NCBI GenBank assembly: GCA_003250355.1
Contig: QKGS01000007.1
Coordinates: 62,001-126,000, forward strand
Direction of reading: 5' to 3'
From: Bacteroidota bacterium
Lineage (GTDB): Bacteria; Bacteroidota; Bacteroidia; Bacteroidales; SZUA-534
Length of the DNA: 64,000 nucleotides
The notes below the pieces were generated by a model. It saw only the letters and a program-made list of their open reading frames with translations, had not been told where the DNA came from and did not search any database. The translations under genes were made by a program, and so were the position numbers. Positions 1-64,000 of the stretch are shown here, piece after piece. Numbering within the stretch: the first letter of the stretch is position 1; every line of letters begins with the position of its first letter.

Positions 1-3000
1 TTATTGTATATAAGCATCTCATATTCTGTTAGTTCTCCATCGGTAATAATAGGATAAAATACATCATTTGAACGGTCTTCGGTATCGTACTCACCTCCCG
101 ATGGCCCCGATGTACTTGGCGTAAATGCCTGTGGGAAAAAGAATCTGCTACGCGGAATTACCTGTACTATCGCTGTTTTTGTAATAGAATCGGTACAGCC
201 GGTTGCTGAAATAGCCTTTAAACTTATGTCGAATATTCCCTCTATATTATAGTAATATATTGGTGCATATTCCTGTATTGCATTACCATCGCCAAAATAC
301 CATATACTCTGAACTGCATCTTGTGAATAATTGTAGCAGCTAATATGCTCATCGGGGATATATATCAGCTTAGGAGCTATATCAAAATTGGCTACCGGAT
401 TTTTATTAACTACAATAATTGTATCTTTTTCAACTACTTTACCTAACGGAGCCGATGCTTTAAGTACTACTTTATACTTTCCCGGTTCGTTAAAAACGTG
501 AATAACACTCTGAGCCGATGATGTTTGTCCATCGCCAAAATCCCAAGTATAAGGAGCTCCACCTATTGATGTATTAACAAAATTGACACTCATAGGCGGG
601 CAACCTACCAGAGCCGATGGCTCAAAATCGGCTATTGGCATTACCACATAGTCAACCACCATTCCATCAGACGATATGCAGCCGTTATTTGTGATAGTCC
701 AGGTAAATTCATTGGTTCCTGCTCCAAGCCCGGTAACCATAGTTTCAAAGCTAGCCGGTGTTTGAATAGCAGCCGGCGTGGCGGTTGGTATCCAGCGACC
801 TATGCCGTTGGCCGGTTTGTTGGCTATTAACTGAACGGTAGATGTACTAACCTGAATGTCTTGCCCTGCAAATACATATTCTTTGTTGTTAGTTATAACT
901 ACATCGTCGTACATAACACAATTACCGTTAGTTACAGTCCACCTAAATGTATTTTTACCAAAAGTTATATTTTCTATTCTGGTTTGGTTGGTATCACGGT
1001 CTACAATAACAGCATCGCCACTTACCAACGACCAATGTCCAATACCTACAACAGGAGGTTCGGCATATAAGCGAACAGAATCGCCGCATATTTCGGTATC
1101 GTAACCTGCAAATGGGTCGGAAGGCTGGTTATTTACAAGTACCATTTCATCGTACGAATAGCAGCCACCTTCATTAATTGTCCATCGCAATGTTGTTCGC
1201 CCCATAGCTATTGATGTTACAACACTGTTTGGTACATTGGGCGATTCTACAATTGCCGCCCCCGATGTTAACACCCATTCGCCTGTTCCTATTACAGGTG
1301 TGTTACCCGCAAGTTTGGTGCTGTCGATACATATTATTTGGTCAGCTCCGGCAAATGCTGTTGACGGTATCTTACTTGAAATAATTACAGTATCTACCAA
1401 ATGACAGTCGGAGCTTGATACCTTCCACAACAAAATATTATTACCTTTACCCAGTTGGCGTATCATAGTATTTGGGTTTGTGGCATCGTCGAATATACCC
1501 TGCCCGCTAATTATTGACCAAAAACCTGTTCCTATCTGAAGAGGAACTGCATCAAGCTCGGCCGAATCGGAGCAGGTTTGTTGATCGTTACCTCCGTTTA
1601 TTTCGGTTGCAAGGTTATTTATAATGGTAGCCTCATCGAACGAAGAGCAGTTTTGCTCTGTAATAGTCCACCTTATGGTATTAATACCTACACCCAAATT
1701 ACGCACAGTAGTGTTGTATAGTGTAGCATTGTCAAATGTACCCGAACCGCTCATTACTGTCCACATACCGGATCCATAAATTGGTTGGTTGGCATTAAGC
1801 TGTGTATTATTAGCACAAACTGATTTATTTTCACCCGCCCATGCTTTGGTTGGCTTATTACTGGTAATAGTAATATCGGAATACGATTCGCACGTACCGT
1901 TAACTATTGTCCAGCGTAAGCTGTTTGCACCATTTGAAAGATTACTTACATAGGTATTCGGATTATTCTGGTTCTTAAATATAGCACCACTGGTTCCAAC
2001 AATACTCCACGTACCAATACCGGGCAAAGGATTTGATGCCTGCAATGTGAAATCATCGGTACATACTGTAATATCATTGCCTGCAAAGGCTTGAACATAA
2101 TCGTTTGATACTGTTACCTCGTCAAGTTCAGCACACCCATTTTTTGTGATTGTCCAACGGTAAATATTTTTGCCGGTAGCCATATTTGTAACCGTAGCTT
2201 TGGAGTCTGATGTACTTGAAAAAGTTCCTGCACCGCTGGTTACTGTCCACATACCTGTTCCGTATTGAACCAAATTTGCATTAAGCGAAATGGAATTGGT
2301 ACATATTTGCTGGTCGTAGCCTGCACTTGGTGTTGTAGGCTTGTTGTTTATAATATTTATATCGTCAAACGATGTACAGGTTCCCTGAGTAATGGTATAT
2401 CGCAGTACATTATTGTCGGGGGCAAGGTTGGTAACATAATTGCCATTAAATGTTCCGGAACCTGAAATTACACTCCATGAGCCTTTTCCTACCGTTGGTG
2501 TGTTTGGAAGTAATAGTGTAGAGTCGTCGCAAAGTGTTTGGTCTAGTCCTGCATTGGCTGTTGTAGGGATATTATTGGTTATGGTTACATAATCTTCCGA
2601 AATACAATTGTTGTTTGTAATAGTCCACTTCAAATCGTTCTTTCCTGCTCCCAAATTATTTATAACACTGTTTGGGTTGTTGAACGCCACTATTGTTCCT
2701 GCTCCACTATTGAGTGTCCACACTCCACTTCCGTAAATAGGTGTATTTGCCATAAGGGTAAAAGTAGTGTTACATATAGCAACATCGGGGCCGGCATTGG
2801 CAGTGGTAGTGCTGTAGTTTGTTATAAGCACTGAGTCGTATTCCATTCCCTGCCCCGAAGTACGTACAGTCCAGTACAGCCAGTTATCGCCCGGGCCAAG
2901 GTTTGTAACCTGTGTTTGTGGATTGTATTTATCGGCAAATGTGGCTGCCCCCGATTTTACACTCCATTCGCTTGTACCCACATCGGGCAATACGGCATCA

Positions 3001-6000
3001 AGCAGAGTCGAATTATTACATATTATCTGATTTGGTCCAGCTTCGGGCTGCGATATAAATATATTTTCAATTAGTACGGTATCACCTAAAATACAATTAT
3101 TGCGCTGAACACTCCACAATAGTTTGTTTGTTCCGGGGGCAAGATTTGTTACACGCGTTTTCGGATTATTGGCATTATCGAACAATCCGCTTCCGCTCAG
3201 TACCGACCATGTACCTGTAGTACCAAGCTCAACAAATTCTGCATCGAGTGGTGTTTCGCTAAAGTCAACTATTTGATTAGTGCCTGCTTTAGGAGTATTT
3301 GGACGGTCGTTAGTAATATTTACTATTCCGGTACTTATACAACCTTTATTATTTATTGTCCAACCATAACTGTTGAGTCCCTGATTTAATGCCGACAGTT
3401 GTGGTGTTGGTGAATTAATATTACTTATAAAACCGGCACCGCTAATAACAGTCCAATTTGCTCCACTCAGCGGGTAATATGCTTCGAGTGTTGTGGTTTT
3501 ATCGCATATTGTTTTATCGCGTTCTACTTGTACATCTATTTGTGTGTTTTCAATTAAAACAGTATCAGAATTTGAACAGCCATTCTGAGTTACTGTCCAC
3601 ACAAACTCGTTAACACCTTCCTGTATTGCTGTTAAAGCTGAATTGAATAGTGTGTTATTAGAAATAACAGCATCGCCCGATAATATACTCCAGATTCCAA
3701 CTACCGAATTGGCTGCAAAATTTGTTGTTGCGCCGCATACTATCTGGTCGAAACCGGCATCGGCGTCAGGTAGTTGATTAACGGTAACTGCATATCCGGG
3801 TGATACTGTTCCATTTCCGCAACTATTAACCGCATAAACCGACACTACCCCCGATGCTGCATTTTTAGAATAATTAACCTTAACCGAACGAGTACCCAAT
3901 CCGCTTACTATTGTAGCTCCATAAGGCAATGTCCAGTTGTATGTTACTGCATTTGCAATAGCGGGTACTATATATAATACATCTTTCTCGCCTTGGCACA
4001 CCACATTTTTCCCTGTTATAATACCGGCATTTCCAGGCAATAAATTTACAGTAAGTGCTACCGAATTTGAGAGTACATTGTTGCATCCACCTGTTATTAA
4101 GCAACGATAAATACCGGCATTGGCCGTTGAGGCTCCCTGTATTAACAATACAGATGTAGATGAGCCAAAAACAGTTCCGACATCAGCAAGATTCACACCA
4201 TCTTTTTGCCACTGATAACTGAGGTTATAACCGGTTGCACTTACAACGAAGTTAACATCGGCTCCCTGGCAAATAATTTTATCGGTAGGTTGTGAATTAA
4301 TAACCACCTGCTCATTTACGGTAAGTAATGCTGATGTACTGTTTTGGTTACTACATCCGTTGCTCACATAACAGGAATAGTTTCCTGCATCGGACAATGA
4401 TAAGTTATTTATAATCAAATTATTTGAGTTTGCTCCTGTTGTTCCGGAAGAATTTAAAACAGCTACTCCGTTATGATACCATTGATATGTTATGTTTTCG
4501 CCGGTAGCTGACACTGTAAAGTTTGCCGTATTTCCAACACAGCGGTTGCTGTTAGCGGGTTGCAATGTTATAGATACACTCTCGTCGATAGTTACTACCC
4601 CGGGGTTACTAAGTGCCGAGCCGCATATATTACTAACGGCACATCTATAAACGGCTTCATCGGTTATATCAATATTGCTTATTACCAGTAAAGCCGATGT
4701 AGCTCCTGACACTTTACCGCCGTTAGTTAAATTAGAATTGTTTTTTGTCCATTGATAATTGAGGCTGCTGCTAGATGATATTAACTCCATTATTAGATTA
4801 TCGCCTTCACATTTGGTTTGGGTTAGTGGATGTTGTGTAATGTTTACCTGTTCATTTACGGTAAGTATGGCTCCTACACTATTGGCCTGATTGTAACTAC
4901 CTGATATTACACATGAATATGTTCCGGCGTTGCTAAGCGACAGTGTGTTTATTACCAAATTAGGGGTATTTACTCCCGATATTAAGGCATTGTCTGAAAG
5001 GGGTGAACCGTTAAACTGCCAAATATAAGTAAGGTTTGTACCGATAGCTGAAACACTAAACGATACCGACTCGCCTACACACTTAGTACTATTGACAGGG
5101 TTTGTGATTATACTTACAGGAACATTAACTTTTAGCTCGGCCAGCGACGATATTTTTGTGCCGCATACACCGGTTACTACACACCTGTAACTACCTTCAT
5201 TGGCTAGTGTAGCTGCTGTAATATTTAGCAATGCTGTAGTTGCTCCTGAAATATTACCTCCATCGACAATGTCTACACCGTTTTTCTGCCACCGGTAACT
5301 TACTATATCGCCTACAGCAGCAATATTAAAAAATGCATCGTTAGCCTCAACTACAGTAACATTATTCGGGTTAACTGTTATTTCAGTTGAATCGACCATA
5401 CGGAGCAATACAGCACTACTGCTGCTATTACCACAGGTACCTGTGAGGTTGCAACGGTACACACCCTCATCGGCTTTTATTACCGTACTTATATCTAAAG
5501 TGCCGGTAGTGCTGCCCGAAACTTTAGCTCCATCGCTCAGGTTAATACCGTTTTTCTGCCATTGATATTGAACTCCTGCACCCGACACATTAGCTGAAAA
5601 TGTTGCAGTATTATATTTACATACATTTGCATCAACAGGTTGAATATCAACAGTGGGTGGATTCAATACTATAAGGTCGGCAGGGTCGGACGAAATGTTA
5701 TTGCACGTACCCCACACATCGCAAGTATATGCTCCTGCATCGGCAGCAGTAATAGGATTTACAGTAAGGTTTTGTGTTGTTGCTAAAGGAATAGGGGCAT
5801 TGTTTAGTTTCCACTGATAGGTAAGATTAGTTCCCTGTGTTATTATCGAAAATAATGCGTTATCGCCCAAGCAACGTGACTTATCGGTAGGCTGGTTTGT
5901 TATTATTGTTGTAGGATTAACTGTTACTATTGCCGGGGTTGATGTTTGTGAATAACAACTACCGTTAATAACACAGGTATATGTACCGGCATTTGTAGTA

Positions 6001-9000
6001 TATGAGTTCGATATTACAAGTTTATCGGAGTTTGCACCTGAATAGTTGCTGGTATTAAATATACTATCAGCACCCTTGAACCATTGATAACTTATATTTG
6101 AACCTGTTGCTGTTATTGAAAGTGTGGTAGATAATCCTTCGCATATTGTGCTGTTAACAGGGTTGGTAGTTATTGCAACCGGTTGGCTTATTACTAATGC
6201 TGCGGCATTGGATACTACACTGCCACAGGTTCCGGTTACTACACAATTATAATCGCCGGAGTTGGCTTGTGTCAATGAAATAATATTTAGCGATGGGGTG
6301 TTTACTCCCGTTATTTGAGCTGTATTTATCAGAGGTACATTATTTTTCTGCCATACGTATGTAAGGTTGGTTCCGGTTGCTATTACTGTAAATGTAACAT
6401 TATCGGTTTCGCATCGGATTTTACTTTGTGGCTGCACAATAATACGGGTTTGCGGGTTAACTGTTACCTGTACCGAATTGCTCGATGTATTACCACACAA
6501 TGCTGTAACTGCACATGAATAAATACCTGCATAATCGAGTTTTGCATTAGTAATATTTAAATCGGGTGTTGTACTTCCTGTAAATAACCCGGTATCGGTT
6601 ATGGCTGTACCATCTTTAAACCATTGGTACGAAAGGTTACTGCCAGATACATTGAAATTCAAAGCCGTTGAGTTATTTTCACATATAGTTGTCCCTGTCG
6701 GATTACTATTTATTACGGTTAACTCATTTATGGTAAGTACGGCCGAGTTTGAATTAACAGTTCCGCATACCCCGTTTACACTGCATGAGTATGTTCCGGC
6801 ATCGGTCAATGCTGCTCCGGCTATTGAATATGATGCAGCCGATGCTCCTACCGGCACTCCGTTCCTGTACCACTGATAGCTTGTTACACTGCCGGTTGCT
6901 ATTATATTTAATGTAACATTATCGCCTATACAGGCTGTTTTATTAGCCGGTTGTACAGTTATTGCTGTTTTAGGTGTAATATTTACAATAGCAGCATTCG
7001 ATGTTGCTGAGCTACAAGTTCCTGATACTATACAAGTATAGCTGCCGGCATCGGAGGTTAAGGCTCCGGTAATTGTTAAATCTTTTGTTGCCGAACCGCT
7101 TATAGTTCCTATGTTCGATAAGAGAATACCATTCTTATACCATTGATATGTTAAACTGCTGCCGGTAGCTGCCACACTCATTGTAATAGCTGTACCTTCA
7201 CAAATAGTGCCACCTGTTGGCTGTGTTGTAATTACAGTATTGTTACTAACTGTAATAGTAGCGGGGTTACTGTTTTGCGTTCCGCAAATTCCTGTTACTA
7301 CACAATAATAGCTGCCGGCATCGGTTAGTGCAAGCGGATTAATTATAAGGGTGCTGTTTGTTTGAGCCGGAACTATAGCAGCATTGTTTTTGAACCATTC
7401 ATAACCAAGCAAACTGCCCGATGCTACTACCGACAATACCATATTATCGGCAGAGCAGTACGATGCACCTATGGGCTGTATTGTTATTTGTGTAGTATCA
7501 TTAACCGTAACAACCGATGGTAAACTACTTTCTACCCCATTTACAAAACAGGTGTAAGCGCCCTGATGAACAGGTGTAACACTTTGAACGGTTAACGATT
7601 GGGTATTTACACCCGATATATTTACACCATTTACAAGGTTTACCCCATCTTTACGCCATTGGAAAGTTGTACCCGACGATACTATAGAAAGATTGAGCGA
7701 CTCGCCACGGCACTTTGTTACAGGTGTTGCCGGGTGAATAGTAATAAGCGATGATGCTACTACTATAAGATTTGCAGGCTTACTTGTTGCTCCGACACAA
7801 GTTCCTGTTATTTCGCAGGTATAAGCTCCCTGGTCGGTAATATCTGTATTTGCTATTGAAAGAACATCGGTTGTTGCCCCTGAAATATCACCGCCATCAA
7901 CTAGAGCAGCACCATTTTTATACCATTGGTACGAAACAATATTACCCGATGCTACCACTGTAAAGTTTGCTGTGTTTCCATTTAAAATGGTAAATGAAGT
8001 TGGATGCACATTAATTACTACATTCTCATTTACGGTAAGTGTTGCTGTATTTGTTGAGAAAGAACCACACCGACTCGTTAATTCACAATAATAATTTCCT
8101 GCATCGGCATTGGAAATATTATTAACAGAAAGTATATCAGATAATGCTCCGCTAATATTACCTCCGTTTACTAAAGGTATGCCATTTTTGTACCATTGCC
8201 TGGTAGCATCGGGTGAGGCCGAAATGTTAATTGAAAATGATATATTTTCGCCCTCGCACCCTATGGTATTTGCAGGCTGAGTATTTACCGTAAGGTTATT
8301 GTACACTACCAAGTCGGCCGATGTACTCACAACCTGTCCGCAAACAGGAGTTGATACAATACAGTTGTACACCCCTTGATTTACCGCAGTTGCAGGGCTT
8401 ATTAGTATTGACGAGGTTGCCACACCAACAGCCACTCCATTGAGCTGCCATGAATAAGTTAGTTCATCGCCGGTGGCAATAATATTGAACGATGAATTGG
8501 TTCCATTACAAACGGTATCGCTCAGTGGCTGAGTGGTAATAACAGGCGGTCGCCTTACTGTTAATGTTGCTCCAAGCGAAGTTACCGTTCCGCACGAACC
8601 TATTACATCGCAGGTATATTCGCCAAAGTCGCTGAATTGAATATTATCTATTGAAAGTGAGTTGGTATTTACAGCAGTTATACGTCCGTCATCGGTAAGT
8701 ATTGCAGCATCTTTACGCCACACATAGGTTAAATCAGAGCCTGTTGCACTCACATTAAATGTTACAGAATTACCAACACATCGGGTAGTATTAACAGGGT
8801 TTGTATTTATTACCGTATTAACACCCAACGATACTACTGCCGTATTTGAATTTACTGTTCCACAGCTATTGTTTACTGCACAATAATAATTTCCCTCATC
8901 GCCGGGGGCAAATGCTGCTATTGATATAACCGGGTTAGTTTGGGCAGGTGCTATTGCTACACTGTTTTTATACCATAAATATGTTGGTGATGTTCCGGTA

Positions 9001-12000
9001 GCTGTTGTAATTAAATTCAAGGTTTGCCCCTGGCAGGCTGTTTGACTTTGCGGGTGTACCGAAATATTTACAGCAGTATTAACTGTAAGAGTTGCAGCCA
9101 AACTGGTGGCACTATGGCACGAATTACTAACAACGCAAGTATAGTTTCCTGCATTGGCGGGTAGTATTCCTGATATTGTAAGTGTTTTGGTACTTGCTCC
9201 GGAAATTGTCCCTCCATCGAATATATCAACCCCATTGAGCTGCCACCTGTAATTAAGATTAGTACCCGTAGCCGTAGTTACAGAAAAAGCCACATTAGCT
9301 CCGGTACAAGCTGTTACTGAGTTAGGTTGTCCTGATGCATTTATTGTAATAAGCTCATTTACAACCAATGTGGCTGCATTGCTATTTTCACTGTTACAAC
9401 CGTTTGAAACTGTGCAATAATAATCGCCGGCATCGGACAATAAGGCTCCGGCTAGCGAAAATGTTGAATTTAATGCACCTACAATTGCTCCGGTAGCAGA
9501 ATGATACCACTGATAGTTCAATGCTGTTCCGGTTGCAATAACACTAAACCCTGTGTTTTCACCTTCGCAAATTTCATCGTTTGCGGGGTGCTGTGTAACT
9601 GCTACCGGCTCATTTATGGTAAGTGAAGCCGAATTTGATGTAACCGATGTACAACTGCCTGTAATTCGGCACGAATAGCTGCCTGCATCGGCAAGTGCAA
9701 CACCATTTACCGATAAGTTAGCCGTATTTGCCCCAATTATTTTTACTCCATCGTCAATAATACTAATTCCGTTTAGCCTCCACTGGTAGGTTAAATTTGT
9801 ACCCGATGCTATGGATACTGAAAAATTAGCGTTATCACCAACGCAAGCTATTACAGGTGAAGGGTGAGTATTTATAACAGTGGGTAAACCCAAAGTTCGT
9901 GTAATGGTATTGGTAGTTATAGTACCACAATTATTTGTTATAGTGCAATAATAATTGCCCTGATTAGCTCCTCCAAATGCAGGAATATTATAAATAGGGC
10001 TGTTAGCACCTATTGAAACAAAACCTGTACCATCATTGAAATACCACTGATAGCTCAATCCGGTACCCGACGATACAACGGTAATATTTACATTCTGACC
10101 CTGACAATTGACTGCATTTTGCGGCTGGGTGGTTATAACCGGAGCTATATCGGCTACAAGTGTTGCTGCTACTGAAGAAACAGAATTACATACTCCTGTT
10201 ACTTCACAATGATAATTACCGCCATCGGCATTGGAAACATTTAATAAACTCAGAACCGAATTGGTTTGAGCAGGAACAATTACCAAGCCGTTCTTATACC
10301 ATTCATAATTTACACCTGTTCCTGTTGCTGTTACCGAGAACGACACGTTTGACCCTTCGCAGGTATTTATATTATCGGGCTGGTCGGTTATTGTTGTAGT
10401 TGAATTAACAGTAAGCAGCACCTCATTGCTATATACATTTCCGCAAACATTATTTAATCGGCAACGATAATTTCCTGCATTTGCTGCACCGGTTGCAACT
10501 ACAGTATAATTGGGTACACTTGCTGCCCCTAACGATACACCGTTGAATTGCCAGTCGTATGTAATATTTGTACCGGTTGCATTTAATAAAAATGTAGCAT
10601 CACTACCCGGACACACTGCTATATCGATAGGTTGGGTTACAACCGTTACTGCTTGTTCTACAACCAGTGTTGCTGCATTACTTATAGCAACACCACAGGT
10701 GCCTGTTACCTCGCAACGGTAATTACCGGCATTGGCAATCGAAACAGGGTTTATTGCCAAATCGGGAGTTGTAACACCGCTTACCGTTGCATTATTTATA
10801 AGTGCCACACCATTTCTGTACCATTGGTATGTAATGCCCGAACCTGTTCCGCTTACGCTAAATGATACCAAACTCCCTTCGCATATTGTTTTACTAACCG
10901 GATTAGTTACCGATGGCGGAGTTAAAAGTGTAAATGTTACAATATTGCTTGTTAATGTCTCACCACACGGGCTCGACACTACACAATAATAACTTCCAAC
11001 ATTTGCTGCGCTTACATTATTTACAGTTTGTGTACTATTGGTTCCCAAAGCTACTGCACCTGTACCATCATTGAAATACCATTGGTACGATAAGTTAGTT
11101 CCGGTTGCCGATACACTATACAAAATATTTGACAATTCACATCCCGATATATTTACAGGTTGTGTAGTAATTACAATTGGGTCGTTAACTGTTAATTCGG
11201 CCTGACCGCTGTAAGCAACTGCTCCACAAGTTCCTGTAACTTGACATCGGTAAAAACCTGAATGTTGAGCATTGTCTAGATTATTAATCTGCAAATTGGC
11301 TGCTGCTACAAAAGGAATATTAGCATCGGCTACCAATGGTGTCCAAACTCCCGCTACAAATTTTTGCCACCGGTATGTTAAGCCTATCCCATTAGCTGCC
11401 ACTGTAAAAGTATGGCTTGCACCATCGCAAACCTCTGCCGAAACCGGATTTGTGGTTATAGCTGTTCTTGGATTTACTGTAAGTGTTACTGTTGAGCTTG
11501 TTGCTGTTCCGCCACACGTAGTACTTGATACTACACAATATATTTGGTCGCCGTTATTGGCTAATAATCTGTTGTTTAAAACCAATACATTGCTAAAGCC
11601 CGATTGTACTGATACTCCGTTAACAAACCATTCGTATTGCAAATTATTAGTACCTGTTGCTGTAATTGTAAAATTGGCGTTTCCGTTTTCACATACTGTT
11701 ACATTTGATAGGTTCGATGTAATTGAAACCTGTGGTGTAACAACAATAGTTGCAGAACCATTACCTGTATTTGTACAGCTATTGAATGCCGGAGCTGCAT
11801 AACTAACCGATGATACTGTATATACTTTCGATGATAGTGGTGTTACAGCCTGTGTTTGTCCATTGAGTAACCCTGTTAATGGTACACTGGCAGCACCATC
11901 GGTATATGTTACATTATATAAAGTACCAATAGGCCCTCCTGTAAAATTGAACGTTAGGTTTGTATTTACCCCGCTACATATAGTAGCATTACCCGATATA

Positions 12001-14357
12001 GTAGCCGTAGGGGCTTCGTTGATAGTAACCGGTGCATTATAAGTGCCGGTACAGCCATATACATCGTTATATGTATATGTAATATTAATAGGGCCGCCAA
12101 CAGCCGCAGCCGAGGGGGTAAATGTTGCCGTACCGTTGCCATTATCGGTTAGCCCGGTCATTGCGGTTGTAAATACTCCGGTTGAGGCTCCAATAGGTGC
12201 AGGTACTCCGGTAAGTGTTATTGCCGCAGCATTGTTACAATAATTAGTACTTATACCTGCAATATTTGCAGTAGGGTCGGCTGTAATGGATACGTTTTGT
12301 GAATAAATATTTTCACAGCCTAAATCGTCGAAATAGGTGTAGGTAATAGTGTAAATACCCGGAGCTTCTGACGATGGGTCAAATGTTGCGGTTGCGGTTG
12401 GGTTACCATTATCGACAAGGGTTGCCATAGCCGGATTGGAAGTAATGGTATGTCCACCCGGAAATGTTGATACCCCTGGCCAATATGTAAATGTTACATT
12501 ATTCACATTTCCACAATAGTGTGAATTTAGGTTAATGAATCCTAACTGTGTTCCTACCCGTGCTATTTGTGTTGTGGTATTTGAGCAGCCATTGGCATCG
12601 GTATAGTCGTAGGTTACGGTATGGTTGCCAAGCCCTGTTTGTGTTGGGTCAAACAATGCTGAACCATCTCCATTGTCGGTTAAGCCGGCTGCTGCACCCG
12701 TGTAGGTTATTGTTGATGTTGCACCCGGCGGTTCAGGAAAATTATTGCCTGCAAATGTGTACGATGGAGGAACATCGCATTGGGTAGGATTAAGACCTAC
12801 GATACCCACAACAGGCAAATCGTGTACTGTAATATTATCGGTTGCAGTATTGGTACATGAATTTGCATTGGTATACGAATATGTAACCACATGGGGCGAA
12901 GGGATACTACCCTGTGTCACAGGATTAAAATTTATACTTGCTACACCATCAATATAATAAGTGCCGCCTATCGGCAAACCGCCGGTTAGTGCAAACTGTG
13001 CTTCATCGATACATACATTGTCGTAAGCCGGAGGAACTGTTAATGTTACATTGGGTAATGCGTATACTGTTATATTATCGGTTGCAGTATTGGAACACGT
13101 ACCATTGCTGTAAGTATATGTAATAGTATATGAACCGGCTCCGGCTGAAGGATTGAACGAACCCAAATTTACCCCCGCCCCTGAATAACTACCACCGGCA
13201 GGATTACCACCTGTAAGTATATATTGAGCATCGCCATTACAGGCGACATCATCGCCGGCAGGAAGAGTAAATGTAACTATAGGCAGCGGATTTTGAATAA
13301 TAGTTTCTATCCCCGAATTATTGGAACACCCAATTCCTTGTGTTACTGTTCGTATATAATAATCGTCGGCAGGTAAGCCTGAAAAAGTAATATTAGAACC
13401 TGCAGCACCCGATTGTGTACCCACAAGAACTCCCGAAGTATTGTTATACAGCATATAGTTTGTGCCTGCATCAATAGTTTGTACCACAAGTGTTCCACCA
13501 CCTGTTCCTGCACAATAATCGGTAGTAACATTGTTCTTTATTGTTGGCAATGGATATACGGTAATATTATCGGTAGCAGTGCCAACACATCCTGTGGCAT
13601 TGGTATAAGTATATGTTATGGTATGAGTTCCTACCCCTGCAACAGCCGGATTGAAATCAGTTCCTCCAACCACACCAACCCCACTATATGTGCCACCTGC
13701 AGGGCTATCACCAACTAAAGCATATTGTGCAGCATTTATACATACATCGGCTTGTAATACCGGTAGTGTAAATGTAACAGCGGGTAAAGCTTCGACCGTT
13801 GCTATTTGATATGCTGTTGCATTACACCCTGTTGATGGATATGTATATGATAAATTATGACTGCCTGCTCCTGCTGCTGCAGGGTCGAAAAAATTTCCCA
13901 CAACACCTGTCCCTGCAAATGTTCCCAATGCCGGAACTCCCAATGCCGTTAAATTAACCGGAGCATCAGTAACACAGGTATTTGCAACGGGATTAAAGGT
14001 TACTGCGCCGGGTTCTTGTATTACTACTGTATAGCGGTAATGATAAACTGCCGGGTCGTAAGGAGAAGCAGGCTCACCTGTGTAGTTAGGATTCTGATAA
14101 TGAATAAATATGGTAACCGGATACGGCCCCGGAACTGCACTAGGTTCAAAAGTGCAATTACCTCCACCTGTATTTGTTATTACGCCATTTACAGAGCTGG
14201 TCCATGTTTTATTGGGTGGAGCCGATATGTAAAAACTTTGTGTTCCGTCGGTACTGCAATACGATGCTGACGGAACTACATTTTGTCCTGTTGTATTTAC
14301 CGAAAATAAAAGTGTAACGATAAATAACCAATATGCTATATTGTATCTTACTATCAT
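1..14357 (-). CDS. Giant Ig-like/PKD repeat surface protein with T9SS C-terminal domain (3' end outside window)
   Basis: One frame stays open for at least 4785 codons; I checked the phase at the start, in the Ig region (about 5570), the next repeat region (about 3207), the PKD region (about 545) and the left edge, and it agrees. It begins with a signal peptide (MIVRYNIAYWLFIVTLLFSV). In order: about 6-8 Bacteroidota repeats of the GGTYSGxGV...THTITYTYTN type (about 14000-12000); 29 Ig-like units that I counted by their Y-x-W site, spaced 255-290 nt (about 11700-4100), each with a YxC pair; about 13 units of roughly 80 residues with a G-x-W-S-V-x-S-G core (about 3750-750); two PKD domains (YTWDFGDG near 545); and the start of a gliding-motility type T9SS domain (FFFPQAFTPSTSG near 170-135). 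The likely role is a secreted adhesin or matrix protein; the ligand is unknown. Confidence 0.9.
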   Translation of the reverse strand, partial: MIVRYNIAYWLFIVTLLFSVNTTGQNVVPSASYCSTDGTQSFYISAPPNKTWTSSVNGVITNTGGGNCTFEPSAVPGPYPVTIFIHYQNPNYTGEPASPYDPAVYHYRYTVVIQEPGAVTFNPVANTCVTDAPVNLTALGVPALGTFAGTGVVGNFFDPAAAGAGSHNLSYTYPSTGCNATAYQIATVEALPAVTFTLPVLQADVCINAAQYALVGDSPAGGTYSGVGVVGGTDFNPAVAGVGTHTITYTYTNATGCVGTATDNITVYPLPTIKNNVTTDYCAGTGGGTLVVQTIDAGTNYMLYNNTSGVLVGTQSGAAGSNITFSGLPADDYYIRTVTQGIGCSNNSGIETIIQNPLPIVTFTLPAGDDVACNGDAQYILTGGNPAGGSYSGAGVNLGSFNPSAGAGSYTITYTYSNGTCSNTATDNITVYALPNVTLTVPPAYDNVCIDEAQFALTGGLPIGGTYYIDGVASINFNPVTQGSIPSPHVVTYSYTNANSCTNTATDNITVHDLPVVGIVGLNPTQCDVPPSYTFAGNNFPEPPGATSTITYTGAAAGLTDNGDGSALFDPTQTGLGNHTVTYDYTDANGCSNTTTQIARVGTQLGFINLNSHYCGNVNNVTFTYWPGVSTFPGGHTITSNPAMATLVDNGNPTATATFDPSSEAPGIYTITYTYFDDLGCENIYSQNVSITADPTANIAGISTNYCNNAAAITLTGVPAPIGASTGVFTTAMTGLTDNGNGTATFTPSAAAVGGPINITYTYNDVYGCTGTYNAPVTINEAPTATISGNATICSGVNTNLTFNFTGGPIGTLYNVTYTDGAASVPLTGLLNGQTQAVTPLSSKVYTVSSVSYAAPAFNSCTNTGNGSATIVVTPQVSITSNLSNVTVCENGNANFTITATGTNNLQYEWFVNGVSVQSGFSNVLVLNNRLLANNGDQIYCVVSSTTCGGTATSSTVTLTVNPRTAITTNPVSAEVCDGASHTFTVAANGIGLTYRWQKFVAGVWTPLVADANIPFVAAANLQINNLDNAQHSGFYRCQVTGTCGAVAYSGQAELTVNDPIVITTQPVNISGCELSNILYSVSATGTNLSYQWYFNDGTGAVALGTNSTQTVNNVSAANVGSYYCVVSSPCGETLTSNIVTFTLLTPPSVTNPVSKTICEGSLVSFSVSGTGSGITYQWYRNGVALINNATVSGVTTPDLAINPVSIANAGNYRCEVTGTCGVAISNAATLVVEQAVTVVTQPIDIAVCPGSDATFLLNATGTNITYDWQFNGVSLGAASVPNYTVVATGAANAGNYRCRLNNVCGNVYSNEVLLTVNSTTTITDQPDNINTCEGSNVSFSVTATGTGVNYEWYKNGLVIVPAQTNSVLSLLNVSNADGGNYHCEVTGVCNSVSSVAATLVADIAPVITTQPQNAVNCQGQNVNITVVSSGTGLSYQWYFNDGTGFVSIGANSPIYNIPAFGGANQGNYYCTITNNCGTITTNTITRTLGLPTVINTHPSPVIACVGDNANFSVSIASGTNLTYQWRLNGISIIDDGVKIIGANTANLSVNGVALADAGSYSCRITGSCTSVTSNSASLTINEPVAVTQHPANDEICEGENTGFSVIATGTALNYQWYHSATGAIVGALNSTFSLAGALLSDAGDYYCTVSNGCNSENSNAATLVVNELITINASGQPNSVTACTGANVAFSVTTATGTNLNYRWQLNGVDIFDGGTISGASTKTLTISGILPANAGNYTCVVSNSCHSATSLAATLTVNTAVNISVHPQSQTACQGQTLNLITTATGTSPTYLWYKNSVAIAPAQTNPVISIAAFAPGDEGNYYCAVNNSCGTVNSNTAVVSLGVNTVINTNPVNTTRCVGNSVTFNVSATGSDLTYVWRKDAAILTDDGRITAVNTNSLSIDNIQFSDFGEYTCDVIGSCGTVTSLGATLTVRRPPVITTQPLSDTVCNGTNSSFNIIATGDELTYSWQLNGVAVGVATSSILISPATAVNQGVYNCIVSTPVCGQVVSTSADLVVYNNLTVNTQPANTIGCEGENISFSINISASPDATRQWYKNGIPLVNGGNISGALSDILSVNNISNADAGNYYCELTSRCGSFSTNTATLTVNENVVINVHPTSFTILNGNTANFTVVASGNIVSYQWYKNGAALVDGGDISGATTDVLSIANTDITDQGAYTCEITGTCVGATSKPANLIVVASSLITIHPATPVTKCRGESLNLSIVSSGTTFQWRKDGVNLVNGVNISGVNTQSLTVQSVTPVHQGAYTCFVNGVESSLPSVVTVNDTTQITIQPIGASYCSADNMVLSVVASGSLLGYEWFKNNAAIVPAQTNSTLIINPLALTDAGSYYCVVTGICGTQNSNPATITVSNNTVITTQPTGGTICEGTAITMSVAATGSSLTYQWYKNGILLSNIGTISGSATKDLTITGALTSDAGSYTCIVSGTCSSATSNAAIVNITPKTAITVQPANKTACIGDNVTLNIIATGSVTSYQWYRNGVPVGASAASYSIAGAALTDAGTYSCSVNGVCGTVNSNSAVLTINELTVINSNPTGTTICENNSTALNFNVSGSNLSYQWFKDGTAITDTGLFTGSTTPDLNITNAKLDYAGIYSCAVTALCGNTSSNSVQVTVNPQTRIIVQPQSKIRCETDNVTFTVIATGTNLTYVWQKNNVPLINTAQITGVNTPSLNIISLTQANSGDYNCVVTGTCGSVVSNAAALVISQPVAITTNPVNSTICEGLSTTLSITATGSNISYQWFKGADSIFNTSNYSGANSDKLVISNSYTTNAGTYTCVINGSCYSQTSTPAIVTVNPTTIITNQPTDKSRCLGDNALFSIITQGTNLTYQWKLNNAPIPLATTQNLTVNPITAADAGAYTCDVWGTCNNISSDPADLIVLNPPTVDIQPVDANVCKYNTATFSANVSGAGVQYQWQKNGINLSDGAKVSGSTTGTLDISTVIKADEGVYRCNLTGTCGNSSSSAVLLRMVDSTEITVNPNNVTVVEANDAFFNIAAVGDIVSYRWQKNGVDIVDGGNISGATTALLNITAATLANEGSYRCVVTGVCGTKISSLAELKVNVPVSIITNPVNSTKCVGESVSFSVSAIGTNLTYIWQFNGSPLSDNALISGVNTPNLVINTLSLSNAGTYSCVISGSYNQANSVGAILTVNEQVNITQHPLTQTKCEGDNLIMELISSSSSLNYQWTKNNSNLTNGGKVSGATSALLVISNIDITDEAVYRCAVSNICGSALSNPGVVTIDESVSITLQPANSNRCVGNTANFTVSATGENITYQWYHNGVAVLNSSGTTGANSNNLIINNLSLSDAGNYSCYVSNGCSNQNSTSALLTVNEQVVINSQPTDKIICQGADVNFVVSATGYNLSYQWQKDGVNLADVGTVFGSSTSVLLIQGASTANAGIYRCLITGGCNNVLSNSVALTVNLLPGNAGIITGKNVVCQGEKDVLYIVPAIANAVTYNWTLPYGATIVSGLGTRSVKVNYSKNAASGVVSVYAVNSCGNGTVSPGYAVTVNQLPDADAGFDQIVCGATTNFAANSVVGIWSILSGDAVISNNTLFNSALTAIQEGVNEFVWTVTQNGCSNSDTVLIENTQIDVQVERDKTICDKTTTLEAYYPLSGANWTVISGAGFISNINSPTPQLSALNQGLNSYGWTINNKGCISTGIVNITNDRPNTPKAGTNQIVDFSETPLDAEFVELGTTGTWSVLSGSGLFDNANNPKTRVTNLAPGTNKLLWSVQRNNCILGDTVLIENIFISQPEAGPNQIICNNSTLLDAVLPDVGTSEWSVKSGAATFADKYNPQTQVTNLGPGDNWLYWTVRTSGQGMEYDSVLITNYSTTTANAGPDVAICNTTFTLMANTPIYGSGVWTLNSGAGTIVAFNNPNSVINNLGAGKNDLKWTITNNNCISEDYVTITNNIPTTANAGLDQTLCDDSTLLLPNTPTVGKGSWSVISGSGTFNGNYVTNLAPDNNVLRYTITQGTCTSFDDINIINNKPTTPSAGYDQQICTNSISLNANLVQYGTGMWTVTSGAGTFSSTSDSKATVTNMATGKNIYRWTITKNGCAELDEVTVSNDYVQAFAGNDITVCTDDFTLQASNPLPGIGTWSIVGTSGAIFKNQNNPNTYVSNLSNGANSLRWTIVNGTCESYSDITITSNKPTKAWAGENKSVCANNTQLNANQPIYGSGMWTVMSGSGTFDNATLYNTTVRNLGVGINTIRWTITEQNCSSFDEATIINNLATEINGGNDQQTCSDSAELDAVPLQIGTGFWSIISGQGIFDDATNPNTMIRQLGKGNNILLWKVSSSDCHLVDTVIISSKIPSTAFAGADQIICIDSTKLAGNTPVIGTGEWVLTSGAAIVESPNVPNSVVTSIAMGRTTLRWTINEGGCYSYDEMVLVNNQPSDPFAGYDTEICGDSVRLYAEPPVVGIGHWSLVSGDAVIVDRDTNQTRIENITFGKNTFRWTVTNGNCVMYDDVVITNNKEYVFAGQDIQVSTSTVQLIANKPANGIGRWIPTATPAAIQTPASFETMVTGLGAGTNEFTWTITNNGCISSDGMVVDYVVMPIADFEPSALVGCPPMSVNFVNTSIGGAPYTWDFGDGQTSSAQSVIHVFNEPGKYKVVLKASAPLGKVVEKDTIIVVNKNPVANFDIAPKLIYIPDEHISCYNYSQDAVQSIWYFGDGNAIQEYAPIYYYNIEGIFDISLKAISATGCTDSITKTAIVQVIPRSRFFFPQAFTPSTSGPSGGEYDTEDRSNDVFYPIITDGELTEYEMLIYN

Positions 14358-14524
14358 AGTTTTGGGCTAAAAAACTTCTATTAAGATACAAAAAAACAAG
14401 CTGTTTTAGATGTGCATTCCGACAAGATTACGCATTAATCCTTAAATCACTAGCTGCTTCGTAATTAAGATGTTACATAACATACGTAAGCTTTAACTAT
14501 TCAGTGGTTTTATGCTATAAAACA

Positions 14525-16198
14525 CTATAAATCCTTAAAAATATCTCTATATCCGGCAGCACTAGTATCAGAATCTGTAAAAACTTCAAGCACAGTACAT
14601 TTTTGAGTTTCGTATAGTTCTAGTAACCTTACATTCAATTCGTCAACATTGATTGCCGAAAAATAGTTTACTCCGTAAGCATTACAAAGTTTTGCAATAT
14701 TAACCGGAGTATTAGCCACAAACTTATCGATATGTTCAGTATCGGAAGGTCCTTTCAGAACTTTAAAAATATTGCCTCCACCATTATTTATTATAATAAT
14801 TTTGAAGTTATTGGGAAGGTTACTGTTCCACAAAGCATTGGAATCGTAAATAAAACTCATATCGCCGGTAATAAGGTACACCGGCTTCCACGAAACCATT
14901 GCAGCTCCGGCAGCAGTTGAGAGCGAACCGTCAATTCCGCTTGTACCACGGTTGCCCATGTAAACAATATCGGGGTGCTTGGTAAAAAACTCGGCATAAC
15001 GAACCGGGGTGCTGTTTGCCAAATGCAATTCAACAGGTTCCTGAACTGAATCGAAAAATGTTTTGAATACTAACAAATCGCTCCATTGGGCTTTTGAGTA
15101 CACTGTATTCAAGTGCATGGCAATATCAATTTTTCGGAACACCCACTTATTATAAAATTCTTTATCGCCCGCCGATTTTTCACGAACCAGCTCTTCTAAA
15201 ACTGGCAAAGTATCATGTTCTATTTTTTCGGTAAGGCAGCCGTAAGTATCAATTCTTGTGTGGTTTATGTCAATATCCCAATGGTGCACAGGCTTATGAT
15301 ACCTAAAAAATTGTTTCATGAATTTTGAAACCACAGAGCTTCCTATTGTTATAAGCAAATCGGGTTTGTATTCAGCTATTGAATCGGGTACGCGCGAGAA
15401 AAATAAGGGGTCGGGAGTGGTAGAAAGTGCCGGGTTTTTAATATTTGAAAGTGGCGAACTTATTACAACCGCTTTTTGCTCCAGATTAAGTCTGTGAAGT
15501 AGTTCTTCTATCTTTTTATCGGGTTGCATAGCCCCAATAACGATTATTTTTTTAGCACTTGAATGCCAAATATTTTTCAGCTCACTGCTAAATATGAAGG
15601 ATTTCGATTCCTTTTCTTGTTTTTGTGATTTTTCTGCAATTATTATCTGTTCGGTATTGTAAAGAGGCTCGTAAAAAGGGATATTTATATGAACCGGGCT
15701 CTGTGGCGCATTTACAGAAAGGTTTATTATATTATCAATTCCCGGTAGTACCTCACCTGTACTTTTTACACTTGCACACACTGGCAGATTAAGGCTTTGC
15801 TTTATATAATTTGCATAAATATTGGGCTGTCGTATTGTTTGCCCGTCTTCCTGGTCAATAAGTTCAGGCGGTCGGTCGGCGGTAATTACCACCAGCGGTA
15901 TTTGCTGATAATACGCCTCAACAATAGCCGGAGCATAATTTAACACCGCACTACCCGATGTGCAAACCAAAGCAACAGGTTCGTTGAGTTTGCGAGCCAT
16001 ACCAAGTGCATAAAAAGCCGCACTACGCTCATCGGCAATGGTAAAACATTCGAATTCGGGGTGATTGCCAAAAGAAATTATTAACGGAGCATTACGCGAA
16101 CCTGGCGACAATACTACTTTTTTGATGTTGTTTTTATAACAGCTTGTTATTAAGGCTTGTACTGTTTTTTTATTACTGCAAGTGAACGTTTTATTCAT
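14525..16198 (-). CDS. menD: 2-succinyl-5-enolpyruvyl-6-hydroxy-3-cyclohexene-1-carboxylate synthase (MenD)
   Basis: Thiamine-diphosphate enzyme of menaquinone synthesis. It condenses isochorismate with the succinic semialdehyde unit derived from 2-oxoglutarate to give SEPHCHC. The 557 residues match the family length. Visible marks are SPGSRNAPL near residue 32, IADERSAAF carrying the conserved glutamate near residue 56, and the C-terminal ThDP/Mg motif GDMSFIYDSNALWN followed by IIINNGGGNIF. The start is an ATG. It is the last gene of a menI-menF-(nucleotidyltransferase)-menD run, which fits an anaerobic or microaerobic respirer using menaquinone. menB, menC and menE are not in the window. 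Confidence 0.95.
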   Translation of the reverse strand: MNKTFTCSNKKTVQALITSCYKNNIKKVVLSPGSRNAPLIISFGNHPEFECFTIADERSAAFYALGMARKLNEPVALVCTSGSAVLNYAPAIVEAYYQQIPLVVITADRPPELIDQEDGQTIRQPNIYANYIKQSLNLPVCASVKSTGEVLPGIDNIINLSVNAPQSPVHINIPFYEPLYNTEQIIIAEKSQKQEKESKSFIFSSELKNIWHSSAKKIIVIGAMQPDKKIEELLHRLNLEQKAVVISSPLSNIKNPALSTTPDPLFFSRVPDSIAEYKPDLLITIGSSVVSKFMKQFFRYHKPVHHWDIDINHTRIDTYGCLTEKIEHDTLPVLEELVREKSAGDKEFYNKWVFRKIDIAMHLNTVYSKAQWSDLLVFKTFFDSVQEPVELHLANSTPVRYAEFFTKHPDIVYMGNRGTSGIDGSLSTAAGAAMVSWKPVYLITGDMSFIYDSNALWNSNLPNNFKIIIINNGGGNIFKVLKGPSDTEHIDKFVANTPVNIAKLCNAYGVNYFSAINVDELNVRLLELYETQKCTVLEVFTDSDTSAAGYRDIFKDL

Positions 16199-16262
16199 GT
16201 AATGATTAAATGCGGATTGATTATTTAGTATGGTATTTTAAATATTTTACAATGCAAATAAA

Positions 16263-16511
16263 TTATGCTGCAATCTCAATACCAGTTCTTTTTATTTCTA
16301 ATGCAAAAGGATTTCCCAATTGAAAATCAACAAAAGATGTTGGGTGTGGTTCTATTCTTGTGTCTATTTCAGATGCTAACAACATAAGTTGAATTTGAAT
16401 ATCAAATCTCTCAGAATCATCAATGCTTTTAAAGACAAGAGCAATATCAATATCACTATCTGCATTTGATAAACCTTTTGCATATGAACCAAATAAATAA
16501 GCTTTTTCCAT
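16263..16511 (-). CDS. Truncated solo MNT-type nucleotidyltransferase domain protein
   Basis: An 82-residue minimal nucleotidyltransferase with YLFGSYAKG-x5-DSDIDIA, the G-S-x10-D-x-D active-site pattern, and a later IEPHP segment as seen in MntA/HepT-type proteins. I start it at the ATG at 16511; a TTG at 16526 would add five residues. Family members normally have a helix of about 20-30 residues before the LFGSY strand, but here the core begins almost at the initiator because menF ends only a few bases upstream. No HEPN partner is adjacent. It may be a worn-down toxin-antitoxin remnant, or a functional minimal antitoxin-type enzyme; its place inside a men operon is odd. Confidence 0.7.
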   Translation of the reverse strand: MEKAYLFGSYAKGLSNADSDIDIALVFKSIDDSERFDIQIQLMLLASEIDTRIEPHPTSFVDFQLGNPFALEIKRTGIEIAA

Positions 16512-16538
16512 ATTACAAATATACAAAATTCACCTCAT

Positions 16539-17624
16539 CTAAATATCTTTCAAAATAGCTTCCAAATTCTGCATTTTCATACAAGTTTCTTCCCACTCTT
16601 TTTCAGTGTCCGAGTCGGGTGTAATACCTCCGCCGGCATACAATACCACACTGTCGTTAAATGCTTGTAAGCAACGAAGATTTACATATAAATCGGTTTG
16701 CTGCGATGAATCGAAAGAGCCCAAAAAACCACAATAGTATGTGCGGTCGTAGTTCTCGGTTTTCAGTATCAGCTCTAGCGATTTATTAACAGGCAAGCCG
16801 CAAATAGCCGGGGTAGGATGCAGATTCTCAATAAACTCGCCAAACCTACCTGCTATTTTCTCTTTCGGAAAATTCAGAGTTGTTTTTATGTGTGCCAACT
16901 CCCCTGTTTTAACAGTTTCTGGTCCTATTGTTTCAAAGTTGTAAATATCGAATTTGCCAAGTACCGAGCGTATATGTTCGGTTACAAGTTCCTGCTCCAC
17001 TTGTTCTTTTTTACCCCATGTAATTCCTTCTTTAAACTTTTGTGTTCCGGCAAGCGATACTGTTGATGCTGTACCATTATTGGTTTTAAATAACAGCTCG
17101 GGCGTTGCTCCAACCCAAAAACCGGCATCGGGAATATAAACCATATACACAAATGAATTAATAAACTCACTGCACAACTTATTGAACAAAGCAGGCATTT
17201 GGTTAATACCATAGCCGCTAACTTTCTGATTTCGTGAAAGAACAGCTTTCTTTATTTTGCGTTCGGCAAATGCTCCCATAAATAGCTCCATCTGACCGGC
17301 GTGAAGCTCCTTAGCTGCCTGCAAATCGTCGGAATACTCAGTATGCGATGAACTTACTGTTGTTTTGTTATTAACCGCCAACAGGTGATTATCGGTACAA
17401 TTAAACGGAATTACATATATTGGAAAGTTTCGGCTTATTTGAAATGGTGCAAATACAAAGCCTTTTACAGCATCGAGCGAAGCTGCTGTATATAGTTTTA
17501 TAATCTTATCGGCTGTGCAACTTATCTGTTTTACCTTACTTGCTTGAGGTTCGCGCCATACGGCAAATGCTTTTTGGGTTTCCAATGCAGCATTTACAAA
17601 TGAAACATTATCGGTATTATTCAA
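16539..17624 (-). CDS. menF: Isochorismate synthase (MenF-type)
   Basis: Chorismate-binding enzyme that isomerises chorismate to isochorismate, the first committed menaquinone step. At 361 residues it is typical for Bacteroidota isochorismate synthases. The C-terminal half holds the conserved core: KAVLSRNQKV, TPELLFK, SLAGT, HIRSVL, LHPTPAICGLPV and YCGFLGSF, ending with YAGGGITPDSDTEKEWEET. The reading frame appears to start at TTG two bases after the stop of the upstream menI-like gene, which suggests translational coupling. MenD downstream uses its product. EntC or salicylate synthase is unlikely given the men neighbours. Confidence 0.92.
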   Translation of the reverse strand: MNNTDNVSFVNAALETQKAFAVWREPQASKVKQISCTADKIIKLYTAASLDAVKGFVFAPFQISRNFPIYVIPFNCTDNHLLAVNNKTTVSSSHTEYSDDLQAAKELHAGQMELFMGAFAERKIKKAVLSRNQKVSGYGINQMPALFNKLCSEFINSFVYMVYIPDAGFWVGATPELLFKTNNGTASTVSLAGTQKFKEGITWGKKEQVEQELVTEHIRSVLGKFDIYNFETIGPETVKTGELAHIKTTLNFPKEKIAGRFGEFIENLHPTPAICGLPVNKSLELILKTENYDRTYYCGFLGSFDSSQQTDLYVNLRCLQAFNDSVVLYAGGGITPDSDTEKEWEETCMKMQNLEAILKDI

Positions 17625-17626
17625 AG

Positions 17627-18046
17627 CTATTTTAGTTTTTCTACAACCATATTGGTCATTCTACTAGTATTAATCACATTACCACTATTGTCGGTAATTT
17701 TAATTTCACACACATGAGTACGTTTGCCTGCGTGTATTCTGGTGGCTCGTGCAGTAACTACACCATCGGCAGTAGCCTTGAGGTGGTTGCCGTTTATTTC
17801 CAACCCTAACACATCGAACTTTTCGCGGTCTACTTCCATATAGGCCAATGCACTGCCTACTGTTTCGGCAAGTGCCATCATTGCCCCACCATGTAACAAT
17901 TGAGCGGGATTTTTGGTTGAGCTGTTTACCGGCATTGTAGCCTCAATAAACCCGTCGCCGGCATGAGTAAATTCTATTCCCAAATGCTCAATCAGTGTGT
18001 TTTTACAATACTTGTTTATAAATATAATTGCTTCTAGGTAATTCAT
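17627..18046 (-). CDS. menI: 1,4-dihydroxy-2-naphthoyl-CoA hydrolase-like hotdog thioesterase
   Basis: A 139-residue hotdog-fold thioesterase. The motif LLHGGAMMALAETVGSALA and the following LGLEINGNHLKA closely follow the E. coli MenI/YdiI pattern, with the glutamate of AET as the expected catalytic residue. MenI releases 1,4-dihydroxy-2-naphthoate from its CoA ester, and the tight link to menF and menD supports that role over a generic PaaI-type thioesterase. The start is an ATG. A promoter-like TACTTTTG lies 33 bases upstream. The substrate is inferred from context rather than from residues that discriminate it. Confidence 0.78.
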   Translation of the reverse strand: MNYLEAIIFINKYCKNTLIEHLGIEFTHAGDGFIEATMPVNSSTKNPAQLLHGGAMMALAETVGSALAYMEVDREKFDVLGLEINGNHLKATADGVVTARATRIHAGKRTHVCEIKITDNSGNVINTSRMTNMVVEKLK

Positions 18047-18078
18047 ATTACTATAAAAATGGATGTGTAGTTAAATGA

Positions 18079-18109
18079 CAAAAGTATTTTTTAGAAGCGA
18101 TAAAAAAAA
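18079..18109 (-). promoter_or_regulatory. Bacteroidota-type promoter for the men operon
   Basis: On the minus strand TACTTTTG (18079-18086) matches the TAnnTTTG -7 element. TTTT sits 19 bases upstream, where the -33 consensus is TTTG. The -7 element ends 32 bases before the menI-like start. Confidence 0.5.
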
Positions 18110-18145
18110 TAGAGTGTATTTGAAATTTACAACTTTCGCCTTTTT

Positions 18146-19663
18146 TTATTCCTGAATAGTCATAACAAAACCCGATTTTATAAATGCTTTCATTATTTCT
18201 TTCTCTGGCTCTATAATATTGGTATTCTGCCAGTATGTATCGGGTGAGTAATTAATATATTCGCTAAAGATATTTCCTGTCTCAAAAAGTTCTTTGCGTT
18301 TAGGTTTTATTATGTTTACAGTATCAACATCGGTTATTATCATTTCAAATATTGTATTGTAGCTTACATAAAGCAGTTGCTTTTTTTGTTTCATATCAAC
18401 TCTCAAATCACCTCTTACATGATGTAAATGATATAAACCACCAATATTTTTATATTCAACTCTGTAGTTATACAAATATGGTTTTGCTCTTACGTTATTT
18501 TTCTTTTTATAAACCAATACATCTTTAAGCTTTTCAAGCATTTCGTCGTTATATCTGAATTCAGCTCCCTGCAAAGTATATGTGTCAAAAGTTACATAAA
18601 GCTCGCCTGTAAACATAGCTTCGTTGCCTTTTACATCGGGCTTAAAACCAATTACATATACTAATTCATTGTTCCATATTTGAATGTCTAGTATTTCGTA
18701 GTTGTACAGATAAAAATTATTGTCATCTAAAAAATCAGGAATGTCATTTACAATATCGAGATTCATAACAGCATCAATACCACCTTTAAGTTTTAGGTTC
18801 AAAGTATCTGACTCCATATTGGTTTTATTAAACACACGTGCATTTTGCAGTACCAAACGGTCTTTTACAATTACTCGGGCATTTGGAGAACACCCTTTGA
18901 ATAATGCTTCTGAGTATGTTATACATTTGTCAAACTTGTTTATGTACTCTCTGTAAAAAGCATTGTAGCAGTATGGCAAAATTCTATAATTAGTTTTTAA
19001 GTTCTCTTTTACCATACCAATCAAAACATCTGCGCCCACTCCTTTAATCAGTACTTCCTCAATATTTACATTACTCTTACCCAAATAAACAACACTATCA
19101 TTCATGAAGTTTTTTATAGGTATTGTTCCATTGCCATATCCTAAAGATGAAATAAGTAATTCGGAGTTAATACATATTGCAGGTATTTTTATGGAAAATT
19201 CCCCATCGGAATTGGCTGCAGTTCCTATATAGCTGCCTTTAACAGATACCGAAGAAAATGGTACCGGTTTGTGTGTCAGGCTATCTAGTATTACTCCTGA
19301 AAATTTAATAAGTTTTTGTCCTTCGTACTTAAATCTTTTTCCGTCAGTTATATTTATATCACCAAGTATAATCTGATTTTTAAAAGTGCTAATTTTTATG
19401 CTGTCGCTAAATAATGTATTTAAATATTTTAGCACACTCCCTTTGTAAGCCGGTAGTTCAATGTTTTTATCGTACGGAATTGTTTGTGTAGGGTATGAGA
19501 AGTAACAATCGCACTGTTTTGAAATATCACTTAAAACAGTGTATACTTTCTCTTTATAGGCGGGTGTTTTAATTATTTTATTCAGGCAATCATCTTGCGC
19601 TAATGATTTTACAGTTTGTAATACACATAAAACCAACAATAAGCTACATAAGCTTTTATTCAT
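18146..19663 (-). CDS. STN + CarboxypepD_reg domain protein lacking a TonB-dependent barrel
   Basis: A 505-residue secreted protein. After a signal peptide (about 1-22) comes an STN/secretin-like segment (about 30-105, with CDCYFSYPTQTIPYD), then a CarboxypepD_reg beta-sandwich (about 120-205, with FSGVILDSLTHKPVPFSSVS), then about 300 residues of unknown fold that resemble the protein at 21101-22369, ending in the shared IIEPEKEI motif. STN domains usually sit on TonB-dependent receptors and signal to FecR. Here the gene directly follows sigma and FecR genes but the protein is far too short for a 22-strand barrel. It may be a periplasmic or surface signalling partner of the FecR protein; the ligand is unknown. 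Confidence 0.75.
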   Translation of the reverse strand: MNKSLCSLLLVLCVLQTVKSLAQDDCLNKIIKTPAYKEKVYTVLSDISKQCDCYFSYPTQTIPYDKNIELPAYKGSVLKYLNTLFSDSIKISTFKNQIILGDINITDGKRFKYEGQKLIKFSGVILDSLTHKPVPFSSVSVKGSYIGTAANSDGEFSIKIPAICINSELLISSLGYGNGTIPIKNFMNDSVVYLGKSNVNIEEVLIKGVGADVLIGMVKENLKTNYRILPYCYNAFYREYINKFDKCITYSEALFKGCSPNARVIVKDRLVLQNARVFNKTNMESDTLNLKLKGGIDAVMNLDIVNDIPDFLDDNNFYLYNYEILDIQIWNNELVYVIGFKPDVKGNEAMFTGELYVTFDTYTLQGAEFRYNDEMLEKLKDVLVYKKKNNVRAKPYLYNYRVEYKNIGGLYHLHHVRGDLRVDMKQKKQLLYVSYNTIFEMIITDVDTVNIIKPKRKELFETGNIFSEYINYSPDTYWQNTNIIEPEKEIMKAFIKSGFVMTIQE

Positions 19664-19703
19664 ACACTGACAATACTTTTAATTAACAGTATCGTATCAG
19701 TTA

Positions 19704-20528
19704 TTACTTCATTGAAAAAACATACCCATCATCGGTTTTTTCATGCTTTAAATTCAGTGTTAATCCTATACTTTCAATTATATCTTGCTCCGATAAATTA
19801 AAAAATGTAGTAGATATTCGCAAAGAACTGATTGAACTGTCATGTAAGTTAATATTACAATGATATACTTTTTCAATCGTTTTTACAACATAATCCAAAT
19901 CATCGTTAATAAATACAAGCTTTCGGCTTTGCCAGGCCATATAGTTTTTGTCGTTTATATTCTCAGTATATACTACACTCCTGTTTGAAAAACCATACTC
20001 AGAAGCACTAAGTTTAATGGATTCATTATTTGAATTTTCAAGCAGTACAAGGCCTGACTTTACATATACTTCAACATCATCCGATTTCTTGTTGTGGCGA
20101 ACATTGAACGATGTTCCCAAAACTTTTACTTTTGACGTACCTACATTAATTACAAATGGGTTCGATTCATTTTTTGCAACATTAAAATAAGCTTCTCCGG
20201 TAAGCTCTAATGTTCTGTTTTTATTAAAGTTGTTTCCATACTCTAATTTTGCTCCTTTATTTAATACAACAGTTGAACCATCGGGTAATTGAAATAAAAG
20301 AGGTTCCGATGAATTATTTGTTATAGTATTAAAAACACTAAACCAAAACACAAGCATGGCTGCCACACCTGTAAGAGCTGTAATTCCAATGTATATAATT
20401 TTTCGTACAACAGGTTGTTCAAACTGATACATTCTGCCTTCGATGCTCTTAAAAGCATTTTTTGAAGAGAATTTATCAATTTGAGACATTTCATCTAAAA
20501 AACCATCAAGTTCAATATCTTTTATCAT
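19704..20528 (-). CDS. FecR-family anti-sigma factor
   Basis: A 274-residue inner-membrane regulator. A cytoplasmic N-terminal segment of about 62 residues, shorter than usual, precedes one membrane helix (about 63-88). The periplasmic FecR domain follows (LPDGSTVVLNKGAKLEY, LTGEAYFNVAKNESNPFVI, VKVLGTSFNVR), and then the C-terminal DUF4974-like part (KLVFINDDLDYVVKTIEKVY). FecR proteins hold or activate an ECF sigma factor in response to an outer-membrane partner. The adjacent sigma gene upstream and STN protein downstream complete the set. Confidence 0.9.
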   Translation of the reverse strand: MIKDIELDGFLDEMSQIDKFSSKNAFKSIEGRMYQFEQPVVRKIIYIGITALTGVAAMLVFWFSVFNTITNNSSEPLLFQLPDGSTVVLNKGAKLEYGNNFNKNRTLELTGEAYFNVAKNESNPFVINVGTSKVKVLGTSFNVRHNKKSDDVEVYVKSGLVLLENSNNESIKLSASEYGFSNRSVVYTENINDKNYMAWQSRKLVFINDDLDYVVKTIEKVYHCNINLHDSSISSLRISTTFFNLSEQDIIESIGLTLNLKHEKTDDGYVFSMK

Positions 20529-20555
20529 TTGTAGTTGTTTTCTTTCTTTTCATTG

Positions 20556-21080
20556 TTATTTAATGTAATTGAAACATTCCCGAAAAACTTTCAATGCTTT
20601 ACTCATATTTGCCTCTACAGTTTTTACGGAAATATTTAGTTTCTCTGCTATTTCTGAATATTTTAATCCTTGATTTCTGCTTAGAAGAAAAATATTTCTG
20701 GTTTTCTCGGGTAGTTTTTTTAATTGTTCCCTATATACAGCATACATTTCGCCTACTATTATCCCTTCTTCAGGGGTAGGCAGTGAATCATTGTTGCCAA
20801 TATAAGAGTCTGCATATTTTTGAACTACTTTGTTATGTGCAATTATATGCAAACTCTTATTATAAACACTTCGGTACAAATAGCTGTCTATATTTTCAAT
20901 TTCCAATCGGTTTTTCTGTTCCCATAATTTAAGAAATACTTCCTGAACAACCTCTTCTGCCTGTTCTGAGCTTTTCAATATCTTTAAAGCATAACCACAT
21001 AAAGGAGAATATATTCTATGAAATATTGACTCAAAATCTTTTTTGCTGCTTTTTGTATTCCACTTTTTTATTTCTGACAT
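20556..21080 (-). CDS. ECF RNA polymerase sigma factor (FecI-like)
   Basis: A 174-residue ECF sigma factor. The sigma-2 region spans about residues 16-85 (AEEVVQEVFLKLWEQ) and the sigma-4 helix-turn-helix about 118-170 (LPEKTRNIFLLSRNQGLKYS followed by EIAEKLNISVKTVEANM). It belongs to the Bacteroidota family paired with FecR. It sits between a CarboxypepD_reg protein (20 bases upstream) and the FecR gene (27 bases downstream), so the four genes are probably co-transcribed and the sigma factor may regulate its own operon. Confidence 0.92.
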   Translation of the reverse strand: MSEIKKWNTKSSKKDFESIFHRIYSPLCGYALKILKSSEQAEEVVQEVFLKLWEQKNRLEIENIDSYLYRSVYNKSLHIIAHNKVVQKYADSYIGNNDSLPTPEEGIIVGEMYAVYREQLKKLPEKTRNIFLLSRNQGLKYSEIAEKLNISVKTVEANMSKALKVFRECFNYIK

Positions 21081-21100
21081 ATTCTCCTGTTTTTGAAACT

Positions 21101-22369
21101 TTATTTATTAAGCTTCTCCATGCTGTCTGTTATTTTTTTGATGGCCAAATTTATTGATTTTTCAGGTTCTATTACATTATACTTACCCCAAAAATTTTCA
21201 TCGTAAAAACCTTTAATTTCTTCCGACATTATAGTTCCCGGGTTTATTTTACCAATATTAGCATTTGCTTCCGTGTCTGTTTTCAATCGGTCGGTAACTG
21301 CCATTTCCGATAAAACATTATAATTTGTATTAAATAGTTTTTTCTTCCAGTTTACTTTAAAATTAAGGTCGGCTTTTGAATAACTGAAATACCATTTGCC
21401 TTCCTGTTCTCTGTACTTTACTATGTAAGAGACATTCTCGGGGTATACATTTGCGCCAACCGGCTGTTTTTTTATAAATATCCGACTTGCCTCTTCTTTA
21501 TTGTTTGTGTTTAAGCTAAAGTGTATTTCTGAAACAGCCAATGTTTCGGATTGAATGAATAATTTGCCTAAAAACAAGGGTTCATTTATCTCCGGTTTTT
21601 GCTCAAATGATAATTCATAAAACAGTTTGCCATCAATGGTTGTAATGTTCTCAACTTTATAGTTGTATTTGTTTTGTATATCCTTAGCCAATATCATGTA
21701 AGGGTCTTTAACTACATCGAGCATAAGGTTAGTTAATGCTCCACCTTGAAGTTTGAATAATAAAGTATCAATTTTTGAGGTATCAGTACCTTTGCGACCT
21801 TTAAGTATTCGAACCTGATCATTTTTATACGATGAGTAAGGCTGTTTGTACACTTCAACCACCGCCTCAGTAAGGCTTACGTACGATTTATTCTTTTTGA
21901 TTGTTTCACGGTGAAAGGCAATCATTACATTGGGTTCTGTTGAATAGTTTGTAGCTTTATTTGCCAAAACTCCATTTATTAAGCTCACAGGATCGTTTGG
22001 CATAACTTTCACCTCACTTAGGTTTATTACTTCTGGTTCAAGTTTTATTGTTTGTACTTCATTTTCAGTTCCTGATATATCAAATTTGCTTTCCTTATAC
22101 CCAATATATGATATTTGTAATTCAGAAACCGAACTGCTTTCCGGAACTTTTATTGAAAATAAGCCTTCGCTATTGGTTACTGTTGCAAAATTTGAATGTT
22201 CAATTCCAACTGCTGCACACACCAAAGGTTCTTGAGTGTTAATGTCTACAACCCGCCCTTTTATTTGAATTGTTTTCTCTTCTTGATTCTCAAATGAAAA
22301 AGTAAATGAGTAAATAAGAATAGCGGTGATAGTTAAAGTTATTTTTATGAAATTGTTATTAGTTCTCAT
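21101..22369 (-). CDS. CarboxypepD_reg-domain protein, paralogue of the STN protein
   Basis: A 422-residue protein with a signal peptide or anchor (about 1-26) and a CarboxypepD_reg domain (about 33-115: IQIKGRVVDINTQEPLVCAA, YIGYKESKFDISG). About 300 further residues resemble the C-terminal part of the protein at 18146-19663; both have an FxRE segment, a KLxGG...LDVVxD/LDIVND segment, a LGKLFI/TGELYV segment and a final NVIEPEKSI or NIIEPEKEI. It lacks the STN domain and there is no transmembrane barrel. It is the first gene of the sigma/anti-sigma operon. Function is unknown; I infer a secreted or outer-membrane-associated sensor or its target. Confidence 0.72.
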   Translation of the reverse strand: MRTNNNFIKITLTITAILIYSFTFSFENQEEKTIQIKGRVVDINTQEPLVCAAVGIEHSNFATVTNSEGLFSIKVPESSSVSELQISYIGYKESKFDISGTENEVQTIKLEPEVINLSEVKVMPNDPVSLINGVLANKATNYSTEPNVMIAFHRETIKKNKSYVSLTEAVVEVYKQPYSSYKNDQVRILKGRKGTDTSKIDTLLFKLQGGALTNLMLDVVKDPYMILAKDIQNKYNYKVENITTIDGKLFYELSFEQKPEINEPLFLGKLFIQSETLAVSEIHFSLNTNNKEEASRIFIKKQPVGANVYPENVSYIVKYREQEGKWYFSYSKADLNFKVNWKKKLFNTNYNVLSEMAVTDRLKTDTEANANIGKINPGTIMSEEIKGFYDENFWGKYNVIEPEKSINLAIKKITDSMEKLNK

Positions 22370-22455
22370 GGCATTAAAGTTTAATTGTTAATAAATATGT
22401 TCTTTACTTTAATGACCATAATTGTATATATTACCCTAATTGTTTTTTTATACAT

Positions 22456-24477
22456 TTATTGTATTCCAAAAAATACCATCTTATCTATTTGATTACCAAG
22501 TCGGTCTATTGCTCTTATTTTCATTTCAATGTTACTGCCCGGTTTGAATCCATCGATAATGCCCATATAAGGCTTTTCTGAACCTCCATTTATTGAATAA
22601 TACAATTGGTTGTAAATAACATGTGCATTTATAACAGAAACGAAAATTGACATATGCGAGGGATATACATCTATAGTTTGCCCTTTATACTCTCTTGATG
22701 ATATTGGTTGCAAGCTATACCTTATATTTACCTCCGGCCCGGTATTGTCGGTAGCAAATTTTATTGTTTGAGTATTAACATTTCCCAATTTATCGTAAGC
22801 TTTAACATCAATGCTGTAAATATTGCCTTTTTTAAAACCTTCTACTATTCCGGTATACAATTTATCTTCACCACCATTTACTGAATAGTATATTTTGTCT
22901 ATTGCAATTTTCTCATCGGTTGCAGAAAGAAAAACAACAACATGCGAAGGGTACACATCGATACTGTCTTGTCCTGAAACTTGTTTGCCCATAGGTAATA
23001 CACTGTAACGATAATAAATGTCGGGGCCAATGTTATCAACAATAAAATCAGTTCTTTCCCTATTTGAGTTATCTAAATTATCGTATGCGTAAATATTTAC
23101 CTCCTTATGCCCGCCTTCCTCTATTGAAAATGGTTTTTCATATGATATTTCTGCGCCATTATTAATAGTATAGGCAATGTATTTTAAGCCTGCTTCAGAG
23201 TCGTATGCGCTTAACTTAATTTTTGTATCTTTATTTATATAGGTAGCTTCGTAAGTTTGAAAGTATTTCCCCTCAAAAGTATATTTTATTTCAGGTCCGC
23301 TTAGGTCAACATATGCAACTTTACTTTTTGTTGTTTTTTCAGAAGCAACACTTTTGTTGCCAACATTATCAATAGCATAAGAAACTACCGATAGTGAACC
23401 GGAAATGCTTGTTAGATAAAATGGTTTATCATAATCCATGTATGGTTCATTATTGATAGAGTATTTAATCTCTTTTACTCCTGCTTTATTATCAATAGCT
23501 GTAAGTTTTAGTTTTGACCTGCCCGAAGAATATTCACGACCATTTACAGTATAGCTATTGCCCATTATTTCATCGACAAGTACAGGAGGGGTTTTGTCTA
23601 TGAAGAAACTATATTCTTTTACTTTTTCTTCATTTCCAACATTATCAACTGCGTAATACTGAATAGTATGCTCTCCTTCTGAAAGGTATTTTGAATATAT
23701 TGGGGAAGTATAATTTTTATATTCTTTTCCGTCAATTGAATATTTTAACTGAGCTACACCTGCAATGTTATCGGTTGTTTGCAATGTAATTTTTGTATTT
23801 CCTGAGATTGTATTCTCAAATTTGTCGCCTTCAATGTTTATTTCTGTTGTAGGACTTTGAATATCAACTGTGTAATTAGCACTTTGTACTTTTTCAACAT
23901 TACCTACGTTGTCAACCGAATAATAGTTGATACTGTAATGCTTTTCATCGGTTAGTTTTATTTCATTGTTATATTCATTATATCCATTAGAATCAATTGA
24001 AACTAATAATTTGTCAACTCCCGATGTTTTGTCAGTTGAGCTTATTTCTAAGCTGCAACCTTTGCCAAGAATAATTTCATTTCCCTTATAATATGGATTG
24101 GCATTATTTAGCTTATGTTTTGAGTGTGGCGCATCGCCGTCGGCATACACTTCAAATATAACATCGTGCATAGGGTATACTATTTCCTTTGTTACAGTAT
24201 CGACAGCTGATGGCGACCTGAATGTATTTATTCCTTCGGTATCTAAGTACATAGGGTTTGCATATTTTTTAGTGCTATCGCTTTGTAGTTGAATCATTTC
24301 ACCTTTGCCATCGGGTTCCGGCGATATATATACATACACAGGCAGATGCTTATTGTAATATAGTTTACCATCATTTGATTTATAGTATTTCTTTACGTGG
24401 TTTAGAGTAGGTTGTGCACTTGTACACAATGTCAAAAGCCATATAAAAATAAGCAATAGAGAATATTTACTTTTCAT
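22456..24477 (-). CDS. Secreted protein with six OmpL47-type Ig-like repeats
   Basis: A 673-residue protein with a signal peptide (MKSKYSLLLIFIWLLTLC, about 1-21). After roughly 115 residues of unique sequence come six repeats of about 90 residues, each with a YSI(D/N)-G-x-x-Y segment followed by Y-AxDNxGN (for example YYAVDNVGNEEKV and VKAYDKLGNVNTQTI). This is the OmpL47/chitobiase-C-like pattern common in Bacteroidota. The N-terminal part contains YYKSNDGKLYYNKHLPVYVY. No catalytic motif, sorting domain or lipobox is visible. It is probably a periplasmic or surface structural protein of unknown role. Confidence 0.65.
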   Translation of the reverse strand: MKSKYSLLLIFIWLLTLCTSAQPTLNHVKKYYKSNDGKLYYNKHLPVYVYISPEPDGKGEMIQLQSDSTKKYANPMYLDTEGINTFRSPSAVDTVTKEIVYPMHDVIFEVYADGDAPHSKHKLNNANPYYKGNEIILGKGCSLEISSTDKTSGVDKLLVSIDSNGYNEYNNEIKLTDEKHYSINYYSVDNVGNVEKVQSANYTVDIQSPTTEINIEGDKFENTISGNTKITLQTTDNIAGVAQLKYSIDGKEYKNYTSPIYSKYLSEGEHTIQYYAVDNVGNEEKVKEYSFFIDKTPPVLVDEIMGNSYTVNGREYSSGRSKLKLTAIDNKAGVKEIKYSINNEPYMDYDKPFYLTSISGSLSVVSYAIDNVGNKSVASEKTTKSKVAYVDLSGPEIKYTFEGKYFQTYEATYINKDTKIKLSAYDSEAGLKYIAYTINNGAEISYEKPFSIEEGGHKEVNIYAYDNLDNSNRERTDFIVDNIGPDIYYRYSVLPMGKQVSGQDSIDVYPSHVVVFLSATDEKIAIDKIYYSVNGGEDKLYTGIVEGFKKGNIYSIDVKAYDKLGNVNTQTIKFATDNTGPEVNIRYSLQPISSREYKGQTIDVYPSHMSIFVSVINAHVIYNQLYYSINGGSEKPYMGIIDGFKPGSNIEMKIRAIDRLGNQIDKMVFFGIQ

Positions 24478-24533
24478 AGTTTTAGGGTTTTAACTTTGAT
24501 ATATACAAGATAAAGAATTTAAAGTTTTATTCA

Positions 24534-24570
24534 ATAAAAAAGGGATGCCGTTTTTATAAACAACACCCCT
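24534..24570 (-). terminator. Rho-independent terminator after the siaC-like gene
   Basis: On the minus strand AGGGGTG and CATCCCT (24541-24570) pair with one mismatch and are followed by a run of six T (24535-24540). It would end the fprA-siaC transcript. Confidence 0.6.
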
Positions 24571-24591
24571 GATATGTTATACATTATTAAT

Positions 24592-24984
24592 TCAATTGTC
24601 GAGTTCAATAAATATAAAAGGGACACTCATTATATTTTTATAATCAATTCCAAGCTCTTCCATGTCTTCATCTGCATAATGCCATAAAACAGTTACATCG
24701 CCACCATTCTTTTTAATATTTCCTAATTTATCAATTATATTCATTAAAAATTTTGATGAGCTTGTGTTAAAATATTCCAGCATCATGTGAAATTCAGTGT
24801 TTTTGGCAGGCGATTCAATGTAGTTGTCAATCCATTTTAATACCGGTTCATAAAACAAAACAGTATTTTCAAGTATTGATCTGCCTTCAAGTTTTAAAAC
24901 TCCTGTTTTTGCATTTAATTCTACCGTTGGCCTATGTTGATTGCCATCTACCTGATAATATCCATGAAATTCCCCCTCGGTCAT
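24592..24984 (-). CDS. SiaC-like regulatory phosphoprotein (DUF1987 family)
   Basis: A 130-residue single-domain protein of the DUF1987/SiaC type. Features are TGVLKLEGRSILENTVLFYE, a central FHMMLEYFNTSSSKFLMNI and YADEDMEELG. In Pseudomonas, SiaC binds a diguanylate cyclase and is switched by Ser/Thr phosphorylation in the segment matching FNTSSSK here. The start is well set by a strong Shine-Dalgarno (AAGGAGGA) just before the ATG, unusual for this phylum. It lies 13 bases after the flavodiiron gene, so the two are probably co-transcribed. No kinase, phosphatase or cyclase partner is adjacent. Confidence 0.75.
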   Translation of the reverse strand: MTEGEFHGYYQVDGNQHRPTVELNAKTGVLKLEGRSILENTVLFYEPVLKWIDNYIESPAKNTEFHMMLEYFNTSSSKFLMNIIDKLGNIKKNGGDVTVLWHYADEDMEELGIDYKNIMSVPFIFIELDN

Positions 24985-24997
24985 TATTCCTCCTTTT

Positions 24998-26185
24998 TTA
25001 TTTCAAACTATCAGCCATTGCTTTTGCTATTCCTCGGCAAATGCAAATGTCGTCGTATTTAGCTGTATGTCGCGCCTCGCTTGGTTCTGATACAATATCC
25101 CAATCTACATTTTCTGCAAATTTTTGTATAGCACGAACTCCGCCGCCTCCCCAGCTGGAAGAACCGAAAATAGCTAATTTGCGGTTGCGAATATTAATAT
25201 GCTCAAGATCGCTCATAATGTGTGCCATGGGAGGGAATATTCCTCCATTATAAGCACAGCTTCCTAATACTACACCCTTGTATTTGAATATTTCATTGAT
25301 AATATACGATTCGTGAGTTTTTGCAGCATCTATAACTTTAACATTAGTTATACCTTCTTCAACTAAAAAGCGTGCAATATAATCGGCTATTTTTTCTGTA
25401 TTTCCATACATTGTTCCAAAAACAATAACTACACCTTTGTCGGCTTCAAACTTGCTCCACTTGTCATATTTTTCAAGAATATAAGGTATTTTTGTTTTCC
25501 AAATTATTCCATGCGAAGGAGCTATTTGCTCTATTGCTAATCCGCCTAATTTTTGTAAAGCTTTTTGTACTTGTGCGCCATATTTAGCAACGATATTTGA
25601 ATAATATCTTGCAATTTCATCTTCATACCATGCAAAATCTATTTCGTTGTCGAATATTCCGCCACAGTGGGCTCCAAAGCTTCCGAACGCATCATTTGAG
25701 AATAATATTTTTTCTTCAGGGCAGTATGTAACCATTGACTCTGGCCAGTGAACCATTGGAATGGTGAAGAACTGTAAGCTTCTAGAACCTAATGAAAGAA
25801 CCTCTGCCTCTTCGATTTCCTGAAAGTTTTCGGTTATACCATAAAAACCTTCAATCATAGGTTTTGTTTTTTTATTTCCAATTAATATAACATTGGGATA
25901 TGCTTGTACTACCTCACGTATTGAACCTGAATGATCGGGTTCCATATGGTTTACAACCAAATAATCGAGGGTTTTGCCGTTGAGCAATTCTTTAATCCAA
26001 TCTACTAAATCGCCACTAAATGGAGCTTCGGCAGTATCAATTAATGCTGTTTTTTCATCTACAACAAGGTATGCGTTATATGCAACTCCTTTATCTAGTG
26101 GCCAATGATTTTCAAATAAATGTTTTTTTCTATCATTAAATCCCAGCCAGTATATTTCCCGGCTTAATTCTACTCTTAAAGACAT
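24998..26185 (-). CDS. FprA-family A-type flavodiiron protein
   Basis: A 395-residue two-domain enzyme. The metallo-beta-lactamase-like N-terminal domain (1-250) carries the diiron ligands in NHMEPDHSG (H80, E82, D84), with later ligands in MVHWPES, FSNDAFG and APSHGI. The flavodoxin domain starts near residue 252 (VIVFGTMYGNTEKIADYIA) and binds FMN. Such proteins reduce O2 to water or NO to N2O in anaerobes, taking electrons from rubredoxin or an NADH:rubredoxin partner; none is fused here. Its role is oxygen or nitrosative defence, in line with the SOD further along. O2 versus NO preference cannot be told from sequence. Confidence 0.92.
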   Translation of the reverse strand: MSLRVELSREIYWLGFNDRKKHLFENHWPLDKGVAYNAYLVVDEKTALIDTAEAPFSGDLVDWIKELLNGKTLDYLVVNHMEPDHSGSIREVVQAYPNVILIGNKKTKPMIEGFYGITENFQEIEEAEVLSLGSRSLQFFTIPMVHWPESMVTYCPEEKILFSNDAFGSFGAHCGGIFDNEIDFAWYEDEIARYYSNIVAKYGAQVQKALQKLGGLAIEQIAPSHGIIWKTKIPYILEKYDKWSKFEADKGVVIVFGTMYGNTEKIADYIARFLVEEGITNVKVIDAAKTHESYIINEIFKYKGVVLGSCAYNGGIFPPMAHIMSDLEHINIRNRKLAIFGSSSWGGGGVRAIQKFAENVDWDIVSEPSEARHTAKYDDICICRGIAKAMADSLK

Positions 26186-26222
26186 GGTAAGTTTATGTTG
26201 TTAGTTTACAAATATGATTTTG

Positions 26223-26230
26223 CAAAAGTA
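26223..26230 (-). promoter_or_regulatory. Likely -7 element of the fprA promoter
   Basis: The minus strand reads TACTTTTG, a match to TAnnTTTG, 37 bases before the fprA start. The -33 element is poor, so this is a tentative call. Confidence 0.4.
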
Positions 26231-26316
26231 CAAATTTTGGTTTTAACCTCATAATTCTTGTTTATCATTCTTTTGTAAGGTGGTTGTAATTGTGGGTATT
26301 TTAGTATAGATGGAGT

Positions 26317-26347
26317 TTTGAAAATATATAATGTGTATATAATTTTG
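26317..26347 (+). promoter_or_regulatory. Bacteroidota consensus promoter of trmD
   Basis: TTTG (26317-26320), a 19-base spacer and TAATTTTG (26340-26347) form an exact TTTG-N19-TAnnTTTG promoter, ending 18 bases before the trmD ATG. The leader is therefore very short. Confidence 0.75.
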
Positions 26348-26365
26348 TAAACAAATAAATAATTA

Positions 26366-27043
26366 ATGCGAATAGATATATTAACGGTTTTGCCCGAATT
26401 GATTGAACAATCGTTTGAGCATAGCATAATTAAAAGAGCTAAAGAGAAAAAAGTTGCAGAAGTACATTTGCACAACATTAGAGATTACAGTACCGATAAG
26501 CATAAGAAAGTAGACGATTATGCCTTTAGTGGCGGCGCAGGAATGGTTATGACTATACAGCCTATAGAAACGGCAATAAGTAAATTGTGTAGTGAACGTA
26601 ATTATGATGAGATAATATATACATCGCCCGATGGTGAAACGTTTAAGCAGTCAATGGCAAATGTAATGTCATCGTATACTAATATTATAATATTATGTGG
26701 GCATTACAAAGGAATAGATCAACGAATTAGGGATAATATAGTTACAAAAGAAATATCGATAGGCGATTATGTTCTAACCGGTGGCGAATTGGCCGCTGCG
26801 GTTATTTCTGATGCAATAATCAGATTAATCCCCGGAGCTATGTCTGATGAGACGAGTGCTCTAACAGATTCGTTTCAGGATAATTTACTCGCACCTCCGG
26901 TTTATACACGTCCGGCCGATTATAAAGGTTGGAAAGTACCTGATATATTACTTACAGGTAACACGCAAAAAATAGAAGAGTGGAGGTTTGAACAAGCTTA
27001 TGAGCGAACAAGAAGATTGCGCCCCGATTTGTTAGAGGATTAA
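26366..27043 (+). CDS. trmD: tRNA (guanine(37)-N1)-methyltransferase TrmD
   Basis: SPOUT-class methyltransferase that makes m1G37 in tRNAs read by CNN-type codons, protecting against +1 frameshifting. The 225 residues match the family. Visible motifs are [12 protein letters not shown] at the start, SGGAGMVM, the trefoil-knot sequences [13 protein letters not shown] and [18 protein letters not shown], and a C-terminal [12 protein letters not shown]. It is transcribed divergently from the flavodiiron gene. The usual rimM or rplS neighbours are not present. Confidence 0.97.
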
Positions 27044-27194
27044 TAATGTATTTTTTTGTTCTTAATAATTGAAGCATAGGTAGATGGTGTTTGGGCGGGA
27101 TTTTTTTTGTAAAAAAATTGTTTAAAAGAACAAAAACTGCTGATTTTTCGTTATCTTTAAAGTAAGATTATTTAACATTTTAAATCATTGTATT

Positions 27195-27428
27195 ATGACC
27201 GATTTAAAAGAAAAACGCAAAAAGCAAGAACAGCTTGAAATAGCTGAGAGAAAAGTAAAAAAGGCAACTGTTAGAGCAGCAAAGGCTGAGAAAAAGCTAA
27301 AAAAAGCCAAAAAGCTTGATACTGAAGAAAAGGTGGTTAATCCAATAAAAGATGAGGTTAGCGAAGCTCATAAACGATTACACCGAAATTTGAAGATATT
27401 CAAGAAAATTAAAGATAAGCTGAATTAA
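27195..27428 (+). CDS. Small highly charged coiled-coil protein
   Basis: A 77-residue Lys/Glu/Ala-rich protein predicted to be almost wholly helical (KVKKATVRAAKAEKKLKKAK). I do not recognise a family. A strong terminator follows it and 150 bases separate it from trmD, so it is a stand-alone small gene. The composition suggests nucleic-acid or ribosome association, but that is only inference; low-complexity content makes homology assignment unsafe. Confidence 0.6.
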   Translation: MTDLKEKRKKQEQLEIAERKVKKATVRAAKAEKKLKKAKKLDTEEKVVNPIKDEVSEAHKRLHRNLKIFKKIKDKLN

Positions 27429-27434
27429 AAACAT

Positions 27435-27466
27435 AAAGACCCGAGAAAAACGGGTCTTTTTTTATT
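27435..27466 (+). terminator. Rho-independent terminator
   Basis: AAAGACCCG and CGGGTCTTT form a perfect 9-bp stem with a 7-base loop followed by a T run, just after the small coiled-coil gene. Confidence 0.85.
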
Positions 27467-27505
27467 TCACATATTTAATAAAGTTGAAAAATGTGACAAA
27501 AAACA

Positions 27506-27536
27506 TTTCCTTAATTTACTAAAACCAATAACTTTG
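27506..27536 (+). promoter_or_regulatory. Promoter of eda
   Basis: TTTC (27506-27509), 19 bases, then TAACTTTG (27529-27536), one base off the TTTG-N19-TAnnTTTG consensus. It lies 40 bases before the eda ATG. Confidence 0.6.
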
Positions 27537-27576
27537 CCCCGCTTTAATTTTAAGTATATAATTCAATAATATAAAA

Positions 27577-28242
27577 ATGGCACGTTTTAAAAGATTACAC
27601 GTATTAAATACGATCAATGAAACAAAGATTGTTCCTTTGTATTACAATGCTAATGCTGAAATTGTAAAAAATGTAGTGAAAGCTTGTTATGCCGGAGGAG
27701 CAAGAGTTTTTGAATTTACTAACCGCGGCGATTTTGCTCATGAAGTATTTGCAGAAGTTAACAAATGGTGTGCAAAGGAATGTCCTGAGATGATTATGGG
27801 TGTAGGTTCGGTTGTGGAGTCGGGAACAGCATCGTTATACATTCAGTTGGGTGCTAACTTTATAGTAAGCCCAAGCTTGAACCCCGATATGGCTAAAGTA
27901 TGTAATCGTCGTAAAGTAGCTTGGTTACCGGGGTGTGGAACTCTTTCTGAAATTAATATGGCAGAAGAGTTAGGTTGCGAAATAGTTAAAATATTCCCGG
28001 GTAAAGAAACCGGAGGTCCATCTTTCGTAAAAGCAATTACCGCTCCATGTCCTTGGACAAGCATTATGCCGAGTGGTGGAGTGTCGCCCGATAAAGAAAA
28101 TCTTGAATCGTGGTTTAAAGCCGGCGTAACATGTGTAGGTTTAGGTTCTCAGTTAACTCCGGCCGATGTTATTGCAAAAGGCGATTATGGCTTTATTGAA
28201 AAAACAGTAAAAGAGGCAATTGCAATAGCAAAAGCTATATAA
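27577..28242 (+). CDS. eda: Bifunctional KDPG / 4-hydroxy-2-oxoglutarate aldolase
   Basis: Class I aldolase of 221 residues that splits 2-keto-3-deoxy-6-phosphogluconate to pyruvate and glyceraldehyde-3-phosphate. E46 and R50 (FEFTNRG) and the Schiff-base lysine K138 (IVKIFPG) are in place, as are the phosphate-binding glycines near MPSGGV. It has its own promoter and terminator, so it is a separate transcript just upstream of the GH117/sulfatase/dehydrogenase genes. In the AHG pathway the last carbon-splitting step is a KDPG- or KDPGal-type aldolase, so the position fits. A housekeeping Entner-Doudoroff or uronate role is the alternative. Confidence 0.92.
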   Translation: MARFKRLHVLNTINETKIVPLYYNANAEIVKNVVKACYAGGARVFEFTNRGDFAHEVFAEVNKWCAKECPEMIMGVGSVVESGTASLYIQLGANFIVSPSLNPDMAKVCNRRKVAWLPGCGTLSEINMAEELGCEIVKIFPGKETGGPSFVKAITAPCPWTSIMPSGGVSPDKENLESWFKAGVTCVGLGSQLTPADVIAKGDYGFIEKTVKEAIAIAKAI

Positions 28243-28266
28243 GATATTTATAGGCAAATAACGATT

Positions 28267-28304
28267 AACCCCTTATCTCATAGGCAGAAAAGGGGTTTTT
28301 TTAT
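28267..28304 (+). terminator. Rho-independent terminator after eda
   Basis: AACCCCTT (28267-28274) pairs with AAGGGGTT (28290-28297), followed by seven T. It separates eda from the first glycosidase gene. Confidence 0.8.
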
Positions 28305-28370
28305 TGTCTGCAAGGCTATTTATTTATTGAAATATATTATATTCGTGGCTCTATTGAAAAAGTTTAAAAT

Positions 28371-29723
28371 ATGAAGAAAATAAGTTTAATTCTTGCAATT
28401 GTATCTATTATTGTATGCAGTTGTACTAAGAATAAGTATTCGGGAATAGTTAAAGATACGGAAGGTAATGCTTTATCAGATGTTGAGGTATTTGTTAAAG
28501 AAACCGGTTTGTTAACTCTAACCAATGACGACGGAGGGTTTACTGTAGAACAACCCAATGTGCCTGTAACCATAGTTTTTGGAAAAGAAGGGTATATGTA
28601 TGAACAATTAATAAATGTTGATACTGTTTCAGGCTTGGTGGTTACTATGCGCAAGGCAATAAAAAGTGCAGCATCTATTCGTGAAGAAATATATGTTGAG
28701 GAAGGTTGCGATAAGGTGGAGATACCTGAGGATTCACAGTGGGAAGTTGATTTTGTTCATACCGACTTGAAGGGTGATCTTGCTCCTGATATGGAATATA
28801 CACGTCGCGACCCTAGTGCTGTAATTAAAGTAGGCGACTTGTATTATATGTGGTATTCTTATAGCCGTACTATTATGGACGATAAACAGGCACCATGGGA
28901 TTTGAACGATCTTTATTATGCAACATCTACCGATGGTATTACATGGGAAGAGAAGGGGGCTGCAATAGAAAGAGGGCCGGAAGGTTCTTTCGATTACCGC
29001 TCGGCTTTTACAACCGAAATATTTGTACACGATAGTACTTATTATTTAGTATATCAGGCTGCAGCCGATTTGCAGGGTATTTACGATAGAAACACTGTGG
29101 CTATGGCTTATGCCGGTTCACCCGACGGGCCATGGACAAAACTTGATAAGCCTGTTTTGTATCCAACATATACCAATAATATTTATTTCGACAATAATGC
29201 AGTTCACGACCCATGTATAATAAGTTACAACAATAAGTTTTATTTGTATTATAAAGGTGAGTGTAATTGTATGGGTAAAGAAGATTGTAAGAGATGGTGT
29301 AACCCTGTTTGTGGAAAATTTTACAATACTAATAACGGGGGTATTTATAAGCAAGTTAAATGGGGAGTTGCAATTGCCGATAATCCAACCGGGCCATATG
29401 TAAAGTCGGAATATAACCCTATAACCAATACAGGACATGAAGTAATGGTATGGCCTTATAAAAATGGAGTAGCAATACTTCAACATCAAGATGGGGCAGA
29501 GTATAATACTATTCAGTATGCTTCCGATGGTGTTAACTTTGAAATAATGGGTTCGGTAAATGGAATTCCTGAAGCTGCCGGGTTATTCCGAGCTCCAAAA
29601 TCTGACACAGACCCTCATGCAGGTGTTCAGTGGGGTGTTGCTCATTACTTGCAATGGGATCATCCTGAAACACAACTTGGGTGGATGTACATTCACCGAT
29701 TTGATAAAAAGGAGAAGAAATAA
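28371..29723 (+). CDS. Lipoprotein: CarboxypepD_reg + GH117-like glycosidase (copy 1)
   Basis: 450 residues. A lipoprotein signal ends at C18 (VCSC), followed by a CarboxypepD_reg-like domain (about 22-95) and a five-bladed-propeller glycosidase domain (about 100-448). I assign GH117 from the N-terminal helix (SAASIREE), YTRRDPSAVIKV with D147, NAVHDPC with D280, and TNTGHEVMVWPY with H356/E357, which match the Asp/Asp/His-Glu active-site pattern of that family. GH117 enzymes remove 3,6-anhydro-L-galactose from the non-reducing end of neoagaro-oligosaccharides. A cysteine-rich insertion (C298, C300, C306, C310, C314) lies between D280 and H356. No CBM or sorting tail. A distant GH43-like specificity cannot be excluded. 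Confidence 0.78.
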   Translation: MKKISLILAIVSIIVCSCTKNKYSGIVKDTEGNALSDVEVFVKETGLLTLTNDDGGFTVEQPNVPVTIVFGKEGYMYEQLINVDTVSGLVVTMRKAIKSAASIREEIYVEEGCDKVEIPEDSQWEVDFVHTDLKGDLAPDMEYTRRDPSAVIKVGDLYYMWYSYSRTIMDDKQAPWDLNDLYYATSTDGITWEEKGAAIERGPEGSFDYRSAFTTEIFVHDSTYYLVYQAAADLQGIYDRNTVAMAYAGSPDGPWTKLDKPVLYPTYTNNIYFDNNAVHDPCIISYNNKFYLYYKGECNCMGKEDCKRWCNPVCGKFYNTNNGGIYKQVKWGVAIADNPTGPYVKSEYNPITNTGHEVMVWPYKNGVAILQHQDGAEYNTIQYASDGVNFEIMGSVNGIPEAAGLFRAPKSDTDPHAGVQWGVAHYLQWDHPETQLGWMYIHRFDKKEKK

Positions 29724-29743
29724 TAAGTGATAATTGTTATATA

Positions 29744-29778
29744 AAAAGCCGGTTTCGAGAGATTCCGGCTTTTTTTTG
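29744..29778 (+). terminator. Rho-independent terminator after glycosidase copy 1
   Basis: AAAAGCCGG and CCGGCTTTT form a 9-bp stem with a 12-base loop, followed by more T. Confidence 0.8.
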
Positions 29779-29854
29779 ATGATTAATGCAAAGTTTATTA
29801 TTCAGATATAATCATTATATTTATCGTTTTATTACAAATAACAGGGGAAATAAT

Positions 29855-31825
29855 ATGAGAATTTTTGCATCAGTACTTGCTATATTGGCAGTACCTTTCA
29901 TTGTTTTTAGTCAAAATTATTCGGGAGTAGTTTACGATAATGGTGGAAATATTTTAAGCGGTGTTAAGGTTGAGTTTTTAAATAATAACTCTGAAACCGT
30001 AACTAATGCTTCGGGGGAATGGAGTGCTACTCTTTCCGGTAGTACTGAAACAATTGTTTTTGGAAAGCAAGGTTATACTTATGAGCAAATTGTTGACCAG
30101 TCACCGTCAACTGCTATTAGTATATCGTTGCGCAATACAGTTGATAGTTATGCAACTACAAGAGAAAAACAGTATAAAGCCGATGGATGCTCTTCGGTAT
30201 CGATACCAAACAGTAAGGAGTGGAATACTGAGTTTAAGCATACTGAGTTGTTAGGCGATTTGGCACCCGACAGAAACTACACGCGCCGCGACCCTAGTGC
30301 TGTTATAAAAGTTGCCGACAAATATTATGTTTGGTATTCGTACAGCCCTACGGTTATGACCGGCAAGCAGGCACCATGGGATTTGAACGATTTGTATTAT
30401 GCAACATCTACCGATGGTTTAACCTGGACAGAGCAAGGAGCCGCAATAGAACGGGGAGTTGGAAGTATTTATGATGCTCGCTCTGCATTTACAACCGAAA
30501 TATTTGTACATAATAATACCTACTATTTGGTATATCAGGCTGCGGCCGATCAAAACGGTATATATAATCGCAATACTGTTTGTATGGCTCATGCAAGCTC
30601 ACCCGATGGACCATGGACTAAAGTTACAGAGCCTGTTCTAAGACCTACGTACACAAGCGATATTTATTTCGATAACAATGCAGTTCATGACCCATGTATA
30701 GTTCACTATAACAATAAGTTTTATTTGTACTACAAAGGCGAATGTAATTGTATGGGTAGTGCAGGTTGCAATACATGGTGCAACCCTGTATGTGGTTTAG
30801 GAAAGCAGGTAAAATGGGGGGTGGCAGTAGCTGATAGTCCAACAGGACCTTATGTAAAATCAGAGTATAACCCAATAACAAATACCGGACACGAGATAAT
30901 GGTGTGGCCATATAAAACAGGTGTTGCAATATTACAGCATCAAGACGGCCCTGAAGCTATGTCAATTCAATATTCGGAAGATGGACTAAACTTTGAAATG
31001 AAAGGAAATGTGAGTGATATTCCGGAAGCAGCCGGTTTATTTCGTTCCGATAAATCAGACACAAACCCGCACACCGGTATTTCATGGGGGTTAGGTCATG
31101 TGCTGATGTGGAACTATGCAAGCGGGTGGATGTATATTACACGCTTTGATACAATTGCCCCGGAGGGGTTAACAGTAAGTGCCAATTCGTTTGCACAAAC
31201 AGGAGGTACATATGATGATGGAATTGTCCCATTTGGGTTTAATAGAAATAGCTCGGGTGTAAGTTACGTAAATACAGATGATTGGGCTACTTATAGTATC
31301 AATATTGAAGAGACCGGTATTTATAAGGTTAAATACTATGCTTCAACTCCATCTCTAAACGCCGAGGTATCTTTGTACGTAGATGATAATTTATCGGCAA
31401 CAGATATTGTACCCGATACCGATGGGTGGAACAACTATACTGAAATAACATCGTTATCGACATTTACACTTACAGAAGGAAGTCATATATTAAAACTTGT
31501 AGCTTCGGGTAGTGATAACTGGCAGTGGAATATGACAAAATTTACATTAATTAAAATTTCTGATATTAATGTAGGAGCTTGTAATGAAATTAGTGCAGAC
31601 AATGTTGTGTTACACCCAAATCCGGCAAACAATGAGGTAAATATTTCGGGTATTACAGGTGAGTATAATATTCAGATTGTTTCGCTTGACGGAAAAATTG
31701 TGAAGGATAAAAAATTAGCAGGAACAGCATATGTTAATCTTAGTGGTATTGACCAAGGTATTTATAATGTTTTATTGCAAATATCGGACTATGTAGTTGT
31801 TAAGAGGTTAGTAGTAAGTAAGTAA
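29855..31825 (+). CDS. T9SS-secreted CarboxypepD_reg + GH117-like glycosidase + CBM6 (copy 2)
   Basis: 656 residues from the ATG at 29855, chosen because it is preceded by AGGGGAAA and opens a clean signal peptide (MRIFASVLAILAVPFIVFSQ); an upstream in-frame ATG at 29786 would add an unlikely 23 residues. Domains: CarboxypepD_reg (about 22-95), GH117-like propeller (about 98-440; D146, D279, H346/E347), a CBM6-type beta-sandwich (about 445-575: DDWATYSINIEETGIYKVKY, KLVASGSDNWQWNM), then a type A T9SS sorting domain (last ~75 residues, VVLHPNPANNEVNIS). The cysteine insertion is C297, C299, C305, C309, C313. It should be exported to the cell surface, unlike copies 1 and 3. Confidence 0.78.
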   Translation: MRIFASVLAILAVPFIVFSQNYSGVVYDNGGNILSGVKVEFLNNNSETVTNASGEWSATLSGSTETIVFGKQGYTYEQIVDQSPSTAISISLRNTVDSYATTREKQYKADGCSSVSIPNSKEWNTEFKHTELLGDLAPDRNYTRRDPSAVIKVADKYYVWYSYSPTVMTGKQAPWDLNDLYYATSTDGLTWTEQGAAIERGVGSIYDARSAFTTEIFVHNNTYYLVYQAAADQNGIYNRNTVCMAHASSPDGPWTKVTEPVLRPTYTSDIYFDNNAVHDPCIVHYNNKFYLYYKGECNCMGSAGCNTWCNPVCGLGKQVKWGVAVADSPTGPYVKSEYNPITNTGHEIMVWPYKTGVAILQHQDGPEAMSIQYSEDGLNFEMKGNVSDIPEAAGLFRSDKSDTNPHTGISWGLGHVLMWNYASGWMYITRFDTIAPEGLTVSANSFAQTGGTYDDGIVPFGFNRNSSGVSYVNTDDWATYSINIEETGIYKVKYYASTPSLNAEVSLYVDDNLSATDIVPDTDGWNNYTEITSLSTFTLTEGSHILKLVASGSDNWQWNMTKFTLIKISDINVGACNEISADNVVLHPNPANNEVNISGITGEYNIQIVSLDGKIVKDKKLAGTAYVNLSGIDQGIYNVLLQISDYVVVKRLVVSK

Positions 31826-31834
31826 AATCAAATA

Positions 31835-31864
31835 TTAACCCTGATTATAAATTCAGAGGGTTAA
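31835..31864 (+). terminator. Weak hairpin between glycosidase copies 2 and 3
   Basis: TTAACCCT pairs with AGGGTTAA around a 14-base loop, but no T run follows. It may be a 3' stabiliser or allow read-through into copy 3. Confidence 0.4.
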
Positions 31865-31902
31865 ACTATAATGAAAAATTAGAGATTAACTAAAATCAAA
31901 CT

Positions 31903-33633
31903 ATGAAGACTAAACTTATTTATTTATTTGTTATTGTAGTGCTTGCAGGGTGCGGGCAAAAATATTCTGGTGTAGTAACCAATTCAGAGGGAAAAGCTTT
32001 AAGCGGAGTGAAAGTTACTATTAACGGAACCAATTATGGAACCAATACCGATGAGAGTGGAAAATGGAGTATTGAGCCTCAAGATTCGGAATTGGGAGTA
32101 ATAACACTAGTGTTTTTTAAGAGTGGATATATGCATGAGCAGATAGTAAAACAAAAGCCTTCGGGAGGTATAAAAACCGAGCTTCGTATGCATATAAACA
32201 GTGCAGCAACAGAACGTGAGTTGGGTTATGTTGAACATGGTTGTGGTTCGGTAAATATTCCGGACAATGCCGATTGGAATGTGAGTTTTTTACACTCGAA
32301 TTTGAAAGGCGATTTAGCTCCCGATAAGAAATATACCCGCCGCGACCCTAGTGCAGTAATAAAAGTAGATTCGTTGTATTATATGTGGTATTCTTTTAGT
32401 TTGTCTGACGATACAATGAAAATAGCTCCATGGGATTTGAATGATATTTATTATGCAATATCGGTTGATGGTGTTACATGGACAGAGAAGGGGGCAGCTG
32501 TTATGCGCGGAGCAGAAGGTGAGTTCGATTTTCGTTCAGTATTTACAACCGAGATATTTGTACATGAAGGTAAATACTATTTAGTATATCAGGCAGCTGA
32601 TAACAAAGTTGGAATTTTCGATAGAAATACAGTAGGTATGGCATATGCAACATCACCTAATGGACCCTGGACTAAATTGAAAGAACCTGTATTAAGACCA
32701 ACATATACTAACGAAATATATTTTGATAATAATGCAGTACACGACCCTTGTGTTGTGGTTTATAACAATAAATTTTATTTGTACTATAAGGGAGAGTGTA
32801 ATTGTTTTGGAGCAGAAAATTGCCAATCGTGGTGTAATCCGATTTGCGGGTTAAGCAAGCAAGTACGTTGGGGAGTAGCCATAGCTGATAATCCAACAGG
32901 ACCATACATAAAGTCAGAGTATAACCCAATAACCAATACCGGGCACGAAATTATGGTGTGGCCTTATAAAAATGGCATTGCTATATTACAACATCAAGAT
33001 GGGCCTGAGGCTCGTTCAATACAGTTTGCTGCCGACGGGCTTAATTTTCAGATAATGGGAATGGTTAATAATATTCCGGAAGCTGCCGGTCTTTATCGTG
33101 CTCCGGTATCAGATAATAATCCTCATGCCGGAATAGAGTGGGGGGTAGGTCATGTACTCCGCTGGGATGGAGGTGTTAACCAAAATGGATGGATGTATAT
33201 CAACCGATTCGATAAGGTTGATGCTTCTACTCTGATTATTGATGCAGGTGCATTTGTGAAAACGGGAGGTACTTTCAATGATGGTTTGGTTCCGTTTGGG
33301 TTTAATTCAACCGGTGCAGTTGCAAGTCATGTAAATACTCAAGATTGGGCAGAATACAATGTGAATATTGCTGAAAGTGGAGAATACTCGGTTGAATACT
33401 ATATAAGTACGCCGCTCGATAATGCTGAAGTTTCAATGTATGTTAATAATAAGCTTGTAGATAAATGTACAGTTAAAAACAATGGTGATTGGGGCAATTT
33501 CTCTGAACCTGTTTTTTCAAATAATCCTGTTTATTTCGAAAAAGGTGAACAGATGTTAAAGATTGTAGCTTCGGGTACAAGCGAGTGGCAATGGAACTTT
33601 AAAGGAATGATTATTAAAAAAGCCGATTTGTAA
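31903..33633 (+). CDS. Lipoprotein: CarboxypepD_reg + GH117-like glycosidase + CBM6 (copy 3)
   Basis: 576 residues. A classic lipobox (LAGC, C17) is followed by a CarboxypepD_reg domain (about 20-95), the GH117-like propeller (about 98-435) with D148 (YTRRDPSAV), D281 (VHDPC) and H348/E349 (TNTGHEIMVWPY), and a C-terminal CBM6-like domain (about 440-576: QDWAEYNVNIAESGEYSVEY, KIVASGTSEWQWNF). No sorting tail. The insertion cysteines are C299, C301, C307, C311 and C315. With copies 1 and 2 it forms a tandem family that probably arose by duplication and then diverged in localisation and binding module. Confidence 0.78.
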   Translation: MKTKLIYLFVIVVLAGCGQKYSGVVTNSEGKALSGVKVTINGTNYGTNTDESGKWSIEPQDSELGVITLVFFKSGYMHEQIVKQKPSGGIKTELRMHINSAATERELGYVEHGCGSVNIPDNADWNVSFLHSNLKGDLAPDKKYTRRDPSAVIKVDSLYYMWYSFSLSDDTMKIAPWDLNDIYYAISVDGVTWTEKGAAVMRGAEGEFDFRSVFTTEIFVHEGKYYLVYQAADNKVGIFDRNTVGMAYATSPNGPWTKLKEPVLRPTYTNEIYFDNNAVHDPCVVVYNNKFYLYYKGECNCFGAENCQSWCNPICGLSKQVRWGVAIADNPTGPYIKSEYNPITNTGHEIMVWPYKNGIAILQHQDGPEARSIQFAADGLNFQIMGMVNNIPEAAGLYRAPVSDNNPHAGIEWGVGHVLRWDGGVNQNGWMYINRFDKVDASTLIIDAGAFVKTGGTFNDGLVPFGFNSTGAVASHVNTQDWAEYNVNIAESGEYSVEYYISTPLDNAEVSMYVNNKLVDKCTVKNNGDWGNFSEPVFSNNPVYFEKGEQMLKIVASGTSEWQWNFKGMIIKKADL

Positions 33634-33659
33634 ATAATACTCAAATATTAAAATATTGG

Positions 33660-33690
33660 AAAGACTGCATTTTAGGTGCGGTCTTTTTTA
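33660..33690 (+). terminator. Rho-independent terminator after glycosidase copy 3
   Basis: AAAGACTGC and GCGGTCTTT form a 9-bp stem with one G-U pair, followed by T residues. Confidence 0.75.
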
Positions 33691-33724
33691 TGTATTATTG
33701 TAGAGTAACATAAAAAATAGATTT

Positions 33725-35323
33725 ATGAAGAGGGTATTTTTTCTGATAATCGCAGTGTTAGTAGCATTTACTTCATGTAAAAAAGAACAAAAAGGTAGGC
33801 AACCGAATATTATATTTATAATGTCCGATGATCATGCAGCCCATGCAATAGGAGCTTATGGCGGCAGACTGGCAGAGCTTAATCCTACCCCAACTATCGA
33901 TAGGCTGGCAGAGCAGGGGCTGTTATTTGAAAATACATTTTGTAATAACGCTATTTGTACTCCAAGCAGAGCTTCAATTATTACCGGGCAATACCCTCAA
34001 ACCAATGGTGTGCTTGACCTTGATGGAGCATTAGATACAGCAAAGCAATATTTGCCAAAGGAGATGAAAAAGTTAGGTTATTCAACGGCTATTATAGGCA
34101 AATGGCATTTGAAAAATGAGCCTTCTAATTTTGATTATTATGAAGTATTGCCTAGTCAGGGGCAATACTATAATCCGCAAATGCATAATAAGAAAAAAGG
34201 GGAGTGGCCGGATAATTTGGTTTCATACATCGGGCATTCATCAACAGTTATAACAGACAGGGTAATTAATTATTTAGATAACAGAGATAAAAGCAAACCA
34301 TTCTTTATAATGCACCATTATAAAGCTCCCCACGATATGTTTGAGTACGATACTGTATATGAAAAATATCTTGCTGATGTAGAAATACCGGAGCCGGTTA
34401 GTTTATTTTATCAGCCAAAGTTTGGTTCAGAAGCTATACGAGGCCGTAATGATAGTCTTATTCATTATATAGGAACATCGGTTTCGCCCCGTCATAATCA
34501 GCTTAGGTATACATTGGCAAGTAACTACACTAAGCATTTTTATGGCGATACAATAGACCCTGTGGTTGGAACAAAAATGGCGTATCAGCAGTATTTGAAA
34601 ATGTATTTGCGCTGTGTTAAGGGCATTGACGACAATATGGCGAGGTTATTCAAGTATTTAAAAGAAAATGACCTTTGGGAAAATACAGTAATAATATACA
34701 CTGCTGATCAGGGTATGATGCTTGGTGAACATGATTTTATTGATAAGCGGTGGATTTATGAAGAGTCAATGCGAATGCCATTTATAGTGTACTATCCAAA
34801 AGATATTGAGGCGGGCAAACGGACTGATTTGTTGGTTAATAATACCGATTTTGCTCCTACTATTATTGAATTGGCCGGAGGCAAAGCACCTGAGTATATG
34901 CAGGGAATGAGTTTTATCAATACTTTGCATGGAAAGGAGGAAGAGAACTGGAGAAAAACTACATATTATCGTTACTGGATGCATATAATTCATCATTATG
35001 TTCCGGCTCATATAGGCGTTCGATCAAAAGATTATAAGCTTATTTTTTATTATGGCAAACACTATTTACCACAAGAAGAATTCGGAAAGTATTATTGGGC
35101 AACTCAATATACCGGCGTAGAAAGAGAAACCCCTCCGGCATGGGAATTTTATGATTTGCGTAATGACCCACAGGAATTAGTTAATTGTTATAACAATCCT
35201 GAGTATAAAGATGTAATTGCAGAGCTAAAAGCCGATATGAAAATGCAACGCAAGGAATTTGGAGAAACAGATGATAACTATCCTGAAATTAAGAAGATTA
35301 TTGAGGACAACTGGGATAAATGA
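33725..35323 (+). CDS. Family S1 formylglycine-dependent sulfatase, lipoprotein
   Basis: 532 residues. A signal peptide ends at C18 (AFTSC), and the alkaline-phosphatase-superfamily domain starts with NIIFIMSDDHAAHAIGAYGG (metal ligands D35, D36). C78 in CTPSRAS is the cysteine converted to formylglycine. Later core motifs are IGKWHLK, HHYKAPHD and YTADQGMMLGEHDFIDKRW. The C-terminal sub-domain ends with WEFYDLRNDPQE. Its place beside GH117-like glycosidases suggests it desulfates algal galactan oligosaccharides such as porphyran. The S1 subfamily and the sulfate position cannot be read from sequence alone. The maturase (anSME or FGE) is not in the window. Confidence 0.9.
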   Translation: MKRVFFLIIAVLVAFTSCKKEQKGRQPNIIFIMSDDHAAHAIGAYGGRLAELNPTPTIDRLAEQGLLFENTFCNNAICTPSRASIITGQYPQTNGVLDLDGALDTAKQYLPKEMKKLGYSTAIIGKWHLKNEPSNFDYYEVLPSQGQYYNPQMHNKKKGEWPDNLVSYIGHSSTVITDRVINYLDNRDKSKPFFIMHHYKAPHDMFEYDTVYEKYLADVEIPEPVSLFYQPKFGSEAIRGRNDSLIHYIGTSVSPRHNQLRYTLASNYTKHFYGDTIDPVVGTKMAYQQYLKMYLRCVKGIDDNMARLFKYLKENDLWENTVIIYTADQGMMLGEHDFIDKRWIYEESMRMPFIVYYPKDIEAGKRTDLLVNNTDFAPTIIELAGGKAPEYMQGMSFINTLHGKEEENWRKTTYYRYWMHIIHHYVPAHIGVRSKDYKLIFYYGKHYLPQEEFGKYYWATQYTGVERETPPAWEFYDLRNDPQELVNCYNNPEYKDVIAELKADMKMQRKEFGETDDNYPEIKKIIEDNWDK

Positions 35324-35417
35324 TTGAAATATATATGTCAAATAAAAACTTTTTTGTTTATTGCATTGTGTTTCTTTATTTCTAATTAAAATATAGAATC
35401 TATTGGCATAGATATGT

Positions 35418-35447
35418 TTTGAAAGACTTCTTTCTTTTTTATATTTG
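35418..35447 (+). promoter_or_regulatory. Promoter of galM-rhaT
   Basis: TTTG (35418-35421), an 18-base spacer and TATATTTG (35440-35447), 36 bases before the galM start. This suggests galM and the permease can be transcribed apart from the sulfatase. Confidence 0.65.
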
Positions 35448-35483
35448 GAATCGCTATTTATATTTAAATAAAATCAAATTAAT

Positions 35484-36518
35484 ATGAAGATAAAAAAATC
35501 AAACTTTGGTTCTTATGAATCGCAAACGATTGAGCTGTTTGAATTGTCGAACAATAATGGAATGACAGTAAAGATAATGAACTACGGAGCTACTATTACT
35601 TCAATAACTATACCGGCCAAACAGGGTGGAGTGAAAGAAATAGCGTGTGGGTTCGATAAATTTGAGTCGTATTTCTCCGATGAATATAAAGCTAATGCCC
35701 CTTACTTTGGCTGTACGGTAGGTCGTTACTGTTCGCAAATTAAAGATGCTAAGTTTACAATGGACGGAAAAGAATATAAACTAGCTGAAATGGTAGGAAC
35801 AAACAATCTTCACGGAGGTTTGGTCGGATTCGATAAAAAAGTATGGAAGGCAAAAGAAGTAGGAGCGGCAGCGGTAGAAATGTCTCTTTTAAGTAAAGAT
35901 ATGGAAGAAGGCTTTCCGGGTGATGTTGAAGTAACAGTAACTTTTACTCTCACTAACGATAACGAAATAAAAATTGACTACAAAGGAGTGCCAAATAAAA
36001 AAACACCTTTGGCAATGACTAATCATACATATTTTAACCTATCGGGATTTGCTGATGATATTTTAGGACATAAAGCAACTGTTCTTACAGGTAAAAAACA
36101 AGAGTGCGACGAAACAGGTGCAGGTACAGGTAAAGTTGTAAACCTTGACGGAGCTCCCGACGATTTACGCAAAGGGAAGTTAATTGGTGAAGCACACAAG
36201 GCTATGGGAAGCGGGTTTGAAAATTTTTATATAACTGAAGCTAATTTTAAGTTAACTAAAGTTGCTGAAGTAGAATACCCTGCCGACGGTACTAAACTTG
36301 AAGTATCAACTACCGAACCAACAATGTTGCTTTATACAGGAAAATATACAGCCGACAATCTTAAACGTGAAAACGGATTACAATATGGACAGTACAGAGG
36401 TTTCTGTTTAGAAACTCACCGTACACAGAATGGACCAAATATCTCGGGGTCGCCTAAAACATTTACAGGAGCAGGTGAAACTTTTGAGAGTACAACAATA
36501 TTTAAACTTACATTTTAA
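35484..36518 (+). CDS. galM: Aldose 1-epimerase (galactose mutarotase family)
   Basis: A 344-residue beta-sandwich enzyme of the GalM family that interconverts alpha and beta anomers of free sugars. Conserved marks are NLHGGLVGFDKKVW, the catalytic-histidine segment MTNHTYFNLSG, and the glutamate in GFCLETHRTQNGPN. That last segment differs from the usual ETQ-xxPDAPN form, so substrate preference may be altered. It has its own promoter and is 19 bases ahead of a sugar permease, suggesting it prepares galactose or anhydrogalactose released by the glycosidases for metabolism. Confidence 0.88.
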   Translation: MKIKKSNFGSYESQTIELFELSNNNGMTVKIMNYGATITSITIPAKQGGVKEIACGFDKFESYFSDEYKANAPYFGCTVGRYCSQIKDAKFTMDGKEYKLAEMVGTNNLHGGLVGFDKKVWKAKEVGAAAVEMSLLSKDMEEGFPGDVEVTVTFTLTNDNEIKIDYKGVPNKKTPLAMTNHTYFNLSGFADDILGHKATVLTGKKQECDETGAGTGKVVNLDGAPDDLRKGKLIGEAHKAMGSGFENFYITEANFKLTKVAEVEYPADGTKLEVSTTEPTMLLYTGKYTADNLKRENGLQYGQYRGFCLETHRTQNGPNISGSPKTFTGAGETFESTTIFKLTF

Positions 36519-36537
36519 ACAAATAAATTAAATAATT

Positions 36538-37539
36538 ATGGGAATTTTATTAGCAATTACAGCAGGTATAATGTTGGGCTTTTGGGCAATGCCTGAGAAA
36601 TATATTAAGAACTATGCTTTTGAAAATGCATGGGGACTTTGTTACGTATTTATGTTATGGTTAATACCGGGAATTGTAGCATTTTCAATGATTACCAATT
36701 TTGGTGGAGTGTTATCAGATGTAGGTACGCCGGTTTTACTAAAAATGTTAATTCCGGGTTTCCTTTGGGGAGTAGGAATGATGCTATGGGGTAAGGCTAT
36801 AAACTACATTGGTATGTCGCTAGGGTTCTCTATTTTTATTGGAACTATAATTGTAGTTGGGTCATTATTACCTTGGGTGTTATCAGGAGTTCCGGAAACA
36901 GGTAAAGCACCAATTTTAATTGGTATAGCAGTTATTTTAGCAGGTATTGTGTTCAATGGACGCGCAGGAATTCTTCGTTCGGCATCAGAAGGAGGCAGTA
37001 GTGCTGCCGGGTCATCAATGCTTACTGGTATTATTATAGCAGTTGTTGGCGGTATACTTTGTACAGGGTTTAATGTTGCATTAGAGATTACTGCAAATGG
37101 TCAGGCTGCAAAGAATATTATAGGCGAAATGGTTGTGAAAAATGGAAACGATGCTTGGTTGGCATCTGTTGCATCAATGTTTATTGTATATGTTTCCGGT
37201 GGTGTTTTTGTAGTGCCTTATTTCTTAGTTATGTTATCTAAAAAGAAATTATGGGGAGGTTTTAAAGTTGCAGAAGCAGGCAAAAATATATCAATGACAG
37301 GCTTAATGGCAGCATTAAACTTTGCAGCATCTATTGTATTTGCTTATTCATCATTCGTATTAGGTAAAGAAGGAGGTTCTGTTGGATACGCTATTTTCAA
37401 CACTCTTTCAGTTGTAACCGCTGTTACTGCCGGAGTACTTACTAAAGAATGGGCAGGAGCTTCAAAAGCATCAAAAACATCGTTATACATAGGTATAGCC
37501 GCAATGGTTGGTGGCGTTATGGTTATTGCATTTGCATAA
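36538..37539 (+). CDS. RhaT-family sugar:H+ symporter (DMT superfamily)
   Basis: A 333-residue protein with about ten hydrophobic helices, starting LLAITAGIMLGFWAMPEKYI and matching the L-rhamnose-proton symporter family in length and in the pattern of conserved tryptophans (KMLIPGFLWGVGMMLWGKAI). Tightly linked to galM and ended by a strong terminator. In this context the likely cargo is a free 6-deoxy or anhydro sugar such as 3,6-anhydro-L-galactose rather than L-rhamnose, since no rhaA, rhaB or rhaD is near. That is inference from neighbours. Confidence 0.82.
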   Translation: MGILLAITAGIMLGFWAMPEKYIKNYAFENAWGLCYVFMLWLIPGIVAFSMITNFGGVLSDVGTPVLLKMLIPGFLWGVGMMLWGKAINYIGMSLGFSIFIGTIIVVGSLLPWVLSGVPETGKAPILIGIAVILAGIVFNGRAGILRSASEGGSSAAGSSMLTGIIIAVVGGILCTGFNVALEITANGQAAKNIIGEMVVKNGNDAWLASVASMFIVYVSGGVFVVPYFLVMLSKKKLWGGFKVAEAGKNISMTGLMAALNFAASIVFAYSSFVLGKEGGSVGYAIFNTLSVVTAVTAGVLTKEWAGASKASKTSLYIGIAAMVGGVMVIAFA

Positions 37540-37932
37540 TTATTATACAAGGCTTTTTGCCCTATGCATATTTAAGTGTTTTTCTATAAGAATGTTTCAT
37601 ATATATTAAAGTTAGATATATAAGAGGCTGCTTCAAAAGCAATTTGGAGACAGCCTCTTTTTTTTGTAGATATTTTGTAAGTCAGCATAGTAATATATTG
37701 GTAATTTTATATCTTTGACATCCAATTTAGATACGTTTTAATTGTTTGTATTTAGGCTTTTAAACTGTTGATTAAATGCATATTTTGAAGTAGAGTTCTT
37801 GTGATAAGAAGATAAACAATTAACGTTAAAACAGTTAAACAAAAACAGTAATTCATTAGTTTAATTTGCATCGAGGGTTTTTGAGGAAATTCCCGATATG
37901 AATTTTTTAAATTATATACATATTTATATAAA
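37540..37932. other. 393-base intergenic region between permease and alcohol dehydrogenase
   Basis: No gene was found. It holds a strong terminator (37622-37667) and, on the plus strand, a TATCTTTG (37710-37717) that matches a -7 element but has no good -33 partner. If used, it gives the dehydrogenase gene a leader of about 215 bases. No riboswitch was recognised. Confidence 0.5.
37622..37667 (+). terminator. Rho-independent terminator after the sugar permease
   Basis: AAGAGGCTG (37622-37630) pairs with CAGCCTCTT (37651-37659), followed by at least six further T. Confidence 0.85.
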
Positions 37933-38949
37933 ATGAAAGCAGCTTATTATAAAGAAAAAGGAAAATTTGAAGTAGGAGAAAGTGAAATAATCGCTCCTAA
38001 AGAAGGTCAAGTGCGTTTAAATGTTGCATACTGTGGAGTATGTGGTAGCGATGTTCACATTTATCACGGCGTTATGGATGCTCGTGTTAAAGCACCTCAG
38101 GTTATTGGTCACGAAGCTTCGGCTACAGTTGCTGAGGTGGGGCCCGGTGTTACTAACGTAAAGCCTGGCGACAGAGTAGTAATTCGTCCGTTACATTTCG
38201 GAGCACCTCACTCTTTCGATAATGGTTATACCCACGTAGGTAAAAACCTTAAATTTATTGGTATTGATAGTTCAGGAGCTTTTCAGGGAAGCTGGACAGT
38301 ACCATCGTATACACTGCACAAAATTCCGGATTCACTTTCATTAAAGCACGGTGCTTTAATTGAGCCTTTAGCAGTAGCATGTCACGATGTGAGCGTAGGT
38401 CGTGTAAAAGCAGGTGAAAACGCTGTAGTTATTGGTGGTGGTCCTATTGGTGTTCTTATTGCTTTTGTATTACGTGAAAAAGGTGCAAACGTAATTATTT
38501 CAGAAGTTAATGAAACTCGTTTAGCTATGCTTAAAGAGTTCGGTTTCCAAACAATTAACCCGATTAAAGAAGATTTAGTAGCCAGAGTAAGCGAGCTTAC
38601 AAACGAAACTATGGCTCACGTTGCTTTTGAAGTATCGGGTTCTCAACCAGGCGTTGATGCAATGACTAAAGTTCTTAATGTACGTGGTCGTATTGTAATG
38701 GTTGCTATCCACGGTGGCGAGCCTAAAAAAGTTGACTTATTCAAATTCTTCTGGCAAGAAATAGAGCTTTTAGGTGCTCGTTTGTACGAAGAGAAAGATT
38801 TCGAAGAAGCAATTAAACTAGCTTCATCAGGTAATATTCCTTTAGATGCTATTATTACTAAAGAAGATTCTTTGGAGAATATTCAGGGAGTATTTGAAGA
38901 AATAGACAGAAATCCAATAGGAATGAAATACTTAATTAACTGTCAGTAA
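37933..38949 (+). CDS. Zinc-type medium-chain alcohol dehydrogenase (candidate L-KDGal 5-dehydrogenase)
   Basis: A 338-residue medium-chain dehydrogenase. Catalytic-zinc ligands are C37 (CGVCGSD), H60/E61 (IGHEA) and E144 (IEPLAVACH); the nucleotide site is VVIGGGPIGVLIA (168-173). The usual four-cysteine structural-zinc loop is absent: the segment after RVVIRP reads LHFGAPHSFDNGYTHVGK. It resembles sugar-acid dehydrogenases such as L-galactonate 5-dehydrogenase and sorbitol dehydrogenase. In the known AHG route 2-keto-3-deoxy-L-galactonate is oxidised at C5, and this enzyme is the best candidate here. The assignment depends on the neighbouring aldehyde dehydrogenase and cycloisomerase. Confidence 0.8.
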   Translation: MKAAYYKEKGKFEVGESEIIAPKEGQVRLNVAYCGVCGSDVHIYHGVMDARVKAPQVIGHEASATVAEVGPGVTNVKPGDRVVIRPLHFGAPHSFDNGYTHVGKNLKFIGIDSSGAFQGSWTVPSYTLHKIPDSLSLKHGALIEPLAVACHDVSVGRVKAGENAVVIGGGPIGVLIAFVLREKGANVIISEVNETRLAMLKEFGFQTINPIKEDLVARVSELTNETMAHVAFEVSGSQPGVDAMTKVLNVRGRIVMVAIHGGEPKKVDLFKFFWQEIELLGARLYEEKDFEEAIKLASSGNIPLDAIITKEDSLENIQGVFEEIDRNPIGMKYLINCQ

Positions 38950-38965
38950 TAAGTATAAAATATTT

Positions 38966-39008
38966 GAAATCACTCATTAACATTATTAATGGGTGATTTC
39001 TTTATTAT
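38966..39008 (+). terminator. Rho-independent terminator after the alcohol dehydrogenase
   Basis: A 15-bp stem with one G-U pair (38966-38980 with 38986-39000) around a 5-base loop, followed by a T-rich stretch. Confidence 0.8.
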
Positions 39009-39168
39009 TATAAATGCATATTCTGCATTATGAAAAAACAGTTTTCAGGAAAATTTGTTACAGGTAATACAGGGTGTTAGTATAATTTAGTGATAAAATC
39101 CTTTAAACTTTAATACTTCATGTGTTGGGTTTGGGTATAATATATTGAAAAATCAAACCTTAAAGAAA

Positions 39169-40623
39169 ATGAAATCAGAATTAAAATTTGATCAGTTTAT
39201 AAATGGCGAATGGGTAAAATCAGAAGGTGGTAAACTTCTTGAAGTAATAAACCCATCAACCGAAGAAATAGTTGGATATTGCATTGATGGCAGTATCGAA
39301 GATGCAGAAAAAGCATTACAAGCAGCCGAAGCTGCTCAAAAGGAGTGGAAAAGAATTCCGGCTCATACCCGTGGCGATTATCTTCGCCGTTTTTCAAATG
39401 AAATAAAGGCAAATCGCGATTTTCTTGCAAAACTACTAGTGCAAGAACAAGGCAAATTGCTTAAAGTAGCATATGGCGAAGTAGATGCAACTTGTACTTT
39501 TTTAGAATATGCTACAGAGTGGGCTCACCACATAGAAGGCGACATAGTGCCTTCCGACAATAAAGATGAACATATTTATATACATAAAATACCTAAAGGT
39601 GTTGTTGTTGCTATTACAGCATGGAACTTTCCTTTAGCACTAGCAGGTCGGAAAATAGGTCCGGCTCTAATAGGAGGTAATACAATTGTAGTAAAACCAC
39701 CATTTGAAACACCATTATCAACACTTGCATTGGGCGATTTAGCCAATAAGGCCGGTATACCTAAAGGGGTACTAAATATTGTAACCGGCGATGGGCCAAA
39801 CTTTGGCAACTATTTAGTAAAAAACCCTATAACTAAAATGGTTACAATGACCGGGAGTACCCCAACCGGACAGGCAATAGCACGTTCTGCGGCCGATAAT
39901 TTAGCCAATGTGCAGCTTGAACTGGGAGGAAAAGCACCTTTTATTGTTTTTGACGATGCTGATATTGATAAAGCCGTTGATGCTGCTTTACATTCACGTT
40001 TCGATAACTGCGGACAGGTTTGTACTTGTAACGAGCGATTGTATTTACAGGAAAGTATTTACGACGTATTTATGAGTAAATTCATGGAAAAAGTAAAAGC
40101 ATTCAAAGTAGGCGACCCTATGAATGCCGATACCGATATGGGTCCCAAAGTAAATGCCCGTGAAGCAGAACATATGTACAAAATTGTAGAACAAGCAGTG
40201 GCAGAAGGTGCAACACTTGCTTATGGAGGCAAAAAACCGGAAGGAAAGCAATTCGAGAAAGGATATTGGTTTATGCCTACAGTACTTACAGATGTTACAC
40301 AAAATATGAAAGTAGTACATGAAGAAACCTTTGGACCAATATTACCTGTGTTAAAGTTTAAAGACTTTGAGCAAGCTGTGGAGTTTGCCAATGATTCAGA
40401 ATTTGGTCTTGCTGCAATGGTATTTACCAACGATATGAAAAAAATTCTACGCCTAAATCTTGAACTTGAGTTTGGTGAAATTTATATTAATCGCGGCCAT
40501 GGAGAACAACACCAAGGATTTCACAATGGATATAAACTAAGCGGAAGTGGTGGCGAGGATGGTAAATATGGATTTGAGCAATATTTGGAAAAGAAAACAT
40601 TTTATGTGAACTTTAGTTCATAA
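39169..40623 (+). CDS. Aldehyde dehydrogenase (candidate 3,6-anhydro-L-galactose dehydrogenase)
   Basis: 484 residues from the ATG at 39169; a TTG eight codons upstream is less likely. NAD(P)-dependent aldehyde dehydrogenase with N153 (AWNFP), K176, E251 (LELGGK) and the nucleophile C285 (GQVCT). Overall it is like lactaldehyde/glycolaldehyde dehydrogenase AldA. The AHG dehydrogenase that oxidises the sugar aldehyde to 3,6-anhydro-L-galactonate belongs to this group. The next gene begins 32 bases later and looks like the enzyme acting on that product, supporting the assignment. Lactaldehyde oxidation, as in fucose or rhamnose use, is the main alternative. Confidence 0.85.
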   Translation: MKSELKFDQFINGEWVKSEGGKLLEVINPSTEEIVGYCIDGSIEDAEKALQAAEAAQKEWKRIPAHTRGDYLRRFSNEIKANRDFLAKLLVQEQGKLLKVAYGEVDATCTFLEYATEWAHHIEGDIVPSDNKDEHIYIHKIPKGVVVAITAWNFPLALAGRKIGPALIGGNTIVVKPPFETPLSTLALGDLANKAGIPKGVLNIVTGDGPNFGNYLVKNPITKMVTMTGSTPTGQAIARSAADNLANVQLELGGKAPFIVFDDADIDKAVDAALHSRFDNCGQVCTCNERLYLQESIYDVFMSKFMEKVKAFKVGDPMNADTDMGPKVNAREAEHMYKIVEQAVAEGATLAYGGKKPEGKQFEKGYWFMPTVLTDVTQNMKVVHEETFGPILPVLKFKDFEQAVEFANDSEFGLAAMVFTNDMKKILRLNLELEFGEIYINRGHGEQHQGFHNGYKLSGSGGEDGKYGFEQYLEKKTFYVNFSS

Positions 40624-40655
40624 ACATCAAATAATAATTAATAAACTTACTAGCA

Positions 40656-41747
40656 ATGAGCAAAATAGCTAAAGTAGAATCGAAATTGTTTAAAGTGCCT
40701 CTGGCTGAGGTTTTAAGCGATGCAAAACATGGTGATCACTTTCATTTTGAATTAATTACCACAACCATAACTTTAGAAGATGGTTCTCAAGGAACCGGAT
40801 ATACATATACCGGAGGTAAAGGTGGTCATGCAATTAAAGCAATGGTTGATTACGATCTTGCACCTGCTTTAATTGGTATGGATGGTACCGATATTGATGG
40901 TATATACGATTTTATGGAGTGGCATATTCACTATGTAGGTCGCGGAGGTATTGCTTCTTTTGCTATTTCTACGGTTGATATTGCTTTGTGGGATATTAAA
41001 GGTAAGCGCGAAGGTTTGCCTCTTTGGAAAATGGCAGGTGGTGCAAGCAACAAGTGTAAAGCTTATTGTGGTGGTATCGACTTAATGTTCCCGCTCGAAA
41101 AGCTTTTGTCGAACATTAAAGGTTATCTTGACAATGGCTTCAATGCAGTAAAAATAAAAATAGGTCGTGAGAATATGGACGAAGATATTGAGCGAATCAA
41201 AGCTGTTCGTGAATTTATTGGTCCCGATGTTACTTTCATGGTCGATGCTAATTACAGTATGTCGGTAGAGCAAGCAATTGAATGTGCTAATCGTTTTAAA
41301 CCTTACAATATTTATTGGTTTGAAGAGCCAACTATCCCTGATAATTACAAAGGATATGCAAAAATTGCCGATGCTACCGGTGTTCCTTTAGCAATGGGTG
41401 AAAACCTTCACACTATTCACGAGTTTGAGTATGCAATGGAAGATTCTAAATTGTCGTTTGCACAACCCGATGCTTCAAACTGTGGTGGTGTAACCGGTTG
41501 GTTAAAAGCCTCAAAACTAGTGGGTAAAAATAATATCCCAGTTTGTTCGCATGGTATGCAGGAACTACATGTTAGTTTGGTTTCATCGCAGGCTCATGCA
41601 GGTTGGATAGAAGTTCACAGCTTCCCTATTGATGAATATACAAAACGCCCATTGGTTGTTGAAAACCATATGGCTATTGCTCCCGATACCCCGGGTGTTG
41701 GTGTTGAGTTCGATTGGAATAAACTTGCTCCGTATTTAGATAAATAA
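40656..41747 (+). CDS. Enolase-superfamily protein, probable 3,6-anhydro-L-galactonate cycloisomerase
   Basis: 363 residues. Mandelate-racemase subgroup of the enolase superfamily: K166 and K168 (AVKIKIG), metal ligands D197 (VDAN), E223 (WFEEP) and E249 (GEN), and base H299 (CSHGMQE). The N-terminal lid [18 protein letters not shown] and the [13 protein letters not shown] loop match what I remember of the Vibrio 3,6-anhydro-L-galactonate cycloisomerase, which opens the anhydro ring to give 2-keto-3-deoxy-L-galactonate. The gene follows the candidate AHG dehydrogenase by 32 bases and is closed by a terminator. L-fuconate or other sugar-acid dehydratases share the fold, so an alignment is needed to fix specificity. 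Confidence 0.82.
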
Positions 41748-41761
41748 TATTTTCACATATG

Positions 41762-41795
41762 AAGAGGCTGCAAAAAAAGCAGTCTCTTTTTTTAT
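41762..41795 (+). terminator. Rho-independent terminator after the cycloisomerase gene
   Basis: AAGAGGCTGC and GCAGTCTCTT form a 10-bp stem with one G-U pair and a 7-base A loop, followed by T7. Confidence 0.85.
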
Positions 41796-41876
41796 ATGTT
41801 TATTGGCAAATACAGGTAAAAGCCAGGCAATAAGATAAAAAACTAAAAATGATTTTTACACTATGAAATAAATTAG

Positions 41877-43628
41877 CTATCTCAATATTTTCCGAACAAA
41901 AGCTACTGTAAAGTACGACATAAGAAATACCCCAACAAACCCTTCAATGTTGGAAAGCCAGCGTACTGCTCCCAAAGGATAAAAGTCGCCATATCCAATT
42001 GTAAGAAATGTAATACCTGAATGATAAAAACTACGTCCTACAACACCTATAAGGTCGTGTTCATTACCTATTCCGGAAACAATGCCACCGGTGTTGGTAG
42101 CCAATGCAACAATATAAAATAAGCTAAACGCAACATAAGCCACTATCATAGATACTAACACTCGCATAGGATCGGTTGCGTAAAGCCCGGCGTAATCGAA
42201 AACCAGCTTTTGAAATATATAATTTGGCAAACCTTTTATTTTTTTACTCAGATTTCCATTTTTAACTCTTTCCAATTCTGCTTTTAATTCAAATCGCTTA
42301 AAAAGTACGTATGCTTTATCTTCATGGTCGTACTGACCTGCATTGTTGAAATTTTCTTTAAGTAATCTGAATTGTTCTGCTTTTTCCGATAATGTTGTTG
42401 AGGTTTGAGAGCAAACCATTTGTTCTATCTTATTGTTAAACCAATCGCAATAAATTATTCCTAGCAAACGCATACCTGCTAAGTTCAACCCATTAAGTTT
42501 AATATCAAAATTGTATGGTTTCAAATCGACAATGTCGCGAATAATAGTGTCGGACAAATCGAGATTATTGCACGAAGCCAACCTTAGGTCAAGATAAGAG
42601 TTGAACTGTGAACCATCGAGCGAAAGAGTTTTAATGTTTGATTCGTGAAATGAAATACTGCCTTCGCCCCAAACTGCATGTTGCATATTTAGATTAACAT
42701 TTTCAAATTCAAGTATTTCAAAATTCTTAGTACCATTCCCAAACTCAGTTCTTTTGAATGTTACTTTGCCATCGGCTCCTGCTGCTTCAAAATTTATATT
42801 TCCATTTCCAAAAATAGCTCGGTTAAAATTCAACTTGCCATTGCCAAATTCAACTTTTCTAAAATCGGTTTCGCCATTATTGAAATTAGTTCGTTCAAAC
42901 GATATGTCGCCGTGATTAAATTTTGAATAGTAAAAACTGGTTATCCCTTCTCCAAAATCGGCTACTTTAAATGAAACATTTCCGGAGTTAAAATTTGTAT
43001 TTATAAATGAAATATCTCCTCCGCCAAAGTCAACATTAACAAATGAAATGTCACCCTCGCCAAAATCGGTGTATTGAAATGTTTTTTTTCCGTTATAAAA
43101 AATTGAATTTTTGAACGATACATCGCCGGTACCAAATACGGTATTTGAGAAATCGGTTTCATGAGAACGGACAAGCAAATAACTAAAATTAACCCCACCA
43201 ATACCATATGAACCATTGGTAAAATTAAGATTGCCATGCGCAAAATGGGCATTTTCAAAATTCACATCGCCCTGTTCAATTTTTAAGTACGAAAAATCGT
43301 TGTAATAGTGAGCATCGAAAAAAGCATATTGAGCATCTATGCCTTCGAGCATTACATAATCGTGTTTATGCATTAACCGGAGTCGACGATATGCTGTTAG
43401 TGAAAAATTTTTTATATAACATTTAGGAATCTCCAGATAGTTGTTGGTTTCCAACTTGTCGTAAATAGCTTCTGTGGGCATATACCCATAATCTTCGGTA
43501 TGAAGTCGCTTGTTTCGCTCATTGAAAAAAGTTATTACTGCGGTATATGGATATTCAATTGTGGCAGAATAAACATATTGCTTATTAACTATTTCTACTT
43601 CAAACCTAAAATAATGCGACGGTATCAT
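41877..43628 (-). CDS. K+-channel-like protein with a solenoid of 12-residue repeats
   Basis: 583 residues. After an N-terminal region of about 115 residues comes a run of roughly 17 repeats of 12 residues (about 117-330) with the pattern F-G-x-G-x-I-S-F-x-x-x-x (for example FGGGDISFINTN and FNHGDISFERTN), suggesting a right-handed beta-helix related to pentapeptide repeats. A less regular solenoid continues to about 395, then a charged helical linker. The C-terminal pore has helices at about 488-512 and 560-579 and the selectivity filter TIGYGD (543-548). The filter is that of a potassium channel; the solenoid is probably a cytoplasmic sensing or binding domain. The gene is monocistronic and convergent with the AHG cluster. 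Confidence 0.8.
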   Translation of the reverse strand: MIPSHYFRFEVEIVNKQYVYSATIEYPYTAVITFFNERNKRLHTEDYGYMPTEAIYDKLETNNYLEIPKCYIKNFSLTAYRRLRLMHKHDYVMLEGIDAQYAFFDAHYYNDFSYLKIEQGDVNFENAHFAHGNLNFTNGSYGIGGVNFSYLLVRSHETDFSNTVFGTGDVSFKNSIFYNGKKTFQYTDFGEGDISFVNVDFGGGDISFINTNFNSGNVSFKVADFGEGITSFYYSKFNHGDISFERTNFNNGETDFRKVEFGNGKLNFNRAIFGNGNINFEAAGADGKVTFKRTEFGNGTKNFEILEFENVNLNMQHAVWGEGSISFHESNIKTLSLDGSQFNSYLDLRLASCNNLDLSDTIIRDIVDLKPYNFDIKLNGLNLAGMRLLGIIYCDWFNNKIEQMVCSQTSTTLSEKAEQFRLLKENFNNAGQYDHEDKAYVLFKRFELKAELERVKNGNLSKKIKGLPNYIFQKLVFDYAGLYATDPMRVLVSMIVAYVAFSLFYIVALATNTGGIVSGIGNEHDLIGVVGRSFYHSGITFLTIGYGDFYPLGAVRWLSNIEGFVGVFLMSYFTVAFVRKILR

Positions 43629-43737
43629 AATTATTTATTGTAGCGTAATTATTAATATGCAAGATAAAAAGATTTGAGTAAATGATATAATATATAGTTG
43701 AAACCTATTTTCTGATAAATATTATTGATGAGCTTTA

Positions 43738-43769
43738 TTCGTTTTAAATAAGAAACTGATATAAATTTG
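43738..43769 (+). promoter_or_regulatory. Probable promoter of the SOD gene
   Basis: TAAATTTG (43762-43769) matches TAnnTTTG. TTCG lies 20 bases upstream as a weak -33. The leader would be about 90 bases. Confidence 0.45.
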
Positions 43770-43865
43770 TATTAAACAACATAAGAAATAAGTAAACATA
43801 AAACATAAAATGTTGTTAAAATTGTAGTGAAGCAAGAATAATAATAATTTATAAAACAATAAAAA

Positions 43866-44441
43866 ATGGCTTTTGAATTACCAAAACTGGCTTATGCATT
43901 AGATGCTTTAGAGCCTCATATTAGCAAAACAACATTAGAATATCATTACGGCAAGCATCATCAGGCATATGTTACAAACTTGAATAATTTAGTACCTGGC
44001 ACGCCGTTTGAAAATGCCGATTTAGAAACAATAGTTAAAGAAGCAAAGGGTGGAATATTCAATAACGGAGCCCAAATATGGAATCATACCTTTTACTTCA
44101 CTTCGTTTTCTCCCAATGGTGCCAGAGTACCTCAAGGAGAACTGGCAAAAGCTATTGATGCTGAATATGGTTCATTTGAACAGTTTAAAGAGCTTTTTAC
44201 TAAGGCCGGTGCAACATTGTTTGGCTCAGGTTGGGTATGGCTTGTTAAAAACAAATCGGGGAAGCTTGAAATAATTCAGGAGGAAAATGCAGGTAACCCA
44301 CTAACCAATGGATTGACACCAATAATGACTTGCGATGTTTGGGAACATGCATATTATTTAGATACCCAAAATAAAAGACCGGAGTATTTGAAAAATTTCT
44401 GGGAAGTTTTAGACTGGAATATTATTGGACAACGATTCTAA
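43866..44441 (+). CDS. sodB: Superoxide dismutase, Fe type
   Basis: 191 residues, cytoplasmic. The metal ligands are in YHYGKHHQAYV, NHTFYF and DVWEHAYYLD. The glutamine in FNNGAQIWNH is at the position that marks iron-type enzymes (manganese enzymes carry a Gly/His variant elsewhere); a cambialistic enzyme remains possible, as in Bacteroides and Porphyromonas. It converts superoxide to O2 and H2O2. Monocistronic, with a following terminator. Confidence 0.95.
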   Translation: MAFELPKLAYALDALEPHISKTTLEYHYGKHHQAYVTNLNNLVPGTPFENADLETIVKEAKGGIFNNGAQIWNHTFYFTSFSPNGARVPQGELAKAIDAEYGSFEQFKELFTKAGATLFGSGWVWLVKNKSGKLEIIQEENAGNPLTNGLTPIMTCDVWEHAYYLDTQNKRPEYLKNFWEVLDWNIIGQRF

Positions 44442-44487
44442 TTCAATAAAGTATTATACCTTAAAACCGAAAATACCATTAAAGCAA

Positions 44488-44522
44488 AAAGGCTGTCAAT
44501 TAATTTTGGCAGCCTTTATTTT
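44488..44522 (+). terminator. Rho-independent terminator after sodB
   Basis: AAAGGCTG (44488-44495) pairs with CAGCCTTT (44510-44517); a short T-rich tail follows. Confidence 0.8.
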
Positions 44523-44587
44523 GTTCATAAATTCATTGGTACTACTTCACTTATAGTGGAAAATATTTAATTTATGATTCGGTTTTT

Positions 44588-44615
44588 AGTCTAAAGTCTT
44601 CAGTAGGCAGTTTGC
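44588..44615 (+). repeat. Imperfect heptad array, RGT-N4 register
   Basis: AGT occurs at 44588, 44595, 44602 and 44609, exactly seven bases apart, with varying four-base fillers (CTAA, CTTC, AGGC, TTGC). Confidence 0.65.
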
Positions 44616-44628
44616 ATAACTCTGTTTT

Positions 44629-44660
44629 ACTGAAGATTGCTGACTGTGGACTGCCGACTT
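44629..44660 (-). repeat. Imperfect heptad array, inverted relative to 44588-44615
   Basis: ACT occurs at 44629, 44643, 44650 and 44657, with a degenerate ATT at 44636. Read on the minus strand the register is again AGT-N4. TCTTCAGTA in the first array pairs with TACTGAAGA here, so the pair could fold into a long imperfect hairpin. Confidence 0.6.
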
Positions 44661-44789
44661 AATTTAAGTAAAGAATATAAATACATATAAGTTTACCCAA
44701 CTACAATGGTAGTAGAACCGATTTTTTAGCTTTCAGTATGTAAATACCCCATCCATCTATTAAATGTCGCAACCTGTATCCAAAAACAC

Positions 44790-44797
44790 TATCTTTG
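44790..44797 (+). promoter_or_regulatory. -7 element giving a near-leaderless transcript
   Basis: TATCTTTG ends five bases before the ATG at 44803, so transcription would start at or very near the start codon. No convincing -33 element is present. Confidence 0.45.
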
Positions 44798-44802
44798 TAC
44801 TT

Positions 44803-45537
44803 ATGACAAACCGATTAATAATATTAGCATCAATAATCCTATTGTTCTCGTGTAAACAGAACAATATTGAACCGATAATCACAAACTATGATACCGGTTA
44901 CTTCCCTTTAGAACCCGGTTTTTATAAAGTATTTAAAGGGAAAACTATTGTAATAGATGACCCTTCAAAAATATTCGATACCACAGAGTATTATATAAAA
45001 GAGTTATACAGCGGATTAGTTACCGATGCTTTGGGTGATTCTGTTATGCGAATAGAGCGTATGGTTCGTAAAAACAAAACCGATAAATGGCAAATGCAAT
45101 CGGTTTGGACAGCTTTAGTATCGGAAAACATTGCATTTCAGACAGAGGATAATGTGAAGTATGTTAAAATACGCTTCCCCGTTCAGCAGGGTAAAATATG
45201 GGATGGAAATATTTATAACCGTATTGATACAAGTAATGTGGTTATTGATGAATCAAACTACAAACAATACCGGTATGAAATCATTTCATTTGATATGCCT
45301 AATGTAATAGGGGACTTAGCATTTGAACGTACTCTAAAAATACAGAACAGCTATTATTTAACACTGATTGATAAAATTGATAACTATGAACTATATGCTT
45401 ATGGTATTGGTTTAGTATATCGCCAGAAAGTTGATTTATATTCCGGTGATATTGACCCAGGCACCCCAATTGAACAAAGACTCAAAACCGGTGTTAGCTT
45501 ATTTGAAGAGCTTGTAGAATATGGATATGAAAACTAA
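44803..45537 (+). CDS. Lipoprotein of unknown function
   Basis: 244 residues from the ATG at 44803, chosen because it opens a lipoprotein signal (MTNRLIILASIILLFSCKQN, lipid cysteine C17); an upstream ATG at 44764 would bury it. The mature part is beta-rich with GYFPLEPGFYKVF, KYVKIRFPVQQGKIWDGN and YAYGIGLVYRQKVDL, the style of Bacteroidota outer-membrane lipoproteins. I do not recognise a family. It overlaps the downstream secreted protease gene by about 11 bases, so the two are translationally coupled and may work together. Confidence 0.7.
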   Translation: MTNRLIILASIILLFSCKQNNIEPIITNYDTGYFPLEPGFYKVFKGKTIVIDDPSKIFDTTEYYIKELYSGLVTDALGDSVMRIERMVRKNKTDKWQMQSVWTALVSENIAFQTEDNVKYVKIRFPVQQGKIWDGNIYNRIDTSNVVIDESNYKQYRYEIISFDMPNVIGDLAFERTLKIQNSYYLTLIDKIDNYELYAYGIGLVYRQKVDLYSGDIDPGTPIEQRLKTGVSLFEELVEYGYEN

Positions 45538-47155
45538 ATTCATAATATTATTGTCGGTTATAGCAACTCATGTGTACCCATACAATTATGAGTATGCTTT
45601 TGTAGTTGAATTTACCGATAAAAATAATTCGGAATACTCAGTTACAAAACCCAATCAGTTTTTGTCGGATAGAGCAATTTCACGCAGGCTGAAATATAAT
45701 ATTGCTGTTGTAGAACAAGACCTTCCGGTAAATAAGAATTATACCGACAGTATTTCAAAATACAATGCAGAAATCCATGTTTCATCAAAATGGCTTAATT
45801 CATCTGTGTTTTATACTCACAACCCCGATTTTGCTACCTTAGTTTCAAATATTTCATTTGTTAAAAAAGTTACCAAAGTTTTTGACAGTAATTATATTCT
45901 GAATTTAAAACTAGCACGGAGTAAGTATCATATATCAAATGCAGAAACAGCGCTCAATTATGGGTTGTCAATGGAGCAAATATTATTATCGAAAGGTGAG
46001 GCTTTACATACTGCAGGCTTTACGGGAGGCGGCTACCATATTGCCATTATCGATGCCGGATTTCCAGGTGCTGATACCATACAGTATTTCGAACATATTT
46101 TCAATTCATGTCGGTTATTAGGTACATATAACTTTGTACAAAATACAGCAAATGTGTATGCCGATATTCAACACGGTACAAATGTTTTTTCTATTATTGG
46201 AGCTGGTAACGATGGAATACTCTACGGCACTTCTCCCAATGCCTCGTTTTATCTTTTAACAACAGAAGACGATAAATCGGAATTTCCCATAGAGGAGGAA
46301 AACTGGATAGCAGCACTGGAATATGCCGATAGTGCCGGAGTTGATGTAATAAACACATCGCTGGGTTATGACCAAATGGACGACCCTTCTATGAGCCATT
46401 CGTACACTACTATGAACGGAATCACAAATCGAAGCTCAGTAGCTGCCGATATTGCATTTTCAAAAGGTATGATACTGGTTACAAGTGCAGGAAACAGCGA
46501 TTGGGACAGAATAGGCACACCTGCCGATGCTGTAAATACACTTTCTGTTGGGGCAGTAAAAAATGATGGAACCGTAACCAATTTCAGTAGCCGCGGGCCC
46601 TCGTACGATGGGCGCATTAAACCCGATGTATGTGCCTTAGGCTACGATGTATATGTGGTAAATTCAATTGGTGAAATAACTAAAGGTGATGGAACATCAT
46701 TTGCAGCACCTGTTATTACCGGTTTGGTAACCTGTTTGTGGCAATATATGCCCAATAAAACTAATCTTGAAATTACAGAAGCAGTTCGTAAAAGCGGTTC
46801 GCATTATCAAAACCCCGATGAGTCGTTTGGCTATGGAATAGCTAATTTTCAAAAAGCCATGGGAATACTCGATGGAAGTATTGATGTAGATGAAACAACT
46901 GCTTCTGTAAATAAAATAGAAGTATATCCCAACCCGTTTTATAACAGTTTGAATATTAAATGCAGTAGTACCGAACATGAATATATAAATGTAGAAATAC
47001 TTACTTCCAATGGCGAGTTGTTATTTATGAATAAATACCAAAACAAAAATGGCAGAGTAAAAATATTGGGGTTAGATTATTTAAATACAGGAATATATTT
47101 TGTTAAGGTAATTACTAATAACAATATTGATACATATAAAATATTGAAGCTTTAA
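45527..47155 (+). CDS. T9SS-exported subtilisin-like (S8) serine protease
   Basis: 542 residues from the ATG at 45527; an ATG two codons earlier is equally open. A signal peptide (about 1-20) and a propeptide-like region (about 25-140) precede the S8 domain. The catalytic triad is D176 (HIAIIDAGFPG), H216 (DIQHGTNV) and S391 (GDGTSFAAPVITG), with oxyanion N323 (TSAGNSD). The last ~75 residues form a type A T9SS sorting domain (VYPNPFYNSLNIK). It should be secreted or surface-attached and degrade extracellular protein or process other exported proteins. It is coupled to the lipoprotein gene. Confidence 0.92.
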   Translation: MKTKFIILLSVIATHVYPYNYEYAFVVEFTDKNNSEYSVTKPNQFLSDRAISRRLKYNIAVVEQDLPVNKNYTDSISKYNAEIHVSSKWLNSSVFYTHNPDFATLVSNISFVKKVTKVFDSNYILNLKLARSKYHISNAETALNYGLSMEQILLSKGEALHTAGFTGGGYHIAIIDAGFPGADTIQYFEHIFNSCRLLGTYNFVQNTANVYADIQHGTNVFSIIGAGNDGILYGTSPNASFYLLTTEDDKSEFPIEEENWIAALEYADSAGVDVINTSLGYDQMDDPSMSHSYTTMNGITNRSSVAADIAFSKGMILVTSAGNSDWDRIGTPADAVNTLSVGAVKNDGTVTNFSSRGPSYDGRIKPDVCALGYDVYVVNSIGEITKGDGTSFAAPVITGLVTCLWQYMPNKTNLEITEAVRKSGSHYQNPDESFGYGIANFQKAMGILDGSIDVDETTASVNKIEVYPNPFYNSLNIKCSSTEHEYINVEILTSNGELLFMNKYQNKNGRVKILGLDYLNTGIYFVKVITNNNIDTYKILKL

Positions 47156-47168
47156 ATAATAATTTCTT

Positions 47169-48545
47169 TTGAACGCAGAAACAAATACACAAAGCCTTTT
47201 GCAGCTTAATGCCCGAATTAAAGGGGTGTTAACCGATAATTTAAGCGGACTGCATTGGGTAGTTGCCGAAATAAGCGATATGAACATAAACCGTTCGGGA
47301 CATTGTTACATTGAACTTATTGAAAAAGACAACAACTCGGGTAATATTGTTGCCAAAGCACGAGCTACAATATGGGCTTTTGCCTTTCGAATGATAAAAC
47401 CATACTTTGAAACCACAACAGGTGAATCACTTCGTACCGGTATTAAGGTATTGCTCAATGTATCGGTTGAGTATCACGAAATATACGGTTTTAGCCTTAA
47501 TATACACGATATTGACCCCCAATATACCATAGGCGATTTGGCGCGTAAGAAACAGGAAATAAGGCAGCGCCTTATTAATGAGGGGGTATTTGAAATGAAT
47601 AAGCAAACTTACCTTACACGTGTGCCTCAGCGTATTGCTGTAATATCGTCGGAAACAGCTGCCGGATATGGCGACTTTGTAAATCAATTGCAAAATAATA
47701 CTCACGGTTTTGACTTAGATATAACCCTTTTTTCGGCTATTATGCAGGGCGAAAAAACTGGAGTGTCAATAATTCAGGCAATGAACGCTATTTTTGACCA
47801 AATTGATAATTTCGATGTTATAGTAATAATACGCGGCGGTGGAGCCAAATCGGAGCTTAGTAGTTTCGATAATTACGACCTTGCTTTTTTTATTACTCAA
47901 TCGCCCATACCGGTACTTACCGGTATGGGTCACGAACGCGACGATACTTTAGCCGACGAGGTTGCACATACCCGTTTGAAAACCCCAACCGCAGTTGCCG
48001 AGTTTCTTATTGATGCCTTACTTGAATTTAGCGAATACCTACACGTATTGCAAACCAATATATCGGTATCGGTTATTGATATGTTCGACGAAAGAGAGCA
48101 TGAGCTTTCAAAATTTACCGAAAGGCTAAATAGAGGAGTTAGAGATATTATGGAGCAACAGTCGTTATTTATGCTCGAATCGAAACAAAAACTACATTTG
48201 TTTGTAAATGAATATCTTGCAAAAAACGACAAAAAACTTAGCCGCAGTACCGATAAACTTTCATATTCTGTCAATTCATTTCTCGCTCAACATAATAATA
48301 TGCTGAACAAATTAAGGACTCGACTACAGCCCAAAGTTGAACATTTGTTTGTTATGAAAGATCAAAAGCTAACACTTTGGGCGAAAGAGATAAAGCTTAT
48401 TGACCCTCAAAATGTTCTTGACCGAGGCTATGCTTATGTAACTCAGGTAGGTAAAGGTATTATCAGCAGTAACAATCAGGTAACAGCAGGCGATAGAATT
48501 AATATTCGTTTGGCTAAAGGAAGTATCAATGCTGATGTGGTGTAG
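47169..48545 (+). CDS. xseA: Exodeoxyribonuclease VII large subunit
   Basis: 458 residues starting at TTG. An N-terminal OB-fold (LNARIKGVLTDNL, WVVAEISDMNINRSGHCYIE) leads to the catalytic core (RIAVISSETAAGYGDF, VIIRGGGAKSELSSFDNY, GMGHERDDTLADEVAHTRLK), then a long coiled coil (about 265-400) that carries small subunits, and a C-terminal RGYAYVT segment. ExoVII degrades single-stranded DNA from both ends. The small subunit gene xseB, commonly adjacent, is not seen within the 95 bases before the next gene or nearby. Confidence 0.93.
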   Translation: MNAETNTQSLLQLNARIKGVLTDNLSGLHWVVAEISDMNINRSGHCYIELIEKDNNSGNIVAKARATIWAFAFRMIKPYFETTTGESLRTGIKVLLNVSVEYHEIYGFSLNIHDIDPQYTIGDLARKKQEIRQRLINEGVFEMNKQTYLTRVPQRIAVISSETAAGYGDFVNQLQNNTHGFDLDITLFSAIMQGEKTGVSIIQAMNAIFDQIDNFDVIVIIRGGGAKSELSSFDNYDLAFFITQSPIPVLTGMGHERDDTLADEVAHTRLKTPTAVAEFLIDALLEFSEYLHVLQTNISVSVIDMFDEREHELSKFTERLNRGVRDIMEQQSLFMLESKQKLHLFVNEYLAKNDKKLSRSTDKLSYSVNSFLAQHNNMLNKLRTRLQPKVEHLFVMKDQKLTLWAKEIKLIDPQNVLDRGYAYVTQVGKGIISSNNQVTAGDRINIRLAKGSINADVV

Positions 48546-48640
48546 TTAAGTAAGTCAATATCAGATGTAAGAAAAAATATTGGAATTATTTTTTTATTTA
48601 CAAACATTTGTACATTTAATGCACTATTTGAATTTGAAAC

Positions 48641-48961
48641 ATGAAAAAGATGATATTTAAGTATTCCGATAAAGAAAAGGTATTTGAAAACGACAAAGCT
48701 GTTGGTTATAGAATAGCAGAAACTGAGTGTAAAGAGTTTGTAGAGCTTTCAATAATTCCCGGAGGTGTAGTACCTGAACATTCGTTGCCAATAAATGTAA
48801 GTTTTCATGTGAAAGAGGGCAGGGGCGAAGCCATTGTTAACGGCGAGTCGGTAATGGTGAAAACAGGCGATGTACTTGTTGTTAATAAAGATGTTAACCG
48901 AGAATGGCGTAATGAATCGTTTACTGTTTTAGTGTTATTGGTTATTAAAGATAAAAAATAG
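48641..48961 (+). CDS. Small cupin-domain protein
   Basis: 106 residues forming a single conserved beta-barrel cupin. The metal-site pattern is partly present: GGVVPEHSLPINVSFHVKEG in the first motif and VKTGDVLVVNKDVNREW in the second. Small stand-alone cupins bind metals or small molecules and many have unknown roles. It ends before a hairpin shared with the opposing nfn gene. No specific substrate can be assigned. Confidence 0.75.
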   Translation: MKKMIFKYSDKEKVFENDKAVGYRIAETECKEFVELSIIPGGVVPEHSLPINVSFHVKEGRGEAIVNGESVMVKTGDVLVVNKDVNREWRNESFTVLVLLVIKDKK

Positions 48962-49102
48962 CTGGTAAATAAGTGGTTATTATACCAGGTTGTTGAATTT
49001 AAATGCATATGCACATACGTATTATTGGCCAAAACAGACTGGTTTTTCAATACGATGTGTAAAGGATTAGGGCTTTGTTAAAGACCTATTAGTAAATACA
49101 AT

Positions 49103-49149
49103 AAACCTCAATAATTAATCTCAAAAATAGAGATTCGTTATTGAGGTTT
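49103..49149. terminator. Bidirectional hairpin between convergent genes
   Basis: AAACCTCAATAA (49103-49114) pairs perfectly with TTATTGAGGTTT (49138-49149), with an inner ATCTC/GAGAT pairing. It lies between the cupin gene (plus) and the nfn gene (minus). The T runs are short on both sides. Confidence 0.65.
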
Positions 49150-49166
49150 GTAATATTAAGGAAAAC

Positions 49167-51392
49167 CTATCCTCGATACTTATCATCAATAGCTTTTGCA
49201 GCTGTTTTTCCGGCTCCCATAGCTAAAATAACTGTAGCAGCACCTGTTACAACATCGCCGCCGGCATATACATTCTCTTTACTGGTAGCCATGGTTTTTT
49301 GGTCAACTGTTATTCCACCCCAGTCGCTAAAGTCAAGGTTTTTGGTGGTTTTGGTAATTAGCGGGTTGGGCGATTGACCTATTGCTACTACAATTTTATT
49401 CACATTTATAGTGAAGTTTCCGTTTTCAACACGTTTAGGTCTACGACGTCCCGAAGCATCGGGTTCTCCAAGTTCCATTTTCTCGTTTTCAACCGATGTA
49501 ACCCACCCTTCGGTGTTACCGTTAATTTTTACGGGGTTTGAGAGCAATAGAAATTCAATACCTTCCTCTTTTGCGTGCTCTATCTCTTCGTGGCGTGCAG
49601 GTAGTTCTTCTTCGCCGCGGCGGTAAATAATGTAAACTTTTTCGGCACCTAGGCGCAAAGCGGTGCGACATGCATCCATAGCTACGTTTCCACCACCTAC
49701 AACAGCTACTATATCGCCTTTGTCGACAGGGCTTGGAGTCTCTTTCTTGTACGACTCCATAAGGTTAACTCTGGTAAGAAATTCATTGGCAGAATATACG
49801 CCATTCAGGTTCTCACCTTCAATATTAAGGAATCGGGGTAGTCCGGCACCGGTCGATATAAATACAGCATCGTAACCATCGGTTTTTAGGTCGTCAACAG
49901 TAAGCGAACGTCCTATAATAACGTTCTTTTCTATTTTAACCCCCATATCTTTTAGTTGCTGTATCTCTTTTTTTACTATCTCTTTAGGTAAACGGAATTC
50001 GGGAATGCCGTACATAAGTACACCGCCCGGAGTATGCAGAGCTTCAAAAATTGTAACATCGTGCCCAAATTTTGCTAATTCGCCGGCACATGCTATACCG
50101 GCAGGACCGGCACCTATTACAGCTACTTTATGACCCGTTTTGCCAATAGGCACAGTATCTTTATATTTATGCTTCATGGCGTAGTCGGCAATAAACCGTT
50201 CCAAACGACCAATACCAACAGGTTCGCCTTTTATGCCGCGTACACATTTGCTTTCGCATTGTGTTTCCTGGGGGCATACTCTGCCGCAAACAGCCGGAAG
50301 GCTATTGTATTTTTTAATTGACTTATATGCCTCTTTGAAGTTTTCTTCGGCAATGAATCGAATAAATTCGGGTATGTTAATACTAACAGGGCAACCGTTA
50401 ACGCAGTCGGGGTTTTTACATTGAATACATCGTTTTGCTTCGTTTACAGCATCTTCAACACTGTAGCCAAGTGCAACCTCTTCGAAATTTTTGTTGCGTT
50501 CCATTGGCGGAAGTTCCGGCATAGGTGTTTTTTGTGGTTGTTTATTGAACGAATAGCTCACCTTTTCGTTCATTCCTATTTTGCAATCGTGCTTTTTTTC
50601 CTGCTTTTTGTAAATACCTTGTCGCATCATTATTTCGTTGAAATCGACATCGTACCCGTTAAAGTCGGGACCGTCGACACAGGCAAATTTTGTTTCGCCG
50701 GCAATAGTAACCCTGCAACCGCCACACATACCTGTTCCATCAACCATTAGCGGGTTAAGCGATACTGATACCGGAATACCGAATGGTTTTATGGTTTCAA
50801 CCACAGCTTTCATCATTGGTACAGGGCCTATGGCAATAACCTCGTCGTACATATTACCCTGCTCAAGCAAATGGCGTGCAACATCGGTAACAAACCCTTT
50901 GGTGCCAAGGCTGCCATCGTCGGTAGCAAAGTACAAGTTGTTCGATATTTCTTTGTATTTATGTTTTAAAATAACGTATTCGTCGCTGCGTCCACCTAAA
51001 ATAACATCGACATGGGCTTTGTTCTCTTCAAAGTGCTGTTTTATTTGCGGAAACAGAGGTGCTGCACCTACGCCACCACCAATACCTAATACTCGCTTGG
51101 GCTTGTGGTTTATTGATGGTTGTCCAAGTGGGCCGGCAATATCGCTTATGTAATCGCCTTCTTGCTTTTGTTGCAATAATCGGGTTGAGTAACCAACAGC
51201 CTGATAAATTAGGGTAATGGTTTTTTGTTCGCGACTGTAATCGGCAATAGTTAGAGGAATACGTTCGCCACCTTCTTCTACAATAACAATAACAAATTGT
51301 CCGGGCTCGCATTTTCTCGATACAAACGGAGCCTCTACAATTATCTCTTCAACAGTTGAGTTGAATGCCCTTTTCTTTAAAATCTTATGCAT
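49167..51392 (-). CDS. Fused NfnAB-type NADH-dependent ferredoxin:NADP+ oxidoreductase
   Basis: 741 residues, a fusion of a small FNR-like subunit (1-~265; NAD and FAD domains with GIGGGVGAAPLFPQ) and a large GltD-like subunit (~290-741). In the first part D218, C223, C226 and C238 (MCGGC, FACVDGP) can hold a [2Fe-2S] cluster. In the second C322, C325, C330, C334, C369, C373, C379 and C383 suit two [4Fe-4S] clusters, followed by the FAD site VAVIGAGPAGIACAG and an NADPH site with VVGGGNVAMDA. Separate NfnA/NfnB proteins bifurcate electrons between NADPH, NAD and ferredoxin. Databases often name such fusions dihydroorotate dehydrogenase B electron-transfer subunit/glutamate synthase; no pyrD or gltB is adjacent. 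Confidence 0.88.
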   Translation of the reverse strand: MHKILKKRAFNSTVEEIIVEAPFVSRKCEPGQFVIVIVEEGGERIPLTIADYSREQKTITLIYQAVGYSTRLLQQKQEGDYISDIAGPLGQPSINHKPKRVLGIGGGVGAAPLFPQIKQHFEENKAHVDVILGGRSDEYVILKHKYKEISNNLYFATDDGSLGTKGFVTDVARHLLEQGNMYDEVIAIGPVPMMKAVVETIKPFGIPVSVSLNPLMVDGTGMCGGCRVTIAGETKFACVDGPDFNGYDVDFNEIMMRQGIYKKQEKKHDCKIGMNEKVSYSFNKQPQKTPMPELPPMERNKNFEEVALGYSVEDAVNEAKRCIQCKNPDCVNGCPVSINIPEFIRFIAEENFKEAYKSIKKYNSLPAVCGRVCPQETQCESKCVRGIKGEPVGIGRLERFIADYAMKHKYKDTVPIGKTGHKVAVIGAGPAGIACAGELAKFGHDVTIFEALHTPGGVLMYGIPEFRLPKEIVKKEIQQLKDMGVKIEKNVIIGRSLTVDDLKTDGYDAVFISTGAGLPRFLNIEGENLNGVYSANEFLTRVNLMESYKKETPSPVDKGDIVAVVGGGNVAMDACRTALRLGAEKVYIIYRRGEEELPARHEEIEHAKEEGIEFLLLSNPVKINGNTEGWVTSVENEKMELGEPDASGRRRPKRVENGNFTINVNKIVVAIGQSPNPLITKTTKNLDFSDWGGITVDQKTMATSKENVYAGGDVVTGAATVILAMGAGKTAAKAIDDKYRG

Positions 51393-51569
51393 TATGCAAA
51401 CTTAAATTAATATTACCTGAGGCTATTAAGTATACAGCATTATTATATCACGAACCGGTAAGCCGATTCTACATAAGTATTTAAAAATAATAGTATTGTA
51501 GTAGTAAAGGTGCTAAAAGCCTGTAATGTATACTTACCCCTCAATGGCGGCAAAAATATAAAAATTATA

Positions 51570-53105
51570 TTATATACCTTCTTTAATTTGAATATATTTA
51601 GTTTGCGGAATTTTTAACAGGCGAATTTTTTTATAGGGATTATTCTTCACTAATAGTGTTTTAAAATCATCAGATATATTCAGAAATAATATTGCTATGG
51701 TAAATGTTATTAGAATAAATGTACTTTTTAATACAATTGTTATATATAAATTGCCTAAAGCTGGTATTAATGTTGTTATGCTTAGTGAAAGTATGAGTAC
51801 GAATAATATTTTAAGTGAGTTAAAACAGTAAGGGTGTATTTTGAATTTTTGATATACAAATATTGCTTTTGCTGATGTGTAAATAATTATTGAAATAGCT
51901 GTAGCCAGTGCTGCACCGTTGATTCCGAATAATGGTATAAATATTATATTTGATATAACTGTTAAAACTAACAAAAGAGATTCAAAAATAATATCGTATC
52001 GAAAGTGATTAGAATAAGATATAATGCTACTGCTCATTTGGTTAATTATTTCGTACAGGCGGGCTATTCCTAGTATTATGATTGTATATTTTATTTGACC
52101 AAATTTATCGCCAAGTACTACCATAAACTCATTGATATTAGCAATAATGCACATTAGTATAATGCTGCTAACTAGAAATAAGTTTTGTGATGATTTTGAG
52201 TAAATTGCTTTTACCGCCGATATATTGTTAATGCTCATATTTTGCGATATTATGGGTGAGGCTATTGCAATAAGTGCACGTACAGGTACTTGAACAACAG
52301 CAATAAAAAAAATAGCAATACTGTAATATGCTACACTATCAAGGTTAACGTATTTATTTATCATTATAAGGTCAATACGTGCAACCAATACAGTAGCTAT
52401 TCCTGTAAGAAAGCTGAATGAACCGTATTTTAATATCTCTTTAAGTTGAGGTTTGTTTTTGAATACCGACAAGTCAATTTTTATAGGTATGTTAAATGAT
52501 TTGCGTGAGTAAATATATATTGCAATAAGTTGAATTGCATATCCTAAAAAATAGAGGTTGAAAAAAATATTGAATGATAGTTGATTATAATAATATAATA
52601 CAATAAGAATGAATGTCCATATTTTGAGAAATGTTTCACGTAAGAATGTTGTATAGGCTGTTTTTTGAAATACCCAAGAGAAATAAATGTAGAATTGGAA
52701 AAGTGTGTTTATTGCAAATACAATAAGCAGGTATGGAAGTAGTGCCGATATTTTGTTGTAACTCTCAGGGGTGGAATAAAAAATTTGCCTTTTAAATAAA
52801 AGTATTATTGCAGTTACTGTGATTAATCCGGTGATAATGAGAATAAAGAAGAAAAAAATAATTCCTTGCTTATTTTTATTGTCTGAGTATTGGGGCCAAA
52901 ATTTAATAAGAATACTAGAGAAACCGAGTTGGGCAAATGACATAAACAGAATAACATACGAGGTAACAAGTTGGATAATTCCCCAATCGTCGGGGTTATT
53001 GTTAAATGCTTTAGGGATAATAAAAATGGTATATATTGTGCCTAAAACAATACCAATGTAACTCAATACTGAATTTTGTATGCTTTGTGTGGTTATTTTG
53101 CCCAT
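51570..53105 (-). CDS. Polysaccharide flippase (oligosaccharide/O-antigen transporter family)
   Basis: 511 residues from the ATG at 53105; an upstream TTG frame extension of seven codons is unlikely. About 14 hydrophobic helices with the MOP-superfamily Wzx pattern, starting with NSVLSYIGIVLGTIYTIFII and containing LKYGSFSFLTGIATVLVARI and NGAALATAIS. It would move lipid-linked oligosaccharides across the inner membrane. No glycosyltransferase genes are adjacent, so its glycan is unknown; a role in capsule, O-antigen or teichoic-like polymer export is possible. Confidence 0.85.
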   Translation of the reverse strand: MGKITTQSIQNSVLSYIGIVLGTIYTIFIIPKAFNNNPDDWGIIQLVTSYVILFMSFAQLGFSSILIKFWPQYSDNKNKQGIIFFFFILIITGLITVTAIILLFKRQIFYSTPESYNKISALLPYLLIVFAINTLFQFYIYFSWVFQKTAYTTFLRETFLKIWTFILIVLYYYNQLSFNIFFNLYFLGYAIQLIAIYIYSRKSFNIPIKIDLSVFKNKPQLKEILKYGSFSFLTGIATVLVARIDLIMINKYVNLDSVAYYSIAIFFIAVVQVPVRALIAIASPIISQNMSINNISAVKAIYSKSSQNLFLVSSIILMCIIANINEFMVVLGDKFGQIKYTIIILGIARLYEIINQMSSSIISYSNHFRYDIIFESLLLVLTVISNIIFIPLFGINGAALATAISIIIYTSAKAIFVYQKFKIHPYCFNSLKILFVLILSLSITTLIPALGNLYITIVLKSTFILITFTIAILFLNISDDFKTLLVKNNPYKKIRLLKIPQTKYIQIKEGI

Positions 53106-53155
53106 AATGAATTTTTTTGAAATCAAAAAGGAGTAATTTGTTAGTTATCAGGATG

Positions 53156-53196
53156 CTCCCGGATATTTATTAAGCAATTGCTTGCATATCCGGGAG
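53156..53196 (-). other. Nested hairpin in the flippase leader
   Basis: CTCCCGGATAT (53156-53166) pairs perfectly with ATATCCGGGAG (53186-53196). The interior contains the palindrome AAGCAATTGCTT. There is no T run, so it is not a plain terminator. It sits about 50 bases before the flippase start on the minus strand. Confidence 0.6.
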
Positions 53197-53391
53197 ACTT
53201 ATAACCCAACAAACATTAATTTGTTCTTCACAACTGTTGAGTATTTTGAGTGTGTGCCCTTATTTTGAGAAATGGCGGATAAATTTATACTTCTCATTAT
53301 TATATGGATTTATTATTAGCGTAATAATGTTGCTATTATCACCACTTTGTAAGGTTATAAATAGTAAAATGGGGATTTTATTTTTTTTGTA

Positions 53392-53425
53392 AAAACCTGA
53401 CGGGATAACTCCTGTGTCAGGTTTT
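53392..53425 (-). terminator. Rho-independent terminator after the coiled-coil gene
   Basis: AAAACCTGAC (53392-53401) pairs with GTCAGGTTTT (53416-53425). On the minus strand the hairpin is followed by T residues (53387-53391 region reads A-rich on plus). Confidence 0.7.
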
Positions 53426-53439
53426 TTATGTATGAAAAA

Positions 53440-54294
53440 TTACTTTAACTTCATTTGTGTACTGCCTACATATTTATCGCCGTTATATACTTTTATGGTA
53501 TATATTCCTTTGTCGAGTTTTTTATCGGGAGTATAAGTTAATTCTGTTCGCGATACACTAATAGCTCCTATATTGTTGTTGTCGGCAGTAAGGTTCTTGT
53601 CAGTAGTGTTATATGATATTTGTTTGTTATTAACACTTGATATTTCATTACCTTTTGGGTCAGTTATTTTAAACACAATACTGTTATTATTATTAGTAGG
53701 CATATCGAAACTAACTTGTAATTTATTAGTCCGTTTTGCACGAATGGTTAGTTTATCATTGTGTTTTTTTAAGGCTTCAACCCTGTAGTTGTCGGCTATC
53801 ATAGCTTGTAGAAAAGCATTTTGAGCTACAAGTGCTTGTAGTTCATTATTAGCCTCATTTATTTGTTTATTCAGTTTACTGTTTTCAGCAATTAAACTGC
53901 TGTTATTTTTATGAGCATCAGCTATATCGTTATTAATTTTAGCATTCAGGGTTTCAAGCTCCGCAATTTTCTTTTTTAATTTGTTAACCGAAGCCTTGTC
54001 GGCAAGGAGTTTATTGATTTCGTTACTTTTTTCTGATAGTTCTTTATTTCTGTTATCAATAGTTTTTGATAAATCACTGTTTTTAACTTCCGATTTTGCC
54101 AACTGATCTTTTATTGATGTAATTTTTTTATCGAGTTGTTTTGTTTCGGAAAGGAGTTTTTCGCTAACTATTTTTTCATCGTTTAGTTTATTTACTGCTT
54201 TGTTTTTTCCATTATAAAACACAGCCGATGCCATTAATAAAATTACAATAGATGATACTAATCCTACTGTACGTTTGTTGTGTTGAGTTGTCAT
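53440..54294 (-). CDS. Membrane-anchored coiled-coil protein with C-terminal beta domain
   Basis: 284 residues. A short cytoplasmic start, one membrane helix (about 11-28, TVGLVSSIVILLMASAVFY), a long coiled coil (about 35-170, rich in Lys/Glu/Asn/Leu), and a C-terminal beta-rich domain (about 180-284: LQVSFDMPTNNNNSIVFKIT, YTPDKKLDKGIYTIKVYNGD). I do not recognise the family. The layout suggests an inner-membrane protein reaching into the periplasm, perhaps a spacer or adaptor. A good promoter precedes it. Confidence 0.65.
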   Translation of the reverse strand: MTTQHNKRTVGLVSSIVILLMASAVFYNGKNKAVNKLNDEKIVSEKLLSETKQLDKKITSIKDQLAKSEVKNSDLSKTIDNRNKELSEKSNEINKLLADKASVNKLKKKIAELETLNAKINNDIADAHKNNSSLIAENSKLNKQINEANNELQALVAQNAFLQAMIADNYRVEALKKHNDKLTIRAKRTNKLQVSFDMPTNNNNSIVFKITDPKGNEISSVNNKQISYNTTDKNLTADNNNIGAISVSRTELTYTPDKKLDKGIYTIKVYNGDKYVGSTQMKLK

Positions 54295-54325
54295 AATTTC
54301 AAAAAAATAAGTTATTTGTTGAAAT

Positions 54326-54355
54326 CAAAATTATGACCACACTATTAAGACCAAA
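54326..54355 (-). promoter_or_regulatory. Promoter of the coiled-coil protein gene
   Basis: On the minus strand TTTG (54352-54355), 18 bases, then TAATTTTG (54326-54333), 31 bases before the start codon. Confidence 0.65.
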
Positions 54356-54393
54356 TGTATTTGAGATTAAAAAGAGATTAAAAACAATGGGTG

Positions 54394-56544
54394 CTATTTT
54401 TTAAATAACCTGCACAACTGTTTGCCAATTGCGTTAAGCTTTTCAATAGGTTCGGTAAGCGAAGGGTTGGTAAGGTCGGAAATATCATTATCAATAACTC
54501 CAATTTGGATTGGATATATTAAAATAAAACTGTTGTTACGAAACTGATTATCGAGATACAGAGGTATTGTGTTCATATATTTATTATATGATGGTTTGTT
54601 AATACGGCTCATTATTATAATCATGTTATCATCGGGTTTAATAATGGAAGAAATTGATAAGAAGTTTCTGCTTACATCTGTAATTTTAAACTCGGCATTA
54701 ATATTTCGCTTTGCAATCAGTTTTTTTATAATTATAGAGCTTTGTTCGTTGGCTATGAAAACTAATTTTGAGTTTGTGTTAAGTTGAATATTACCTGCTT
54801 TTAATAGCCATCGGGTAAACCCAATAACATTTTCGGCATTGGGAGGCACAATAACAATATGTCGTTTAATGGTTGCAATAGGTTGAGTTGGCTTATAAAT
54901 AAAAACAGTAGTGTTACATTTTGCAATAATGCTTTCAGTTATATTTCCGATAAACGATTCGGAAAGCTTATGTTTTTTATGAATACCAAGAATAATATCA
55001 GAAATGCTTTGTTCTTTTGTAACACTAATTATGGCATTAGATATATTATAATCGTATCGCAATAATTTGTTTAGTTTAATATCATAAGCAGTTGCAAATG
55101 ATTCTGCTTTGTCAAGTATTTTATTTGAACTTAATTCAGAATCGAGCGTAGTATTAGTGTTATCTAATATTTTCAGGGCATATAAATATCCGTTATTGAT
55201 GGTTGTTTTTAATATAGAACTAAGCGAAATTAAATCTTCTACAGTTTCGGGGTTACTAACAGGAATTAGTATTTTTTCAGGAACTATTTTGTTTTCAATG
55301 GTATTTGTTGCTGATTCATTTAATGAGATGTTTTTACCCCCTTTTTGAGCAGCAAATGTGGCAATAGTACATGTTATGAGTATCATTACAATAGTTCCGT
55401 TTAGTATGCTTTCGTTAAGTAATCTTATAGGTTCGCCTGAATCGGAGTACCCTAATATAACATTGTAGCCTACCAAAACAGCTGCAAGTGTGGCTGCCGC
55501 TTGCGCATTGCTCAATCCGAAAATAATTCTGCGCTCATTTATAGTGTATTTTAGTGTTTTTTGAGTTATGAGTGCAGCTAAAAATTTGGCAAGAGTTGCA
55601 ACAATAGTCATTACAATAGCTACTTTTATAGTATCAGTGTCTTTAAAAAATGAGCGGTAATCAACAAGCATTCCAACGCCAATAAGGAAAAACGGAATAA
55701 AAATGGCATTTCCTACAAATTCAATTCGGTTCATTAAAGCCGACGATGACGGAATTAATTTATTAAGAGCCAAGCCCGATAAAAAAGCTCCAATTATTGC
55801 TTCTATTCCGGCAGCTTCGGCTAGTACCGAGGCCAAAAACAGCATTACCATTACAAATATATATTGCGATACCTTATCGGTATATCGCTTAAAAAACCAT
55901 CGGCCTATAATTGGGAAAATTATTAAAACTATTAGAACAAATATGATTATTGAAATAGTTAGCTTTAGCCAAAAAGCACTATTTACATTGCCTTTTGTCA
56001 TTCCTACTATTATAGCCAATACCAAAAGAGCAAGAGTATCGGTAATTATAGTTCCTCCAACAGTAATGTTTACTGCTCTGTTTTTAGTTACTCCAAGTTT
56101 GCTGAGTATCGGGTAGGCAATTAATGTATGCGAAGCATACATACTTGCAATTAATACCGACGATATTATTGATTGTTGCAGAATATAATAACTTGTTAGT
56201 ATACCTAAAAACATAGGTATTATGAAAGTATACATTCCAAATTGAAAACTTTTAAAACTGTTCTTTTTAAAATCAGATATGTTTATATCTAATCCGGCAA
56301 GAAAAAGGATGTAAAGTAACCCGGCTGTACCTGAAAGTATTATGCTGCTATCGCGTAGTAATAAATTGAGCCCGTTTGGACCTATTACAGCTCCCGCTAT
56401 TATTAACCCCAATATACTTGGTATTTTTAATCTGTTTGATATTATAGGGGTAATTAAAATTATAGTTAAAATAGCAAGAAATTTTAATGCCGGATTTGCT
56501 AGTGGCAGTGATGTTTCAAAAATATTTAGAATAGTATTATACAT
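54394..56544 (-). CDS. CPA2-family cation:proton antiporter with C-terminal stress domain
   Basis: 716 residues. The N-terminal ~400 residues form the KefB/NapA-type membrane domain of about 12-13 helices (PSILGLIIAGAVIGPNGLNL, GFFIDTLALLV-like segment reads GGTIITDTLALLVLAIIVGM, IEAIIGAFLSGLALN). The C-terminal ~300 residues look like a universal-stress-protein-type alpha/beta domain (EKILIPVSNPETVEDLISL) instead of the TrkA-N domain of Kef proteins. It exchanges Na+ or K+ for H+ and helps pH or ion balance. Likely monocistronic. A heptad repeat array lies directly upstream. Confidence 0.87.
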   Translation of the reverse strand: MYNTILNIFETSLPLANPALKFLAILTIILITPIISNRLKIPSILGLIIAGAVIGPNGLNLLLRDSSIILSGTAGLLYILFLAGLDINISDFKKNSFKSFQFGMYTFIIPMFLGILTSYYILQQSIISSVLIASMYASHTLIAYPILSKLGVTKNRAVNITVGGTIITDTLALLVLAIIVGMTKGNVNSAFWLKLTISIIIFVLIVLIIFPIIGRWFFKRYTDKVSQYIFVMVMLFLASVLAEAAGIEAIIGAFLSGLALNKLIPSSSALMNRIEFVGNAIFIPFFLIGVGMLVDYRSFFKDTDTIKVAIVMTIVATLAKFLAALITQKTLKYTINERRIIFGLSNAQAAATLAAVLVGYNVILGYSDSGEPIRLLNESILNGTIVMILITCTIATFAAQKGGKNISLNESATNTIENKIVPEKILIPVSNPETVEDLISLSSILKTTINNGYLYALKILDNTNTTLDSELSSNKILDKAESFATAYDIKLNKLLRYDYNISNAIISVTKEQSISDIILGIHKKHKLSESFIGNITESIIAKCNTTVFIYKPTQPIATIKRHIVIVPPNAENVIGFTRWLLKAGNIQLNTNSKLVFIANEQSSIIIKKLIAKRNINAEFKITDVSRNFLSISSIIKPDDNMIIIMSRINKPSYNKYMNTIPLYLDNQFRNNSFILIYPIQIGVIDNDISDLTNPSLTEPIEKLNAIGKQLCRLFKK

Positions 56545-56566
56545 AATTTACTATTGATGCTTGATT

Positions 56567-56604
56567 ACTCACTACTCACTACTCACTACTCGCTACTCAC
56601 TACT
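56567..56604 (-). repeat. Tandem 7-bp array (ACTCACT)
   Basis: Units ACTCACT x3, ACTCGCT, ACTCACT and a partial ACT: about 5.4 copies with one base change. On the minus strand the unit is AGTGAGT, in the same RGT-N4 register as the other arrays. Confidence 0.8.
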
Positions 56605-56659
56605 ATAATGAATTAAATGTAGTAAGCTTTTTTAATAATAATTATTATATGATATAATA

Positions 56660-58060
56660 TTATTTTGTGGATGTAGTACTTATATTAAGCAATATTGAGA
56701 ATATTGAACCATTTTCAGGTTCTGATTTTATAAGTATTTCACCTTTGTGAAGGGAAATAATTTTTTCAACAATTGACAACCCAATACCATGACCTTTATA
56801 ATTCAAAACATTTTTCGACCTGTAAAAAGGTTCAAATATATTGTTTAATTCATCGGCTGAAATACCAATTCCTGAATCAATAAAATTAACTTGTATAATA
56901 TTATTAGTTGTTTCAAGTTTTATTTCGCAAGTCTTATTTCTAGAGTATTTACAACCATTTTCAGCTAAATTATAGAAAGCATCTTTTAGTAACGACGAAT
57001 TACCCGATGTGGTTAACATTTCCGGAGTGTCTATATTATCTGCAAATTGGATGTTCAAATAATAATCGGGGTGAAGTTTTTTCAATTCCGCCTGTGTTTG
57101 CCATATTATTTCATCAACCCTGCATTCAGTAAAATTATAATTGTTTGTTTCGGCGCTTGCTTTAGCTAATAGTAAAAGCCGATTCGATATGTCGGATAAA
57201 TTTTTTATTTCATCGTATACTGTAAGTATGGTTTGCTTGTATTCATCAATATCACGTTCTTTGCGTAATAATACTTCAAGTTGACCCGATAACACTGTAA
57301 GTGGTGTTCGTAACTCATGCGAAGCATTCGATATAAAACTTTTTTGCATTTCAATTGACGATTCAAGCTTGTCGAGAAATCGGTTAAATGTGGTTGCTAA
57401 TTGGGCTATTTCGTCGTTGTTATTGCCTGTATTTACTCTTATAGAAAGCATATTAGCTTCAATGCTGTCAACCTCTTTCATAAGCATTTTTATTGGTAGC
57501 AATGTTCTTTGTGCAAATATTTTTCCCGATATAAATACTATTATCAGGCTTGAACAAAAAACAATCAATAGAATTAAGCGTAAACGCTTTAGCTTATTGA
57601 GGCCAAATATATCTGTTGCCGACACAAATGTTACTATTCTGTCGTATTGACCGGTATAAAACTTACCAATTGTCTCTTTTTTGTTGTTTGTAAGTCGAAT
57701 CTCTTTTTTAAGCCTTACTTCATGTATAATGTCTTCGCTATATTGATTAAATAGTATTGTATCTGATGTGAAAATTAGATTATTATTGTAATCATATATG
57801 GTTATTATCTCATTAGGTAAACTCAATGGGTTATTATGTTCAATTTTTCGCAATAATTCAATATTTATTTCATCAATGTCAATTAGCATTTGTGAAACTA
57901 GAGTAGCCTTTTGTGTCAGGCGATCGTAGAACTCTTCTTTTCTCGATTTTGAGAAAGAGATATAAATAGCCAAACTGAGTAAAATAATAATAATGGCTAC
58001 TATTGTTACAAATAGGTACATTATTTTATCTTTTATCTCCATTTTTAAGTTTAAAAACAT
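56660..58060 (-). CDS. Sensor histidine kinase
   Basis: 466 residues. Membrane helices at about 14-36 and 160-180 flank a periplasmic sensor of about 120 residues. HAMP region about 180-235; HisKA with H248 (SFISNASHELRTPLTVL); HATPase with N box (FYNLAENGCKYSRN), G1 (FIDSGIGIS) and G2 (GHGIGLSIVEKI). It is the partner of the OmpR-type regulator 38 bases upstream, and resembles the CusS/RprX class. Signal unknown; the sensor region has no recognised fold. Confidence 0.92.
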   Translation of the reverse strand: MFLNLKMEIKDKIMYLFVTIVAIIIILLSLAIYISFSKSRKEEFYDRLTQKATLVSQMLIDIDEINIELLRKIEHNNPLSLPNEIITIYDYNNNLIFTSDTILFNQYSEDIIHEVRLKKEIRLTNNKKETIGKFYTGQYDRIVTFVSATDIFGLNKLKRLRLILLIVFCSSLIIVFISGKIFAQRTLLPIKMLMKEVDSIEANMLSIRVNTGNNNDEIAQLATTFNRFLDKLESSIEMQKSFISNASHELRTPLTVLSGQLEVLLRKERDIDEYKQTILTVYDEIKNLSDISNRLLLLAKASAETNNYNFTECRVDEIIWQTQAELKKLHPDYYLNIQFADNIDTPEMLTTSGNSSLLKDAFYNLAENGCKYSRNKTCEIKLETTNNIIQVNFIDSGIGISADELNNIFEPFYRSKNVLNYKGHGIGLSIVEKIISLHKGEILIKSEPENGSIFSILLNISTTSTK

Positions 58061-58098
58061 CTGTTATTATGGCTCTTTATATAGTGATTCTTGATTTT

Positions 58099-58779
58099 TT
58101 ATTGATTGTCAGAAATATAATACCCCATACCTATTTTTGTGTGAATAAGTTTATTGGGTGAATCTTTATCAATTTTTTTTCGCAAAATATTAATATACAC
58201 ATCAACAGTATTAGTGCCGGTGTCGAAGTTAATATCCCAAACTTTTTCCGATATATCGTTTCTTGATATTACACGTCCTTTATTACGCATTAAGTATTCC
58301 AGTAACTTAAACTCCTTTGCTGTAAGGTCAATCGATGTATTACCTCTGATAGCAATACGCTTATCAATATCTAATTGTAAATCGCCAACTTTCAGCATAT
58401 CGGTCGATATTATTATTCCTTTACTTCTTTTTAATAGAGAATGGATTCGTGCCAGTAGTTCTTTAAACTCAAACGGTTTAACCAAGTAATCGTCAACTCC
58501 GGAGTTAAATCCGGTAATTTTATCGTCTAAAGCATCAAGTGCCGATAACATAATAATTGGAGTATTTTGTTTCTTTGCGCGTATAGCTTTACATACTTCA
58601 AAGCCGTTTTTATATGGGAGTATTACATCAAGAACTATTATATCATAATTATTTTTTAACGCCATTCGTTCGCCAATTGAACCGTCAAAAGCAACATCAA
58701 TATTAAAATTTTCCTCTTCTAGTCCTTTTTTTATAAATTCGGCAAGTTTAGGTTCATCTTCTATTACTAGTATATTCAT
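58099..58779 (-). CDS. OmpR-family response regulator
   Basis: 226 residues. Receiver domain with E7/D8 (VIEDEPKL), phosphoacceptor D51 (IIVLDVILP) and the conserved K in DDYLVKPFEFKEL. Winged-helix DNA-binding domain from about 128 (LTAKEFKLLEYLMRNKGRVI, TNTVDVYINILRKKID). It forms a two-component pair with the downstream histidine kinase. It starts six bases after rluA, so the three genes are likely one operon. Target genes are unknown; autoregulation is typical for this class. Confidence 0.94.
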   Translation of the reverse strand: MNILVIEDEPKLAEFIKKGLEEENFNIDVAFDGSIGERMALKNNYDIIVLDVILPYKNGFEVCKAIRAKKQNTPIIMLSALDALDDKITGFNSGVDDYLVKPFEFKELLARIHSLLKRSKGIIISTDMLKVGDLQLDIDKRIAIRGNTSIDLTAKEFKLLEYLMRNKGRVISRNDISEKVWDINFDTGTNTVDVYINILRKKIDKDSPNKLIHTKIGMGYYISDNQ

Positions 58780-58785
58780 AGTGTT

Positions 58786-59472
58786 TTACTTTTGGCTTTT
58801 AGTAAAATAATTCCACAAATTATCGTTTGGTACAGGAGCCGTTATTTCAATTATCTCTTTTGAAACAGGGTGTGCTATCTTCAAATAACGGGCATGAAGA
58901 TTAATTCCTCCATCAGGGTTAGAGCGTTTAGCTCCATATTTCAAGTCCCCTTTTATAGTACAGCCTATGTGGGATAGTTGAGCCCTAATTTGGTGATGAC
59001 GCCCTGTAATTAAGTCTATTTCAAGTAAATAATATCTTTCCGATGAATTTATTAGCTTATAATTTAAAATAGCTTGTTTAGAATCGGAGGTTGGCGATTT
59101 GCATACAAAGGTTTTGTTTTTTTTAGTGTCGCGCCTTAAATCATTGATAAGTGTTGCAAAAGGTAAATTTGGCTTATTCTCAACAATAGCCCAGTATATT
59201 TTATCAATGTTATTTTTGGTTTTAAACATTTCGTTTAAGCGAGCTAAAGCCTTACTTGTACGGGCAAATAGCAGCACACCCGAAACCGGACGGTCTAATC
59301 TGTGTACTACCCCCAAAAAAACATTGCCGGGTTTGTTGTATTTATCTTTTATGTATTCTTTTACATACTCTTCAAGCGATTTGTCGCCTGTTTTATCGCT
59401 GTGTACAATATCTGATACCTGCTTGTTTACAGCAATTATATGGTTGTCTTCGTATAAAATTTCTAGTTGCAC
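58786..59472 (-). CDS. RluA-family pseudouridine synthase
   Basis: 228 residues with a GTG start. The catalytic motif is HRLDRPVSGVLLFARTSKA, with the aspartate of RLDRP as nucleophile; TGRHHQIRAQLSHIG is the second conserved block. No S4 domain is present at the N terminus, as in the short RluA/RluC-like and TruC-like members. It isomerises uridine in rRNA or tRNA; the site cannot be told from sequence. The GTG start lies inside a heptad repeat array. Likely co-transcribed with the two-component genes. Confidence 0.88.
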   Translation of the reverse strand: MQLEILYEDNHIIAVNKQVSDIVHSDKTGDKSLEEYVKEYIKDKYNKPGNVFLGVVHRLDRPVSGVLLFARTSKALARLNEMFKTKNNIDKIYWAIVENKPNLPFATLINDLRRDTKKNKTFVCKSPTSDSKQAILNYKLINSSERYYLLEIDLITGRHHQIRAQLSHIGCTIKGDLKYGAKRSNPDGGINLHARYLKIAHPVSKEIIEITAPVPNDNLWNYFTKSQK

Positions 59473-59514
59473 GATACAAGTTATAAGTTACAGGTTGCAG
59501 GTTGCGAGTTTAAA
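59466..59514 (+). repeat. Imperfect heptad array, RGT-N4 register
   Basis: GTT occurs at 59466, 59480, 59487, 59494, 59501 and 59508, in a 7-base register with one degenerate unit. Units include AGTTATA, AGTTACA, GGTTGCA and GGTTGCG. It overlaps the rluA start codon. Confidence 0.65.
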
Positions 59515-59602
59515 AGATTTTTAATGTAATAATTTGTAAATTCTCAAATTTGCTCATTTAAAAATATTAAAAGAGGACATTATATTTACTTCAAATACTT
59601 CC

Positions 59603-60418
59603 TTAGTATTGCTCTCTTTCGTTAGGGAAATCTACATTTTTTACATCGGTAATGTATCCTCTTACTGCACCTTTTATCTCTTCGGCAAGGTTGTGATAGC
59701 GACGCAGAAAACGTGGCGAAAATTCCTGATTTATACCAAGCATATCGTGCAATACAAGAACCTGTCCATCAACCTGGTTTCCTGCGCCAATACCAATTAT
59801 TGGTATACGAACCGATTTTGCTACTTCGGCAGCAAGTGTGGCCGGAATTTTCTCTAGTACTATGGCAAAACACCCAAGCTCTTCAAGTAGGATAGCATCT
59901 TTTTTAAGCTTTTCGGCCTCTTCTTCTTCTTTCGCTCTTACTACGTAAGTTCCAAATTTATGTATCGATTGGGGTGTAAGCCCAAGGTGTCCCATTACAG
60001 GAATGCCGGCTGAAAGTATTCTTATTATTGACTCTTCTACCTCGCTGCCCCCTTCGAGTTTAACGGCGTGTGCTCCGGTTTCTTTCATTATTCGTATCGA
60101 TGAATTTAGAGCCTCTTTAGAGTTTCCCTGATATGTTCCAAAGGGTAAGTCTACTACTATTAATGCTCTGCTTGAACCGCGCACTACCGAGGCTGCATGG
60201 TATATCATATTGTCGAGTGTAATAGGCAGGGTAGTAGTGTGGCCGGCCATAACATTCGAAGCCGAATCGCCTACTAATATTACATCAATACCGGCGGCAT
60301 CTACAAGCGATGCCATACTAAAATCGTAAGCCGTTAGCATTGATATTTTTTCACCCCTGTGTTTCATTTCACTTAAAACATGGGTGGTTACTACTTTTAC
60401 CTCTGTATGTACTGACAT
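59603..60418 (-). CDS. panB: 3-methyl-2-oxobutanoate hydroxymethyltransferase (ketopantoate hydroxymethyltransferase)
   Basis: 271 residues. TIM-barrel enzyme that transfers a one-carbon unit from methylene-tetrahydrofolate to ketoisovalerate, giving ketopantoate for pantothenate and CoA. Family marks: [70 protein letters not shown] and [17 protein letters not shown]. The metal aspartates sit in the VGDS and VDLPF blocks. It is monocistronic; panC and panD are not in the window. Confidence 0.97.
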
Positions 60419-60441
60419 ATTTGTATCTTATAAAATGAATT

Positions 60442-60473
60442 GCAAAAGTGTTGCTTTTTATTTTAATACACAA
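60442..60473 (-). promoter_or_regulatory. Probable promoter of panB
   Basis: On the minus strand TTTG (60470-60473), 20 bases, then CACTTTTG (60442-60449), one base off TAnnTTTG. It ends 23 bases before the panB start. Confidence 0.5.
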
Positions 60474-60539
60474 AACCTGCATTAATGTTTATTATCCATT
60501 TTCAATGCAATAACATAAAATACTTCCCGACTAATTTTC

Positions 60540-60547
60540 TATTTTTG
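60540..60547 (+). promoter_or_regulatory. Possible -7 element of aguA-aguB
   Basis: TATTTTTG matches TAnnTTTG, 20 bases before the aguA start. No good -33 element was found. Confidence 0.35.
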
Positions 60548-60567
60548 CCACCTGTTATAATAAAATT

Positions 60568-61605
60568 ATGAATAAGAATAAAGGCAAATTTTATCCACCC
60601 GAATGGTATCCTCAGCAACTTGTTGAGTTAGCCTGGCCCGATACTCATACCGATTGGAACGATATATTACCCGAAGTACAGGAGTGTTATATAAATATTA
60701 TTACCGAGATAACAAAAACCGCTAAGGTATTGTTGTTATGTGATAATAGTAGCGAGGTTAAAAAAGTATTTTCCGAAAGGGTGCAAAACGAAATAATATT
60801 TGCAAATATTGACTATAACGATACCTGGGCACGCGATTTTGGAGGTATAACCATTTTTGAAAATGGAGAGCCTATAATTTACGATTTTGCATTCAATGGG
60901 TGGGGAATGAAATTTGCTGCAAATAATGATAATTGTACAAATCGTAATTTAAAAGCGCTGTCGTATTTTGGTGATACAAAAGTAGTTAACCGAAAAAACG
61001 TTGTTCTTGAGGGAGGCTCAATAGAATCGGACGGAGAAGGAACTTTGCTTACCACATCGATTTGTTTATTGAGCAACAACAGAAACGATGAATGGGGAAA
61101 ACCTGAATTGGAGGATTTGCTAAAAGATAAGTTTGGGGTAAAAAAAGTATTGTGGCTCAATTATGGATTGTTGGAAGGTGACGATACCGACGGACATATT
61201 GATACATTAGTTCGTTTTGCTCCCGATAATGGTATTGTATATTGTAAATGTACCGATGAAAGCGACCTCCATTTTCATGAATTGCAAAAAATGGAAGAAG
61301 AGTTAAAAATATTTACTTCATGCAGTGGAAAACAGTATGATTTATTTGCTGTTCCATTACCTTCGGCAATATACGATAATGGCTACCGCTTGCCGGCAAC
61401 CTATGTTAACTATTTAATTTTAAATAAAAAGGTACTGGTGCCTGTATATGGAGTACCTGAAGATAATAAGGCATTGGAAGCAATTCAAAAAGCTCATCCC
61501 GGATACGAAATAGTTGGTATTAACTGTTTGGCATTAGTAAAACAACATGGTTCACTGCACTGTATTACCATGAATTATCCGAAGGGAACTTTTAATCATT
61601 TATAA
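60568..61605 (+). CDS. aguA: Agmatine deiminase
   Basis: 345 residues of the peptidylarginine-deiminase-like fold. Converts agmatine to N-carbamoylputrescine and ammonia. Visible features: YPPEWYPQQLVELAWPDTHT at the start, NDTWARDFGGI, VLEGGSIESDGEGTLLTTS, the H-D segment DDTDGHIDTLVRF, and the active-site cysteine in HGSLHCITMNYPKG at the C terminus. It is followed after 10 bases by the carbamoylputrescine amidase gene, giving the two-step agmatine-to-putrescine route. Confidence 0.95.
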   Translation: MNKNKGKFYPPEWYPQQLVELAWPDTHTDWNDILPEVQECYINIITEITKTAKVLLLCDNSSEVKKVFSERVQNEIIFANIDYNDTWARDFGGITIFENGEPIIYDFAFNGWGMKFAANNDNCTNRNLKALSYFGDTKVVNRKNVVLEGGSIESDGEGTLLTTSICLLSNNRNDEWGKPELEDLLKDKFGVKKVLWLNYGLLEGDDTDGHIDTLVRFAPDNGIVYCKCTDESDLHFHELQKMEEELKIFTSCSGKQYDLFAVPLPSAIYDNGYRLPATYVNYLILNKKVLVPVYGVPEDNKALEAIQKAHPGYEIVGINCLALVKQHGSLHCITMNYPKGTFNHL

Positions 61606-61615
61606 AACTTTAATT

Positions 61616-62500
61616 ATGAGTATAATACAAACCGCAATAATTCAAATAAAAGTTGGTTCCGATAAGTTGGCTAATCGTCAAAAATTGGGAAATAAAATAA
61701 GAGAAGCTGCAAACGCTGGAGCTAAATTGGTGGTATTACCAGAATTGCACGATAGCTTGTATTTTTGTCAAACAGAAGATGTTTCAAATTTCGATTTAGC
61801 TGAACCTATTCCCGGTCCGGCAACCGATTTTTATAGTCAATTGGCAGGTGAGTTAGGAATAGTTTTAGTAACATCACTATTTGAAAAGCGAGCACCTGGT
61901 TTGTATCATAATACAGCGGTAGTATTCGATACTAATGGTTCTATAGCCGGTAAATACCGAAAAATGCACATACCCGATGACCCGGCTTACTACGAGAAGT
62001 TTTATTTTACCCCCGGCGATATGGGTTTTGAACCAATACAAACATCGGTAGGAAAACTTGGTGTGCTTGTGTGTTGGGATCAATGGTATCCCGAAGCAGC
62101 ACGTTTAATGGCATTGCGTGGGGCTGATGTACTTATATATCCAACAGCAATAGGTTATGAATTAACCGATACCGATGCAGAAAAGAATCGCCAGCGTGAA
62201 GCATGGATTACTATACAGCGTGCCCATGCTGTTGCAAATGGAGTACCTGTTATATCAGTAAACAGAACTGGTTACGAGGCCGACCCATCGAAAGTAACCA
62301 ATGGTATTGAGTTCTGGGGCAATAGCTTTGTTGCAGGTCCTCAGGGTGAATTTATGGTACAGGCATCGAACACTAATGAAGAAATACAATTGATTGATAT
62401 TGACAAACAACGTACCGAAAATGTGCGACGCATATGGCCTTACTTCCGCGATCGCCGTATTGATGCTTACGCATCAATAGTTAAACGATACGACGATTAG
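61616..62500 (+). CDS. aguB: N-carbamoylputrescine amidase
   Basis: 294 residues of the nitrilase superfamily. The Glu-Lys-Cys triad is seen as VVLPELHDS, YRKMHIPDD and LVCWDQWYPEAARL. It hydrolyses N-carbamoylputrescine to putrescine, CO2 and ammonia. It forms an operon with aguA. Beta-ureidopropionase-type activity is the alternative, but the linkage settles it. Its end is only six bases from the convergent TPR gene, with no room for a classic terminator. Confidence 0.94.
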   Translation: MSIIQTAIIQIKVGSDKLANRQKLGNKIREAANAGAKLVVLPELHDSLYFCQTEDVSNFDLAEPIPGPATDFYSQLAGELGIVLVTSLFEKRAPGLYHNTAVVFDTNGSIAGKYRKMHIPDDPAYYEKFYFTPGDMGFEPIQTSVGKLGVLVCWDQWYPEAARLMALRGADVLIYPTAIGYELTDTDAEKNRQREAWITIQRAHAVANGVPVISVNRTGYEADPSKVTNGIEFWGNSFVAGPQGEFMVQASNTNEEIQLIDIDKQRTENVRRIWPYFRDRRIDAYASIVKRYDD

Positions 62501-62506
62501 TATTAT

Positions 62507-63757
62507 TTAATCATTATCGGAGTTGCCGTTCTTTCTGGTTTTTATTACCACAAACATTCTGATAATAATTACAATAAGGACAAATACAATAGCAAAAGTA
62601 ATATTCATAAGTTGCTTATATGCTTTGTTCTGAACAAGAATCTGTTTTTTTAGGTCAAGCATTTTGTTTGCATACTTGCTGTATTCACTATCAGAACTGC
62701 TTGAATTTGACAATACCGCTTCTTTTAGGTTTTTGTATTGTTGAAAATATCGTAATGCTTCCTCTGAGTATCCCTGAATGTAGTGTAATTCATAGTACGA
62801 TTTCAGATTATCTACTTTGCTTATTGTAAGGTTAAGATTTTCAGCTATTTTCATACTTTTATCCAGATGCAATTTTGCTTCCTTAAAATTACCCATTTCA
62901 AGGTACGTATTACCTATTTTATTTAGCGATTGAGCTATAATTATACTGTCTTTACTAACTGTATGAATATCATAAGCTTTCATGTAATAAAGCATGGCTT
63001 TTTCAAGTTCATCGGTAGTAAAAAATACATCGCCTATAGCATCGTATATTTTGGCTACTTCAGGGAGATTTTGAACTTTTTTTAGTTCTATTACTGAGTT
63101 TTCAAGTGTTTGTATAGCTTCCTGATTTTGATTTAGCTTGTGTAATGTAATACCCTTTAAGTAAAGTAGGTTTGATGCAGAGGTTACATTTTCTAGTTTT
63201 TTATATATATAAAGTGCTTTGTTGTAGTTTTCCAGTGCTTTGTCGTAATCTTGCCAAAAATAATAAATAGAACCCATATTGGTATACATTTCTGCCTGAT
63301 TATTAGGGTGGTCTAGTTCTATATATAACCTTAAAGCCTGATGAAAGTATAGTAATGCTTTTTTTCTGTCGCTGAGATTAAAATTAACTAAACCAATTTT
63401 TTGCATTATTTTGGCTACATCGTTTTTGTTATTAAAGGCCAGAGTATGGCGAAGTGTTTTTTGGTAATAACTCAACGCCTGTTCAAGATTCCCCATTATA
63501 TAATAGGTATTTCCTATGTAATTGGTTAATAACGCCTGGTCTTTAATGCGGTCATTCTCTGTAGCCCAGTTAAGAGCTTCAATAGCGTAAATTATAGCTT
63601 CTTGTCCTTTAATGGAATCGGTACTATTTAACTTTTTAATAAGATTTTCTACTTTTTTATCGTTTTTATCTTTATTAAAATGTTCAATTATTGAGTTATT
63701 ACCAAATGTAATTATTGGCAATATAATAGTTGCAAGTATAATTATCTGTTTTTTCAT
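62507..63757 (-). CDS. TPR-repeat membrane protein, sensor-like
   Basis: 416 residues. Signal peptide (about 1-18), about eight tetratricopeptide repeats (about 75-320; for example YIGNTYYIMGNLEQALSYYQ), a helical stretch, then one membrane helix (about 385-405) and a short basic tail. This is the periplasmic-TPR-plus-helix half of typical Bacteroidota TPR histidine kinases and TPR-LuxR regulators, but with no effector domain. The gene just upstream ends as a histidine kinase, so the two may act together. Confidence 0.75.
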   Translation of the reverse strand: MKKQIIILATIILPIITFGNNSIIEHFNKDKNDKKVENLIKKLNSTDSIKGQEAIIYAIEALNWATENDRIKDQALLTNYIGNTYYIMGNLEQALSYYQKTLRHTLAFNNKNDVAKIMQKIGLVNFNLSDRKKALLYFHQALRLYIELDHPNNQAEMYTNMGSIYYFWQDYDKALENYNKALYIYKKLENVTSASNLLYLKGITLHKLNQNQEAIQTLENSVIELKKVQNLPEVAKIYDAIGDVFFTTDELEKAMLYYMKAYDIHTVSKDSIIIAQSLNKIGNTYLEMGNFKEAKLHLDKSMKIAENLNLTISKVDNLKSYYELHYIQGYSEEALRYFQQYKNLKEAVLSNSSSSDSEYSKYANKMLDLKKQILVQNKAYKQLMNITFAIVFVLIVIIIRMFVVIKTRKNGNSDND

Positions 63758-63768
63758 AGCCCGAGTAA

Positions 63769-64000
63769 TTAGGTTTTAGGTAAACTAAAATAAAAAATTG
63801 TTTGCTTATTTTCTACACTATCTATCCACATTTTACCATTATTTAATAAAATAAATTCCCTACATAGTTTTAATCCCAATGCATTACCCGATTCTTTATT
63901 AGTTCCTTGCAAAGAATTATTATTAGTTCCGTTTAGCAGAGTGTCAATTTTTTCTTTTGAAATACCTATGCCGTTATCTTCAATACCAATTGTAACAGTA
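63769..64000 (-). CDS. C-terminal part of a histidine kinase (5' end outside window)
   Basis: About 77 residues are visible. They read as the end of a HATPase domain: TIGIEDNGIGISKEKID (G1 box region), then GLKLCREFILLNNGKMWI and a final FYFSLPKT before the stop. The frame is open to the right edge. It ends 11 bases ahead of the TPR protein gene. The glycine loop between the two blocks is GTNKESGNALGLKLC, in line with a GHKL ATPase lid. Confidence 0.8.
   Translation of the reverse strand, partial: TVTIGIEDNGIGISKEKIDTLLNGTNNNSLQGTNKESGNALGLKLCREFILLNNGKMWIDSVENKQTIFYFSLPKT

Follow-up and report, generated by a model that had tools for sequence, protein, structure and literature searches.

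The catabolism of 3,6-anhydro-L-galactose (L-AHG) is described for Aquimarina sp. ERC-38, Paraglaciecola hydrolytica S66 and P. atlantica T6c in the accessible text of two papers (PMC10163077, PMC5943477). In the available part of a third, the Zobellia DauA/DauB pathway for D-AHG performs the same chemistry on the opposite enantiomer (PMC5698469). We analysed a window of 64,000 nucleotides from a Bacteroidota bacterium (contig QKGS01000007.1), in which a run of ten genes has the already published L-AHG pathway as its core. As in the described L-AHG clusters, so far as their accessible descriptions go, the genes for AHG dehydrogenase, cycloisomerase and 2-keto-3-deoxy-L-galactonate 5-dehydrogenase (here a candidate) lie together and that for KDG kinase apart; in ERC-38, the kinase is likewise outside the cluster, as is the aldolase (accessible text of PMC10163077). 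Unlike those clusters as described there, the window cluster has no SDR reductase, the GalM-RhaT pair is upstream and not downstream of the cycloisomerase, and the run adds three GH117 genes and an S1 sulfatase.

Gene run and intracellular enzymes

The initial annotation had placed ten named functions in one co-directional run, and the ORF listing of the window together with Pfam, NCBIfam and PDB matches bore this out (Table 1). All ten genes (27577-41747) lie on the + strand, with gaps of 19-160 bp between neighbours except for RhaT-MDR (393 bp) and MDR-ALDH (219 bp). Their Pfam/NCBIfam assignments read, in order, KDPG/KHG aldolase, three GH43-like propellers, sulfatase, aldose-1-epimerase, RhaT, Zn-alcohol dehydrogenase, aldehyde dehydrogenase and MR/MLE enolase superfamily. 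A chance grouping was rejected because several of these genes recur beside the cycloisomerase (ACI) in the 80 ACI loci compared, i.e. MDR in 73, ALDH in 70, GalM in 58, GH117 in 57 and RhaT in 56 (the permease with identity up to 86%). The order MDR-SDR-ALDH-ACI-GalM-RhaT was found in 42 of these 80 loci, and MDR-SDR-ALDH-ACI in 58 of the 62 having all four genes. When 60 relatives were searched for ACI, it was present in one, the genome of the window itself. Since the Bacteroidota-type promoter pattern was not above chance in the window scan (8 found, 5.4 expected), co-transcription of the run is not established; the sigma-70 scan gave 62 sites for 58.3 expected. Terminator-like hairpins numbered 14 for 9.0 expected (sd 2.9), an excess that is weak alone, and those predicted 3' of GH117 copy C and 3' of the MDR gene suggest more than one transcript.

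Table 1 Features of the gene run (positions within the window)
Feature	Position	Strand	Evidence or remark
KDPG/KHG aldolase (Eda-type), putative final route step	27577..28242	+	NCBIfam NF005499 353 bits (cut-off 275); Pfam Aldolase
GH117 copy A: putative lipoprotein, CarbopepD_reg-like + Cys-loop GH117	28371..29723	+	PDB 5ta7/4ak5 283/282 bits
Cysteine loop of copy A	29247..29315	+	Alignment
GH117 copy B: CarbopepD_reg-like + Cys-loop GH117 + CBM6 + type IX secretion C-terminal signal	29786..31825	+	Pfam, alignment
Cysteine loop of copy B	30728..30796	+	Alignment
GH117 copy C: CarbopepD_reg-like + Cys-loop GH117 + CBM6	31903..33633	+	PDB 4ak5 277 bits; lipobox by eye
Cysteine loop of copy C, around/after Lys260 equivalent	32782..32850	+	Alignment
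S1 sulfatase, exo-L-galactose-6-sulfatase-like	33725..35323	+	7lha 648 bits, 7snj 629, next 318
GalM-type aldose-1-epimerase	35484..36518	+	TIGR02636 256 bits (under cut-off of 398); PRK11055 242 (over cut-off of 240); 58/80 ACI loci
RhaT-type sugar/proton permease, candidate AHG or galactose importer	36538..37539	+	NF010022 260 bits (under cut-off of 369); Pfam RhaT over cut-off
Zn medium-chain dehydrogenase (MDR), candidate 2-keto-3-deoxy-L-galactonate 5-dehydrogenase	37933..38949	+	Tdh-like; PDB 1e3j among matches; 73/80 ACI loci
Hairpin in MDR-ALDH gap	38966..39000	+	Terminator-like scan; site of SDR reductase gene in most other loci
3,6-anhydro-L-galactose dehydrogenase (ALDH)	39169..40623	+	PDB 6j75 720 bits, next 611
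3,6-anhydro-L-galactonate cycloisomerase (ACI)	40656..41747	+	PDB 5xd7 652 bits, next family 324 (best 60 of 94 matches)
Terminator-like hairpin directly 3' of ACI	41761..41789	+	Terminator-like scan

Alignment of the enolase-superfamily and aldehyde dehydrogenase proteins with characterised AHG enzymes had been proposed as a check, and their best solved relatives proved to be an AHG cycloisomerase (652 bits) and an AHG dehydrogenase (720 bits). The latter, 6J75, is a 3,6-anhydro-alpha-L-galactose dehydrogenase, EC 1.2.1.92 (accessible text of PMC10163077). The two matches named beforehand as refuting on sequence, L-fuconate dehydratase and lactaldehyde dehydrogenase, did not come out best: lactaldehyde dehydrogenase gave 443 bits with the ALDH against 720 for 6j75, and no entry named L-fuconate dehydratase was among the matches listed for the enolase protein (best 60 of 94). 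Talarate/galactarate, galactonate and rhamnonate dehydratases were also rejected for this protein, being outscored by 5xd7 (652 bits, next family 324), as was a D-AHG (carrageenan) route, DauB of Zobellia (5olc) scoring no more than 155 bits where the L-type enzyme reached 652. The ALDH ORF (39145-40623) begins with TTG, and the alternative ATG at 39169 is the start used in the initial annotation. Its over-threshold NCBIfam label is plain aldehyde dehydrogenase (PRK10090), and the second solved ALDH lies 109 bits behind the first. The MDR is generic, i.e. under the cut-off for all 25 NCBIfam matches listed.

The initial reading of the locus as encoding the AHG route is supported, with the limit that the SDR reductase and KDG kinase candidates are absent from the run and lie on other contigs of the same genome, so that the run by itself does not cover the full route. 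The KduD-like SDR (contig C83) shares 87% identity with the SDR inside the cluster of another locus (L003); as no evident sugar-pathway genes lie beside it (ORFs read by eye), its tie to the AHG route rests on orthology. Among solved structures, the KDG kinase candidate (contig C26) matches KDG kinase 2afb best; all its NCBIfam matches are under cut-off. Reductase, KDG kinase and KDPG aldolase (27577) candidates are all found in the genome, with their function assigned by homology only. Also in favour of the AHG reading, this genome has 13 GH86 porphyranase-type domain matches, along with 5 match rows for GH16 and 6 matches to GH29.

GH117 trio and its cysteine loop

No GH117 model was among the Pfam/NCBIfam matches of the trio, which were assigned to GH43-like propellers. 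The three GH117-like glycosidases of the initial annotation were recognised as such by PDB search for copies A and C (5ta7, 4ak5, 3r4y, 3p2n) and by 69% identity to copy C for copy B. The predicted model of copy C (pLDDT 89.8) matched 4ak5 with a Z score of 44.4 and an rmsd of 1.6 over 303 residues, the best non-GH117 structure reaching Z 25.0. The trio resembles BpGH117 (4ak5), BuGH117B (5ta7), the Zobellia enzyme (3p2n) and SdNABH (3r4y) in its propeller fold match, its catalytic residues and its SxAxxR motif (SAASIR, SYATTR and SAATER), which is present in 79 of the 82 aligned sequences. Asp90, His302, Asp320, Glu303, Asp245, Glu167 and Lys260 are retained in all three copies, in which all eleven of the catalytic or binding positions tested in the alignment are identical to BpGH117.

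In contrast to these enzymes, the trio adds CarbopepD_reg-like, CBM6 (B and C) and secretion (B) domains. CBM_6 is over the Pfam cut-off in both copies, as are Por_Secre_tail in copy B and CarbopepD_reg_2 in copy C; the CarbopepD_reg match is below it in copies A and B, and the lipoprotein signal of copy A was read by eye. The catalytic domain of copies A and C is without the C-terminal tail of the canonical GH117 that the same genome carries on contig C40, a tail that at least one other GH117 also lacks. The trio further differs from the solved enzymes by a shared loop with five extra cysteines and by a sixth cysteine before the domain (alignment). Moreover, of the positions that at least 90% of 71 canonical rows (including BpGH117 and one repeat of the C40 copy) have in common, 49 are altered in every copy of the trio, Arg189, His241 and Lys242 included; eight of the 49 are deletions. 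Judged by these residues, the trio departs from the ordinary agar-type GH117.

Six proteins from three genomes carry the five-Cys loop; the other GH117 genes compared, about 100, all lack it, and no other row had three or more loop cysteines. This comparison included 79 non-trio alignment rows (62 from ACI loci, 16 from a phylum search and the C40 copy; six rows that repeated genes of the window or of its genome were left out) and further sets of 16, 1 (G783 C28) and 9 rows. The total was 105 rows, 101 of them distinct at 98.5% identity, and since two of these come from a single gene on G454 C68, they represent about 100 genes; a GH117 fragment on contig C98 of the genome studied, which stops short of the loop, was not counted. 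A single loop cysteine occurs in a few GH117, e.g. those on G783 C28, G454 C68 and contig C1 of the genome studied. The G783 C28 protein is an intermediate, 56% identical to copy C, and sulfatase matches around its gene are weak (29-33%) on the 20 kb examined. The family of G605 (three genomes) yielded no additional loop gene, and G454 carries Cys-loop and canonical types on one contig. The GH117 tree was built by a quick method, with which long-branch joins are possible. In the literature search, whose reach left out most subscription papers, none of the publication titles listed named such a GH117 loop, and on present comparisons the trio would be part of a small, apparently undescribed GH117 branch.

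Sulfatase association and alternative readings

The suggested porphyran link agrees with the best match of the S1 sulfatase, an exo-L-galactose-6-sulfatase. The protein matches the porphyran-locus enzymes 7lha and 7snj, which we take to be S1_11 members, at 629-648 bits over nearly its whole length, and it carries a C-T-P-S-R formylglycine-type motif (by eye); unlike theirs, its gene sits in an AHG-use cluster. Such a gene is present in only 3 of the 80 ACI loci. It lies within 6 kb of a Cys-loop GH117 in all three genomes that have one, against 3 of the 57 ACI loci with GH117 (Fisher tests, 0.0006 with the window and 0.006 without it, related genomes being taken as independent and the stretches being of unequal length). 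In both G605 and G454, the ACI gene lies on a contig other than that of the Cys-loop/sulfatase pair, whereas the window has them in one run, which fits service to one diet.

That the trio consists of ordinary neoagaro-oligosaccharide hydrolases, whose cysteines merely disulfide-stabilise exported enzymes, is a serious possibility, if somewhat short of an even chance. The catalytic residues tested, like the reported binding residues tested, are all retained, the predicted fold of copy C is close to BpGH117, and six cysteines, an even number, suit three disulfides; the 49 altered canonical positions point the other way, and the C40 copy and the co-occurrence of both types in G454 speak against plain redundancy. 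It is unlikely that at least one of the three frees L-galactose instead of AHG after desulfation by the S1 sulfatase: the proximity of the sulfatase-like gene in three of three genomes favours this, but the AHG-pocket residues tested are unaltered, GH29 matches are available in the same genome, and GH29, which in the porphyran locus PUL-PorB we take to be an alpha-L-galactosidase, is also on the G605 contig. The consecutive gene numbers of an S1_11 sulfatase and the GH29 in PUL-PorB, as given in the accessible text, likewise count against a release of L-galactose by GH117 (PMC12316285). An action of the intracellular genes on L-fucose, L-rhamnose or lactaldehyde would suit the RhaT-type permease and the AldA-type label of the ALDH, but is highly improbable given the lead of the AHG enzymes over the next solved relatives (109 bits for ALDH, 328 for ACI) and the GH117 genes of most ACI neighbourhoods (57/80).

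Proposed route and hybrid chains

The sequence evidence makes this very probably an AHG release-and-use locus of agar/porphyran-degrading Bacteroidota. The GH117, sulfatase, ALDH and ACI families are established by strong homology; we infer the substrates of the permease and of the zinc dehydrogenase, and the part of the distant SDR and kinase in the route. Outside the inner membrane, the three exported GH117 would release the AHG that terminates neoagaro-type chains, and the S1 sulfatase would strip the 6-sulfate from terminal L-galactose, the sugar being prepared and imported by GalM and the RhaT-type permease. Inside the cell, the ALDH would convert AHG to anhydrogalactonate and the cycloisomerase would convert this to 2-keto-3-deoxy-L-galactonate, whose C5 the zinc dehydrogenase would oxidise. 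The KduD-like SDR would reduce the product to KDG, the KDG kinase would phosphorylate it and the Eda-type aldolase of the run would split KDPG.

Porphyran and agar occur in nature as hybrid chains. With an intact AHG pocket, the cysteine loop may remodel the active site on its leaving-group side to suit such chains, a reading held with less confidence than that of the AHG locus itself, and the trio may be a branch of anhydrogalactosidases adapted to hybrid agar/porphyran chains. Our proposal that the Cys-loop enzymes form a new subgroup of GH117 in which the leaving-group subsite is rebuilt, removing AHG from sulfated hybrid chains at the cell surface alongside the exo-L-galactose-6-sulfatase, is tentative and has clearly less than an even chance of being right. 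In the accessible text of the literature searched, exo-enzyme handling of AHG beside sulfated L-galactose was not described. If the proposal is true, mixed chains would be eroded from the end without prior sorting into pure agar and porphyran pieces. Linked by neighbourhood to a sulfatase, this GH117 branch offers a concrete enzyme pair for the hybrid-chain question.

Enzymes and organisation of the anhydrogalactose locus

All ten genes that the initial annotation had placed in one co-directional run were located on the forward strand in the ORF listing. Domain searches assigned them to a KDPG/KHG aldolase (Eda), three propeller glycosidases (GH117 copies A, B and C), an S1 sulfatase, an aldose-1-epimerase (GalM), a RhaT permease, a zinc-dependent medium-chain dehydrogenase (MDR), an aldehyde dehydrogenase (ALDH) and an enolase-superfamily protein.

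Positions of the features discussed (in the window, unless a locus is named)
Feature	Position	Strand
Ten-gene run (contig C75)	27577-41747	+
GH117 copy A	28371-29723	+
GH117 copy B	29786-31825	+
GH117 copy C	31903-33633	+
Open reading frame, 4785 aa or longer, continuing past the left window end	3-14357	-
Putative regulatory and carboxypeptidase-regulatory-domain genes	18146-22369	-
Putative flavodiiron protein	24998-26185	
Putative fused Nfn- or Sud-type flavoprotein	49167-51392	
Canonical GH117, then nitrogenase cluster (contig C40)	L103 8878-18949; L104 799-4236	
Intermediate GH117 of genome G783	L166 10021-11391	

Among solved structures, the enolase-superfamily protein scored best against the 3,6-anhydro-L-galactonate cycloisomerase (ACI) 5xd7 (652 bits; next family, 324; D-enantiomer enzyme 5olc, 155). 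The ALDH scored best against 6j75 (720 bits), listed in PMC10163077 as 3,6-anhydro-alpha-L-galactose (AHG) dehydrogenase, EC 1.2.1.92, followed by 3k2w, an entry named betaine-aldehyde dehydrogenase (611 bits), while lactaldehyde dehydrogenase reached 443 bits. Because the two AHG enzymes score best, the sequence outcome that the initial annotation had set against its own proposal, i.e. L-fuconate dehydratase and lactaldehyde dehydrogenase as best matches, is absent. That the core of the locus is the known pathway is well supported.

A scan of genome contigs for ACI gave 116 relatives, from which 80 loci were kept (mostly Bacteroidota, 71-81% identity). Close to ACI were found MDR (73/80), ALDH (70/80), GalM (58/80), GH117 (57/80, copy A as query), RhaT (56/80), Eda (9/80) and S1 sulfatase (3/80), and a reductase of the SDR family was present in 64/80 loci by clustering or 67/80 by tblastn. 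The order MDR-SDR-ALDH-ACI was observed in 58 of the 62 loci having all four genes, and the exact order MDR-SDR-ALDH-ACI-GalM-RhaT in 42/80. The window lacks this SDR: a hairpin lies within the 219 bp between MDR and ALDH, and GalM-RhaT stands upstream of ACI rather than downstream. Among 60 relatives searched, ACI was found only in the window's own genome (3.70 Mb, 106 contigs).

Candidates for the remaining steps were found on two other contigs of this genome. An SDR on C83, with seemingly unrelated neighbours (by eye), shares 87% identity with the SDR of locus L003, and its profile scores were over cut-off for gluconate 5-dehydrogenase and below it for KduD. On C26, one small gene lies between a PfkB kinase, whose best solved relative is the KDG kinase 2afb (191 bits), and a large protein that has CBM6-like stretches and a T9SS tag. 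With these candidates, the genome could therefore encode the whole published route over three contigs; the initial annotation had attributed all of it to the run, outside which the putative reductase and kinase lie. The same route appears in PMC5943477 and PMC10163077, where the kinase, or kinase and aldolase, are outside the cluster.

A cysteine-loop branch of GH117

The three GH117 copies share about 65-72% identity in their catalytic domains and keep Asp90, Thr165, Glu167, Gln180, His244, Asp245, Lys260, His302, Glu303 and Asp320 of BpGH117 (4ak5), residues whose roles are described in PMC11574756 and PMC8152962 (section 10), together with the PWD-motif Trp (128 in PMC8152962, 127 in our mapping). 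For copy C, superposing the structural model (pLDDT 89.8) on 4ak5 gave Z 44.4, against 39.7 for 4u6d and 35.9 for 4u6b. Outside this AHG pocket and catalytic set, the copies are different: 49 positions with 90% or higher conservation across 71 canonical sequences differ in all three copies (8 as deletions), a five-cysteine loop directly follows the Lys260 equivalent, and a sixth cysteine precedes the catalytic domain. The catalytic domains of copies A and C lack the C-terminal tail of the genome's own canonical copy, which is also absent from at least one other GH117 sequence among those listed; according to PMC5849685, the +1 subsite of BuGH117B is completed by H392 of the partner chain. In a quick tree, the three copies formed one clade (SH-aLRT 100) outside the group of 70 canonical sequences.

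Among 395 genomes of the phylum, GH117 was detected in 11 (E <= 1e-30, own genome included); the loop is present in one of these 11, the own genome. Among 393 genomes of the order, it was detected in five (E <= 1e-40, own included): besides the own genome, G454 has a single full-loop gene and G605 a pair lying next to each other, the G783 protein is intermediate (one loop cysteine, 56% identity to copy C), and that of G507 has neither form. All six full-loop proteins share the six cysteines and the eleven BpGH117 residues named above; the loop was not found in about 100 other GH117 genes (105 sequences). ACI is present on other contigs in G454, G605 and G783, and had no match in G507.

Possible substrates and way of life

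The window sulfatase scored best against the exo-L-galactose-6-sulfatase 7lha (648 bits), then 7snj (629) and 318 bits for the following solved relative. Its relatives lie 5.8 kb (G605, 58% identity) and 3.6 kb (G454, 69%) from the nearest loop-bearing gene, so that a sulfatase is found at 3/3 such loci versus 3/57 ACI loci with GH117. These contigs also carry GH16, GH29, GH2 and GH43-CBM6 genes (G605), and GH86-type, GH2, canonical GH117 and hybrid-sensor-type kinase genes (G454). Less usual than the core pathway is thus-placed GH117: a branch of the family close to a porphyran-type sulfatase. The loop-bearing proteins may have hybrid or sulfated chains as substrates and work extracellularly or on the cell surface, a location suggested by the T9SS tail and CBM6 of copy B, the CBM6 of copy C and the putative lipoprotein signals of copies A and C (by eye). 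We consider it about as likely that these proteins, with their conserved catalytic set, are ordinary hydrolases whose cysteines merely provide stabilising disulfides.

The own genome has 13 matches over cut-off to the GH86 porphyranase-type domain (contigs C10, C21, C30, C40, C48, C92, C95 and C106; 0/14 control genomes), a large set for 3.7 Mb, as well as five GH16 match rows (at least one in 6/14 controls) and six GH29 matches (3/14 controls). It looks like an agar and porphyran specialist.

On the strand opposite to the AHG locus, genes for a putative ECF sigma factor, a putative FecR-type protein and putative proteins with carboxypeptidase regulatory domains were recognised by eye. The putative flavodiiron and Nfn- or Sud-type flavoproteins, also assigned by eye, would suit an anaerobe. 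On C40, the nitrogenase cluster following the canonical GH117 comprises nifH, nifD and nifE over cut-off and nifK-, nifN-, nifV- and nifA-like genes below it, and a frame with a GH86-type domain lies further along. Nitrogen fixation next to agar degradation genes would suit living on nitrogen-poor polysaccharide.
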